In this document: positions 1 to 64,000 of the stretch, in pieces
How the letters are laid out: each line of letters opens with the position of its first letter
How positions within the stretch are numbered: position 1 is the first letter of the stretch
Source: Terebella lapidaria
Taxonomy: Eukaryota > Annelida > Polychaeta > Terebellida > Terebellidae
DNA: 64,000 bases
Assembly: GCA_949152475.1 (NCBI GenBank)
Contig: OX424565.1
Location: forward strand, 11,663,953-11,727,952
Direction of reading: 5' to 3'
The notes under the pieces: generated by a model
Told to the model about the DNA's origin: nothing
What the model saw: only the letters and a program-made list of their open reading frames with translations
Databases searched by the model: none
Translations under genes and position numbers: made by a program

Positions 1-335
1 GATTATCTCAAGAATACCAACCTCAATTCTCAAGCACCAGTATATCAGTATAATATTAGTGAAATTATGAATACTGCAGATAAACACAAAAACTTTAAAT
101 AACAGAAGTGTCAATTCTAAAAAGGCACATAAAATGTTTCGTAAATTCAGAACTCGAAGTTAAACATTAGCCATACTACAAATTCCAGAAATTATACTAC
201 AACACAAAATGATACTTCGGAAAATAAACGAAATGACTTTCACAGCCATATATCAGAATATCTACTCTTTTTCACACAGATTGACCACACTTACAACAGG
301 TCTTACAATTGTTACGGGGTTCGGAAAAATTTACT
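1..335. other. AT-rich stretch without recognisable gene
   Basis: Only short open frames occur here and none shows a recognisable domain or a coding-like composition. I see no repeat that recurs elsewhere in the window. Confidence 0.5.
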
Positions 336-408
336 TGCCCGAGAGGGGATTCGAACTCAGGACCCGACGAACGGTAGTCCGACACTATACCAGGTGAGCT
401 AAAGGGAT
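336..408 (-). repeat. tRNA-derived repeat head (SINE-like or tRNA pseudogene)
   Basis: On the minus strand the segment has both internal RNA polymerase III promoter boxes of a tRNA at the right spacing: an A box reading TAGCTCACCTGG (plus positions 390-401) and a B box reading GTTCGAATCCC (347-357). The acceptor and T stems do not pair properly, so a functional tRNA is unlikely. A tRNA pseudogene or the head of a tRNA-derived SINE fits better. A second tRNA-like B box occurs near 13.1 kb in a different sequence context. Confidence 0.45.
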
Positions 409-1139
409 ATCCCACTAGCCGAATTAGTAGGAATGCTGACTACCAAATTGGGCGAACCCCGAACGGGCCCTGGCACACAATGATGGGACAAATTCCAGTA
501 TTTTATTCATACTCGAACCGAACATAATAATTCATCAACAGCTTGTATTTTGATGGATGTTACCACGAGATATGCCACATATTTCAAACTTTTGACTTTT
601 CAACAAGTTTGCGAATATGTGCGGAATCGTCCAATACAATACGCTCTAACTATCGACCACCAAACAAAGGCGATTGGCCATATAATAAACACCGACTGAC
701 AAATATCGTCAAAAGAGCGAATTGCTAGATTACATTACACATTATACACATGTGCTTTCCTGACAGCAAGGACATTTTGTTTTGTCTGGCGTTAAGCCCA
801 AGCATTCTGTTTTGCACGTGCAAGTATTTTGCAGGGTTTCGAATTAATCATTTGTATTGCAGCGCACAATTCTGTAGCAATGCAATGTGAGTGTACCGAA
901 GACTACCTTGATGGTAATCCGAATCGAGAAGCAAACATATGTAGAGAATCAGTAAAGGATAGGATAACACCCCATCTTCCTCACAACTATCAGCTCATTA
1001 TGTTAAACCATTCGCTACGGTGACGAATAGCTCCAATTTTCATGAAGAGCCATGTGCTCTTTTCATGCAGGCTTTATCCACTTGGCAAACAAAATAACTG
1101 ACACATTTACAATACATGTTTGCAACAAATATGTTGTTG
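409..1139. other. No recognisable gene
   Basis: Several frames of 60-75 codons are open but look like chance. Nothing here recurs clearly elsewhere in the window. Confidence 0.5.
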
Positions 1140-2577
1140 CTGTGTCACTGCTGGTGGACGTTAATTCTGTCCCCGAGGATACCATCAACTCAGTAGCCTT
1201 TTGGCTTGTGATTGGGTACTTATGTACTTGTCATACACCTATTTCACGGGGGTTGTTTCGGATTGCTAAATTGTTTCAATAAGTTGTTGGGCAGTTGTGC
1301 ACTAATTCTATCTTGTGTACAGTAGAAACAACTATAAATACACACTGTCTGCCCCTGATGATGCCAGTGTGGCTTCAGATACAAATGTTTGGTCGGGCTT
1401 TATTTCTATTCCGAAAGTTTTTGATGTTAGGTTTTTTATTGGCATCATCAAAATTTTGTTATCAGCGGTAATAGGTTGATACATACATTTCTACCACTGA
1501 GTCGGTGTCACTGCTGTGGATGTTAATTCTGTCCCCGAGGATGCCATCAACTCAGTAGCCTTTTGGCTTGTGATTGGGTACTTATGTACTTGTCATACAC
1601 CTATTTCACGGGGGTTGTTTCGGATTGCTAAATTGTTTCAATAAGTTGTTGGGCAGTTGTGCACTAATTCTATCTTGTGTACAGTAGAAACAACTATAAA
1701 TACACACTGTCTGCCCCTGATGACGCCAGTGTGGCTTCAGATACAAATGTTTGGTCGGGCTTTATTTCTATTCCGAAAGTTTTTGATGTTAGGTTTTTTA
1801 TTGGCATCATCAAAATTTTGTTATCAGCGGTAATAGGTTGATACATACATTTCTACCACTGAGTCGGTGTCACTGCTGGTGGACGTTAATTCTGTCCCCG
1901 AGGATACCATCAACTCAGTAGCCTTTTGGCTTGTGATTGGGTACTCATGTACTTGTCATACACCTATTTCACGGGGGTTGTTTCGGATTGCTAAATTGTT
2001 TCAATAAGTTGTTGGGCAGTTGTGCACTAATTCTATCTTGTGTTCAGTAGAAACAAATATAAATACACACTGTCTGCCCCTGATGACGCCAGTGTGGCTT
2101 CAGATACAAATGTTTGGTCGGGCTTTATTTCTATTCCGAAAGTTTTTGATGTTAGGTTTTTATTGGCATCATCAAAATTTTGTTATCAGCGGTAATAGGT
2201 TGATACATACATTTCTTCCACTGAGTCGGTGTCACTGCTGGTGGACGTTAATTCTGTCCCCGAGGATACCATCAACTCAGTATCCTTTTGGCTTGTGATT
2301 GGGTACTTATGTACTTGTCATACACCTATTTCACGGGGGTTGTTTCGGATTGCTAAATTGTTTCAATAAGTTGTTGGGCAGTTGTGCACTAATTCTATCT
2401 TGTGTACAGTAGAAACAACTATAAATACACACTGTCTGCCCCTGATGACGCCAGTGTGGCTTCAGATACAAATGTTTGGTCGGGCTTTATTTCTATTCCG
2501 AAAGTTTTTGATGTTAGGTTTTTTATTGGCATCATCAAAATTTTGTTATCAGCGGTAATAGGTTGATACATACATTT
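1140..2577 (+). repeat. Tandem array, about four 362-bp units
   Basis: The string GTCACTGCTG recurs at 1144, 1507, 1869 and 2231, giving periods of 363, 362 and 362 bp. The units are nearly identical, with a few substitutions and small indels. Each unit contains the module GTACAGTAGAAACAACTA, then a short hairpin (CACACTG ... CAGTGTG around CCCCTGATGACGCC), then a block ending in a gene-free AT-rich run. The same module occurs once per large unit elsewhere (for example 11.7, 34.4, 41.8, 50.6, 56.2 and 59.4 kb). Here it was amplified locally. Open frames crossing it repeat only because the DNA repeats. Confidence 0.93.
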
Positions 2578-3202
2578 GCAGTTCTTACGGACTTGCGCAT
2601 CTGATGCTGCCAGACACAGAACTTGCACAGCCTTGATTTTAGTGACATCCACCATTCCACACCTTTAAAAGAATGTTAGGGCCGCACGCCCATTTTTTAA
2701 CAAAGAATAAAGTCAAAATCTCCAAATCAATAACTCGATATCTCAAATTCATATTTTTATCTCGAATCTGTATTTCCAAGCATTCTTGTAGTACAGTCTA
2801 TACAACCTTACTATAAGAGAAAATTGGCTCAAAGTTTTCCAGTCCGGAATGTATTCCAAAGGGGCACGAAACACAATGGTAACTTGATTTTGGAAAAAAA
2901 TTCTTCTCCCGGAACTAATAGGCAACAAGGCAACAAAACTTTTAACGATCACAAGGGAACATATTCGGAGTTACTGGTGGGGAGTCCTATGCATCAATTG
3001 GAAAACTGGAGGCCTCATGGAGAGCTTGGAGAGCTTCGGTAAGTCAGTTCACACTCTAGCCCATCTGAGGTCAGGTTCAAGATCACAAAAAAATGTACAT
3101 TTCGGTGTATTTTTTCAGGCCTTTCGAACAATTTAAGTCATTTATGCAGACAGATTTGACTGTTAACTAAGATCAGGTCTTCGAACGTAGATTGTCTGGG
3201 AG

Positions 3203-3249
3203 CCATACAAGGTGAACGTTTCTACTGAAGACATGTTCACCTTGTATGG
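3203..3249. repeat. Perfect 15-bp inverted repeat (hairpin)
   Basis: CCATACAAGGTGAAC (3203-3217) is followed after 17 bases by its exact reverse complement (3235-3249). The neighbouring sequence on both sides is partly complementary too, so this is probably the core of a decayed palindromic element. Confidence 0.8.
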
Positions 3250-4660
3250 ACATCCCAGTAGTACCGCAAGACAATGATCAAGGTATTGGATATGAATAGT
3301 CTGACTAGTGATGTACAGTTGCGTGATGTCAGCGCATAACTGAACATTCAAGTGGCATGTCTGAATTGAAGTGGGAATATGTTCTTGCTGTAGAATGTCC
3401 CAGTGGTACTGTCCAATTTGTTTGGGACGTGTGGCCTTGACAGGACACCACACCAGGCCTCAAGAGAGTGTATCCTCGTTGGAGCATTCGAGTGAAGGGG
3501 GAACGGTCGAGGCAAAGGTCAAGCATGTCCAATATACGCTAGCTGGTTATTCGTTATCTCATTTGGACATATCGTTGATATTCCTTGATATGGTAAAATG
3601 CAGCGTTCACAATCCACTAACATTGTATTGGAAACTTTGCACATTTTCTATGTGGGCTAGCGCAATATCAAATCGACAGAATGTGATGCTGTACACGCCA
3701 GATGCAAGCGAGTTTTCTGGTTATTTCCTATGATTATGACTATTCTAACGCGAATATCTGAGTGAACGCGAGATATTGGTTCTGTATTTTATCATTTTTT
3801 CAGAACAAGTCCAAATATGTTCCAAAGGGAGTCACATCAAAAGGAAATGTATGCAATATTGAGACAACGGTACATACAAATGAAATACAGTTCTAATATA
3901 AGCAATCACAAGAGAACTGTTTTTGTAATTAAAATCAATGTGCAATATCAGGCAAAAATCGAACACAAATTGATGGATAGGTGTCAGATTTGTTATATCC
4001 ATGAACTGAATTAATGAATAATACATACTAAAGTATGACTTTCAAACGTTTACCCAGTTTGTTCCACAATATCCATGTTGTTCATGAGTGTGTAATTGAA
4101 ACAATATAAGCTACGGCCATGTGCTTCTAACTGGAGCAGTATAAAGCACTATTAATAAAAAAAAAACCGAACCACTTTCTCTCATTCCTTCGAACACTAT
4201 GCAACTACATTTGGTTGAGATCTCAAGGGAATAATTTGAACCGTTTCCTCTTCGGGATCAAACAGCGATCATATTGCATCACACACTCATCAGTCATCTG
4301 TTGTCGACTTCTTTGTACGTGCATGTCCAATTTGACCTTTCAGTTGTGATCAAACTGAATACTAGTGTATACTTGAAATGGTAAATGGTTATGTTTCATG
4401 TCCCATATGATATACGTGTGTGCAACTGTTCAGTTTGAAGAATGAACAACTATGAAACATTTTGCCAGAAATTTGTATTCACAAGGCGTAGATGCGGCCG
4501 TTTTGTGGAAGTACTGCAGCATATTCTCCGAGGTCAGTGGTCAAATTGACCAGGACACATGGCCTTGATACGTCACTGGATATATACCCACGAGATAGCC
4601 CAGCAGGTGCGCGATCGTGTATGTGTATATTGGTGGCGGTACGCGGTAGTAGTAGAATTC

Positions 4661-4686
4661 GTTCGCATAAGACAATTTATGCGAAC
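4661..4686. repeat. Perfect 10-bp hairpin
   Basis: GTTCGCATAA and TTATGCGAAC are exact reverse complements separated by six bases. No terminator role is implied in a eukaryote. Confidence 0.7.
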
Positions 4687-4782
4687 GATATAACTTAGTA
4701 CGGAGGGAACAAAATGATTCATACAACCTACATGTGGTCCATATTACTCCCGGGGCATCATCACAAGTGTGGATGATATATT

Positions 4783-4990
4783 TGTGTTAAATGTAGTTGT
4801 TTCTTCCATCAGGTGTACAGTAGAAACAACTACATTTAACACACTGTTTGCCCCTGAAGACGCCAGTGTGTCTTTGGATGAACTATTTGGTCGGGCTTTG
4901 TTTGTATTGCAAAATGTTGTACTTTACGTTTGTTATTAACATCATCAAAATATGGATGTATTGGTGGTAATAGATTGATACTTACATTGA
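4783..4990 (+). repeat. Copy of the 362-bp module with a 21-bp perfect inverted repeat at its edge
   Basis: The right part (from about 4810) is a diverged copy of the module found in the 1.1-2.6 kb array and in each large unit. The left edge begins with the reverse complement of the module's own start: positions 4783-4803 are exactly complementary to 4823-4843, around the CATCAGGTGTACAGT string. The copy thus starts with a self-made hairpin, a sign of a foldback event. Confidence 0.75.
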
Positions 4991-5135
4991 CTACATAACA
5001 ATATAATCCACTTCTTCACTATTTTTAGTACCTGGATCGACTAACGCACAATCCTCCCCTCCGCCCTCTCCCCGTCATACGATGTTCTGTGCGGTCCGTC
5101 TCTGGTGAAGTCGAATTTTCCAGTGACGTAATTAT

Positions 5136-5609
5136 GTGAAGTCATATCATCATATTATGTCGACTTTCAGACGGCCCGTTAAAACAAGACATGGGAATGA
5201 GGTTCAGACACCGAAGTTTCAGTGTCCCGTGGCTGGATGCAACCCATCCGATGTGGCTAAGCAGTCCCTAGACAATCACATAGCTTTCGAGGCGTCAGAG
5301 ACGACTCTACTATCGACAAGCCCAGGGTGCAGTTCAGTCAATGTAATGAATTTATTTACATCATTAAACGTAGGAAACGAAGCCATGGACAACGACATTA
5401 TAATCGACCATCTATTCATAATATTTCCTTTGATGATCTACTCGAAATATTGAAACATCCATTAGGCCTACACTATGTTCGCACTAAATTATTTGCCATA
5501 CCTCATGTTAAGCTTAAAGAACTAGAGAACCAATGTCCTACCCACTATATCAGAAATACCAATAGCTATGAATTTCGTCTGTACTGCATTATCATGGTCA
5601 TCGGCTTTA
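5136..5609 (+). pseudogene. Degenerate 5' part of a Penelope-like element copy (possible C2H2-like finger)
   Basis: This lies directly upstream of the degraded reverse transcriptase copy at 5,610-6,468. It translates in shifting frames. One stretch reads CPVAGC ... SLDNHI, which resembles a zinc-finger knuckle, followed by a charged region with KRRKRSHGQ. No further domain is recognised. It may be the N-terminal part of the same element that is missing from the copy at 45-47.5 kb, because homology between the two copies begins only at about 5,610. The alternative is unrelated flanking DNA. The assignment is an inference. Confidence 0.35.
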
Positions 5610-6468
5610 TAAGCCAACACAGATTTCTGAATATATACCACCCAAACGGTCTTTTCTGAAGATAAAATTTGCCAATAAAGGTATTAATGCAATTAACATC
5701 AGAATTATATTACATCATTAGTCTGTTCAGTCCCAGGTACCATCTTATTTCACTGACACTGCCGCTCCGTCTATACCGTACTCATAGACCAAATCTGTTG
5801 CTTCCAAGATATTCAACTACAAACAAACATTGAATGATTTAGATATTGATGATCTCTTACAAAACCCACCCTCCTGCACTACAGACTCCACTAATTTTTC
5901 CAACTATCTAGACCTGAGGTTGGAGATTGATAATGATTCTAACCTGTCAACTAGATTATATGACAAACGTGATGATTTCAATTTTTCCATAGTCAATTTC
6001 CCTTTTCTTAGCAGCAACATTCCTATGTCACCAGCATATGGTGTGTGTTTTTTCTCAACTTATACGCTATTCCAGAGCTAGTTGCAAATATGAGGACTTT
6101 GTTCATCGAAGTGCCCAGCTAGTCTCTAAACTGCTGCGACACGGATATAACCAAGAGTTATAGCTGCGTTTAAGAAATTCTATGGACGTCATCATGATCT
6201 GGTTGATAAATGCAACTAGATTTATTTTCATGTTAATTTTGGGGAATTCATGACGGGTGCCACTAGTGGGGCAGGAAATGCTCACTCTCTCCGGAACACC
6301 TGATTTCACCTCCTAATGGCCATTTTTGGGGGTTCATGAGTTTCCATGTTAGTTTTGTTTTCTCTCACTTCGTATGCTTTATATGACTTTGTCCCCGGTC
6401 TATGAGATTGGATAACGGACCCTGTTGTTTGCTCGGAATACTTAATACTGGGTATTGATTCACGTCTA
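5610..6468 (+). pseudogene. Internally deleted Penelope-like reverse transcriptase copy
   Basis: From TAAGCCAACACAG onward this is collinear with the copy at 45,291-47,513 (minus). It carries the lead-in EYIPPKRSFLKIKF and the conserved block around NDLDIDDLL. It then jumps at about 5,877 straight to NFSNYLDLRLEID, so about 440 codons, including motifs A, B and the YIDD motif C, are missing. The junction lies in a short shared ACT. Further damage: in-frame stops before residue NDLD and a frameshift after SPAYGV. The 3' untranslated end is kept and terminates at ATTGATTCACGTCTA (6,468), the same terminus as in the other copies. No activity is possible. Confidence 0.85.
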
Positions 6469-7299
6469 CCATCTGCTACAAATCTTTTCAACCGAAAAGA
6501 AAGAGGGCTTCGGTTACACATACACTAAATTTCAACCTCAAACGGTTTTTCAAATCCCATGCTTTTTTCTGCCGCTTTTCCAATTTTGTCACAAGCCTAT
6601 ACAGTTTTCAATTGTCCCATCGCTGGCCTCAATTTGGTGTAGCGTACATTTCTGCTATCTAAATGACCGAATTATTGGATGATGATCGAGTGTACGATTC
6701 ATTCACGCATAACTTAAGACGCACGACTTGTATTTATGTATTACCTTTTGCCTCCTTCATGGGACACTGGTACATGTAGATTTCCGTCTCGGTCTGCGAA
6801 CGTTCAATCATGTCGAATTATGCAAGAGTGAGATGCTAGGTTTTTGCCTTTCATTGTCACGTGCATCAAGCAAGTGTTGCCAATCATGTTAGAGTGTGTA
6901 AATATGCATAAATTATAAAAATGGTAATATTTGATAAATATGGATACTATTTTGCTGCAAAAGTTGAAGTACATTAGCACATGTTGGTATAGCTGTGTGG
7001 ATAGCCATATACCTTGTAAATAAGCGACCACAACAAAAACACAACCCAGTATTTCACTCGGCGGTTATTTCATTTTCTCAACATTCATTGCTGAGCCAGA
7101 CATTTCGTACAAACGACACTGTTTAAATTTACTTAAATGTTTCGTAATATGGTTCGTTACCCATAACATTACTAAGTCTGTATATTAGTTTACTTGTGGA
7201 GGTCCCGTCTTCCGCATTCATCATAATATCATCAGTTAGAGTTCCGAAATCACACAAGACTACTATCTGCTTACCCACAATTATCACCCCGTATGTACT
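6469..7299. other. No recognisable gene
   Basis: AT-rich sequence with only short chance frames. Some similarity to the large repeat unit may begin before 7,300 but is not clear by eye. Confidence 0.4.
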
Positions 7300-7690
7300 C
7301 CCTTGTAGACCGTTAGATTGTGTTGCTAATTGGTTAGAAGATATGTCATTTCCAAACACACGTCATTAATACAGCGAGTAAAATTAAATGCTTCGTTTGA
7401 GACATGATCATCATCAAGTAAATTAGTTATCCGATTGTTGAATACACGTTACAATAATTATATACCATTTCATAATCTTAATGACACACGTTCGTTTATC
7501 ATCCTCTAATATCACACGATGTTTAAAGTTCACCCGCTCGATTCTATTTCATCCAGTGAATATTCGATCCTTACATTTGACACATTCACATAACTTTTAA
7601 TCAGTTAATTGTTCCGTGTGTGGTTCTGTTGACTCGATTCAAGTGACTAGTTGTCAGGTTGAGAATCCAGGTCCAATCGCATTCTATAGT
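7300..7690 (+). repeat. Tail of a large repeat unit (leftmost copy)
   Basis: Diverged but collinear with 36,300-36,780 and 51,840-52,200: AGA(C/T)TGTGTTGCTNATT, then CATGAATACAGC-like text, an AATTATACTA run, CACACGATG, CATAACTTTTAATCAGTTAA and a final TCAGGTTGAG. No coding frame is conserved among the copies. Confidence 0.7.
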
Positions 7691-8441
7691 ACAAATGGAA
7701 ACTGATATACTACATGTATGTAAATTGTTCACATGCCTTACATCTCTGAGTTTCAGTTAACATAAATTTGATAATTGTATCCCCCGAACAAAGTCCGGCG
7801 GATACTATGGCTTTGCGAACACTTTTTTGTGAACTCGCTACAGGCTGCAAATCTGAACCGATTACCATAATTTTTTAGAGGAGCATGACTTATGATACGA
7901 TTGCAACACCGATCGATTTTGGTTGCCATAGCAACCAAATTGGCCGATTGGCGACACATTTTAGGCTCAATTTGGCCTGTTTAGCACACATGATTTGTGA
8001 TCGCTCTACGGTTAGGAGTTTTCGATGAAGAAAGACAGTCGCACAAAACGTTTTGCTTTTCAGAATGATCGAATAAATAATGGTTAGTTAACAGATTAAC
8101 TTAATACGACTTTGACATGTGTGATTACTCCAATAACATGTACTATAAAATCCAATAACACTAGATTCTTGTAACGATTGGTACATCGAAATTACCGTAA
8201 TGGTTTTGGTGAAAACATAACAAAAATACCAAATAAGTTATTATTAGTTTTATTAGTTAAGTCTATTATTAAGTTTATTTAATTTGTTATAGCTCTCAAT
8301 ACTGCACATATATCATGAATATACGCATTCATTGGCGCTTTACACGTGAAAAAAAAATTGGAGAGAGGATTTGGTTTAAAATAACACGTAGGTAACACAA
8401 ATAGAACAAATGTACAATTGTAAAACCAACAAACTAACGAA
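7691..8441. other. Noncoding stretch with an X-box-like palindrome
   Basis: No gene recognised. GGTTGCCATAGCAACC at 7921-7936 is an almost perfect RFX-type X-box palindrome, similar to those at 24.15 kb and 39.9-40.6 kb. TTTTATTAGTTAAGTCT at about 8,245 has a related string on the far side of the next element (about 9,610). Confidence 0.45.
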
Positions 8442-8469
8442 CTAAGGCCATCATTTCTTAATCTTTTGT

Positions 8470-8605
8470 TTTTCGGGCGGAAAATCACAAAATGTCCATT
8501 GGAGGAGGAAACAAAAAAAAATTAAAATTGGCCCAAGCATATTTTTTTTATCATCATTTTGGTTTTCGGGCAGAAAATCACAAACCCTCCACAGGAGGAA
8601 ATGAA
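8470..8605 (+). repeat. Short direct duplication, period about 93 bp
   Basis: TTTTCGGGC(G/A)GAAAATCACAAA starts at 8470 and again at 8563, each followed by a GGAGGA-containing stretch and an A run. It forms the subterminal region of the surrounding inverted-repeat element. Confidence 0.7.
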
Positions 8606-8909
8606 AAAAAACTTTGTGCTGAATATGTGCATTCAAGTGACACAGATAGGTGATATCAACACAAACATAGTCTTCGAACAAATAGCTTTTAATAATGTGC
8701 ATGTTATGTTGTAGTTTTCCAAAAAAAAGTGCAGTATCACACACACATAAAATACTGTCAAACAGTTTTGTATCAATAATTCAGCAGTTTCGCACAAATG
8801 AAAAAAGGTAAACAACTTTGCATAATTAATATTGCAGCTTTGCACAAAATAAATAATACTGGTACTGTAAAATCAAAGTTCATAATGCAGCTGTCAATCA
8901 GCTTGGCAC

Positions 8910-9460
8910 CTATATATCTAAGTCCGAAGGTTTCAGCCACTTGAAATGTGGTGTCTGGATCAAGGTCTGTTTCCTCCCCCTGGAATTTCTCTGTAGTTGA
9001 TCCAGAAATGGAATCCAAATGAAGCCGATGTAAGTCGATATCTCAGCTGCCTGCCCACTGTCAGTGTCGGCACGATCAATAGGACCAGCGACCCCATTAT
9101 CGCCCAGGTCACTGTGGTCTGTGCATGATTTAGGATGCTCAGCTTCGACACATAAAGTATTCCACACATATTCCTGCACCAAATGTTTAATCTCTCTCTT
9201 TTCCTCTTCTGCTTTGATTGAAATGAGCCGCTTTGTGATTACTTTCAGTCCAACAGTGGCTTGAAAGTGGGAAAACATTTCAAACGGATCACATTGCTGG
9301 AGACCTATGTTATACGCATATTTTATGGATGTTTGGGCGATATAATGAATGCTCCCGGTTGAACTTGGGTGATAAAGAGCGTCAGAGCATGTAATCTTGC
9401 TATCACCTCTACCATGATTTAGATTGCTGGCGGTATTTGGCGTTGTAAAGATAAAAATAT
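8910..9460 (-). CDS. Putative exon of an unrecognised protein
   Basis: A minus-strand frame of about 170 codons (no start needed at its 5' end) reads through residues such as SIHYIAQTSIKYAYNIGL, then a basic and acidic helix-like region (KRLISIKAEEEKREIKHLVQ). Amino-acid use looks like a soluble protein, unlike the neighbouring frames. After about 9,015 a different minus frame (EKFQGEETDLDPDTTFQVAE) looks more protein-like, so a frameshift or splice may lie there. No domain is recognised. It lies wholly inside the inverted-repeat element 8,442-9,589, so it may be a transposase remnant or captured exon. Confidence 0.3.
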
Positions 9461-9589
9461 TGGATTAGCTTGGGTCCTCGGCGGGAAAATAAAAATAAAA
9501 TGTGGGAAAAGTCAAATTTTTTTTCCACATTGGCATCATTTACACACGGCGGGCCCGAAAAACGAAGAATGAAAAAATGATGGCCTAAG

Positions 9590-9780
9590 GTTATCAATAT
9601 TAACATCAGTTTTACCAGTTAAGTCTGATATTGATAGTTAAAACAATCAAAATAGTTAAAAAAAGAAACATTTATTATTGGGGTAATTAAAGGTAAAGTT
9701 TCTGGTAAGTAGAATTTTGATGATTTGGGGGCGACAGAGAGGGGGATACAGCCCAGCGGTCGCCAGCAACCGGGGAGCGT
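9590..9780. other. Short gap without gene
   Basis: No gene. It contains CAGTTTTACCAGTTAAGTCTG near 9,608, which resembles sequence left of the preceding element. Confidence 0.4.
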
Positions 9781-9979
9781 CTGGTTCACATTGTTTCATA
9801 TCATGTTCCAAATGTTACCCTGTGTACCTATTAGTCATGATAATGGATTGATATTATATCCAGTGTAAATTGGACACGTGCATGTGATATGTACCCACAA
9901 TGCTTACTCCAATGATCTCTTTGTTTTGTAGCAAAACCCAGTTCAAGTTTTCAGTCGGGCAATTAAGGACCCACTAATT

Positions 9980-10006
9980 AGTCAGTCAGTCAGTCAGTCA
10001 GTCAGT
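9980..10006 (+). repeat. (AGTC)n microsatellite
   Basis: Seven consecutive GTCA/AGTC tetranucleotides without interruption. Confidence 0.95.
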
Positions 10007-10544
10007 AAAATGTACAATGATGTATCTCTCATCGATGATAATTAATAATACTGATAATAATTTCAATTATTACATTGGTGTTTTTCAAGATTTTGACAGG
10101 TACTTCATGCATCTCTCCATACTCAGGATCAATAGTTTTTTGGGGCGACACGACTACATTGTTTCATTTAATATGTGTTCCCTTCGCCACATTCGAAGTG
10201 ATGAACTCATCTGAGGCCCCTGTCTTCGAATATGTAAAAATGTATATACTATGTAATTATAAACCTCTTACCATCAGTCATGAGGGCTAGACAGTATTAA
10301 AATGTAGCAGTTTCTATTGTACATCAGATAGATCAACACACTAAAAGATTTTAGAAATCTGAAACAACACCTAATCCCATGAAATAGGTGACAATTATAT
10401 CGTGTACAGAAGTACCCAATCACACACGGCTTCTGAGTATATGGTATCTTCGGGAACAGATTTAATCTACCGGCCATATGCATGTATAAATGTATGTTTC
10501 GATGAAGTGGAATACCAACCAGCATATTATCCAATTAACATTGA

Positions 10545-10684
10545 TAGACGTGGAATCAATACCCAGTATTAAGTATTCCGAGCAAACAAAACAGGGTCCA
10601 TTATCCAATCTCATAGTCCGGGGACAGAAAGTCATATCAGGCATACGAAGTGAGAGAAAACAAAAATGACAGGGAAACTCATGA
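10545..10684 (-). mobile_element. 5'-truncated 3' end of the Penelope-like element
   Basis: Reading on the minus strand, it runs from GAAACTCATGA-type sequence to the terminus TGGGTATTGATTCCACGTCTA-like end at 10,545. It is collinear with the last 140 bases of the copy ending at 45,291. It contains no protein-coding part. Its 5' cut point differs from the other copies, whereas the 3' terminus is the same. Confidence 0.85.
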
Positions 10685-11337
10685 AATCAATAACGTCGAG
10701 TTAATATATTAAATTAAATTTCATATAGTTAAAAAAACAAGTAGTGATGTGGTCACTCTATGACTGCAACGTCTTTCGTAAGGTGCAGCTGTTTTGTAAC
10801 ACAGCTTTTCGGAATGGAATGAAATCATTCCAGACCGTTTCCCCATGAGAAATTGATGTCCACTGAAAACTAGATGCGTAATAGATCACCTTTCGGTCCG
10901 TAGTTGGTACCATGGAGACCACTCAGTTATACTAGAAAATACTCCGGGATATATCCCGCTGTTTTTCTATGCAAGAACGTATAGCATACGTAAGAACGCG
11001 TACACTCTTTGCAAGAATGCGTTCCGATCTACCACCGGGCATTTTTATTAATGGTTAATGTTTAACTCATATTCATTACGAAAAATCTGAAATATTTTCT
11101 AACTTATACAGAGATGGAGAAATTAATCCATATAACCACGACGATGAATAGAAAAAGAACCCATAGAAACCAGGAGTGAAACCTGGAACAGTACTGTTGT
11201 GTAAAATGTCACTTGTCCATTTTTTTCTTTTAGTGTGGCGACACCATACCTCACCTGTTTAGGTCCCATCAATTTCGAAAGTCGTTCGTTGCCTGGCAAC
11301 GTATTGTCTTTGCTCACTCAACTATGCTGTAACAATG

Positions 11338-11590
11338 GTCGTGACAGCACACCCTGACCCTCGCGCGCTGCTGGCTTTATAGCTAGCAGCCTGTCTAGTT
11401 TACTTTGAGTTGTCTCAGAGCAAGCGGTCGTGACATCACACCCTGGCCCTCGCGCGCTGCTGGCTTTATAGCTAGCAGCCTGTCTAGTTTCCTTTGAGTT
11501 GTCTCAGAGCAAGCAAGGCGAGAGGACGACGGTGAGCATGGCCATGCGCACCCATGCCCCTATTCCTGGCTAGAGGGTCCGCAAGGACCC
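11338..11590 (+). repeat. GC-rich SINE-like block with an 88-bp internal duplication
   Basis: GGTCGTGACA...CAGAGCAAGC occurs twice head-to-tail (11,338 and 11,426), followed by AAGGCGAGAGGACGACGGTG. It is much richer in GC than its surroundings. A related single copy lies at 12,928. Such abrupt GC-rich blocks adjacent to a tRNA-like segment (13.1 kb) suggest a SINE body; this is an inference. Confidence 0.55.
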
Positions 11591-11599
11591 TGGGGACAA

Positions 11600-11910
11600 T
11601 TCCAATTGGGTGATTAGGTACTTATGTACTTGTCATATATCTGTTCCATGGGGTTTGTTTCGGATTTCTAAATTATTTTCATAGGTTGTTGGGCAGTTGT
11701 ATACTAATGTATAATTGTATAATTCCATCAGGTGTACAGTAGAAACAACTACATTCAACACACTGTCTGCCCCTGATGACGCCAGTGTGTCTTTGGATAA
11801 ACTATCAAGTCGGACTTTGTTTATATTGCATAATGTTGTATTTTTCGCTTGTTATCGGCATCATCAAAATCTGACTGTATTAGTGGTAATATATTGATAC
11901 TTACATTTGA
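11600..11910 (+). repeat. Diverged copy of the 362-bp module
   Basis: Contains CATCAGGTGTACAGTAGAAA, the CACACTGTCTGCCCC hairpin and GGCATCATCAAAAT. It is an intact, uninterrupted version of the site into which the 15.3-kb transposon inserted at 13,883. Confidence 0.9.
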
Positions 11911-12920
11911 CTCAGATGAAATCAATAACGTCGAGTTGATATATTAAATTAAATTTCATATAGTTAAAAAACCAAGTAGTGATGTGGTCACTTTATCATG
12001 CTAGCAACGTCTTTGGTAAAGGTGCAGCTAATTTGCGACACAGCTTTTCGAAATCATTCCAGACCGTTCCCCCATGGGAAATTGATGTCCGCTCAAAACT
12101 AGATGCAGAATAGATCACCGTTCAGTCCGTAGTTGGTACCATGGAGACCACTCAGTTATACTAGAAAATACTCCGGGATACACTCAATATCCCGCGAGAA
12201 CACCCCCCCCCCCTCCCACATGATGCTCTTTGATCTAAATCATATGGGTTTGCAATGCCCCTTCGCAGAGACTTCCACTTTTTCACCATATCCGGTACAT
12301 GAGGTCCCAGTGGCCAGCCCATGAGCAGCTGATTTCACTGCTGTACGGCCATTTTGGAGGTTCATGAAAATCCTCAATATTTCCCAACTCAGCCTGACAT
12401 TGAATTGATTGGTTTTGGGAAAACTTCTTAATGTCATTGATTGTGTGTATATTCCTTCCGAACTGTACAATCCCAACACATATATCTGCTGATCCATTAC
12501 GGAAAATAGTTATGTACATGGATGGGCGAAATAGTCTAACAGGTCATGGAAGCATTCGTTTCAGGGAAGTACCTCTATTTCCTGTCCCTGACGCGTACAA
12601 TGTTCGCAAGAACGCGTTCCGATCTACCACCGTGCATCTTTATCAGTGGTTAATGTTTAAATCATAATCACTTGCAAAAAATCTGAAATATTTTCTAATT
12701 TAACACCGAGATGGAAAAATTAATCCATATAACTTTGACGATGTCTAGAAAAAGAATCCGTAGAAACCAGGAATGAAAACTGGAATAGTACTGTTGTGTA
12801 AAATGTCACTTGTGCAGTTCCATTTTTTTTCTATTAGTGTACCTCACCTGTTTAGGTCGCTTCAAGTTCGAAGGTCGTGCGTTGCCTGGCAACGTATTGT
12901 CTTTGCTCACTCAACTATGC

Positions 12921-13160
12921 TGTAACAATGGTCGTGACACCACACCCTGGCCCTCGTGCGCTGCTGGCTTTATAGCTAGCAGCCGGTCTAGTTCCCTTTG
13001 AGTTGTCTCAGAGCAAGCAAGGCGAAAGGACAACGGTGAGCATGGTTCACGCCCCCATGGATTGGCAGTCTCCTCGGATGGTGCAACACAGGCTCTGGCA
13101 GACCATCGGGCTGTCCGGGGTTCGATCCCCGTGGCGAAATGTCGGCGAGCAGGCCAGCAA
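12921..13160 (+). repeat. SINE-like block ending in a tRNA-like segment
   Basis: The 11.34-kb block recurs here from GGTCGTGACACCACACCC and continues into a region with a perfect B-box-like GGGGTTCGATCCCC (about 13,119-13,132) at the position expected in a tRNA T arm. A-box pairing is poor. It is a tRNA-related repeat rather than a tRNA gene. Confidence 0.5.
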
Positions 13161-13875
13161 CACGCCCACGTGTACGTGTTCCAGAAGCCGTGTCCATGAT
13201 TTTCGGGGTACATTGCCATGATGATGTAATGCCTAAGTAGTGTCGACGCCGGAATTGTACTGCGGACTGTTGCCTGGTTGTAGTTAAGTACTCACGGGCC
13301 TCGAGACTCGAGACCGTGCCCAAGGTGCAGGGCGCTTGCGCTCACGTTACATTTGTTTATGATATAAACAACCGTCTTTCACACACGGTCAGCCCCTGGG
13401 AAAACCAGTGTGACTTCCAGGACGAATGTTTAGATTTTCCACATCATCTGGTTGAATCGGTGGTGAGAAGGTCCACGAAAACACAAAACTGCTGTGTTTT
13501 GTAATCGTTTCCGAGTATATATATTTTATGTTTATTGTTCATCATGGCAAAACATATACCTAAATGGCGATCGCATGAATATACCTGAATGGCGATTGTG
13601 GGTTCAAACGAAGCAAAGCAGTAGACCTGAATATTTCTCATCAGCTATAACATAATACAGTATACAAATAACAACAATGGTCATTTGAGATATTTAATGG
13701 GAATTTATGAATAAGAATGAAAGTAATCATTGGATACCTGTCTCACTCTGACACATGCTACCATACTCAGAAACTTTTGGGGATGTGATTGGGTACTTAT
13801 GTTCTTGTGATATACCCATTTCATGAGTGTTTCTTTCTGATCTCTAATACCCAGTTGTATACGTTTTTCATCAGG

Positions 13876-13883
13876 TGTACAGT
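13876..13883 (+). other. 8-bp target-site duplication, left copy (TGTACAGT)
   Basis: TGTACAGT lies immediately before the left terminus CACAGTCGC. The same eight bases follow the right terminus at 29,213-29,220. In uninterrupted module copies (for example 4,815 and 11,734) the site is present once, in GGTGTACAGTAGAAAC. Confidence 0.93.
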
Positions 13884-14172
13884 CACAGTCGCTTGTTACA
13901 GGGTGGGGGGGGGGGGGGGGTATCACCATGTAAAAAAAAAAAAAAGTTGTGAATCCTCGTTTTTGTTGACGTGGGCGATAATAGGCGAACGGAGTTTTAA
14001 ATGCATTCGAATTTAGTCTTGGGAGACAGCTGTACAACACACAATGCAGGAACTAGAAAAATGCGCTCACTTTCTCTCATCTAATAGCAAACAGGATAAC
14101 TTTAATCACCGAAACGATGTCCAACGATCGACTTTGTCTTTTAAACACCAAACTGGAAATCTGTCGGCAACG
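13884..14172 (+). repeat. Left terminal inverted repeat of the 15.3-kb transposon
   Basis: Starts CACAGTCGCTTGTTACAGGG, then a run of 16 G (13,905-13,920), TATCACCATG, an A run, and about 220 further bases. It matches the reverse complement of 28,928-29,212 to the base TCGGCAACG, after which the two ends diverge abruptly. The short frame starting QELEKCAHFL appears in both ends because it lies in the repeat. Confidence 0.95.
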
Positions 14173-15178
14173 TTGCAGCCCGCGGTGAATATATTTCTGA
14201 AAGGATCGTTCAGTAATTGTTATTCCGACAGGGAGCGCATCGTATTTCACTTGGTCACACGTGGGAGACGGAGTCAACACTGTTCAACATTTGATGCGCA
14301 AAGAATGGTAAATAAAAGAATTGCGTGACAGCCATGAAAAGTATATTTTTTTTAATATGTTACACATAGACTTTGTGAAGTCAAGTCCATGTAGATATGA
14401 GAATTTTTCGGCCATGAGTTCAGCAGTTTGACAGATGGGCCTATTACTGGCGTGGCATATCCAGGCAAGTTGTTTACGTTTTGGGCATTCTGGAGAAATA
14501 CTAGTAGACTTAACAATAAAAATAGTAAATGTACGTGTAGATCTACATTGCTATGTCATTCTAGAGCTAATTAAAATTAATCCAGCAAAGTTGTGTGACA
14601 GAAACGGGCATTTAACATTGGGATAGATAGCCACATTTTATCTCCGCTATGCCGAATGGCAGCGGAGTTTTAGTGATATCGTGTTGTCCGGTATAGGTCC
14701 GTCCAAACATTCTCAAGTTAGGGCCTGGAAAAGGCCCTCAAGTATGGTTTAAGCCGAAAGTTCAAATAGGGACCAGTTCAGTTGTCATTTTGGGGGCCAG
14801 TCGAGATATGACATTTAACATATGGAAAGGCCCTTAACTAGGTCTCATCCGCCTAGCCATCCGTCGTCGTCAAATTTTGTTATCTCTAAAGTTTACGGCA
14901 GAATCTTTCTGAAATTTTGCACAAAAATGTCTAAATATATTTAAAGAGGGAGGTATTTCTAGATTTTAGAAAAATTTTCCAAAATGGCGGCCATTTTAGA
15001 CAAAAAACACAACCCATTCTGGACTTCGGCAGACATTTTCAAGTCTAGTCAAATTTATTTCGACAGTTAGGGAATATAGTATTAATAAATGTAATTATAA
15101 ACGATTCTTATAACAAAATAAGAATATAACATTAAAATAAATGAAAACTGCCATTATGTAGTCCTAGAGTATTATAAG
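14173..15178. other. Transposon interior without recognised gene, with a hairpin-led repeat
   Basis: No coding region recognised. A hairpin CTCCGCTATGCC...GGCAGCGGAG at 14,642-14,667 is followed by text typical of dispersed noncoding repeats (CCGTCGTCGTCAAATTTTGT, then TCTGAAATTTTGCACAAA). It resembles in plan the hairpin-led element at 39.75 kb (CCCTCGCCCC...GGGGCAGAGGG then TCTGTCCG). Confidence 0.45.
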
Positions 15179-15235
15179 CACAGTCGCTTGTTACCGAGGG
15201 GGGAGGGTAATGCCACTGTGATTCTTCGAAGATAG
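15179..15235 (+). repeat. Solitary end of the same terminal-repeat family
   Basis: CACAGTCGCTTGTTACCGAG followed by a broken G run and GGGTAATGCCA matches the terminus of the 15.3-kb element and of the small element at 25,276-25,375. No partner end with a target duplication is visible, so this is either a relic or one end of an older nested element. Confidence 0.7.
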
Positions 15236-15606
15236 AACTTAGATATTGACACTTTCAAATGGGGAGTCATATGTGATAATACGTGTAATGACTTTGGATT
15301 TGACATTCTATGACCCTGAAAGATCAAAACGGCCACTTTATGTCAAACGTTTGGATCAAATTTGGAATTTCAACATCACTCTACCATTTGAACCCAGTGG
15401 AATGCTTAAGGCCGAGAGGTTTCTTGTTTGTTTATGAAGATAGATTCCCTACTACCGATATCCAGACAGTGGAGGGATTGATCAGAAGAAACCATACAAA
15501 ATTTAATCAATATCTGCTTTCGAATTTATGGCCGAAAAGTGAAATAACACATTTTTAAAGGGAAAAATATTTTGCAGTATTCAAATTAATTTGTTTCGTG
15601 TATATA

Positions 15607-15800
15607 TATTTACATTTAAGTATATGTGTGGCAGTACTGTGTTCTTTTTCTGCCCCCCCCCCCCCCCCCGGGGAATGGGGGGGGGGGGGCAGAAAAAGAA
15701 CACAGTACTGCCACACATATACTTAAATGTATATATATTTACATTTAAGTATATGTGTGGCAGTACTGTGTTCTTTTTCTGCCCCCCCCCCATTCCCCGT
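15607..15800. repeat. Triple inverted-repeat cluster with C/G runs
   Basis: A ~42-bp arm (TACATTTAAGTATATGTGTG then GCAGTACTGTGTTCTTTTTC) ending in a long C run occurs at 15,611 (plus), 15,689-15,731 (inverted, with a G run) and 15,740 (plus). The centre reads GGGGAATGGGG. The first two arms form a nearly perfect hairpin with a poly-C/poly-G tip. No coding content. Confidence 0.9.
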
Positions 15801-17803
15801 CACGTTTTGACAAGTAGCCTCCAGTTAGGTAGGCTCAATTATGAATACCATCATGCAGTAAGTCCAGAACGTATTGACGCAATTCATTTTAAATTTGTCA
15901 GTCGTGTTTAGATGGTGAAGGATAAGGAGCATGAAAAATTACGGACCGATATAATATCCAAGACGTCCACCATGTCTGGCAAACCAACAAATGTATAATG
16001 CAAATTTCTTGCTTGTGAGTACTCGTACTTCGAGTGTAAAGTACTGTAGTTATTTCCGAAGCCAGACGCTAGAATGTTTTCAGACATGATGGCTCCTTTT
16101 TTATCACTTTTTTTTGTCTAATCACAAAAAGACACGATTGTTCAAATTGTTCAATTTCATTTATAGATGACTTTCTATTCTCAAACATGCTGTATTCACA
16201 TACCCACGCAAAGAAACATGTACATGCACCTTATATATACACACGCAGATCGACGACAGATCAAGTAGACACATATATTTTGTTTGTGTATATAGTATAT
16301 ACCATGCAATATATTTTCTCAAGGAAATCCAGTCAGCTTCATCTCATCCAAATAACATTTTCATTTGATGCTACATTATGTATGATTCGTGCTTTCAAGA
16401 AAATCCAGTCAGCTTCATCTCATCCAAATAACATTTTCATTTGATGCTACATTATGTATGATTCGTACCACAAGTATACTTTTTGCAACACTCGAGCCAT
16501 ATCTTTGTACTGATTTTATTTACACCTTCCACTGTAAGCACTATGGTGATTTTGTGGGGATTTTGCACAAGTCTCGATATACAATTCTCAGTCTCGTGCC
16601 CATACATTTCTATGTTACTTGAATGGTATGAATGTTATTGAAAAAAAAACGTGTTTACTCACTTTGTACGAAATAAATTGCACGCAACCTCAAATCCACA
16701 TAAACAATTTCACATGACCCGCAACAACAAAATTACACAACAATTCCACACCACATATTGGCGCCACTGTAGCTTACCAATCTTAAGTCTTGACATAATA
16801 TTTACATTGCTGTGCCCGTACAATTGGATATGTCTTTAAAAGTACATGCACTTAGTTGAAATTAATCAACTATTATTCACTACATAGTACAGTGTACGGC
16901 CATATCTCGGTCGGTCCGTCGTAGAGCGAAACATACATTATTTTTGTACTCGTTGACCTAAACAAACATATCGAGTTTTGTCGGGTGAACTTCAACCTCC
17001 GCCTAGAAATTTCTGTGAGTCACAATCTTTTACATGTATATTTGCCAATCTTAGTACAGTGAAACTAATGGCGGAGATACATATGAATTTCAGTCGAAAT
17101 GTCCAAGGCATCTTTAGGCCTTTATGTCTAGTTTATAACGTACACTTAAAGGTAACAATATCAGCAAGACTATGCAAGTCTTATTCCTGAAATTTCCTGA
17201 ATGGAGATATGCACATCCATGGATGATAAATCGAGACATGGTTGTATAAAAAATATCACAAGAACTGTACAAATAGATGACTATAATAGATATCACTTTT
17301 ACACGCATCAGGAAAAAAACAACACGTCCAATCTTCAACTCTACAAACAAACTGCTGTTCGTACGTTTGTTGTGTGATAATATAATAATAGAGGAATATA
17401 CGACTTGGTTTACTGCGAGAGGAATACAATAAGCAAATTTGGTGCACCCGAGCGCAACTCACCAGTGAGCTTTACTAGCATTACCAGTTGCTCGCAGTAA
17501 AAAATGCAGCATGGGCATGTTTCTCGGTTACATTGATCCTTGATGGCTATACATGTATATCGCCCTGATATTCTGGTGCCAAATGGATGTTTGCAAATTC
17601 ATGATTTTGTTACCTTTATATTACATATATTATATTCCATATACGCGATTTTGTTACACATATGTATGCATTCAAATGTCAACACTTGCACACTGCATGT
17701 GAAAGCTATCTTCTCACATATTCCTCACATATATTCTCAACATCTTTCTCACACATTCCATATAACCTGATCTAACTCGGACCCCAGTTCTCAGTATTCT
17801 AAC
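15801..17803. other. Transposon interior without recognised gene
   Basis: AT-rich sequence downstream of the transposase. No domain-bearing frame was found. A 77-bp direct duplication lies at about 16,325-16,478. Confidence 0.5.
16325..16478 (+). repeat. Two tandem 77-bp copies
   Basis: AATCCAGTCAGCTTCATCTC starts at 16,325 and 16,402. Both copies run to TATGTATGATTCGT with essentially no differences. Confidence 0.9.
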
Positions 17804-18985
17804 TCAGTATTCCAATTTTCTTCTTCTCTTTGGCTGTGTTCGGAGCGGTCCGGGGGTTGTAAATTTATATGGGGCGGCCGCTTTTCCACCTCCACCAGTA
17901 TTCGACTTGGTTGAAATTGAGGGCTGGCCCATGACGATGCTGTTTATGTTGTAGAGATAGTTTTGCATCTGGGGATTCGTCCTGTTGCCACCTTGTATGC
18001 CTCGTTGTGAGCAGAAGAAATTTTCTATGATGTCACTGTTGATGTCGGCAGCGGGAACAGGTATGTTGTGCTCTGACAACATTCGCTCTACAAAATGCTC
18101 GAACCCCACGATCATCCAGCCGAGATCCTCTCGACACTCTGCAGACATCAGTTGTGACCTGCTCGATGTTTCCTCTTCCCAATGCATGAACCACTTCAGC
18201 ACATTCCGATTCTCAGTCAAGCGATGGTCATTCGTGCTTTCAAGGGGACGGGTATCCTTGAAGTTCTTGACAAGCACGGAAGTGTGCTTCAGGAATTCAA
18301 CAGAACCTTCCAACTCTGTAGCTTCGGTAGCTGGAAGGGATTCCTGGTAGCCTTGCATAGTGAGCAACATGCTCTCATTGAGGGTTTCTTCGGCATACTG
18401 ATTTCTCATTTTACCCTGCGTCGTAAGATATATGTAATCTTTCGTTAGCTTCTGGTGTGGTGCGACTGGATTCACATCTCTATTGCTGCACCAGGCCCAA
18501 GCATCCTCCCAGTGTCTCCAGATGATCTCCTTGCCTCCTTTCTTCATGAGACGTGTGTGTCCGGGGTCATGACCGCTGTTGAAGGCAGAATTACGGATTT
18601 TTTTAATCATGTGTGAAGGATCAGGGATGAAAGTGACCTTCTTCGAGGGGTCACTCCGATTGGGTGTGGTCAGCTTCTCTGTCAAAGGGTCGCCTACGAA
18701 CAACATCTTAACCAGCGATCGGTTGTTCGTTGAACCATCGAAAGAGATGTAGGTAGTCTCGAAGCCCCAGTCACTCAGGTTGCTGACAGCCGCCCATAGG
18801 TTGAGGTAGATATCACTGGCATTTGCCTGGTTTGTTGGGAAGCATGCGAATGGCATGCGATATCCCGTCATTCCATGGAATAGGAATTGCATGACATGGT
18901 CTGCAAGTGATAACTTGCTCTTCTTCTTTGACATGGCAGCCATTGCGTTCCCTCCCTCTCCCAGATCGCAGAGGCATACTATCTT
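17804..18985 (-). pseudogene. P-element-superfamily-like transposase, C-terminal half
   Basis: From its first methionine (18,943) the frame encodes 379 residues; it is also open upstream to about 18,985, reading WKIVCLCDLGEGG, which joins the preceding half. Family features: a strand with FDGS (Asp about 69) followed by PDPSHMIKKIRN (107-118), and near the end SDIIENFFCSQRG (Glu about 307) followed by GGNRTNPQM. These match the RNase-H-like catalytic core of P-element/THAP9-type transposases, where a distant Glu completes the acidic triad. The tail is basic (KRRRK), possibly a nuclear signal. It is separated from the N-terminal half by a one-base frame change. Identity comes from motif recognition, not a search. 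Confidence 0.72.
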
Positions 18986-20148
18986 CCATTCACCATCTTA
19001 GTTGAAATTTGGAGATCCTTCTGAATGTTCATTTCATCCAAGGCCAGACCCCCGACATAACCCGTTGCACTCAACCCAACCTCCTTGGCTTCCTTTGACA
19101 TCCATCTGAACATGTCTTTGTTCAGGCCTGGTTTCTGTGTTATACAGTTTTTGTAAAGTGACAGAGTTCTGGTCGATGGAAATATGTAGCCTGCTTTGAT
19201 GAGTTCCTGATAGCTTTGTGGACACCTCGACCAAAGGGTCAAAGATAAGCTGATCATTTCTTTCTCATAGCGTCTTCCACGAGGAGTCTTCTCTGCCAGC
19301 GAAATTTGCTCGGTAAGAAGAGACACAAGCTTCTCATTGTCTTGTAGCTGTGGGAAGAACTTGAGGAGAACCTCTTGTGTTGTTTTGAGAGGTGTTGTGC
19401 CAACCGATGCATCGCACACAACCGGCTGCGTTCTCAGTGGGGTTTGGGTTGAAGGTATGTCAGTTTTCCTTGTATCATTCCTGAACAACCTCTGACAATT
19501 TGTACAAATGTCACTCTGGCTGACAAGAGGCACGAACCCAGAACACTTGACTGACTGAATTCGTCTGGTAGAACTGTTTTCAATACCAGACGCACTCCAG
19601 TGGACTTTAGCAACAAGCTTTCCCTTGCCATCCGGTGTACTGGTTTCTTTACCGCGACACAAGCTGATACTTTTCAGGCTGCGGAACAAGGCTTGCACGC
19701 ATCGAACTGAGAGATTGGGTAAAACTTCCCATATTCCGTAGTCAGTTGGATTCATCACCTTTGTGCCAATGCTAACTTCTATATTTCGATTTCTCCATAA
19801 CTTGAGCTCCGGGAGAACTCGATTCCCTTGACAAACATAGGTGGTTCGAAAAGCAATCAATATGAACTCTTCACTCTTTTCCATGACAAACATGTCATCA
19901 AGCAAGTGATTTTGTATGTCACTAAATGCAATTTGTTGGTCGGTGCCTGCGTCTGTCGCTCTTAGTCCCATATACGTGCGTTGGTATTTCATCCAGTCTT
20001 CCTCACTGCGCACACGCTTTGGTTGAATATTCGGGAAGACAGTTCGAAGGACTTTTCCAAGATAGTTGATGTTGGCTTTTGTGTTATGGGCGACACATGC
20101 TGCAGTGTAACTGGTAAGAAGCTGAACTCCGACAGTTTGTGGGGCCAT
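18979..20148 (-). pseudogene. P-element-superfamily-like transposase, N-terminal half (frameshifted)
   Basis: 389 residues from the methionine at 20,148. A Cys cluster (C202, C215, C218 in FVPLVSQSDICTNCQ) suggests a zinc-binding knuckle. Residues 301-329 (LSLTLWSRCPQSYQ, then FPSTRTL) match the segment that precedes the catalytic core in P/THAP9 transposases. DEMNI (371-375) supplies the first catalytic acid. The frame ends in KMVNGR-stop, but the next frame continues the family pattern at once (WKIVCLCDLG), so one base is missing or a -1 shift is used near 18,980. No THAP zinc finger is seen at the N terminus, and only 330 bp separate it from the helicase gene. The whole protein would be about 780 residues. 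Confidence 0.72.
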
Positions 20149-20476
20149 CTCATAATTACTGTGTAACCTGTGAGGTTATAGAAAGTTGAGTTATATCCTT
20201 GTAATACTAGCATTTAAACAAATATCTACATGTATACAGCGTTCTATTAAAGAACTCCAATACATGTACTGTTTCGTAATGGGTGGCAGTATCGTGACGG
20301 TATTTTTTTAATCTATATAAAATCTGTTTTGAAAGTTTGGCTGGGATCCTGAATTTCTGTTTGAGAATTGTTTCCTTAGGTCCACTGATGGAAATGTGAC
20401 TGAATCATGGTGAGAAACTTTGTGGCTATCCTGCAAAATATTTTTCAGATATACTGATATTGATTTTTTTCAACAG
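20149..20476. promoter_or_regulatory. Divergent promoter region between transposase and helicase
   Basis: Both genes start here and run apart. A TATA-like CTATATAAAA lies at about 20,313. For the rightward gene, a good 5' splice site (ATG then GTGAGA, 20,407-20,415) and a pyrimidine-rich acceptor TTTTTTCAACAG ending at 20,476 suggest a small upstream intron (20,410-20,476). That would join an ATG in frame to the ATG used here. Promoter activity is inferred from the layout only. Confidence 0.5.
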
Positions 20477-22621
20477 ATGTCTGCACTAAATGAAAGACAA
20501 CGTGATGCTTTGGATTTGGCCAGGGAAGGGCACAACATCTTCATTACCGGAGGCATCGGAACAGGGAAGACAAAGGCTTTGCTGAATATTGTATCCGAAC
20601 TCGGGAAGGAAAATATGAATGTAGCAGTTACTGCATCTACTGGGCTTGCCTGTACACAAATAAAAGGTATAACAATGAAACTTTCGATGTGAGCAACCTG
20701 TTCACACCCAGTCATGTACGTAACACTTAAGCACGCCTGACAAGATCCCAAATAATAACACACACTTTCAATAGAGTCACGGACATGTTTTTCCAAAACA
20801 GATATATATTTCGTTGGATACCTGACCAACACGTGTTCAAATACTTTGCAACAGTTCTCTAAGTTAACGTTTTGAATATCATGGTTTCCAGGCTGTGAAG
20901 CGACAACACTCCACAAATGGGCTGGATTGCGAGACAATCGTTACAGCAATGCACAGCTGCTTCAACTTCTGCAGAATGACATAACATTCAAATCCGCACA
21001 ACATAATATACTGAATGTGGACACACTTATCATAGACGAGATTTCGATGGTTTCGGCCCGTGTGTTCTCTCAGCTGGAGTTTGTCTGTCGATCTCTAAGA
21101 AGAAATGGTAAAGTTTTTGGTGGGATCCAAGTTATAGTTCGTGGTGACTTCAGACAGCTCAAACCTGTACCTAAGCCACATTATAATGACCCAGGGCATT
21201 ATTGTTTCACAAGTGACGCCTGGAAGTCTGGCATAACACACACAATCATGATGGACAGAACAATGAGGCAAAGTGACCCACAGTTCATCAGAGCCATTTG
21301 TGAGCTTTCAACTGGCAACATCTCCACTGACTCATGTCATTTGCTGCAAGAACTTTCGAGACCACTAGATGAAGGTCCCCAACCAGTTAAGCTCTTTGCT
21401 CGCAACTTTGATGTGGAGATGGCCAACTATGATGTACTTCATGAAATGTCTGGACCACAGAGGGTATATCGAACAAAGTACACTGGTTCTAAAACACACT
21501 ATCCAAAGTTCCAAGCACCCAAAGTATTAGCTCTGAAGAAAGGTTGCAAAGTGATGTTGATAGTAAACCTGAGCCCACGTTTGGTAAATGGGACTCTAGG
21601 TATTGTTATTGATCTACTGGAGGAAAGTTGCGTTGTCGATTTTGAAGGGAGTGGCACACTTCACGTACAACCCTACCTTTTCACAGTGTATTCCCCTGAA
21701 CATAGGAAGGATGTCGCGACCTGTAAACAGCTACCTTTACGACTAGCCTTTGCTATCACTATGCACAAAGCACAGGGTATGAATTTGCAACGTGTGGTTG
21801 TAGATGCAAAACATGCAAGCAACCCTGGGCAACTTGCTACAGCTGTAGGACGTGCTACATCAAAAGATGGTCTGCAATTACTCAACTTTCATGCGGGAGA
21901 TGTTCCTAAACAACCAGAGTCTGTAAACGAGCTATACATGAAAAGCATACAACCCACTACAGCACTGGACAGCCATCATACATGTTGTAAAAACAGTATC
22001 GTTGAAGAGGCTGTCTTTGGATCAAGCAATGATGCAGAAGCATCAACGTGCGCTCAAGAAGCAGGTTGCTCAGAAGTTGTTGGCCCAAGTTGTGATCCCA
22101 CAGATGAGAATCATGACAGCTTTGATCCGGACAACATCAACTCACTTTTGGTCGGATTCGAACAACTTTGTAAATCAGATGCTCTGAATGAATTGAAAGT
22201 CGTACCATCTTGCTCTGATCTAGTTGATAAGTACACACTGCCAGACCTTGTGGACTTCGCAAAGTTGCGGAAAAACGTTCAGGATGATTTCATCACTGGT
22301 GAAACAAATGAACAGTTGCTACTAAAGCAAGCATATTCGTCAATAAATGAATCCCTTCTTCGCTGTAGCATGGGAAAACAGTGGGCTTTCTTTGAAGATA
22401 GTTTCAAATGCATGGAGACAAAGGGAAGAGGACGCTTAGAACACAAGGATTTCCAGACCTTTCTCATCAAGTGTGATCGTTACCTCGCCTCAGCTGCATA
22501 CCAGGAAGATATTATGATCATGTTTGGAACCGATCCCGGGCATAAAGGTCGAAGGTTAGCGTTCAAATATTTCTTAAAACTCCAAAACACTTTCTTGTCT
22601 TTCAAAGAAACAGAGTCCTGA
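20477..22621 (+). CDS. Pif1-family DNA helicase, spliced
   Basis: An SF1B helicase predicted to unwind DNA 5' to 3' with ATP. Exon 20,477-20,666 joins 20,892-22,621 in frame by removing a GT-AG intron (225 bp). This fuses QIKG to CEATTLHKWAG, exactly the motif Ia region of the family. Motifs: Walker A GGIGTGKT (25-32), TASTGLA, LIIDEISM (Walker B, Asp about 112), VIVRGDFRQLKPV (III), MDRTMRQ, ITMHKAQG (V) and TAVGRATSKDGL (VI). About 640 residues to a TGA at 22,619-22,621. A C-terminal region of roughly 200 residues after the helicase core is not recognised. Full motif set, so the ATPase core is intact. It is divergent from the transposase gene inside the same transposon. It is not a host PIF1 gene: it lies inside an element with matched ends and has an unusual C terminus. 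Confidence 0.93.
20667..20891 (+). other. GT-AG intron in the helicase gene
   Basis: Donor AAAG|GTATAA, acceptor TTTCCAG|GC. Removal restores one continuous frame across a conserved helicase motif. Without splicing the frame ends at 20,692 with a stop. Confidence 0.85.
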
Positions 22622-23542
22622 CCTCCTGCAGCTCCGGTTGAGAATGTCAATGTCACAGTGTCGCCCCAGTCAAACGCAGCCATACGTTACTTGGCAGGGA
22701 TGTGCTTTGCGAGGACTCACTACAAGCAGTGTACTGTGGCAATCAATAACATTCATAATCCCAAGGAAATAGCCACCGTGGTGCAAGCAAGAAAGCGAGT
22801 CACAATGCTAGAGCAGCACATTGTCAACCAAGAGAAGATACAGAAGACTTCCACGGAACCCAATACACTGGCAATGATCATGCGCAAGCAGAATCTAAGA
22901 CAGGGATTGACACATATTTCAGATGAGGTATTTCACTTCTTTCAGGATCTGGATAAGGAACTATCGCAGTGCCTGACGCGTGCAAACTTCCTACACCATC
23001 GTTCAAATCTATTTGTGTATGCTGAGCAAACTATAAGGGGGAAAAGCAGCTTATTCGACTCTTGGAAGGCTCTTTTTGTCGACGAAGATGACCATCGTTT
23101 CCAGGAAGATCTGATGTGCATGACTATTTCATCCTACATACATGTCCGATGTAATCAGTTTCGGAAGGATATGGTGGACCAGCTCAGAGACACCAAGTCG
23201 CTAGAAATTAGGAAAGCTGTCTGGAATGACAGAAGAACCGTAAAAAGAATTTCACCTGAAGAGCCTGCCAACAAAGGAAAAGTGGTGAAAAAGAGGAAAC
23301 AAAGCACAACCAATCTCCAGAAAAAAGTAAGAAGCATTGTGCATGTTGACACTGCTACAGATCCAAGTACAGATGATAACATGTGTCCTGTATGCAACGT
23401 CGTCTATGAAGATTTGAACTTTTGGGTGGGATGTGACAATGACAAATGTGCATCATACGTTTGCAGGAAATGTGCAGATCTGGAGGATGATGAAAAATAC
23501 AAGGAAGCTGTGGACAGTTACTGGACGTGCCCTCTTTGCTAA
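22622..23542 (+). CDS. C-terminal extension of the helicase with a PHD-like zinc finger
   Basis: The frame of the helicase continues directly past the TGA at 22,619-22,621. There are 12 open codons, then 294 codons from a methionine at 22,658, with no other stop until 23,542. The first part (IRYLAGMCFARTHYK) is helical and unrecognised. A basic linker (KKRKQ) follows. The last ~55 residues form a Cys-rich finger: CPVC, WVGCDNDKC, CRKC, YWTCPLC. This resembles a PHD finger (W before the Cys pair, W-x-C-x2-C at the end), but the usual His position is not obvious. Such fingers often read histone tails. It may be one protein with the helicase, interrupted by a single mutation, a readthrough product, or a separate short gene starting at 22,658. 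Confidence 0.7.
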   Translation, partial: PPAAPVENVNVTVSPQSNAAIRYLAGMCFARTHYKQCTVAINNIHNPKEIATVVQARKRVTMLEQHIVNQEKIQKTSTEPNTLAMIMRKQNLRQGLTHISDEVFHFFQDLDKELSQCLTRANFLHHRSNLFVYAEQTIRGKSSLFDSWKALFVDEDDHRFQEDLMCMTISSYIHVRCNQFRKDMVDQLRDTKSLEIRKAVWNDRRTVKRISPEEPANKGKVVKKRKQSTTNLQKKVRSIVHVDTATDPSTDDNMCPVCNVVYEDLNFWVGCDNDKCASYVCRKCADLEDDEKYKEAVDSYWTCPLC

Positions 23543-23618
23543 ATATGGGAATTCATGACCAATGTGTCGTCTTTTGTACATAACTACATAAATTTGATAA
23601 GCGTGAAAATTGCACACA

Positions 23619-23790
23619 GGGCGATTCGGATTGGGGTGAATAAGGTGTCTGAGCAAAAAGTACCCTCATGTACAGTTTAACATTGGAAAACATTGTATGT
23701 AAATGTACAGTTTTACGGGGGAATATCATCCTTTTAAATGTTTCAATGAGCGACGTTTTGCTCAGACACCTTCCCAACCCCGATCGCCCT
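23619..23790. repeat. Long imperfect hairpin downstream of the helicase gene
   Basis: GGTGTCTGAGCAAAA (about 23,643) pairs with TTTTGCTCAGACACC (about 23,754). Pairing extends outward through GCGATTCGGATTGGGG versus CCCCGATCGC and inward to TGTACAGTTT. It starts about 75 bp after the stop codon and would be in the 3' transcribed region. Confidence 0.8.
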
Positions 23791-24497
23791 GTAATGTATG
23801 CTATTTTAGATATATTTAAATGTATGTTTACACTAATAGGTTGGGGGGGGGGGGGGGGGTAGGGAGCGCCTCTGGACAAATTGAGGAAAATATCAGCAAA
23901 ATGTCTGAACACAACCCTTAGCAACCCTTAGCAACCAGTACAGGCATTGGAAACCAGCGATAATAGCACATAGTATACAATAGCACAATAGTATCGGTTG
24001 TTAAGGAGTGTTTTTGTACATTTTTTTGATCAATTACATAAAATATTGTCACTACCCGGTGATCTAAATTGGTTTGATACTTTTATGTCTTGTTTTAAAT
24101 TGAATACCAGCCATAGCAACCTGGTTGCTAAGGGCCAAATCAGCCAATTGGTTGCCATGGCAACTAAAATTGATATGCATTCACTGACTATTCCTACTGT
24201 ACAATATACCTGATAAGTTTTAGTGACCTAGCATAAGCTTAAATGCCTAATTGTGACTTATTTAAACACCTCATTAAAAAGCAATCTGTCAATGACGTCA
24301 CACATATTATTTGCATACTAATTAGCTGACAGATTTTTCAAGACTATTGGGAGAAATTTGCCAGATTTTCAATATTAAAATAGCTATAACTTTTTAACAA
24401 ATCGAGATATCAACATTCTGTAAAGACTGTTCTATTCAGCTCAACGAGTGGCTCCAAATAAAATAAAATCATATTTTCGTGATATATACCCTTTAAG
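23791..24497. other. No gene; contains a perfect X-box palindrome
   Basis: GTTGCCATGGCAAC at 24,151-24,164 is the canonical RFX-factor palindrome; 30 bases upstream is a weaker AGCAACCTGGTTGCT palindrome. A G run lies at about 23,843-23,859. No coding region recognised. Confidence 0.5.
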
Positions 24498-24730
24498 GCG
24501 CAGCGTATGATACTCGGGCCCTATTGGGGTATCTGAGTAGTTTGAGTTTTAAAATGAGTATTACGTAAGGGATAAGCGCTGAGGTGGAGCGCCTCTGTGA
24601 AAAAATCGACGACACCGTAGGTGTATGTTTGTTGGTCACCTGAATCACACATTGACGGCACGTGACTTCCAGGCCCTATAGTGAATATGATGGTGTCAAG
24701 TCGTTTCGGCCCAAGTATCATACGATGCGC
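24498..24730. mobile_element. 233-bp MITE-like element
   Basis: GCGCAGCGTATGATACTCGG at the left end and the reverse complement of the right end (GCGCATCGTATGATACTTGG) match over about 23 bases with three differences. A further related string (GCGCAATATGTGATACTTGG) lies at about 24,801. No coding content and no certain target duplication. Confidence 0.75.
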
Positions 24731-25275
24731 AATATTACTATTGAATGAGTGGTATTTAATCCATCTGTGACGTTTTTAATCCTCGTTGAATATAAAGAAG
24801 CGCAATATGTGATACTTGGACCCAAATGGCATACTCAGAAAAGCCCCAACGCACTGTGCGAGGCTTAAACATTTCCTTACTTCGTTAATGTTTACTGTCA
24901 AAGCAGTCAATTATGTGCGGATCGTTCTGAACAAGTTTCAATCGCGTAAGGATCTATAGTAGTCTATATTACCGGCAAGGGATCTTTTCATCCGTTTTTG
25001 AAATATCGACGATAGAATTTTAATAAAATGTGTACTAGACTTTATTTTCCAGATAGATCGTCGATTTCTCAATTATTTCGACGAATATTAAAAAGTAGGC
25101 CTAATTCCTTTGTGTGTGTATATACATATATGGCAAACGGCAATTTTCCACCAGATTTCAGACTTCTATCGCGAAAATGGCAAAAGTTGGCAATCGACCC
25201 AGAGTTTACAGTTTTAATAACGACCTGTACACTGAGTGAGGTTGACATCTCTAAAGATTTAACATAGGAAGATAC

Positions 25276-25375
25276 CACAGTCGCTTATTACCGTAAGGGG
25301 GGGGGGGGGGGAGAGAGGGTTATTGCCATGGTTTTTACCATGGTTGCCCCCCCCCCCCCCGGTAACAAGCGACTG
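25276..25375. mobile_element. 100-bp hairpin MITE sharing the terminus of the 15.3-kb element
   Basis: Left end CACAGTCGCTTATTACCG, right end CGGTAACAAGCGACTG, each followed inward by a 14-15-base G or C run and then GCCATGG palindromic text (TTATTGCCATGG / CCATGGTTGC). Flanks share GATAC(C) (25,271 and 25,375). It looks like a deletion derivative of the family of the surrounding transposon, mobilised by the same transposase. Confidence 0.8.
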
Positions 25376-25480
25376 ATACCGGCCGGTAGGCCTAAAGAAA
25401 ATTTGTAGACTGCCTGAGCCCTGCGTGGTGCGTTGTGATTATCTGGGCCTTTTAAAACATTTTTATAACTCGCCAACAAA

Positions 25481-27755
25481 GAAGTGGAAACGTGGGAGGG
25501 GTGGCTGCGGGAGCATTCTCTGAATTCATGTTGATATGATTTTGATTATCAGATTTGTTCAGATCATTCGCCTTGGCGTCTGAGCGTGTACGTTGTTCCC
25601 GCTCTTTTGCACAACCACGCCATGCGGTTATTATTAGACAAAAATTTTATTTATTATTATTATTATTAGACAAAATTTATAAAGCGCCCTATACAGTTTG
25701 AAGAAAAAACTGCTCTACGGCGCTGTACAAAAAGAATACATTTAAAAAAAAAAAAAAATAACAACATTGAAGTGATATGAAATAAAACTACAATAGTAAC
25801 ATTTACATGATTGACTAGCATGAACAATAAATAGATGTAAAATAGTGGGTTTTAAGTCTTTGTTTAAAAATTGATATGGATCTGGCATCTTTGATGGTGA
25901 GGGGTAAGCTGTTCCACAGCTGAGCTGCAGCCGCGTCGAATGCAATGTCACCCTGTTTGTACTGCCTCTTCGGGATGGTGAGAAGTCGCTGATCATAGTG
26001 AAGTCATGTCTAGAAAACGCCTCGCTCTCCGGACTGCCACACAGTACAATCGATAAATTACAGCGGGTACAAACACGGCGGCAAGTATCATAACGAGAAC
26101 ACCGCGTCGTGATCACATCACACTGATCCTCAAGGATCTTCACTGGCTACCTGTGATATTTCGCACCCAGTGTTAAGGTCCTGAGCATCACGTTCAAGGC
26201 GCACAATTATGGAATTATGGTTATGGAACACAATTCATGTCATAATCTTGATACTTGCCTGTAACTGGTAATTATAAGTTAATATTATACCAGATTTATT
26301 GAGCGTCATTTTCATGTGAAATACATGTTCAAAAGCCCTGTACATACATTGATAGTAGACATGATTAATAATTTCGTACATGACTAGAAATTACTCGATG
26401 GAATGAAAACACAATTCAGACACTAAAGTGACGTTATTGCATAAATAGATGCGCCTTTAAAAGTCTCTTGAAAGTGTTGGAAGTGGTTGCCTCCCGGATG
26501 ACACTTGGAAGGGCGTTCCACAATTTGGCTGCAAACACACTGAACCGTCGATCACCGTAGCTGACTCTCCTTACTTTGGGTACAACAAAAGTCAGAGTTT
26601 GCATGGATAGGTGAGGTGGAAGTGGAAACGTGGGAGGGGTGGCTGCGGGAGCATTCTCTGAATTCATGTTGATATGATTTTGATTATCAGATTTGTTCAG
26701 ATCATTCGCCTTGGCGTCTGAGCGTGTACGTTGTTCCCGCTCTTTTGCACAACCACGCCATGCGGTTATTATTAGACAAAAATTTTATTTATTATTATTA
26801 TTAGTAGACAAAATTTATAAAGCGCCCTATACAGTTTGAAGAAAAAACTGCTCTACGGCGCTGTACAAAAAGAATACATTTAAAAAAAAAAAAAAATAAC
26901 AACATTGAAGTGATATGAAATAAAACTACAATAGTAACATTTACATGATTGACTAGCATGAACAATAAATAGATGTAAAATAGTGGGTTTTAAGTCTTTG
27001 TTTAAAAATTGATATGGATCTGGCATCTTTGATGGTGAGGGGTAAGCTGTTCCACAGCTGAGCTGCAGCCGCGTCGAATGCAATGTCACCCTGTTTGTAC
27101 TGCCTCTTCGGGATGGTGAGAAGTCGCTGATCATAGTGAAGTCATGTCTAGAAAACGCCTCGCTCTCCGGACTGCCACACAGTACAATCGATAAATTACA
27201 GCGGGTACAAACACGGCGGCAAGTATCATAACGAGAACACCGCGTCGTGATCACATCACACTGATCCTCAAGGATCTTCACTGGCTACCTGTGATATTTC
27301 GCACCCAGTGTTAAGGTCCTGAGCATCACGTTCAAGGCGCACAATTATGGAATTATGGTTATGGAACACAATTCATGTCATAATCTTGATACTTGCCTGT
27401 AACTGGTAATTATAAGTTAATATTATACCAGATTTATTGAGCGTCATTTTCATGTGAAATACATGTTCAAAAGCCCTGTACATACATTGATAGTAGACAT
27501 GATTAATAATTTCGTACATGACTAGAAATTACTCGATGGAATGAAAACACAATTCAGACACTAAAGTGACGTTATTGCATAAATAGATGCGCCTTTAAAA
27601 GTCTCTTGAAAGTGTTGGAAGTGGTTGCCTCCCGGATGACACTTGGAAGGGCGTTCCACAATTTGGCTGCAAACACACTGAACCGTCGATCACCGTAGCT
27701 GACTCTCCTTACTTTGGGTACAACAAAAGTCAGAGTTTGCATGGATAGGTGAGGG
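25481..27755 (-). repeat. Tandem 1,138-bp duplication of LINE debris
   Basis: GAAGTGGAAACGTGGGAGGG starts at 25,481 and again at 26,619; the next 1.1 kb is nearly identical, with a few changes in the TTATTATTA tract. Each copy contains a LINE 3' tail (GCGCCCTATACAG, then TTATTATTATTA on the minus strand), the C-terminal LINE segment QGDIAFDAAAAQLWNSLP (minus), a small oppositely oriented LINE segment (DKLQRVQ, plus) and a second C-terminal segment. The very low divergence points to a recent event. Confidence 0.93.
26434..26667 (-). pseudogene. LINE reverse transcriptase C-terminal fragment
   Basis: Encodes YGDRRFSVFAAKLWNALP, then IREATTSNTFKRLLKAHLFM-stop. This is the typical C-terminal tail of CR1/L2-type non-LTR retrotransposon proteins (YGDRxFSxxAPxLWNxLP ... 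FKxxLKxHLF). Truncated at the duplication boundary; repeated at 27,572. Confidence 0.8.
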
Positions 27756-28480
27756 ACCAGGTGAGGAACCATATCCAGGTGAGGGACCATGTAGCGCCTT
27801 GAACGTGATGCTCAGGACCTTAACACTGGGTGCGAAATATCACAGGTAGCCAGTGAAGATCCTTGAGGATCAGTGTGATGTGATCACGACGCGGTGTTCT
27901 CGTTATGATACTTGCCGCCGTGTTTGTACCCGCTGTAATTTATCGATTGTACTGTGTGGCAGTCCGGAGAGCGAGGCGTTTTCTAGACATGACTTCACTA
28001 TCCCATTCACCAGTGACTTTGTGGCATCCTTGTTAGATACCTTCTGATGTGGGAAATGTTCCTCAGTTGGCCATAGCACTGTCGGCAAACACTGTGCACG
28101 TGGCGATCCATACTCATGGCAGAATCACTCCTAGGTTTCTCACATGTGGCACTGCAGTCACTTCAGTGTCTCCAACGCGGATGACACCATTATCCAGTTG
28201 CTTGGCGTTGTGTTTTGATGCAAAGAGCATAACCTCTGCTTTGTCGCTGTTCAACTTTAAGCGTTGGCGTGCATCTATGACTCAATGTCCGTCAGACACC
28301 TCTCCAGGAGTGCAAGTGCATCACTCTGTCCCATCCGGTCTTTGGGTTTAAATGACACATACAACTGCGTGTCATCTGCATAGAAGTGGCATGCCAGCCT
28401 GAAGCATTTGATGATGTTACCCAGCGGCTGAGAGTACAAGGTGTAGTATTTCGGGCCCAGTAACGCGCCGTGGGTACTCC
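27572..28480 (-). pseudogene. Degenerate CR1/L2-like LINE reverse transcriptase (3' part)
   Basis: Reading on the minus strand from about 28,480: GPKYYTLYSQPLGNII, then FYADDTQLYVSFKPKD (the YADD catalytic motif, about 28,366-28,386), KLNSDKAEVMLF, VRNLGVI, KDATKSLVNGIVKS, SGLPHSTIDKLQRVQ, LKDLHWLPVIFR, and finally FAAKLWNALP to a stop at 27,572. The order is that of the fingers-palm-thumb part of a non-LTR reverse transcriptase. Several stops and frame changes are present, so it is dead. The 5' half and endonuclease are absent. It lies inside the 15.3-kb transposon, next to the duplicated LINE debris, and shares its last part with it. Confidence 0.85.
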
Positions 28481-28927
28481 ATACTACACCAGGACATGCT
28501 CAGAGCACACACCGTCCTAATATAGTAACCTACAATATCTGAGAACGTTTATCAGTGTTTATACGTGCATGCGATACACAGTCATTATATGTATACTTAT
28601 TGAGAGCCTCAGAGCCATGATATGTGCATATAGCACAGAAGCACGGTCATTGCCATAAATCCACGACTTGATGGCGTGCCATATATCTGATGGTGCTTAC
28701 GGCGTTCCATAATTTCTAGTCACCCGATACATTTCTATCCAGATTGAAAAGAAAATGTTCATCAATACAAGTATTACTAACTATTTTTTCAGAAAGCCGC
28801 TCTTCCAACTATTTGAGCTTTTATGTACTTTATATATTTATTAATAGTGTTATAGTGTACACTGATATTTACTTTTAAACATATCACGTCTGGGGTATCC
28901 ATTCACTGCGTATTTAAACATTACTTC
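28481..28927. other. Transposon interior, no gene recognised
   Basis: AT-rich sequence between the LINE fragment and the right terminal repeat; no repeat or gene identified. Confidence 0.5.
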
Positions 28928-29212
28928 CGTTGCCGACAGATTTCCAGTTTGGTGTTTAAAAGACAAAGTCGATCGTTGGACATCAATTCGGTGATTAAAG
29001 TTATCCTGTTTGCTATTAGATGAGAGAAAGTGAGCGCATTTTTCTAGTTCCTGCATTGTGTGTTGTACAGCTGTCTCCCAAGACTAAATTCGAATGCATT
29101 TAAAACTCCGTTCGCCTATTATCGCCCACGTCAACAAAAACGAGGATTCACAACTTTTTTTTTTTTTACATGGTGATACCCCCCCCCCCCCACCCTGTAA
29201 CAAGCGACTGTG
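28928..29212 (-). repeat. Right terminal inverted repeat of the 15.3-kb transposon
   Basis: Reverse complement begins CACAGTCGCTTGTTACAGGG with a 13-base G run. It matches the left end with only two substitutions (AC to TT about 235 bases in) apart from homopolymer lengths. Confidence 0.95.
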
Positions 29213-29220
29213 TGTACAGT
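29213..29220 (+). other. 8-bp target-site duplication, right copy (TGTACAGT)
   Basis: Identical to 13,876-13,883 and followed by the right half of the interrupted module (GGAAATTACTATATTTTTTC, then CACACTGTCTGC). Confidence 0.93.
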
Positions 29221-29576
29221 GGAAATTACTATATTTTTTCACACTGTCTGCTTTTGATGACGCCAGTGTGTCTTTGGATAAAATATTCGGTCGGGCTTTA
29301 TTTCTATTCCAAAAAGTATATTATGTCTATTATTATTATCATCACCATCATCATCAAAAGTTTGTTGTATTGGTGGTAATAGGCCGATACTTGCATGCAT
29401 AGTAATTACGCATCTATGTACGCCCTTCATCAATATTCACTCCTGAATCAATCGGGATCCTAATAGATTTGTTTGAAATAGCCAGGCCGTTCATGATGTA
29501 GATCCTAGTATTTCTGGTACAGAAATGGAACACATTTTGCACTGCCACGGAAACGACCTTCATCAGTAATAAATTA

Positions 29577-30003
29577 TTTCTATATTCAAAACCTGAGATT
29601 GCATGTAGTCGGCATATATAATGAACCTGCTCTGAACTGACACGTATTGTGATGAAGTTATATAGTGCATATACATAAATGATAGCTTACTGGATAAATA
29701 TAGATAATTCGACATTATGTGATCTTCTGCGCTTATCAAAAATTCCAATGCTGGTGTTTAAACAATGAGACTAATATCGATTGATACACTTCTATATTCA
29801 AAACCTGAGATTGCATGTAGTCGGCATATATAATGAACCTGCTCTGCACTGGCACGTATTGTGATGAAGTTATATAGTACATAGACATAAATGATAGCTT
29901 ACTGGATAAATATAGATAATTTGACATTACGTGGTCTTCTGCGCTTATCAAATATGCGAATGCTGGTATTTAAACAATGAGACTAATATCGATTGATACA
30001 CAA
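29577..30003 (+). repeat. Two tandem ~212-bp copies of a unit segment
   Basis: CAAAACCTGAGATTGCATGT starts at about 29,588 and again at about 29,800. The same pair is present at 34,710-35,110, so the doubling predates the copying of the large unit. Single copies lie at 42,125, 50,950, 56,540 and 59,600. Confidence 0.85.
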
Positions 30004-30094
30004 TTAACCGGGTCAGAGTGAATGCAGTTCAATACAGTAGTTGTCGATGACACTGTACATCTCAGCGTGCCTGTATTCTCTATATATCTGTTCA

Positions 30095-30260
30095 GGACGG
30101 TGCTCCCGATAGGACATGACGAAAAACAAAACCTTTTCGTTCACACGAATTACTAGATCATTCACACGAAGTAATACATCGTTCAAACGAAGTAGTTTGT
30201 CGTTCACACAAAGTAGTAAGTAATTCGCACGAAGTACGAAATCGTTCACACAAAATGAAG
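30095..30260 (+). repeat. Minisatellite with an adjoining TIR-like motif
   Basis: ACGGTGCTCCCGATAGGACA is followed by five or more imperfect ~21-bp repeats of CGTTCACACGAAGTAGTAAGT type. The same arrangement recurs at 35,214-35,411, 42,414-42,570 and 51,240-51,440. The leading motif resembles the terminus of the foldback element at 44,944. Confidence 0.75.
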
Positions 30261-30635
30261 TACTGTTTGGTCAGAAGTGTCGTTTGGCCAGGAGTAATAA
30301 GTGGTTTTGTAATCTTGTATACAAATCACGGGATGTATCTTGTTCTCTGCTTATTAAGTGAGATATGTTTATTTTCAAACACGCCATGAATACAGCAAGT
30401 GAAATGAAGGGCTTAAAACACGATTTATCATAGCATTAGTATGTACGGTTGTTACAATTATACTATGTACAATAATTATACTATTTCATAATTTTACTGA
30501 CAGACGTTCATATCTCATTCTCTATTACCCACGATGCTTTACAATTTAAACCACCCTCAGACATAACTTGTAATCAGTTAATTGTTTCCGTATGTGGTTC
30601 TGTTGATTCAGGAGGTTCTCAGGTTGAGCTTTTAA

Positions 30636-32047
30636 GGTGATATGAGTGAGTACGCTGTGCGCATCATAACGCGCATGTTCAATCAAGCGTGACAACGATG
30701 TTCTAGTACGGCAATGCTTTGCGTGCTTGCTTTTTCGATTACTTTGGATGCCTTTGGTGGTTAAACTCCAGTAATATGATGGTAAAATTGTTGGCTCTCT
30801 GCCTTAGGCCTAATAATTGTGTGGTTGCATCCATGTTGTACTGTTTTAAATTACACATCGAATTCGTGCAAATGTAATGATAATTGACCAATGTAGTTCC
30901 CCGCTTGTTCCGCACGCATGCAATATCTTGGACTTGAATGAAACTTTGAACAAACATGGTAAAATATGACAGGCAGAGTACTAATACAGCATGAAATGAT
31001 ATCGATGATTCGATCAATGTTGCTATGGGCAGGAACGTGTATTTGAAGCATGCTATATTTGCTAATAATGATTTACATGCTAAACAATAAACTACTCATA
31101 GAGCTGAGCATATTTTACATGTATTTTTCTGTATATGTCTTGACAACAGCACCATCAGTCATAGAATAGTGGTTGCTACCCTCTATATTAATTGATTCGG
31201 GTACTGATTCGGATTATAGATCTATTTGCCATTGATGTCACGAAAAGGAAGCTTACATTCAGCGCCAATGTCGCCGTGTGATTTGGTAATTGATATTCAT
31301 GGTTATATAGTATTACAACATCGGTTGTCATAGCATCCTCCATTGTACCTGTAAACATGCATCCTAAATTCTTACTGTGGTATACACTGTTGACCCAACC
31401 TTGAAATTAATCGTGAGAAATTATTTGCTTCCAAACATTCAAAAACACAGATTTTACGCACATGGATACATGGGTTGTAACACATGACCACCGGATATAT
31501 TGGCTCCAACCACCACAATTTTCCCCCGTGACCCCTAATGTTTTCTTCATAATCAGAATCCTTATGTTTCTGGCTACAAAATACACCAAATCTGTACATT
31601 TCTTGAAAAAATTAGCAGCGGTAGAAGAAAAAAACTGGATACGACGTCTCTGACTAGCAATGGAAATGGGCAGAAAACTATAGGAAAAACACCTGATCAC
31701 CAGAAATATCTTGACACCAAACACCTCAATGTTCCCCCATGACCACTATTTTGTCTTGATAATCAGATTCATGGTGCTTTTTTGTACAACATATGTAAAA
31801 TCGGAATTTAAAAAAAAAACAAATTAGTCCCAATAGAACACAAAAATAAAATTGACACTTATGAAAACAATGTCAATCTTCCGGCAACTGCGAAATCTGA
31901 CATAACTTTTTGAATGTAGATTATTTTACAGGGAAGCCCCGGTACATGTGGTTTTTATTTTTTTGAATGAATGCATGTAAACTTGCCTTTCCAAAACCAC
32001 AATTATTTGGGATGTCTTGAAATTTTTGTTTACTCACTATTACCACC
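30636..32047. mobile_element. 1.41-kb TTAA-flanked element
   Basis: Left end TTAA-GGTGATATGAGTGAGTAC and right end (reverse complement) TTAA-GGTGGTAATAGTGAGTAA are similar over about 20 bases. TTAA flanks both sides (30,632-30,635 and 32,048-32,051). In the next unit the uninterrupted site reads GAGCATTTAGTCCTAATTGC (36,775), giving an empty-site control. TTAA duplications are typical of piggyBac and Kolobok superfamilies. No transposase frame is present, so it is non-autonomous; assignment to a superfamily is open. Confidence 0.75.
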
Positions 32048-35000
32048 TTAATACTAATTGCAATAATATAAATGTGAAAAACAAATATGAAACACAACAT
32101 CTCCAGTACGTGAATGTAAGATGCTCGTACGTCATGCAGTTAGAATTTTGTTTATAACATCAGACTGTTGATCAGCGTGTTCATTTGTTTCATACCATGT
32201 TCCAAAAGTCCCCCAATGCCTCTATAAAACACGATTAACAAGTAATGCTTTGATATATCCATATCAGTGAGTAGTTAGTGAGTAGTTATTCTATCAAACT
32301 CCATGGATATGTGCATGATATATACTCACAACGACTTCAATGATCTATCTGGGTTGTAGCAAGCACAGATTTATTAAGGGCAACTGAGGACTAGCATATG
32401 GTACATGTATATACGACATGACGTTGATGCACCTCTTTTGATGATAATAGTCTTTATGTTGATTTATCCAATTCATGTAACAACAAGACCCAGTTTATGT
32501 TAATCCAGTGCCATTGATATTGCACTATTCCGACATTTGCAGATAACTAATCAATCTATAGTCAAAAATATCCGCCATTCTCTTTAAGTGGAATAATCGG
32601 TTTCTGAAATTCGTTATCAATCAATTTGCTTATATATTAGATGCTATAGCACCGTTACAACCCCTAAAATGCGTCAGCATGACCCTGCAGTGCAGTTTGA
32701 ACATAACGTAAAAACGCACGATGTGAATGAATTGTTTACATCTGCGCTAACATAAACAAAGACACAAATTCCCCTAAATTGTTTTTATTTGCAACCCAAA
32801 AGAATCAAACTGAATATTTGGTGTTCCATCACTATAATATACCATACGTGTATTTTCCCCATATTTCAGCCATTTTTGTTAATTTTGCATCACTGCATGG
32901 GAACCGTTCCGTGCGAAACTATCTTTAAAATCCGATTTTCAATGTTAAACTCTGTGCGCATTGGAACTGGTGCAGGTGCTCTACTGACAGGTACCGATCA
33001 CTTTCAAACAGAAAACCAAAAACCGATTACTCCACTTCAACCAATTACACGTCTGCGGCATGATCTTTCTGAATGGAATGAACATTTCACATATGGAATG
33101 GATGTCTGCTCAAGACAAGAAATGGAATAAATCACCCTTGATCAACCGCTCTTGGTATCATGGAGACTACGAAATCATTCTTGAAACTTCCTGGGGATAC
33201 CACCCGGGTATACCATCACCATCCCCAGGGCACAATTACCTGCAACTACCCCTTATATCCTTAACTCGTGACCTTGCGATGCCCCTTTGCAGAGACTTTT
33301 CCTTTGTATCTCATGCATCATATCCGTACATGAGGTCCCAGTGGAGAGCCCGTGAGCAGCTGATTTCAACACTTTATGGCCATCATGGGGGTTCGTGGAA
33401 AACCTAAAATAAATCACAAATGCATCATATGCACTGGGTTCATTGATTGGATAATGGACAGGGTTTCGATCGCTATGTATACTCAATGCTAATAAGTTGA
33501 ATCTCTATTTCATAATCACTTCGAATATGAGTGGCTTCCGGGTCTGTGTATCCCAAATCCATTTCTAATTATATGAAGAGATGGAGAAAATAGTACATAT
33601 AAGCATGACGGTGAAATAAAACAGAACTCATAAATCCAGGAGTGGAAAGAGGAAGATTGGCATAAAATACGAATAACTTTTGTTGTCATTAGTGTACAAT
33701 AGAAACAACCATGCTTCACACACGGACTTCCCCTGAAGATACCAGTGTGAACACCAGGACAAATGTGATTCTATTCCATACATGATGTATTTTAGGATTT
33801 ATTTTGACAACATCTGGTTGAATCAATGAAAGGTCGATTGAAACACATTGAGTGTGACACACCTCATTCGAAATCACTCTGAACTAGTAAATATCAATAA
33901 GTATGCTGATAACCAAGTTGCTTTTCTGTATGAAATAGTCTGCTGTGTTTTGTATTTGTGAGCATGTATTTGTTTAATATTTATCATGGATATACATAAA
34001 CTTGAATGGCGATTGTCATGGTGCCGTTCAGTAAATCGGTAGTTCAAATGAAGCGAAGCAATAGGCCTAAAATAAGGTTGGCCATAACTTAATTCAGTAT
34101 ATGTATAACAATAATGGTCATTTGGGATCTTCATTTGAATTTTATAGATTAGGTTCAGACAGGAGGAACTTGAATGAAACATTGCGTGAGCTGATTGGTT
34201 CTCCTATGAATTAATGGCTCAACATTGCGTGACAGAGAGGAGTGGCATCGGTATACCAATACATCCACTCTGTGTGTTCAAGTATGTTCTGTTGTTGTGA
34301 TGGCATAAAAATGTGGAAGTAATCTTTAGATATATGTACATTGTACAGTGAAACAACTACCTTTTACATACGGTCCACCCCTGATCAAGCCAGTGTGTCT
34401 TTGGATAAAATATTTTGTCGGATTTTATATCTTTTCCAAAATGTTGTATTTCATGTTTATTGTTATCATCATCAAAATCTGGTTGTATTAGTGGTAATCA
34501 TGGTAATAGGTTGATAGTTACAGGCAAAGTAGATAATCATCTATGTGTGTCCGTCATCAATATTCACGTCTGAAACGGGTGCCTAATAGATTTGTTTAAA
34601 ATCACCAGGCGTTCATGTTGTAGTTCCTGATATTTCTGGTACACAATTCATGTCACGCATTTTGCATGGCAGTAGAAACGACCTTCAACAACAATATATA
34701 ATTTCTATAATCAAAGCCTGAGATTGTATGTAGTCGGCATATATAATGAACCTGCTCTGCACTGGCATGTATTGTGATGAAGTTATATAGTGCATATACA
34801 TAAATTATAGCTTACTGGGTAAATAATAGATAATTTGACATTATGTGATCTTCTGCGCTTATCAAATATTCCAATGCTGGTATTCAAACAATGAGACTAA
34901 TATCGATTGAAACACATCTATATTCAAAACCCGAGATTGCATGTAGTCGGCATATATAATGAACCTGCTCTGCACTGGCACGTATTGTGATGAAATTATA

Positions 35001-35637
35001 TAGTGCATAGACATAAATGATAGCTTACTGGGTAAATATAGATAATTTGACATTATGTGATCTTCTTCGCTTATCAAATATGCCAATGCTGGCATTTAAA
35101 CAATGAGACTAATAAAGATTGATACACAATTAACCGGGTCAGAGTGAATGCAGTTCGATACAGAAGTTGTCGAAGATGCTGTTAGTGTACCTATACTCCG
35201 TGTATATCTTTACACTACGGTGCTCCTGATAGCACATGATGAAAAACAAAACTACTTCATTCACACGAAGTAATACATCGTTCACACAAAGTAGTAAGTT
35301 GTTCACACGAAGTGGTAAGACATTTGCACCATCTCATTCTCACAAATTACTAAGTCCTTTGTATGAAGTACCGAGTTGTTTGCACGAAGTACTATGTCTT
35401 TTGCATATGAGTAATTAGTAGTTCCGTAATCTTATCACTGAAATCAGGTGAGAGACGTTTCCCGCAGTAACAAGAACAAACTTTATCAGTAATAAGTGAT
35501 TAAGAATATAATCAAAACCTCAGATTGTATGTAGTCGGCATTTATGAAGAACCTCTTCAGCACTGGCACACATTGTGGTGAAATTACAGAGTGTGTAGAT
35601 AAGAATATTAGCTTATTTAGTAAATATAGATACTTAC

Positions 35638-35856
35638 GGGTGCCACTAGTGGGGCAGGAAATGCTCACTCTTTCCGGAACACCTGATTTCACCTCCTGAT
35701 GGCCATTTACGGGGGTTCATGAGTTTCCCTGTCATTTTTGTTTTTTCTCACTTCGTATGCCTGATATGACTTTCTGTCCCCGGACTATGAGATTGGATAA
35801 CGGACCCTGTTTTGTTTGCTCGGAATACTTGATACTGGGTATTGATTCCACGTCTA
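35638..35856 (+). mobile_element. 5'-truncated 3' end of the Penelope-like element
   Basis: Begins GGGTGCCACTAGTGGGGCAG and ends GGGTATTGATTCCACGTCTA, collinear with the 3' untranslated region of the copy ending at 45,291. No coding part. Confidence 0.9.
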
Positions 35857-36582
35857 TTTGACATCATGTGAACTTTCGCGCTGATTACATATTTCATTGG
35901 GTGTATTTAAACAATGTGACTGATATTGATCAATACGCAGTTAACCGCTGTAGAGAGAAATTAGTATGGTACAACAGTTGTTGATATCAATTAGCACCTA
36001 CTTAGGATTTTTCATGCTGCGCAGAAAGGTTTTTGTCAAGCGAGACTGTGCACTTTTTTTTTCTTCATCTGAGTGGGTCATGAGGATTGGATAACAAGAC
36101 TTGGTTTTGCTGGTCGGTTATGTGTATCTAATATTCATTTGATTTCCTAACAATTTCCTCATAAGAATCATGGGATATAACTTGTTCTCTGCTGATTTAG
36201 CGAGAAATGTTGCCCAGATGTTCGGCGATAATGAGGTCAACTTTCGTCTTCACCAAACTTATCGTACGATGGATGGGCATGATCAACCTTTATTCTCTCA
36301 CCAGACCATTAGACTGTGTTGCTTATTAGTAAGAGGTCATTTTCAAACACGCCATGAATAAAGCAAGTGAAATGGGATGCTTAGGACATGACTTGTTCCA
36401 GCATTAGTATGTACATTTGTTACAATTATACTATGTACTATTTCATAATTTTACTGACAGACGTTCATATATCATTCTCTATTACCACACGATGCTTTAA
36501 AGTTAAAACTGCCCTCAGACAATTCCATTTCACTCAGTGATTATATTCCATCGGTACATTTGAAAAAAAACACATAACATTT

Positions 36583-36650
36583 AATCAGTTAACTTTTAAC
36601 ATTTAATCAGTTATCATTTAATCAGTTAACATTTAATCAGTTAACCTTAA
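36583..36650 (+). repeat. Short minisatellite (ACATTTAATCAGTTA, about 4 copies)
   Basis: ACATTTAATCAGTTAAC-like units repeat with small changes. In other large units (30,570 and 52,150) the string occurs once, so this is a local expansion. Confidence 0.85.
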
Positions 36651-37609
36651 CATACCGATTGTGTAAGTTTTGTCCATGGATTTTGAGTTTAGTCTTGCGG
36701 ATTGTTTGGTGTTTGGTATCATACTTGTCTGTATGTGCTTCTGCTAACTGATTCAGGTGACTGGTTCTCAGGTTGAGCATTTAGTCCTAATTGCAATAAT
36801 ATTATAAATGTAAAAAACAATTCTGATACACCGCATTTCCAGTACGTGAATGTAGGATGTTCATACGCCATGCAGTTAGCAGTCTGTTAATAACATCAGA
36901 CTGTTGAGAGCATGTTCATTCGTTTCTTACCATGTTCCAAAAGTCCCCAAATGCTTCTATACAGCATGGTTAACATGTAATGCTTTGATATATCCACACC
37001 AGTGAGTAGTTAGCGAGTAGTTATTCTATCAAACTCTATGAAGTGTTGATATGAAGATAATATTTTTTTATACATTGGATATGTGCATGCTATGTACCCA
37101 CAACTACTTCAATGATCTGTCTGGGTTGTAGCAAGCACAGTTTCATTGAGGGCAACCGAGGACTAGCATATGGTAAATGTTTATACGATAGCACGCTGAT
37201 GCACCTCTTTTGATGATAATAGTCTTTATGCTGATAATGAATCTATCTAAAGCATGTAACAAGACCCAGTTTGTGTTATTTGAGTGCCATTGATATTGAC
37301 ATTTGCAGATAATTGATCAATATATAGTAAAAAAAAAAATATCAACCATTATTATTAACTGTATAAGATTCCTGTTTGTGATCGTTTAAATGAGGTCACG
37401 TGACTAAAATGATACTACAATATCCCGGTCGAGAATGTTCTGGAAAAGTGATATTTCCGAGTCAGAGGTAAATATAAGTTTTAGTTGATCCTTTTCTGAC
37501 CTCGCCAGATGGCGCACATCGCTCGATCACGCGCTTGGAGAGTAACTGTTGCCATGGGTGCTCTTGGTCGATGTATTCTGTGTACTGTCCACACAGTTAA
37601 TAATAAAAC

Positions 37610-37751
37610 AAATATTGACATTTTAACTTTCGGCTGATACGTGACTATCTTCATTTGTTGGAAAGTTGTATTCACCTCGCAAGCTCGGTGAATACAACTT
37701 ACCAACAAGTGAAGATAATCACATATCAACCTCAGTAAAAGTCAATATTTG
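37610..37751. repeat. Long palindrome (foldback element)
   Basis: The left arm (AATATTGACATTTTAACTTT..., GGAAAGTTGTATTCACC) pairs with the right arm (GGTGAATACAACTTACCAAC..., GTAAAAGTCAATATT) over about 65 bases around TCGCAAGCTCG. Outer text TTGACTTTTACTGAGG (reverse of the right end) is shared with the palindrome at 38,165. Confidence 0.9.
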
Positions 37752-38164
37752 TATATTAACTTGAAGTGGAATAATCGGTTTCTGAAATTCGTTATCAATC
37801 AATTGGCTAGCATATATATGATCAGATGGATAAATCAAGCATGTGACAGTACTAGCAGCCGCCTTTCTTTTATTTTGTGCGCCACTCAGAGTTACCTCTG
37901 ACTTGACCTATTTCACGCTCAATTGGCTCGAACATATACGAGTAAACTGGAATCGCACTAAATCAAGGGATACAAAGCACCGAGAATGGCGGTATCGTAA
38001 GCAAACTCAAAATATATCCACCAGAAACTCGCAACAAAATCAGTTAGAAAGGGGTGTCCGTTTGGGCATACAAGTGCAGATATATAACTGTTGTTTACTT
38101 CGTTCGATCAGAAAGGTATCATGGAAGAATCCATAACTTACTGCCAATGTCACTTTAACAGTTA

Positions 38165-38286
38165 TTGACTTTTACTGAGGTCATTATGTCGTTCTACAGA
38201 CCCCAGAAATATCATAATCACCTCGAGGTGATTCTGATATTTCCGGGGTCTGTAAAACAACATAATGAAAGACAGTAAAAGTCAAC
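38165..38286. repeat. Second palindrome of the same family
   Basis: TTGACTTTTACTGAGGTCAT ... CAGACCCCAGAAATATCATA ... CACCTC is mirrored by GAGGTG ... TATTTCCGGGGTCTG ... AGTAAAAGTCAA: arms of about 60 bases with almost no spacer. It lies 0.4 kb from the first palindrome; neither has a counterpart at this place in the other units. Confidence 0.9.
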
Positions 38287-39746
38287 GAATGTGTTATGAT
38301 ATATTTCGATGCATGTTCAAGAGCTTGCCTAGTCCTACAGTTCATTGTCCATTCTATCAGCACTCTTCACCTCAAAATACATTGGAGAAGCATAAATTTA
38401 CGATTGATTGACTCACGCTCGTCTCGGCCATGATGAGTGTTAATCCGAGTACCGAGAGAAATGCCGGAAAATTCATGAAAAAAGATGAAACACAAGTAAG
38501 ACAATGTTTTGTTACCTGTCGCTTTGCTGTTGAACATACCGTTAAAATGTATGATGTGAAGAAATTGTTTACATCTGCGCTAACATAAACAAAGACACAA
38601 ATTTCCATATATTGTCGTTATTTGCAACCCAAAAGAATCAAACAGAATAGTTGGGGTTCCATCACTATAATATACCATACATTTACGAGTTTCAAGTGAT
38701 GGGGTTATGTATATTTCATATATATTCAGCTATTTTTGGTAATTTTGCATCACTGCTTGGGAACCGTTCTATGCAAAACTATTTTTAAAATCCGATTTTC
38801 AATGTCAAATTTAGACAAATTTGTGTGCGCATTGGAACTTTTGCATTTTGCAGCTGCTCTGAGGACAAGCTACTGATCAAATTCAAACGGAAAACCAAAA
38901 ACCGAATATTCCACTTTAGCCAATTACACGTCCGCGGCATATTCTTTCTGAATGGAATGAAAATTTCACATATGGAATTGATGTCCGCTCAAGACAAGAA
39001 ACGGAATGAGTCACCCTTGATCACACGCTTTTGGTATCATGGAGACTATTAAGTTATACTTGAAGTTGCGTAGGGATACCACCCGGGTATACGATCCCTC
39101 GGGCACAATTTCCTGTAATAGTCCCATATATCTGAAACTTGTGGCCTTGCGATTCCCCTCTGCAGAGACTTTTCCTTTGTATACCATGCATCATATCGGT
39201 ACATGATGTACCAGTGGCCAGCCCGTGAGCAGCTGATAGATTGGATAGATTGGATCATAGATTGGATAACGGACAGAGTTTTGATGGCTATGTATACTCA
39301 ATGCTTATAGGTTGAATGTCTATTTCACTTCATATATGAGTAGTTTCCTGGTCTGTGTATCCCATATCCATTTCTGATTATATGCAGGGATGGAGAAAAT
39401 AATAATATATGCATGACGTTGACATAAAATCCAGGAGTGGAAAGAGGAAGATTGGCATTATGACACTTAATATACGAATGAATTCTGTTTTCATTAGAAC
39501 AATACCATGATTAACACACGGACTTCCCCTGAAGATACCAGTGTGAACACCCGGACAAATGTGCTTCTATTCCATACATTATGTATTTTAGGATTCATTT
39601 TGACAACATCTGGTTGAATCAATGAAAGGTCAATTGAAACACTTTGAGTGTGACACACCTAATCGAAATCACTCTAAACTAGTAATTATCATTAAGTATG
39701 CTGATAACCAAGTTGCTTTTCTGTATGAAATATTTGCTGCTTTTTA

Positions 39747-41425
39747 CCCTCGCCCCGATAGGGGCAGAGGGTATTGTAATTGGGTCTGTCCGTTTGTATG
39801 TCTGTCTGTTTGAAACTTTGAAACTTATAGAGATGAAGCGGTATCTCAGTGGCTCGGTCCTCCTCGAATCTGGTCAAAATCGGACAAAAACTGTTGCCAT
39901 GGCAACGCAAAATGTAAAAATCAATAATTGACCATAACTTCGGTTCTAATCAAGATAATTTTTTCCAACTAATTTCGTATTTTTCTATGGCCAATTCCTG
40001 ATCATCTGATATATAGCCCGTGGTCGTATGACCAAAACTCTTCATTATCGCCCGATGTCGAAAAATTGGGGGTCACGATTTCGGTTATTTTTGGCCAGCG
40101 ACGTTTCAGTGCAAATGTCTGCGCTCATAACTCAAAGGCAAACGGTCTGATCGATTTGAAATTAATAGGGCTGGAGTGCTATGGTAATGGCTCAGTCCCT
40201 TTCAAATTTTGCCAAAATCGGGTGAAAACGGTTGCCATGGCAACGGAAAAAAGAAAATCACATAATTGGCTCTAACTCCGGTTGTAGTTGATATTAAATT
40301 TTCAGCCTATTTTTGTATTTTTCTTTGGCAAATTCCCGATCGTATGGTGTACGACCGATGGTCGTAGGACGAAAACTCTCTATTATCGCCCGATGGCGAA
40401 AAATTGGGGGTCACGATTTCGGTTATTTTTTGCCAGCGACGTTTGAGTACAAATGTCTGCGCTCATAACTCGAATGCAAACGGTCCGATCGATCTGAAAT
40501 TTATAGGGCTTGAGTTATATAGTAGTGGCTCGGGTCCTCCCAAATTTCATCAAAATCGGATGAAACCGGTTGCCATGGCAACGGAAAAAAGGAAATCATC
40601 TAATTGGCTATAACTCCGGTTGTAGTTAATGTTAAATTTTCAGCCTATTTTTGTATTTTTCTTTGGCCAATTCCCGATCGTATGGTGTACGACCGATGGT
40701 CTTAAGACCAAAACTCTCAATTATCGCCCAGGGTCGAAAATTTGGGGGTCACGATTTTACGACTTGTGAGTGTTCTGAGAATCGAGGCCATATTGTGAAG
40801 CCAGTTATCAATCTGTCTAAACCGTTTTCGTTCATGAGATGTGCCTTGATAATAGGAACATTACCGTGAAATTTTACACCTCGATATTGAACGACGAGGT
40901 CAAGGTCACAGAAGAGGTCAAAACCGAAAAGTTTTTGACCTGATTATACTCTGATTATATTCATGATTAATTTCCCCTATTAATTTTGTATTTTTCTGTG
41001 GTCAATTCTCCATCATTTGCGATATGACTAATGGTCGTTCGACCAAAACTCCCCATTATCGCCCAAGGTCGAGAATGCAAGGGCCATGAGCTGAAATACG
41101 ATTCGTAATATTTCGAATATTTTACGCAGTATAAATCTGGGTGAGTCTGCAAAGTTTGGAAGCTCAGTGTCAAGAATTCAGGCCGTGGTCGAGAATATGG
41201 TCGAAATAGAGAAATCGCAGATGCTCTACTATCATTAACGATTAATTCTCCCATGATTTTTGTATTTTTCTATGGCTAATTCCCGACCACTTGATATATG
41301 ACCAATTGTCGTATGACCAAAATCCCCGATTGGCGCCCACGTTGAAAATGCAAAGGTTATCAGCTTTAATTTTAGTGACTAAATCTAAAGGGCGAGGGTC
41401 TGCAATCTCTGATTGTCTCGTTGTA
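39747..41425. mobile_element. 1.7-kb insertion with a 338-bp tandem repeat
   Basis: The unit is interrupted after TTTGCTGCTTTT and resumes at TTGTATTTGTTTCTGTG; in the third copy the two sides are adjacent (33,945-33,965). The insertion starts with a hairpin CCCTCGCCCCGATAGGGGCAG..., and near its right end carries GGGCGAGGGT, the inverse of its start. The body is built of ~338-bp repeats. No protein-coding frame. Class not assigned. Confidence 0.7.
39893..40780 (+). repeat. 338-bp tandem repeats, each with a perfect X-box palindrome
   Basis: GTTGCCATGGCAAC occurs at 39,893, 40,231 and 40,569, spaced exactly 338 bp. ATTGGGGGTCACGATTT at 40,064, 40,402 and (variant) 40,741 follows the same period. 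Copies after 40,980 are more diverged. The 14-base palindrome is the known optimal site of RFX-family factors. Confidence 0.9.
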
Positions 41426-43739
41426 TTTGTTTCTGTGTATGTATTTGTTTAATGTTTATCATGGCCATACATACACTTGAATGACGATTGTCATGGTGTC
41501 GTTGAGTGAATTGGTAGTTCAAACGAAGCGAAGCAGTAGGCCTAAATCATAAGGTTGGCCGCAACTTAATTCAGTATATGTATAACAAAAATGGTCATTT
41601 GGGATCTTAATTTGAATTTTATAGATTAGGTACAGACAAGAGGAACTTGAATGAAACATCGCGTGAGCTGATTGGTTCTCGTAGGAATTAATGGCTCAAC
41701 ATTGCGTGACAAAGGGGAGTGGTATCGCTATACTAATACATCTACTCTGTGTGTTTAAGTATGTTCTGTTGTTGTGATGGCATAAAAATGTGGAAGTAAT
41801 CTTTAGATATATGTACATTGTACAGTAGGAGCAACTACCTTTTACACACTGTCCACCCCTGATCACGCCAGTGTGTCTTTGGATAAAATATTTGGTCGGA
41901 TTTTATGTTTATTCTAAAATGCTGTATTTCATGTTTATTGTTGGCATCATCAAAATCTGGTTGTATCAGTGGTGATAGGTTGATAGTTACATGCAAAGTA
42001 AATAATCATCTATGTGTGCCCGTCATCAATATTCACGTCTGAATATTTCTGGAACAGAATTTATGTCACACATTTTGCACGGCAGTAGAGACGACCTTCA
42101 ACAGCAATAAATGATTTCTATAATCAAAGCCTGAGATTGTATGTAGTCGGCATATATAATGAACCTGCTCTGCACTGCACGCATTGTGATGAAGTTATAC
42201 AGTGTGTACACATGAATAATATCTTATTGGGTAAATATACATAGTTCGGCATTATGTGATCTTCTGTACTTATCAAATATTCCAATGCTGGTATTAATAC
42301 AATGGGACTAATATCGATTGACACGCAGTTACCGGGTCAGAGTGAATGCAGCTCGATACAGAAGTTATCGATGATGCTGTTAGCGTCCCTGTACTCTGTC
42401 TATATCTTCCTCACTACGGTGCTCCTGATAGCACATGATGAAAAACAAAACTATTTGATTCACACGAAGTAATACATCCTTAACACGAAGTAGTAAGTCA
42501 ATTGCACTAAGTCGTTCACACAAATCACTAAGTTGTTTGCACGAAGTACTATGTCGTTTGCATATGAGTAATTAGTAGATTTGTAATCTTATCACTTAAA
42601 TCAGTTGAAAGACGTTTCCCGCAGTAACAAGAACAAACTTTATCAGAAATAAGTGATTCTGATCATAATAAAAAGAACTCAGATTGTATGTAGTCGGCAT
42701 TTATATGGAACCTGTTCAGCACTGGCACACATTGTGAGGAAGTAACAGAGTGTATAGATATGAATTATAGCTTATTTAGTAAATATATATACTTTGGGAT
42801 CATTTGTTCTTTCGCGCTGATAATATATTTCATTGGGTGTATCCAAACAATGTGACTGATATTGATCAATACCCAGTTAACCGATGTGAAGAGAAATTAG
42901 TTGTTTGGTATCCATTAGCACATACTTAGGATTTTTCATGCTGCTCAGAACGCTTTTGTCAAGCAGATTGTGCTGGGGTTTTTTTTCGAGGGGGGGGGGG
43001 GGGAATGGAGCAATTCGTGAAGATTGGATAACACACTGGTCGGTTTAAGGGTATTTGAAATATTCATTCGATTTTCTAATAATTTCACGGGATGTATTTT
43101 GTACTCTGTTTATCAAGTGCGATATGGTCATTTTCAAACACACCATGAATACAGCAAGGGAAGTGAAATGCTTAAACCATGATTTGTTATAGCATTAATA
43201 TGTTCATTTGTTATAAGTATCACGCCGCCCAAGCAGACATCACAATGGTGTGTGGCGCATCATATTGTGTGTTAAAACCACGCACCAGCACCTCACAATG
43301 TGTGTGAGACGCATCACAATGTGAGTGCCGCATGTACTTCTAAAATACGATTTCAGCCCGATTTGTCATCATATTCAACTATAGATGTAATAGTTCAACT
43401 ATCAATGTAATAGTATATTCAACTATCAATGTAATAGTTTTGTACGACAGTTTTACGCATACTATGTATTTTACATGCAATTATTTGGTTCCTTTGACGA
43501 TATATTAACGAAAACAATGACGGTACATTTATACATTGTGTGTTTGTGGAAACTCATAATGTGTGTGCAACATGGTTCTTTCAGTCAAAAATGTGCCCAT
43601 TGCAAAGAACCGAGTTGGTGTTTAACACTTTATATGTGGGCCCAATCAGCAACTAGCCAGTAGGATTTTTACTTATAAGAAATTAACCAGTAAGAAGTGA
43701 ATACTTTGAAGCATCACATTAAAGCGTAGGCCTGCAAGA

Positions 43740-43826
43740 AACGATGGAGTATCCAACACTGTTGGATTCCGTGCTGTTGGATTCCGAGTACTGTTGGATT
43801 CCGAGTATCCAACACTGTTGGAGAGA
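43740..43826 (+). repeat. Short tandem repeat around CTGTTGGATTCCG
   Basis: CTGTTGGATTCCG(A/T)G recurs three times and is bracketed by ATCCAACACTGTTGG, itself a palindrome (CCAACA...TGTTGG), on both sides. Confidence 0.8.
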
Positions 43827-43834
43827 CGGCGTCC

Positions 43835-44035
43835 ATGGACAATGATGATGTGACCACTCCGTTGACTACCAACGCAGGTGGTGTGGGTATACTTGGAACA
43901 AGTGAACCAACATAGCTGGCAGAGCCGACAGTGGGTCCAGTAAATTACTGCGACATATGCAAGAAGATATTTTTGTCAAAATTTACTCTACAGAGACAAA
44001 ATCGGATGCATACTGGTAATGAAAGCTATTTTTAA
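43835..44035 (+). pseudogene. Broken frame with a C2H2-like zinc finger
   Basis: A 66-codon frame from a methionine with one internal stop (TAG after GTSEPT). It opens with the acidic MDNDDV and ends in VNYCDICKKIF, then TLQRQNRMHTGNE. Spacing fits C2H2 (C-x2-C-x12-x-x3-H with the TG linker), but the first His is replaced by Gln. It is probably a remnant of a DNA-binding N terminus of a transposase or captured host gene. No further family assigned. Confidence 0.45.
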
Positions 44036-45290
44036 AGAATAAAAACACAGGCTTGTTTTCATCTTAAAGTTAGAATCAATTTTAAAATCAGCCAAATTTA
44101 GCATTCTTGTTTGTCACGTAAACTTGAAAGTTCATCTCGAGATAGTCGGGAATAGATAGGAAATATACACAGTTCGACAATAGATACTTAGAAAATTGCC
44201 GTAAATCGTGCATGAAACGAGTGGATAGAGAATGATTGGCCTGTCTACATTGCCGGTTGCCACAGTATCTAGACAAATACCAATGACGTCATGAGACTGT
44301 GTGTGGCACTCGCCCGCAAGGCGGGCCGCTTTGAGGAAAGTGATGCGAGATAGACTGGCCCGAATTTGAATCTTGATTTGGCAACTCAATCTAGGCAGGT
44401 AATACACATTTTCAGACCCAAATTCGTACGATTTCTCATTGGATAGACAAAATAAAGCTACCGCAAAATGAATACATTTTGTCAATTCTAAAAGTGATTA
44501 TTGCTTTAAATCTGTTCTGGATTTGTCGCAACGTTCCGTGCCAGTTGTGCCTTAACAGTTCACACCATATATCGTTATGTAAACGCAGCACATACAGTGC
44601 TATCCATTATTGGATGACACTGTATTGTGAGGTGCCCGGCACACATTTTAGTAGGTGCCGTCACACACATTGTGATGTCCCGCCATATCTGAACACAACA
44701 CTATCATTTCAGCTCAAAAAGAGGTCTATACAATTATCTATTTACATGTAATATTCTACACTGTAGTGATAATCTCACTCGAACCTATTTCCCCCGTTGA
44801 GGTATCATTTATTACGATAGGGCCTGATAATTTGAGCTATATGTTTTCATATATAAACATCGTAATTGTGATTAATTATTCCATAAAATTCTATGATGTC
44901 GATGATGTGATATCAAGTTCATATAAAGTTGGACAAGTGCAAGTACGGTGCCCCTAATAGGACATGAGAAAATTATTTTGGAGCAAGCTTTGTTTCATCC
45001 TGACGAATTAGTATTTTGCCCCGACGAATTAATATTTTGTCTAGATGAATTAGTATTTCGTTAGGACAAAATAGTATTCCGTCTAGACGAATTAGTTTTC
45101 AGTCAGGACCAATTAGTATTCCGTCTGGACGATTTAGTATTTCGTCAGGACCAATTAGTATTCCGTTTTGACGGGTTATTATTTCGTCTTGACGAATTAT
45201 CATGCATATAGTCTGCTAGATTCATGGAATGAGTTACAGTTATACATGTGTATCTGAGGGGAAAAACAGTCTCTCGTCCTTTGCATGGAT

Positions 45291-45527
45291 TAGACGTGGA
45301 ATCAATACCCAGTATCAAGTATTCCGAGCAAACAAAACAGGGTCCGTTATCCAATCTCATAGTCCGGGGACAGAAAGTCATATCAGGCATACGAAGTGAG
45401 AGAAAACAAAAATGACAGGGAAACTCATGAACCCCCGTAAATGGCCATCAGGAGGTGAAATCAGGTGTTCCGGAAAGAGTGAGCATTTCCTGCCCCACTA
45501 GTGGCACCCGTCATGAATTCCCCAAAA
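45291..45527 (-). other. 3' untranslated end of the Penelope-like element
   Basis: From the stop of the reverse transcriptase to the terminus ATTGATTCCACGTCTA. This segment alone recurs at 10,545, 35,638 and 53,461, and at the end of the deleted copy (6,468), always with the same 3' end. Confidence 0.9.
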
Positions 45528-47513
45528 TTAACATGAAAACAGATCTAGTTGCATGGCAGACATGGATTTGCTGTATTTATCAACCAGATCATGATGACGT
45601 CCATAGAATTTCTTAAACGCAGCGATAAGTCTTGGTAAAACATATCCTTGTCGTAGCAGTTTAGAGACTAGCTGGGCACTTCGATAGACAAAGTCCTCAT
45701 ATTTGCAACTAGCTCTGGAATAGCGTATAAGTTGAGAAACAAACACACCATATGCCGGTGACATAGGAATGTTGCTGCTTAGAAAAGGGAAATTGACTAT
45801 GGAAAAATTGAAATCATCACGTTTGTCATATAATCTAGTTGACAGGTTAGAATCATTATCAATCTCCAACCTCAGGTCTAGATAGTTGGAAAAATTAGCG
45901 GATTCTGTAGTATCCTTAATTTCAAGTTCCTTAGGATATATGACATCCAAATAATCACCAAACTTGGGATTACTTAGCGACAATACATCATCTATGTATC
46001 GGAAAGTGAAATTAAAATTACATGTTAGTTTCTTAGAACCTCCTCTTTGTAAATGTTGGATAAAATCTGATTCATACGAGTATAAAAACAGGTCTGCCAA
46101 TAATGGTGCACAGTTTGTACCCATGGGAATACCAATAGTTTGTTGAAATATTCGACCACCAAATTCCACAAAAATATTATCAATCAGAAAATTAACCATA
46201 TTTATCACATCTATTTCAGTATATTTGTATGGGGCATCAGAGTCGCCTTTAACAAAATAAGCGGTATTATATTTAACTACAATATAGTGGTACCGACGTT
46301 GTCCCTTTTTAGAGAAAAACGAATTATTGATTAGTTTTTTAAGCTGAGATTTCAGTTCAGAATGAGGTATAGTTGTGTACAAAGTGGAGAAATCAAATGT
46401 TTTGATAGACGTTACTTTTGAAAGTGTGTGAGAATGTAGATATTCCAATAAAGATTTGGAATTTTTTAATATCCACATTTGGTTTATACCACTTCTAGAA
46501 TAGATGGTTTCAGAGTACTTTTGGAGACCCTGTTTAATTTTAGACAATATAGTAGTTAATATTTTAGAAAGGGCTTTGGTAGAACATGATGCTGAACCTG
46601 AAATATATCTTTGTTTGTGTGGATTTTTGTGCAACTTTGGGATCCAATATAAGTTCGGTAGATTAGAATCTTTACATGAGGTAGTAATACCAAACGAATG
46701 CAATACAGACAAATGATTTGATAAAATATCCTGTTTGGGCACGGCAATGGCTTGGTATGTACTATTGGAATTAGTATTGTTGGCAATACCGAGTTCGTCA
46801 AACAGGCACTGTATATAGTATGCTTTACAAACAAAAACAACATTATTAGAAGCTTTATTTGCAGGGACAATGACGAACCTCTCTTGAAGTTTCAACAAAC
46901 TATTAGTAACCACGGGATCATTGAAGACAGAGCTATATTTAGTACTAACTGACTTTGACAAAACATTAATGCGTTTGTTTACCAATGACCTAATCTGTTT
47001 GACCCATTCTGACAGAGAATCAGTTTCTGCCTTTTCTCGCTTTGTCCATTTTCTGGCATGCTCCTCAACTGCATCCATGATTAACTTAAAATTGTATCTC
47101 CATGAAAACGACGTGGGCTCTCTATATTTGGGACCTTTGGACAAAATGTCTTTCAATGATTCATTCTCCACTATATTGAGGTCGCCTGAAATAACATGCC
47201 CAACTGGATCGTGTATGAACGGAGAGTTAATGCAAGTGCAGGAGGGTGGGTTATGTAAGAGATCATCAATATCCAAATCATTCAATGTTTGTTTGTAGTT
47301 GAAAATCTTGGAAGCAACAGATTTGGTATATGAGTAGGATACAGATGGAGCAGCCGCGTCAGTGAAGTATGATGGTACCTGGGACTGAACAGACTTATGA
47401 TGTAATATATTACCGATGTTAATTGCATCTATACCTTTATTGGCAAATTTTATCTTCAGAAAAGACCGTTTGGGTGGTATATATTCGGAATTCTGTGTTG
47501 GCTTACTGTGTCC
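45528..47513 (-). CDS. Penelope-like reverse transcriptase (N-terminally truncated)
   Basis: One uninterrupted frame of 662 codons from an upstream stop (47,514-47,516) to 45,528; no ATG start is obvious, so the real N terminus is missing. Counting from 47,285: VIVPANKASNNVVF (138-151), LYWIPKLHKNP (212-222), motif A FDFSTLYTTIP (297-307), motif B GIPMGTNCAP (385-394), motif C YIDD (430-433) and NYLDLRLEID (467-476). This is the Penelope-like reverse transcriptase pattern, which primes on nicked chromosomal DNA. The canonical C-terminal GIY-YIG nuclease is absent: the protein ends QLDLFSC. Families with the nuclease placed N-terminally are known; a 5' truncation would remove it here. The palm is intact. 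Confidence 0.88.
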   Translation of the reverse strand, partial: GHSKPTQNSEYIPPKRSFLKIKFANKGIDAINIGNILHHKSVQSQVPSYFTDAAAPSVSYSYTKSVASKIFNYKQTLNDLDIDDLLHNPPSCTCINSPFIHDPVGHVISGDLNIVENESLKDILSKGPKYREPTSFSWRYNFKLIMDAVEEHARKWTKREKAETDSLSEWVKQIRSLVNKRINVLSKSVSTKYSSVFNDPVVTNSLLKLQERFVIVPANKASNNVVFVCKAYYIQCLFDELGIANNTNSNSTYQAIAVPKQDILSNHLSVLHSFGITTSCKDSNLPNLYWIPKLHKNPHKQRYISGSASCSTKALSKILTTILSKIKQGLQKYSETIYSRSGINQMWILKNSKSLLEYLHSHTLSKVTSIKTFDFSTLYTTIPHSELKSQLKKLINNSFFSKKGQRRYHYIVVKYNTAYFVKGDSDAPYKYTEIDVINMVNFLIDNIFVEFGGRIFQQTIGIPMGTNCAPLLADLFLYSYESDFIQHLQRGGSKKLTCNFNFTFRYIDDVLSLSNPKFGDYLDVIYPKELEIKDTTESANFSNYLDLRLEIDNDSNLSTRLYDKRDDFNFSIVNFPFLSSNIPMSPAYGVFVSQLIRYSRASCKYEDFVYRSAQLVSKLLRQGYVLPRLIAAFKKFYGRHHDLVDKYSKSMSAMQLDLFSC

Positions 47514-48165
47514 CTATCCTCGCTTCGATTAGACCTTTAGGTGCCCTAAATAGCGCTAGTTGGCCGGAATAGAACCCACTTCGCTTCTGGGGCCCACTCA
47601 TGAGCCTCAGACAGCACCCTTCCCTCTTGAATGGGACACGCTCGCTTCGTCCGTGTACTGATACAATGAATCGAGGAGATTATAATGCTTGATAATTCGT
47701 CCAGACGAAATACTATTTCGTCCAGGCGAAAAAGTAATTCGTCCAAACGATATAAAACTTGCCCCAAAATAATGTTCTCATGTCCTATTAGGGGCATCGT
47801 ATGCCTGATATGTACCCACAATGCCTAATTTGATGATCTCTCAGTTGCAGCAAGACCAGTTTTGTTATGGGTAGTTAATGACCAGCAGATATTCTATAAG
47901 AGTTCACAATAATGAATCTTTTCTTTAATGATAAAAGTCCCGATAATGCCGATATAATGATTCTATCCACGAACAAGACATAGTTTGTGTTAAGTGTCAT
48001 CGATACTGCGTTATCCCGTCAATGGTAAAACATTGAACAATCTATAGTTAAACCTCCGCATTGAAACATCTCTAAGACAAACTTTCTCTCTATACAAGAC
48101 AAAGGTCCTCTCTATACATAGTCAATAGTATTTGGAGGGTGAAACGACTAGTTACATTGTAAAAT

Positions 48166-48804
48166 TACGGTGGATAATTCATGCCGTTATGCGTGTTTCC
48201 TGAACAGTTGTCGTTGCGAATTTAATTGTGACACCTGAAAGTATTTGAATCGCGACCAAAATCATTAAAATCCACGACCAAAATGTTTTCGCTGCGGCAA
48301 AAACATTCTCGCCGTGAATTAAATACTTTTAGCTGCAGCAAAAACATTATCATCACGACCAAAGTCATTCTTGCTGCAGCAAAAATGATTATGGCCTCGG
48401 CGAGAATGGCCATACTTGTTAGAACGCCTTTCTGTCATCACCTCAAAGGGAACAGAGTATTTATTGCAATTATCGCCGAGCCGATTATGCACAGTTAAAT
48501 GCAATAATCTTCGCGACGGTAATTATTCTCGCTGCAGCAGAAATGTATTGGTCGCAGCAACAACGAATTTCGCTGCAGCGAGAATGTTTTGGTCGTGGCA
48601 ACAATGGATTTCACTGTGACCAAAATGTTTTAGTTGCGACAACAACGAATTTCGCTGCGACGAGAATGTTTTGGTCGTGGCGACAAAGTTTTGGTCGCGG
48701 CGAGAATATTTTCACTGCAACTAAAACGTTTTGGTTGCTACAATCAAATTCGAGACGAGAACTATTCAGGGAAAACACATTATGGCATGAATCAGCCACC
48801 GTAG
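48166..48804. mobile_element. 640-bp foldback element filled with short inverted tandem repeats
   Basis: The left end TTACGGTGGATAATTCATGC and the reverse complement of the right end (CTACGGTGGCTGATTCATGC) match over about 54 bases. Between them lie ~21-bp repeats with a GCTGCAGC or GTCGCGAC-like core: on the left they read GCTGCAGCAAAAACATTNTC, on the right the inverse sense (GCGACGAGAATGTTTTGGTC). The whole is one large imperfect palindrome. No coding content. Confidence 0.85.
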
Positions 48805-49649
48805 TAAAATATGTTTCTAGATTCTATCCTCACATTTAAAATGATAAACACATGGGGAGGCCACTATCCTACAATTATGTACACAGCTGTATGCTTCAAT
48901 GAAGTAGAATATCAACCAGTATATTGACCATTTTACACACCTGTTTGTAGCCACCTTTCCCTGTAGTGTTACAAAAATGATCCTTTATTTGTTCACAGAA
49001 ATAATTGTAGTTATTGAAGAGTAAAACCAACCTAATACCACTAATGGAACAATATGTTGCTTACAGCAATCGAAAATCAAGCTGGCGTCTTCATGTTCAC
49101 CTCTGACAATGTATCGTTTGTAAACCAAAGGGACTGATCTAACTGGTATTTTGCAGGTTGGCTTGGGTAAGATCCATTATGTTGATTTAATACACTTTCA
49201 AATGTATTATGTTTTAAATAGTTCAAAATCAAGTAGTGATGCGGTCACTTTATCACTCTTTGCTGCACAACTTTTCGGAATGTAATACATGTAGATATCG
49301 CAGAAATGGAATGGATGTCCACACAAGACAAAAGCTGAATAGATGCTTGATCACCCGCTTTTGGTGTCATGGGGATTACTCAGTTACACTCGAAACTACC
49401 TAGGGATACCACCCGGATATACGATCACCATCCCTCGGGCAGACGGGCACAATACCCTGCAACAATCCCATATATCCAAAACTTGTGGCCTTGCGATGCC
49501 CCTTCACAGATACTTTTCTAGCACATGCATCATATCTCGTAAATGAGGTCCCACTGGTCAGATCTTGACAAGCTGATTTCAACACTGTATGGTCATTATG
49601 GGATTTCGTTAAAATCCTTAAAATTCCCAAATTCAGCGTGCACTGGATC

Positions 49650-49838
49650 CATATACTAATTTTGGCGGCTATTGAATTTGGCGGTTGTGAGCCTCTTGTT
49701 TTTTAGCGGTTTCAGAACCACAAGTATTTCTTAACATATGTCTAGTTATTTTGGCGGGTGATTTAATTTGGGCTTTTTTCCCTACCGCCAAATCCGCCAA
49801 ATAAATTGTCCGACCAAATTAGTCGTTTTACAGTATTG
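49650..49838. mobile_element. MITE with TTTGGCGG repeats
   Basis: ACTAATTTTGGCGG at the left and the reverse complement of the right end (ACTAATTTGGTCGG) match, with inner TTTGGCGG copies in inverted orientation. It interrupts the unit between GTGCACTGGAT and TTGGATAATAGACTGGG; the other units have no such block there. Confidence 0.7.
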
Positions 49839-52620
49839 GATAATAGACTGGGTTCTGATAAGTGTTTATTTCATATTCACTGTAACTTAGAGTGGTTCCC
49901 TGTTGTATCTATATCAAATCTTTTTTTTCTTCCAATCATATGCCATATCATAGATGGAGGGCTTAATACTTATAAGCACGAAATTGAATCAAACAAAACA
50001 GATGTGGGAACAGAGAGTGGAATAGAATTGTTAATGAAAGAACAAAACTTGTGATGGTGAATTAGATCAAAGTACAAAGTATATAAGGAGGTTTGACAAA
50101 GCCTTAAATTGGGAACAACACATACTAATTTACATGTTTGTACATACAACAGTTGCTTAATGTGTACAATAGAAACAACCATACTCCACACACGGTCTGC
50201 TGTGGTTTGTAATCCTTTCCGAGTATATATTTTAAATCATTGACGATGACAACAAATATACCTGAATAACGATTGTCATTGTGTGTTGATTATGTCGTAG
50301 AGAGAGTTGTTAGTCGAAGTGAAGCAGTAAGCGCAAATCATACACGTTTGATATAGCGTAATACAGTATACATCAATGGCCATTTGGAATCTTTAATGGG
50401 AACTTATAGATTACGCACAGACAGGAGGAACTTGAATGAACAATCGCGTGAGTTGATTTGTTCTCCTAGGAATGGATGGTCCAACATTGCGTGACAGAGG
50501 GGACTGGTATCAAAGGTACCAATGCATGTACTCTGTTAGTCCAAGTATTTTCTATTGTCGTGATGGCATGATAATGTGACAGTAATCTATATTGATAATG
50601 TGACAGTAACAACTATATTTTACACACTGTCTACCCCTGATAACGCCAGTGTGCCTCTGGATAAAATATTTGGTGGGGTTTATATCTAACCCAAATGTTG
50701 TATTTCAAGTTTATTATTGGCATCATCATCATCATCTGGTTGTATTGGTTTTATTAGGTTGACAGTTACATGCAAAGTAAATGGTCTTCCATGTACGCCC
50801 GTCAACAACATTCCTGAAAAATGTTAGATTTGTTTGAATTCACCAAGCCATTCGCTATATAGTTCTTAGTATTTCTGGCACAGAAATCATATGAAACACG
50901 TTTTGTGCTGCAATAGAAACGATCTTGATCAGGCATAAATGATTTGTGTAATCAAACCTCAAATTTTATGTGGTCGACATATATAATGAACCTGATATGC
51001 ACTGGTACATATTGTGATGAAGTTTTATAGTGCACATACACAAATGATAGCTTACCGGGTGAATATAGATAATTTGGCATCGTGTGATCTTTTGTGCTTA
51101 TCAAATATGCCAATGCTGGTATTTAAACAATGGGACTAATATCGACTGATACGCAGTTGACCGGGTCAGAGTGAATGCAGTTCGATACAGCAGTTGTCGA
51201 TGACGATCTTAGCGTGCCTGTACTCTGTGTATATCTCTCCACTACGTTGCTCCTGATAAGACATTATGAAAAACAAACTACTTTGTTTACACGAAGAAAA
51301 ACATCGTTCACACCAGGCAGTAAGTAATTCGCACGAAGTAGTAAGTCATTCGCATGAAGAACTTTCACACAAATTACTAAGTCGTTTGCATGAAGTATTA
51401 AGTCGTTTGTACGAAGCACTATATCGTTTGCGCATGAGTAATCAGTAGTTCTGTAATCTTGTTACAGAAATTATGAGTAAGGCTTATTTGCTAACCGCGT
51501 AATCGTCAGGAATCGAGAGTAGCCAGAGTGGTCGCCGTAAGAACCAATTGGTTTGGCCAAAATTCTTGCTGTGAGATTGTCAGTCAGTTGAAATTAGATG
51601 AAGTTCGTGCTAGAATATCAGTTCGTGCAATGAGCGGCAGGTGGAAAAGGGTGTACCGTGATAACCAGCACCGGAAGTAACTTTTTGTTTTATTAAGGTC
51701 GCTGCTCAAATAAAAACTCCTTTTAGACATCTTTCGTGCTGATTACGTATTTCGTTGAGGGTATTCAAACAATGTGACTAATATTGATCAATACGCAGGT
51801 ATTGATCAGTAAGATGAAAGGGCATGATCATCCTGTAATCCGTCACCAGACCATTAGACTGTGTTGCTAATTAGTAAGAGGATACATGTACATGTACGTT
51901 CATTTTCAACACGCCATGAATACAGCAAGTGAAATGGAATGCTCAAAACATGATTTGTTATGACATTATTATGTACACTTGTTATAATTATACTATGTAC
52001 AATTATTATACTATTTCATAATTTTAACGACACACGTTTATATATCATCCTCTGATACCACACGATGCTTTGACGTTTAAACCACTCTCAGACAGTTTCA
52101 TTTCACTTAGTGATTATATCCCATTGGTACATTTGAAAAATGCACATAACTTTTAATCAGTTAAATGTTTTCGTACGTGGTTCTGCTGATTGATTCAGGT
52201 GAATGCAAAATGTACATAGGTCATGCAATTCGAAGTTTGTTAATAACATCAGACTGTTGTTGAGAGCATGTTCATTTTGTTTCCTGTATGTTTCATGTTC
52301 CCCGGTGACCCCATAAAGCTCGATTAATGTGTAATATTTTGATATATACACATTATACTTGTGAGTAATTATTTCATAGACTTGATGATGCATTGATATC
52401 AAAATCATATGTCCAATGCAAGTTGGACACATGCATGATAAGTACCTACACTGCCTAATCTGATGATCTATCTGACCAATACAACTAATGATTAGTATAT
52501 TGTCTATAAGAGTTCACATTGGTGAATCTCTTTTTTGAAGTGGAATAATCTGTTTCAGAAATTCATTAAAAATCAATGGGCTAGCTTATATTCGATGACA
52601 TAGCACAGTTGCAGCATCCA

Positions 52621-52769
52621 AATTGACCTATCGATAAAGCCCCCGAAAGTTGTCCGAGTTTCACAAATTACGTGGGCAAACTTCTATTTGGCCAATAATA
52701 ACGTTTTGCAGAATGCGTCGTAAATGACGTAAAAAGACTAAAACAAATGGGTTCGGCGATAGGTCAATT
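52621..52769. mobile_element. 149-bp MITE
   Basis: AATTGACCTATCG at the left and its exact reverse complement at the right (CGATAGGTCAATT, 52,757-52,769). The third unit has no insert at the matching place (32,666), so the boundaries are supported by an empty site. Confidence 0.8.
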
Positions 52770-53460
52770 ATGTCCGCATGACCCTGCAGTAGAGTTTGAA
52801 CACACCGGAAAAACGCACGATGTGAACGAATTGTTTACATCTGCGCTAATATAAACAAAGACACAAATTTCCCTATATTGTTGTCATTTGCAACACAAAT
52901 TAATCAAACTGAATATTTGGAGAAACATCACTTTATTATGCTATAAATGTTTCAGTGATTGGAAGGTATATTTTTCTATATATATTTTTAAAGCTATTTT
53001 CGTTACCTTTACATCACTGCATGGGAACTGTTCCGTGCAAAACTATTTTTAAAATACGATTTTCAATGTCCCATTTAGACACATTCGTGTGCGCATTGAA
53101 ACTTTTGTACTGTACAGGTGATCAGGCGACAGCCATTGGCCACTTTCAGCCGGAAAACCAGAAACTGATTATGCCACTTTATCGATAATAGTACTGAAAA
53201 TACTGATAATAATTTTATCCATGTAACAACAAGAGATAGTTTGTGGTAATTGAGTGTCATTGATATGGCACTATCTCGTAAATGGCAAATAATTGACCAA
53301 TCTATTTTCAAACCTCCGTTTTGACACACTTCCAAGACAAATGCTCCATGGTTCTCTCTAAACATGGAGTCAATAATATTTAACGAATGATACGACTAGA
53401 CACATTATTGCATAATTCGAGATGTCGTCCTCTCATTCAAGATAAAAAATATATATATAC

Positions 53461-53621
53461 CTAATGGCCATTTACGGGTGTTCATGAGTTTCCCTGTCAT
53501 TTTTGTTTTCTCTCACTTCGTATGCCTGATATGACTTTCTGTCCCCGGACTATGAGATTGGATAATGGACCCTGTTTTGTTTGCTCGGAATGCTTGATAC
53601 TGGGTATTGATTCCACGTCTA
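53461..53621 (+). mobile_element. 5'-truncated 3' end of the Penelope-like element
   Basis: Begins CTAATGGCCATTTACGGGTG, ends GGGTATTGATTCCACGTCTA. The same 3' terminus as other copies with another 5' cut point. Confidence 0.9.
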
Positions 53622-56600
53622 TATGTGTGTATGTACACTCATATGTATACGTGTATAGCTATACGCTTGAAATACAATATCAACCAGTATCTTAACCAAT
53701 GAACATATCTGCTTGTAACCACCGAAAATGATCCTGTGTACTTATAGTTTATGAAAAGTATAACCAAATTATTATCACTAATGGAACAAGCTATAACAAT
53801 CGAAAATCAAGCTGGCGTCTTCGTGTGTCAATGCGTTGTTCGTTGACGGGAGGGACTCTGATCTAACTGGTATTTTGCACGTTGGCTTGGGTAAAATAAA
53901 AAAGGTCGAGTTAATACATTTTCAAATTATTATATTTCAAAAGTAGTGATGTGCTCGCTTTACTACGCTAGAAAGATCTCTAGCAGTGGCACAATTTTTC
54001 GAAATGGAGTGAAAATTTTAATTCCATTTCACCCATGCAATGGGTGTCCGCTCTAGACAACAAGCTGAATAGATCCCCCTTCGGTACTCAGCTGGTATCA
54101 TGGAGACTACTCAGACTACTACGTACTCTAATCAAACACCCGGGTATACCATCACCATCCCTCGGGCAGAGTTTCCTGCAAGAGCAACATTTATGTGAAA
54201 CTCGTGGCCTTGCGATGCCCATTCTCGTGTATATCTCATGCATCGTATCCCCAACATGAGGTCCCAGTGGTCAGCCAATGATCAGCTAATTTCACCACTG
54301 TATAGTCATTATGAGATTTCTTGGAAGTCCTCAAAATTCCCAAATTCAGGGTGCACCGGATCTATGGATTGGATCACGGACAGGCTTTAGATCGCTATGT
54401 ATACTCAATGCTAATTATCATGATTATTGGTTGAATGTATATTTCATATTTACTTTGATTTAGGAGTGGTTTCCTGGTCTGTTAGTCTGGAATTTATTTT
54501 TAATTATACACAGAGATGGAGAAATTAATACACATAGGCATGGCGCTGAATCAAGCAGAACTCAGGGGTGGAAACAGGGAAAGTGGAAATCGGAAAAATA
54601 TCACTTGTTGCATATTTTTTCTATTAGTGTACAATAGAACCATGCTTCGCACGGGGTTTTCCCCTCAAGATACAAGTGTGGTTTGCAGGACAAGCCACTT
54701 TTGGGCGGGCGGTGTTTCTAGTCTATACACCGTTATTTCAGGTTTTATTTGACATCATCGAGTTGAATCGGTGGTGGAAAGGTCGTTTCAAAACCTGTGA
54801 GTGTGGCACACCTTTTTCGAAATCACTTTAAACTAGTAATTATGCTAATAAGTATGCTAATAGCCAAGGTTCTTTTCTGTATTGAATATTCAGTTGTATT
54901 TTGTATTTGTTTCCGAGTACAAGCTGTCAGTCCTAACTTGGCCACTTTTTGGGTCATATCTTTCAACAAATCGAAATATATGACGAGTGATGAAACAAGC
55001 TTTCTCCCTGTTGAAATTATGTTCCTTCTGCATGTTTTCCACCAGGTGCCTGCGTTTGTCATTGCCTAAATATTCTGAGAGGAGTGTCTTAAATCTCGAT
55101 GAAACATTGGCCGACAGTAGAGCACAGAGTCCCTGATTTGGCCATGTATTTTCTTGTTCAGTTGAAGCCATAATTTAGTTGTATGTTATAACAAATGACA
55201 AAACTACTATTCTGTGCCATGAAACAAAGCAATTTGTACATCTTTCAGTCACCTACTAAAGATATTTCGACAGATATAAATATGTATGTTGGGATGAACA
55301 CAGTTTCAGGCATGGAAAGGATATTGGAGCTAATTGCACGTCTTGGCATCAATAAAGCATAGTATTGTAAACATTTAAATACATATTTCAGTATATGAAC
55401 AATAAATTCAATGAAAGATTTGTATGATATTTTTTTTTAAACTCATGAACTTGGAAATAAATCTTGATAACCAATCAACCCACTTTATCATGTTTATGTA
55501 TAGATCCAGAACTCTTATCACGCACTCGTAGAAATTTAAAGGTTTTCACAATTGAAGGACGTGATGGTGAGGGATGGAAAAAAATGTCTTCGCTTGTACA
55601 TTCATCTGTTTGAAACCATGATAACAGCATTCCCGCGGGCGCGTAATGAATGGCATAAAAGAGTGGACTACATCTCATTTGTATAAATAACGTTAAATGT
55701 AAATAAATGAATTGGACTGTTACAAATCTATATTAAGTAACAGTATGCTTTATTAGAAGAAACAAAACATCTGGAGATGTTACAACAAAATTATGGCCAA
55801 GTTAGGACTGACAGCTCGTACATGTTACATGTTTCATGTTTATCATGGCCATACATAAACCTGAATGACGATTGTTATGGTGTCCTTGAGTGAATCGGTA
55901 GTCCAAACAAAGAGAAGCAGTAGGCCTAAATCATACAGGTTCGCTATAACGTAATACATATAACAATATTGGTCATTAGGGATCTTTATTGGGATTTATA
56001 GATTACGTACAGACGGGAGGAACTTGAATGAAACAATTGCGTGAGTTGATTCGGTCTCCTAGGAATTAATGGCTTAACATTGCGTGACAGAGGGGAGTGG
56101 TATCCTTATGCTAATACGTGTATCAGTTAGTCCGAGTATGTTCTGTTGTTGTGATGGCAAGAAAATATAGAAGTGATCTTTGGATATATGTGAAGTGTAC
56201 GGTAGGAACAACTACATTTTACACACTGTCCAACACTGAATACGCCAGCGTGTCTTTGGATAAAACATTTGATCGGTTCTATTTCTATTCCAAATTGTTT
56301 ATTATTGGCATCATCGAAATCTGGTCCTATTGGTGGTACTAGGTTGATAGTGAGTGACGTGCATAGTAAATGCCTAAATGGTGTATGTCACTCTGTGCAT
56401 ATTATATTTTTGAATTAACCAGGCCATTCGTTATATAGTTCGGATATAATTCGGAAAGTAGTTTTGGTACAAAAGTCATATGGAATCAGTTTAACACTGT
56501 AGCAAAAACGACCTTCATCAGAGTGATCTGTAGTTTCAAAACCCGAGCTGCGATTTAGTCGGCATATAAAATGAATCTGCCTGACTCCCACGTATTTTGA

Positions 56601-56794
56601 TGAAGTTATAGAGTGCATATACATAAATAATCGCTTATTGGGTAAATATAGATAATTTGACATTATATTATCTTTTGTGCTAAATAAATATGTCAATGCT
56701 GGCATTTGAACAATGGGACTGATATTGATTGATACGCAGAGAAAATGTATACTGCAGTTGTCGATATTGCTCTTCATCTTAGCGTGCCTGAACT

Positions 56795-57251
56795 CAGCCC
56801 AAGCGACACGGAGCGCATCCAAGATGGCCCACATTGATGCTCGGGACGAAAACAAACAAATCACGATTATGACCGATTTACGGGCTGACACACAAACTTT
56901 CAGTATTGTATGTATGCTAACACATGAGATGACCCAAATTACATATGATAAATCAACTGAATACTTCGATATATTGCTCAAAATCCCCTCCAAACACCGC
57001 TACTCATTCCTAGTAAAATGTGTGGTCGGTGTCAGCCAAGGCTAAAATAAATGTTTGGAGGGGATTTTCAACAATATGTCGGGGTATTTAAGTGCGTTGT
57101 CATATAGAGTATGGGTCCTATCGTCTATCTGAGTGAATACAAAAGACAATTTGGTGTGTCAACCCAGATAACTGTCATAATCGTGATTTGTTTGTTTTCG
57201 TCCCGAGCACCAATGTGGGCCATCTTGGACGCGTCCGCGTCGCTTGGGCTG
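56795..57251. mobile_element. 457-bp element with long inverted repeats and a 9-bp target duplication
   Basis: Ends CAGCCCAAGCGAC and GTCGCTTGGGCTG; inverted repeats continue for over 100 bases (through CCAAGATGGCCCACATTG and ACAAACAAATCACGATTATG). GCCTGAACT flanks both sides (56,786-56,794 and 57,252-57,260). The empty site in other units reads AGCGTGCCTGTACTCTGTGT (51,221). A second hairpin (AAATCCCCTCCAAAC / GTTTGGAGGGGATTT) lies in the middle. A 9-bp duplication with long ends is the Mutator-like pattern; hAT (8 bp) is the alternative. Confidence 0.88.
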
Positions 57252-58939
57252 GCCTGAACTTAGCGTGTATCTCTACAGGAATTCGAAAAGATCCACTTCA
57301 CAATTTGTCATTTTTTGGCGATTTAAAGCAGCTTTTGATACCAGTTGGGGTATATACTTGTATGAAAACTATGTACCAACGTATGTTGCTTACAACAATC
57401 GGAAATCAAACTGGCTAAATGAAAGTGATCTGCAAGTTGGTTCAATACATCGCGTCAATACATTTTCGAATGTATAACATTTCAAACAGTTCGAATACAA
57501 GTGGTGATCTGGTCACTATTCAACGCTAGAACGGCACAGCTCATTGTGGCATAACCAATTTTGGGATTCCAGCGTGAAAATGATCAATAGTTGTCTCAAA
57601 AGCAGCTGTACAGTGCAAAATTTTCAATGTGCACACGAATTTGTCTAAATTTTACATTAAAAATCAAATTTTTGAATTAGTTTGTCACAAAGCCGTTCCC
57701 ATTATAGTGATGAAAATCCAATTATTCAATTTGATTCGTTTGTGTTGCTAATAACGAGAATATATGAAAATTCATTTCCTCATGTTTTCGGAAACATATT
57801 ATGCTACTTCACATCCTATTTCATATAACACGAAAGCCCGCACAAGACACATGCCAAATGGATCACCCTCCGTTCGATAGGTGGTATCGTGGGTCCCGGC
57901 CTACACAGCTTCAACCGAGAGTATCTTGGGATACATCATTATCCCATGGACATAATCACTTCACGGATTCCCTTTAATCTCGAACCCATGGCCTTGCAAT
58001 GCCCCTTGACGAAGACATTCCTCCATTTAACCATACATCATATCGGTGCGCGAGGTCCCGATGGTCAGCCCGTGACCAGATGATTTCACCATCATGAGGG
58101 TTCATGAAAATCATCAGAATTACACTGGAAATAGAACTGCGCTTCGATCGCTAAGTATACCCGATGCCTATTATTGCTTTAATGTCTATTTCATATACAC
58201 TCCTACTTATGAGTGGCTTCCTAGTATCCTACGCAGAGATAGAAATATTAGTAAATGCAAATATGACAATGAATCAAAACAAAAACCAGGACAGGAAACA
58301 GAAAGAGTGACATCATAACATTTAAAGGAATGAATTTGGTTTACATCAGGGTACCATAGACATGATAGAAACAACCATGCTTTCACGCGGTCTTGCCCTG
58401 AAAACACAAATGTGAACATCAGGACTTATTTTGCTCGAGCGGTGATTTGTTTCCTTACATTATGTATTTGTCAACCATTCGGTTGAATCGGAGGTGGAAT
58501 GGTCCGATCCAAACATTGTGAGTGTGACACACCTTATTCGAAATCACTAATTTTAACTAGTAACTATCATCAAGTATGGTAATGACCAAGTTTCTCTTCT
58601 ACATAAAATGTTCTTTTTTGTAATGGATTCCGAATACATATTTTTTGTTCATTGTCGATGGCAACAAATATACCTGAATGACCATTGTCATTTGTGTATT
58701 GTTTTATTTTCCAGGGTGAAAGGTTAGTCGAAATGATGCAGTAAACGTAAATCATACACGTTTGATATAAAGTAATACAGTATGCATCGACGGCCATTTG
58801 GGATTTTTAATGGAAATTCATGGATTATATACAAACGGGAGGAAGGTGAATGAAACAATCGCGTGAGTTGATTCGTTCTCCTAGAAATGGATGGCCCAAC
58901 ATTGCGTGACATAGGGGACTGGTATCACCATATTATTGC

Positions 58940-59290
58940 ATGAACTCTGTTAGACCAAGTATGTTGTGTTGTTGTGATGGCATGAAAATGTAATCACTGG
59001 AGAGTAATCAGTGGATATCTGTCTCACTCCGACATATGCTTCCATGAATTCAGTTGCCATTTGGCTTATGATTGGTTACTATTGGTGGTGATAGATTGAT
59101 ACTTACATTATGTACTTGATACATGTACTCTGTTAGACCAAGTATGTTGTGTTGTTGTGATGGCATGATAATATGCGAGTAATCATTGGATATCTGTCTC
59201 ACTCCGACATATGCTTCCATGAATTCAGTTGCCATTTGGCTTGTGATTGGTTACTATTGGTGGTAATAGATTAATACTTATATTATGTAC
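58940..59290 (+). repeat. Two tandem ~183-bp copies
   Basis: TTAGACCAAGTATGTTGTGT starts at 58,950 and at 59,133; both run through CATATGCTTCCATGAATTCA to a GGTTACTATTGGTGGT end. Confidence 0.9.
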
Positions 59291-59850
59291 TTGTCATACG
59301 CCTATTTCATGGGGTTTGTTCAAATTGATAAAATAACGTTGTACACTAATCATATCAGGTACACGGTAGACATAATTATATTTTACACACTGCTTGTCCC
59401 TGATGACGACAGTGTGTATTTGGAAAAGCTTTATTTATGTTCCAAAATGTCCTACTGACATCATCAAAATTTGGTTATATTTTGGATAATAGGTTGATAT
59501 TCGCATGGTGAATAGCCGTGTATGTATGCTCGTCAACAACATTCACTCCTGAAATACATGTATGTGCATATTAGATTATAAATTAACCAGGCAATACGAA
59601 GTCACATATATTGAACCTGCACTGCACTGGCACATATTGTAATGCAGTTATATAGTGCATATACATAAATAATATCTTATATTGGGTGAGTATAGATAAT
59701 TTGACATTATATGTTCTTCTGCGCTTATCAAATATGCCAATGCTGGTATTTAAACAATTGGACTAACATCGATTGATACGCAGTTGACCGATTCAGAGAG
59801 AATGCAGTTCGATACACCAGTTTTCTTTATGACGTTCATCAGTATGTATC

Positions 59851-60920
59851 TCTCCAAGCATGTTAGAACCCGAAACTGAAGAGAAGAAGAATTCACCCCC
59901 ACAATCTACCATTTATGAATATGTTTTATTTCACTCAATGTAATAGTTTTCTTTACGCCTGTGGAGGCAAATAAATTATCTATATATCTATTTTATGCTA
60001 TTTGAACCAGCTTTGAACTTTTGAACATCTGATGAGAATAAACATTTTCCGTGTGCATCATCGACATATTGGTAACTAGCGGTAGTAGGTTGATATGGGA
60101 GCATACATTCGATGAGAAATATACAAAATGGGGAAAAACAGAAACATGAGAAAAATAAGCCAGCAAAATGATAAGTAAAATGCCTTTAGTATAACGAAAT
60201 GAGCATCTTGATTGACGGATGGCCACCGGAGTTTCTATCAATACAAACACTTTAATAACAAATGTCAGTGGGCCACATAAAATGATTATGGTATTATTCA
60301 TAACAAAAACTGTCGAAATGAATATAATATGATTTACTCCAATCCCATTTAAGATATTTCAAAATGATCACGCATTCATATCCGCCCGGGTATCAGGTTA
60401 CCCCCTACTGTGGACCGTACGTACAAATCTATTGACATGGCGACAATACCGATCGCCTTCAATTGAAACATAACCTAAGTCTATTAAAACACAAATGAAT
60501 AATTGGAGTATTTATTGTGGGTATATCTTTATTTTGTTTCTTTCAGCTGTGTGTCAAATTTAATATGGTTCTCCGTAGTGCTAAATGCTTGTGCTAGACT
60601 GGTGTCTCATAATTCAATACTGCATGCTTGGTAAGCTTTTAATTCATGATGCAAGGTATATTTTATGAAAACCGTTTTGAAATACATGCAAACTATTAAA
60701 CAGTACACGAATAAACAATAATATTATACAAAGTGTACATGAAACTTATGCCGGTTATATGATTTCAATATATACACACAAAATTGTAGTATTATTAGTA
60801 TTTCATCAATATTACTCATTTTATTGTATGGTATGTTTGTACCCTGTATAAATGCGCCAATAAAAAAACATTGATTGATTGATATATAGAGTTGGTAAAA
60901 CAATTACAATCACGTATTTT
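59851..60920. other. No gene; possible retroposon 3' tail
   Basis: No coding region recognised. At 60,850-60,892, GCGCCAATAAAAAAACATTG followed by (ATTG)n resembles the 3' tail of a non-LTR retroposon (plus), but no body is recognised upstream. Confidence 0.4.
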
Positions 60921-62842
60921 GAAACTTTGTTGTTATTAATATCATTTCTATTGGCTGCAACTTGGAAATGTGACGCCTGTGAGTTACACGCCTGTGTAAT
61001 TTTACATGTGCTGGTATAAAATGTAATTGGACCAGTCTGCTCAACCCGAGAACCAGTTACCCGAATCAGTTCAGCAGAACCATATACAAAAACAAGGCTC
61101 AGTGTGTGGTGGATCTGTCGATGGGTTTCAAAATAACCAGAACAAGAAAATGCATCTAACTAGTGGACACGACATAATAGCTAGATAACATCATTATCAC
61201 AACAACAACTTGAGGTACTGTACTTCTTCTATGGCTTTTTCACAAATGCACTAAGTATCCCATTTTGATATTTTTGAATAAGACACAAATAATGTCGAAG
61301 TTCTGTGCATGTTTCAAATGTAATGGATGGACGAAATATAATCATTGAATGAAAAAGGATCGAGTGTTTTAAACTTCAAAGCACCGTATGGTATTAGTGA
61401 ATTATAAACTCGATGTATTCTTCGAATGTGTTCGTAAAAGTGAGAATGGCTGTACCACGTGAGACTAACTACGCAGCAAAACAATTTAATGGTTTGGCGA
61501 GTGAATATTGAATACCATGAATGGGTCTCTGGGCAATTCTGGCGTGTCTGAAACAAGTTATACCAATTACTGTATGAGTCTGTAAACTGTGCTGTGAAGG
61601 GTTCCAGCCGAACAAATTGATATACATTCCATGCTTCCCATACACATATGTTCTAAAATTCTTATAATTATCATTAGAGAAGCTCATGCAATATTTCTGA
61701 GACTCTCTCCATAGGAGGTAACGCAATGGTATGTTTGTAACGTTTGACCTTTCAATCGAAACTATCCCGGAAGTTCTGCAATATATACACACACACGACC
61801 GCGCACCTTTTGAAACTTTGTTGTTATTTATATCATTTCTATTGGCTGCAACTTGGAAATGTGACGCCTGTGAGTTACACGCCTGTGTAATTTTACATGT
61901 GCTGGTATAAAATGTAATTGGACCAGTCTGCTCAACCCGAGAACCAGTTACCCGAATCAGTTCAGCAGAACCATATACAAAAACAAGGCTCAGTGTGTGG
62001 TGGATCTGTCGATGGGTTTCAATATAACCAGAACAAGAAAATGCATCTAACTAGTGGACACGACATAATAGCTAGATAACATCATTATCACAACAACAAC
62101 TTGAGGTACTGTACTTCTTCTATGGCTTCTTCACAAATGCACCAAGTATCCCATTTTGATATTTCTGAATAAGACACAAATAATGTCGAAGTTCTGTGCA
62201 TGTTTCAAATGTAATGGATGGACGAAATATAATCACTGAATGAAAAAGGATCGAGTGTTTTAAATTTCAAAGCACCGTATGGTATTAGTGAATGATAAAC
62301 TCGATGTAATCTTGGAGTGTGTTCGTAAAAGTGAAAATGGCTGTACCATGTGAGACTAACTACGCAGCAACACAATCTAATGGTTTGGCGAGTGAATACT
62401 GAATGTCATGAATCGTTCACATAAACATGAAAAAGTATTTCTATTTATTGTCATTAAAAATTCACTACCGGTTCAAAGAGATGAATGGGTTTCTGGGCAA
62501 TTCTGGCGTGTCCGAAACAAGTTATACCAATTACTGTTTTGGTCTGTAAACTGTGCTCTGAAAGGTTCCAGCCGGGTGATCACTGTCTTTGTATTTCTGG
62601 AAAGTAAGCGGGTAGCAAAGAACAAATTGATGTACATTCCATGCTTCCCATACACATATGCTCTAAAATCTTATAAAATTCCTTGAAATTCACACAAATT
62701 TCATTATCATTAGAGAAGCTCATGCAATATTGCTGAGACCCTCTCCATAGGAGGTAAAGCAATGTTATGTTTGCAACGTTTGACTTTTCAATCGAAAGTA
62801 TCCCGGAAGTTATGCAGTATACTCACACACGACCGCGCACCT
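60921..62842 (+). repeat. Tandem duplication, unit about 890 bp
   Basis: GAAACTTTGTTGTTATTNAT starts at 60,921 and at 61,812. Both copies run to CACACACGACCGCGCACC. The second copy has two extra segments (about 62,410-62,480 and 62,574-62,620) absent from the first. The junction lies in a short shared TTTTGAAACTTT. Frames in both copies look noncoding. Confidence 0.9.
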
Positions 62843-63999
62843 GCTGGCATATCTCAAGGGTCTACGTTCGGTGACGTATCAAGGACATGTGTCCCGGGCA
62901 ATTTCACTATTGACCTGAGAAAATTTGCAGCAGCGCTCCCACACAACGGCTCTATCTACGCGTGGTGGAATCAAATCTCTGTACCGTTTATATTTTATAG
63001 TGAATTATTCTTCAAACTGGACATTAATGTAGACGTATGAATATCTTTTTCATTTCACACATTATGGAACATGCCACATTCGATATTTGAAGTGTACACT
63101 AACTGTGAACTCAATTTGAATACTTAGTAATTACCACTGATAATTATATGCCTCAGGTACGTAGAAAGATATTACGAACGGATGTATGATGAGTGTGCAA
63201 TGCAGTCTGATCGCTCTTTGATCAGCCGCAGTCTACAATCTTGCTGGACAAAAATCTATCTTCGCAGCAGCAAAAACCCTGAAAGACACCGTTGTATGTT
63301 CCTTTGAGAACATTCGAATCGGATTGAGTGGTATTAATATTGGAAGGTACGAAAATAGGTGATCCATGGTGTTTTAGTAATATTGTATAATCTGCTCCAG
63401 CTAGAGTAAAATTTGACGCCTGGTTAATATTTGATACTCTACTCGAATAGCTGACTAATTTTCAGGGTAGGTAAACCATCATAACGTTCGGGCACATTCT
63501 AGTTCACAAATTGTAGAACATGCTGATCTATTGATTGGCATATGTTTCAGCCGGATTTCCCAAACACACCCTCACACAGGTTGGACAAAAATTGGTGTGA
63601 TTGAAGACATATTGAAAGATAAATACAAAAAAGGAAAACAGGTTATTCATTTGTTTTCAATTAAAACCAATATTGTCCATTTGATAATTTATGAAATAAT
63701 AGTGTTGTCCGGATGAACCATGCCTGGATAATATATCTCCATGTTTCAGCCAGATAATGCATAAGATATGCCTGAACGTTATGATTCGCTTACCCACCGT
63801 GTTTTTATTGCCATGAACAATAACAATCTGGCGATCACTCTTTATTCTGCTTATTTGGTTTGAGCTAGACAACATACAAATTGACAATGTATTCAGCAAT
63901 GTTAATTGGTGTGTGAACATATTCTTCTACTATATTATATCATATCAAGGAAATGTCCAAATGAGCTAGAATTATCAGCTAATGTGTACTGTACATGCT
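62843..63999. other. Unique sequence, possible weak exons
   Basis: A plus-strand frame at about 62,840-63,040 (GSTFGDVSRTC, then FTIDLRKFAAALPHNGSIYA) looks somewhat protein-like, and a second stretch after CCTCAG at 63,157 reads YVERYYERMYDECAMQSD. No family is recognised and splicing between them is not supported. Nothing else identified. Confidence 0.25.
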
Positions 64000-64000
64000 T

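What the first reader, a model, noticed from the sequence alone, without database searches (positions are those of the whole stretch)
13884..29212. A 15.3-kb P-superfamily-like transposon that carries a Pif1 helicase with a PHD-like finger
Seen: matched 285-289-bp inverted ends, 8-bp target duplication TGTACAGT, an exactly interrupted host repeat, a P/THAP9-type transposase and a spliced Pif1-family helicase diverging from one spacer. Known: P-superfamily elements duplicate 8 bp and usually encode only the transposase; Pif1-type helicases are known as cargo of Helitrons. Inference: the helicase is part of the transposition machinery or maintenance of a new, large P-like lineage. I do not know a described element with this pair, but I cannot search.
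Basis: partly seen in the sequence, partly recalled or inferred. Interest (0 to 1): 0.95.

Follow-up and report, generated by a model that had tools for sequence, protein, structure and literature searches.

The report
Two-gene P-like transposon carrying Pif1 helicase
This stretch is a jumping gene of an animal genome that carries, besides the usual cutting-and-pasting enzyme, its own DNA-unwinding enzyme, and the two genes sit side by side in many related elements, which suggests a two-part transposition machine that has not been described in the papers searched.

Summary
The window copy (13884-29212) has 285-289-bp, 98% identical inverted ends, an exact 8-bp duplication, and interrupts a host repeat. 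The host assembly holds two more two-ended copies, mostly 97-99% identical, with their own exact 8-bp duplications. Of 49 transposase loci found there with one query, 46 have a Pif1-type helicase match within 10 kb, always on the opposite strand; chance expectation for one probe is 0.07. Two further lineages are complete elements with long ends beginning CACAGT and 8-bp duplications. Helicase and transposase trees agree (Mantel p 3e-4, 11 pairs). None of the 150 best-scoring other P-type domains has this helicase within 20 kb. Corrections: no THAP domain was matched, but a weak RFX-like winged helix; gene order is divergent or convergent; in the window family both genes are damaged in all three copies. 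What the helicase does is inferred, not shown. Other helicase-bearing transposons are known (AcademH, KolobokH), so this is a new variant of a known kind: a P-related, Pif1-carrying lineage.

The parts
13884..29212 (.). whole transposon, window copy (A)
   Evidence: matched ends, target duplication, empty-site join; two near-identical two-ended copies elsewhere
13876..13883 (+). left 8-bp target-site duplication TGTACAGT
29213..29220 (+). right 8-bp target-site duplication TGTACAGT
13884..14172 (+). left terminal inverted repeat (begins CACAGTCGCTTGTTAC)
28928..29212 (-). right terminal inverted repeat
17804..20148 (-). P-related transposase gene, no intron seen, one frame break near 18990
   Evidence: ORFs, frame check 16, Pfam PF21787 in 5 and 27, PDB hit 6p5a with the family profile in 33, homologues in 17
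19960..20118 (-). RFX-like winged-helix region of the transposase (weak Pfam match, residues 11-63)
   Evidence: PF02257: E 1e-3 here, below cut-off; 13 of 15 alignment members at E<=1, best 4.3e-6; PDB RFX5 E 0.026 (33)
18023..18025 (-). codon of the presumed catalytic Glu (SDIIENFF); 72 residues follow it
   Evidence: conserved motif; residue number, window position worked out from it
20477..20666 (+). Pif1-type helicase, exon 1 (Walker A GGIGTGKT)
   Evidence: PF05970
20667..20891 (+). GT-AG intron
20892..23542 (+). Pif1-type helicase, exon 2; the in-frame stop at 22619-22621 is in this copy only (of the three)
22661..23227 (+). family-specific C-terminal domain of the helicase (IRYLAG...RKAVWN), no Pfam family
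   Evidence: alignment A3, profile match; PDB and Pfam gave nothing convincing
23384..23539 (+). C-terminal eight-Cys, PHD-like finger
   Evidence: read from sequence; aligned; Pfam PHD in 10 of 27 relatives at E<=1 (29) and, below cut-off, in L052 and L054 (131)
25276..25378 (.). short foldback unit with the same end motif, nested inside the element
25481..27754 (.). 1,138-bp tandem duplication in this copy; copies B and C match the unit once

Best explanation
A cut-and-paste DNA transposon of a P-superfamily-related lineage whose autonomous form encodes two proteins on opposite strands: (1) a transposase of about 770-840 residues with an N-terminal RFX-like winged helix and a P-type RNase H catalytic core; (2) a Pif1-family (SF1) helicase with a lineage-specific C-terminal domain and often a PHD-like finger. 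SHOWN: long inverted ends beginning CACAGT, exact 8-bp target duplications, linkage and co-diversification of the two genes in several lineages, and short foldback derivatives with the window family's ends and 8-bp duplications. INFERRED: the transposase binds, cuts and joins the ends, and the helicase works with it in trans. Most likely role (my estimate ~0.35 for this role alone): it drives long-tract repair synthesis at the donor gap, so that a 10-13-kb element is copied back after excision. Alternatives are unwinding or remodelling of the ends or of the transpososome. The PHD-like finger may tether the helicase to chromatin. The window copy itself is defective.
For: Three copies of the window family with exact 8-bp duplications and 98.6-99.5% identity over the gene segments they keep. 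Adjacency 46 of 49, all on opposite strands, against 0 of 150 other P-type domains within 20 kb for either helicase probe. Two more lineages with complete ends and duplications. Trees agree. P-type RNase H in 15 of 15 aligned sequences and 9 of 9 transposases scanned from other loci; PDB P transposase 6p5a E 5.2e-8 with the profile. Presumed catalytic D, D and E conserved in every row that covers them. Open transposase frames of 838 and 802 codons. Foldback derivatives of 100-148 bp with exact 8-bp duplications at 7 of 8 distinct places where both ends were found. An internal deletion in copy B with 5-bp microhomology fits interrupted gap repair. In Drosophila, P donor-break repair involves the host Bloom helicase homologue (passage in PMC7776569); that Pif1 helps long repair synthesis is recalled.
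Against: No direct evidence of activity or of a helicase requirement. In the window family both genes are damaged in all three copies, and between-copy dN/dS for the helicase (0.61-0.82) and the two parts of the transposase (0.14, 0.36; A against C) is not significantly different from neutral. Three of 49 transposase loci have no helicase match within 10 kb, and 6 of 49 C-terminal helicase loci have no transposase match within 10 kb; 4 of these 6 have a motor match beside them, so helicases without a recognised transposase partner exist. The foldbacks show that the helicase is not needed in cis. The RFX match is below Pfam's cut-off for the window protein and was not reached in 6 of 9 transposases (one of them, L055, lacks its N-terminus). 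No structure could be predicted.
Confidence: 0.72

Rival explanations
1. The helicase is a retained passenger with an element-serving but non-transposition role (host-defence evasion, replication timing, copy maintenance), not a partner of the transposase reaction.
For: Only linkage and co-diversification are shown; foldback derivatives without a helicase have moved; some helicases of the family have no transposase match within 10 kb (79).
Against: Adjacency in 46 of 49 loci, always on opposite strands, matched trees, 0 of 150 other P-type loci with it. These fit a role specific to this transposase lineage, but do not exclude this rival.
Confidence: 0.2
2. Chance nesting of a helicase-bearing element (for example a Helitron) in a P-like element.
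For: Pif1-type helicases are known from Helitrons (recalled; Helitron papers in the listing), and this genome has 18 weak Pif1 matches, 16 of them in frames of 1,655-2,368 codons, that look like Helitrons (label recalled, no Rep search).
Against: Expected chance adjacency is 0.07 loci for the C-terminal probe; those long-frame matches are only 30-32% identical and lie more than 10 kb from the transposases; three lineages have both genes between their own ends (for lineage 2 also 73, 135).
Confidence: 0.01
3. A self-synthesising or giant-transposon relic (Maverick-like) or viral integration that happens to have a P-type integrase.
For: Long inverted ends and a replication-type enzyme.
Against: No polymerase or capsid-like frame was noticed by eye among the frames of 100 codons or more of the window element (3), six of which or of whose neighbours were scanned with Pfam; 8-bp duplications. 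Other genes were not searched for systematically in the related elements.
Confidence: 0.02
4. The lineage is already catalogued in a repeat database (Repbase, Dfam) as large P elements without comment on the helicase.
For: Neither database could be searched; the lineage has many copies in this genome.
Against: Eight paper searches listed no paper whose title or displayed abstract opening describes it; five of the lists were capped (20 of 139, 20 of 375, 15 of 20, 8 of 2,819) or held few papers.
Confidence: 0.35

Closest known systems
P element of Drosophila and THAP9/Pdre2 of zebrafish (P superfamily)
   Same: P-type RNase H transposase (PF21787; PDB 6p5a match), DDE residues, 8-bp target duplications (passages in PMC7776569 and PMC10983969)
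   Different: those encode the transposase alone (recalled; the passages read name no second enzyme) and have 31-bp or 13-bp ends and a THAP domain; here ends of about 255-349 bp, an RFX-like domain, a second gene, 10.6-13.3 kb where no large insert was noted
AcademH (Academ superfamily; Kojima 2020, not held, known from citing passages)
   Same: DNA transposon encoding a helicase
   Different: 9- or 10-bp duplications (PMC10045372 passage) and another transposase; its helicase is SF2 as I recall, and PMC10799480 passages link DEAD and Helicase_C domains to AcademH and KolobokH but list PIF1 for the group AcademH, KolobokH or Helitron without assigning it
KolobokH and Kolobok-1_CCri
   Same: DDD/E transposase plus helicase, in Kolobok-1_CCri on the complementary strand (PMC9587614 passage)
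   Different: RecQ helicase and Kolobok transposase; KolobokH reported from fungi only (same passage)
RAG1L-RAG2L transposon
   Same: two genes on opposite strands with an accessory protein; the abstract opening of PMC7204232 (listing) gives the convergent order; PHD finger of RAG2 and the CACAGTG heptamer are recalled
   Different: RAG1-type transposase, 5-bp duplications, RAG2 is not a helicase (recalled)
Helitrons
   Same: Pif1-type helicase
   Different: Rep/HUH-helicase fusion, no long inverted ends or target duplication (recalled); Helitron-like Pif1 matches in this genome are 30-32% identical to this one (135)

Membership tests
P superfamily | P-type RNase H fold transposase (PF21787) | tested here: met
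   15 of 15 aligned sequences, 9 of 9 transposases from other loci; 6p5a E 5.2e-8 with the profile
P superfamily | D-D-E catalytic residues in P-type context | tested here: met
   DE(M/A), DG(S/G/A) in 11 of 11 rows and (S/T)D..EN in the 10 of 11 that cover it; which residues are catalytic is recalled from the P literature
P superfamily | 8-bp target-site duplication | tested here: met
   exact in A, B, C, in the C17 and C8 copies of lineage 2 (92), in the C4 and C6 copies of lineage 3 (97), and in 7 of 8 distinct foldback places
P superfamily | GTP-binding insertion domain (PF21788) | tested here: inconclusive
   weak, below cut-off: E 0.017 in the window protein, 1 of 15 members; 0.041 in L055 (84)
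[quoted passage not shown]
   no THAP match in 15 (27) or 9 (84) proteins; RFX-like match in 13 of 15 (E<=1) and 3 of 9 (E<=0.1)
P element / THAP9 proper | single transposase gene | tested here: not met
   helicase match within 10 kb in 46 of 49 loci
Pif1 helicase family (SF1) | PIF1 and Pif1 2B domains with Walker A and B | tested here: met
   PF05970 E 2.9e-30, PF21530 E 6.6e-8 (29); GGIGTGKT and LIIDEIS in the sequence; lineage 3 likewise
PHD finger | C4HC3 zinc ligands / PF00628 | tested here: inconclusive
   window protein has Cys at the His place (by eye) and no Pfam PHD hit; 10 of 27 relatives at E<=1 (29), L052 and L054 below cut-off; none seen in lineage 3 (97)
AcademH / KolobokH | SF2-type (DEAD/Helicase_C or RecQ) helicase | tested here: not met
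   best Pfam match is PIF1; a weak DEAD match also occurs (E 7e-4, below cut-off)
AcademH | 9-10-bp target duplication | tested here: not met
   8 bp in 7 of 7 two-ended copies tested; the C4 copy can be read as 9 because the end begins with C
Helitron | no inverted ends or target duplication; Rep/HUH nuclease | tested here: not met
   long inverted ends and duplications present; Rep was not sought separately

The most novel reading that the evidence does not exclude
A two-component recombinase: the Pif1-type helicase with its unassigned C-terminal domain and PHD-like finger is an obligate, co-evolved partner of an RFX-type P transposase across animals, analogous in organisation to RAG1-RAG2, and lets 10-13-kb elements be copied back or carried through a helicase-dependent step not known for any P element.
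Probability: 0.4. Interest if true: 0.92.

Novelty: new variant of a known kind. Interest (0 to 1): 0.82.

Why it matters
P elements are a founding model of DNA transposition and, as far as I recall, need one self-encoded protein plus host repair factors. A lineage that has carried its own Pif1-type helicase through deep divergence, on either side of the transposase but always on the opposite strand, makes a testable case that a helicase step can be built into P-type transposition. It also suggests an RFX-like alternative to the THAP domain, may explain part of the 'PIF1' genes annotated in bivalves as transposon genes (inference), and offers open-frame copies for study.

Tried and rejected
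Viral-contig and prokaryote-genome scans with the transposase profile: 61 and 66 stretches matched a pattern, none encodes a relative. Idea that the helicase's C-terminal domain is the missing C-terminal domain of the P transposase (from recalled motif likeness): no support in PDB or Pfam; no other P transposases were at hand to compare, so it is untested, not refuted. Selection test on copies of the window family: few changes, damaged copies, nothing significant; an earlier run in the wrong reading frame is discarded, and the first splice attempt was in the wrong frame too (14, put right in 16). Chance nesting and Helitron origin disfavoured. Structure prediction never ran.

Rows dropped or merged before counts: the 56 transposase rows (55 of 310 first-look candidates scored, so a lower bound) were merged to 49 loci by position (79). 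The control list is the 150 scored of 496 candidates. Of 120 listed helicase homologues (2069 hits), 26 plus the window went into alignment A2; all 14 transposase homologues plus the window went into A1, and of the 5 new ones only P0136 was used. Many loci are near-identical copies, so 49 is not 49 independent events; the trees hold 9 lineages from this genome. Of 13 foldback loci inspected (L008-L020), 3 gave no pair of ends and 2 are second hits of the same place; of the 8 left, 7 have exact 8-bp duplications and 1 (L010) does not; where several end pairs were possible the script kept the one with fewest mismatches.
Full report
WHAT IS IN THE WINDOW. The inverted ends 13884-14172 and 28928-29212 differ in homopolymer length and two mismatches. 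They are flanked by TGTACAGT on both sides. Joining the flanks with one TGTACAGT restores a continuous match, 70-71% identical over ~300 bp, to four copies of a local host repeat at 1180-1488, 1541-1850, 1905-2212 and 2267-2575 (35). The element is therefore an insertion and its borders are exact.

GENES. The transposase lies on the minus strand, 20148->17804, in two overlapping frames with one frame break. The helicase lies on the plus strand: exon 20477-20666, GT-AG intron 20667-20891, exon 20892-23542, with one in-frame stop at 22619-22621. The two start codons are 328 bp apart; a further 5' exon of the helicase is possible and was not tested. Pfam finds PF21787 (P-type RNase H; E 1.8e-14) and a weak RFX_DNA_binding match in the transposase, and PIF1, AAA and Pif1 2B domains in the helicase. 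THAP is absent from the matches. Over 15 aligned sequences, PF21787 is found in 15, RFX in 13 (best E 4.3e-6, threshold E<=1) and the P helix-turn-helix PF12017 in 6. A profile of the alignment finds the Drosophila P transposase structure 6p5a (E 5.2e-8), and weakly MarR-type (best E 0.024) and RFX5/RFX1 winged helices (0.026, 0.12).

OTHER COPIES OF THE SAME FAMILY. The host assembly (761.6 Mb, 438 contigs) is held unnamed. The left end gives 65 matches and, besides the window, two further two-ended copies: B, C1:90375064-90386778 (11,715 bp), and C, C1:27875723-27897974 (22,252 bp, with an ~8.3-kb nested insert). Long aligned segments are 96.9-99.5% identical to A, 94.9% in one segment of C, with exact 8-bp duplications CAATAGTC and CAGAAGAA (57). 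B has an open 886-codon second helicase exon, but a deletion with 5-bp microhomology has removed the N-terminal three quarters of the transposase and nearly all of helicase exon 1. C has both genes, each interrupted. The stop in A's helicase is not in B or C. So the family moved as a two-gene unit, but both genes are damaged in all three copies. Between-copy dN/dS is 0.61-0.82 for the helicase and 0.14 and 0.36 for two parts of the transposase (A against C), none significant. The other hits are a partial copy on C11 (83% identical) and mostly short matches to the first ~57 bp. Thirteen of these loci were inspected: at 8 distinct places both ends were found, and 7 of them are foldbacks of 100-148 bp with exact 8-bp duplications. 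Four of these 7 duplications are TTGGTACC in one or the other orientation.

IS THE PAIRING GENERAL? One transposase query (P0001, an ENA protein 58% identical to the window's) gives 56 rows at E<=1e-10, merged to 49 loci; only the best candidates were scored. The helicase C-terminal 306 residues give 49 loci; the helicase motor part gives 75 rows. Of the 49 transposase loci, 42 have a C-terminal match and 44 a motor match within 10 kb; 46 have either, 40 have both, 3 have neither. Chance expectation for the C-terminal probe is 0.07 loci. The nearest helicase is on the opposite strand in all 42, and 0 of 50 motor rows near a transposase are on its strand. By nearest feature 32 are divergent, as in the window, and 14 convergent. 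Of the 49 C-terminal helicase loci, 43 have a transposase match within 10 kb and 6 do not. As a control, the family profile PF21787 gave 150 scored P-type domains (of 496 candidates), none of them within 20 kb of the 49 loci; 0 of 150 have a C-terminal or motor helicase match within 10 or 20 kb, and 2 and 1 respectively within 50 kb. Of the 25 motor rows more than 10 kb from a transposase match, the 18 weakest (E 4.7e-10 or weaker, 30-32% identity, 16 of 18 in frames of 1,655-2,368 codons) look like Helitrons (label recalled). The other 7 include the helicase of one lineage-3 copy (C3, 13 kb away) and 4 that accompany C-terminal loci without a transposase match.

TWO MORE LINEAGES WITH ENDS. 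Lineage 2 (transposase 36-37% identical to P0001; 802 codons open at five loci): C17:28147727-28161024 (13,298 bp) and C8:10251905-10264892 (12,988 bp), 255-258-bp ends 98.8% identical, beginning CACAGTGGCTCG, duplications CACAAAAC and AGTTCACA (90, 92). Lineage 3 (convergent, six loci; main transposase pieces 53-65% identical to P0001, two N-terminal pieces 40%; open 838-codon frames in L027 at C4 and L029 at C13): C4:17310225-17321395 (11,171 bp) and C6:1319464-1330078 (10,615 bp), ends of about 341-349 bp, 99% or more identical, beginning CACAGTCACATG, duplications TTTGTACA and GATTTTTG (95, 97). Its helicase has PIF1 and Pif1 2B domains; the motor match at C4 contains one stop, those of several other copies none; no finger was seen in the frames listed. 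In lineage 2 the helicase was recognised by its C-terminal match, its motor match (one TGA within it) and BLASTP to the family (73, 134, 135), while Pfam gave nothing at E<=0.01 for the piece read. The three lineages share CACAGT at the tips.

OTHER GENOMES. Homologues exist in ENA, JGI and other sources. Two transposase/helicase pairs sit on contigs of identical length, 1,911,965 (P0004, P0024) and 7,629 (P0136, P0017); I take these as the same contigs, which the tools could not confirm. The wider helicase family includes bivalve proteins, several named PIF1 (Mytilus, Pinctada, Saccostrea, Ruditapes). Scans of viral and prokaryotic contigs found none.

CO-DIVERSIFICATION. Several inner nodes have low support in the helicase tree. 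Mantel r 0.61, p 3e-4 by 20,000 permutations. Convergent order occurs in lineage 3 and in L052, L054 and L055 (79), so order changed while linkage held.

HOW IT LIKELY WORKS. Shown: ends, 8-bp duplications, two linked genes, one internally deleted copy and foldback derivatives. Expected from the P literature: cleavage and joining by an RNase H transposase, and donor-break repair by host pathways including a Bloom helicase homologue (PMC7776569, passages). Inferred: the self-encoded Pif1-type helicase helps this lineage at a step after or during cleavage; I favour long repair synthesis at the donor gap, because it would matter most for 10-13-kb elements and because copy B looks like an aborted repair product. 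The finger may direct the helicase to chromatin. A role unrelated to the reaction is not excluded.

KNOWN AND NEW. Helicase-carrying DNA transposons exist: AcademH (passages in PMC10045372 and PMC10799480; the original paper is not held) and KolobokH, with RecQ (passage in PMC9587614, 124). Both differ in transposase, and KolobokH in helicase type; AcademH's helicase is SF2 as I recall. P and Pdre2/THAP9 elements have 31- or 13-bp ends and 8-bp duplications, and P transposase has a THAP domain (passages in PMC7776569 and PMC10983969, 111, 112). Eight paper searches listed no paper that, by title or displayed abstract opening, describes a P-type transposase with a Pif1-type helicase or an RFX-like domain; several lists were capped. 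Repbase and Dfam were not available. I therefore call it a new variant of a known kind.

Noticed in passing
window 45528-47513, minus strand: 661-codon open frame that looks like a Penelope-type reverse transcriptase (recognised by eye from recalled motifs, no search run); a near-identical piece lies beside a transposase in L046.
   Followed up: no
L009, L011, L012, L014: Four of seven distinct foldback derivatives share the same 8-bp duplication TTGGTACC (either orientation), which could mean target preference or insertion in copies of one host repeat.
   Followed up: no
G000 C17:28147727 and C8:10251905: Lineage-2 ends begin CACAGTG, the letters of the RSS heptamer and of Transib ends (recalled); duplications here are 8 bp, so likely coincidence or convergence at the tips.
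   Followed up: no
G000 C1:27875723-27897974 (L023-L025): Copy C carries an ~8.3-kb nested insert flanked by a 5-bp repeat (A positions 17377-17381), perhaps an LTR-type element.
   Followed up: no
window 1180-2575, 11291-11906, 29213-30212, 34342-35316, 50612-51354: Tandem and dispersed repeats of the window that match the element's flanks (about 68-96% identical); the transposon inserted in one such copy.
   Followed up: partly
G000, genome-wide: At least 150 other P-type RNase H domains (limit of scoring) with frames up to 820 codons and no match to this helicase within 20 kb: a large P-like population beside the two-gene lineage.
   Followed up: partly
helicase C-terminal domain, window 22661-23227: It has a YLAG and GLT..SD pattern that reminded me of C-terminal parts of P-type transposases (recalled); PDB and Pfam searches gave nothing.
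   Followed up: partly
G000 C13:8280960, C13:329531, C13:34528152, C7:8508622: Helicase loci of this family with both C-terminal and motor matches but no transposase match within 10 kb: solitary, or with a transposase too diverged for the query.
   Followed up: no
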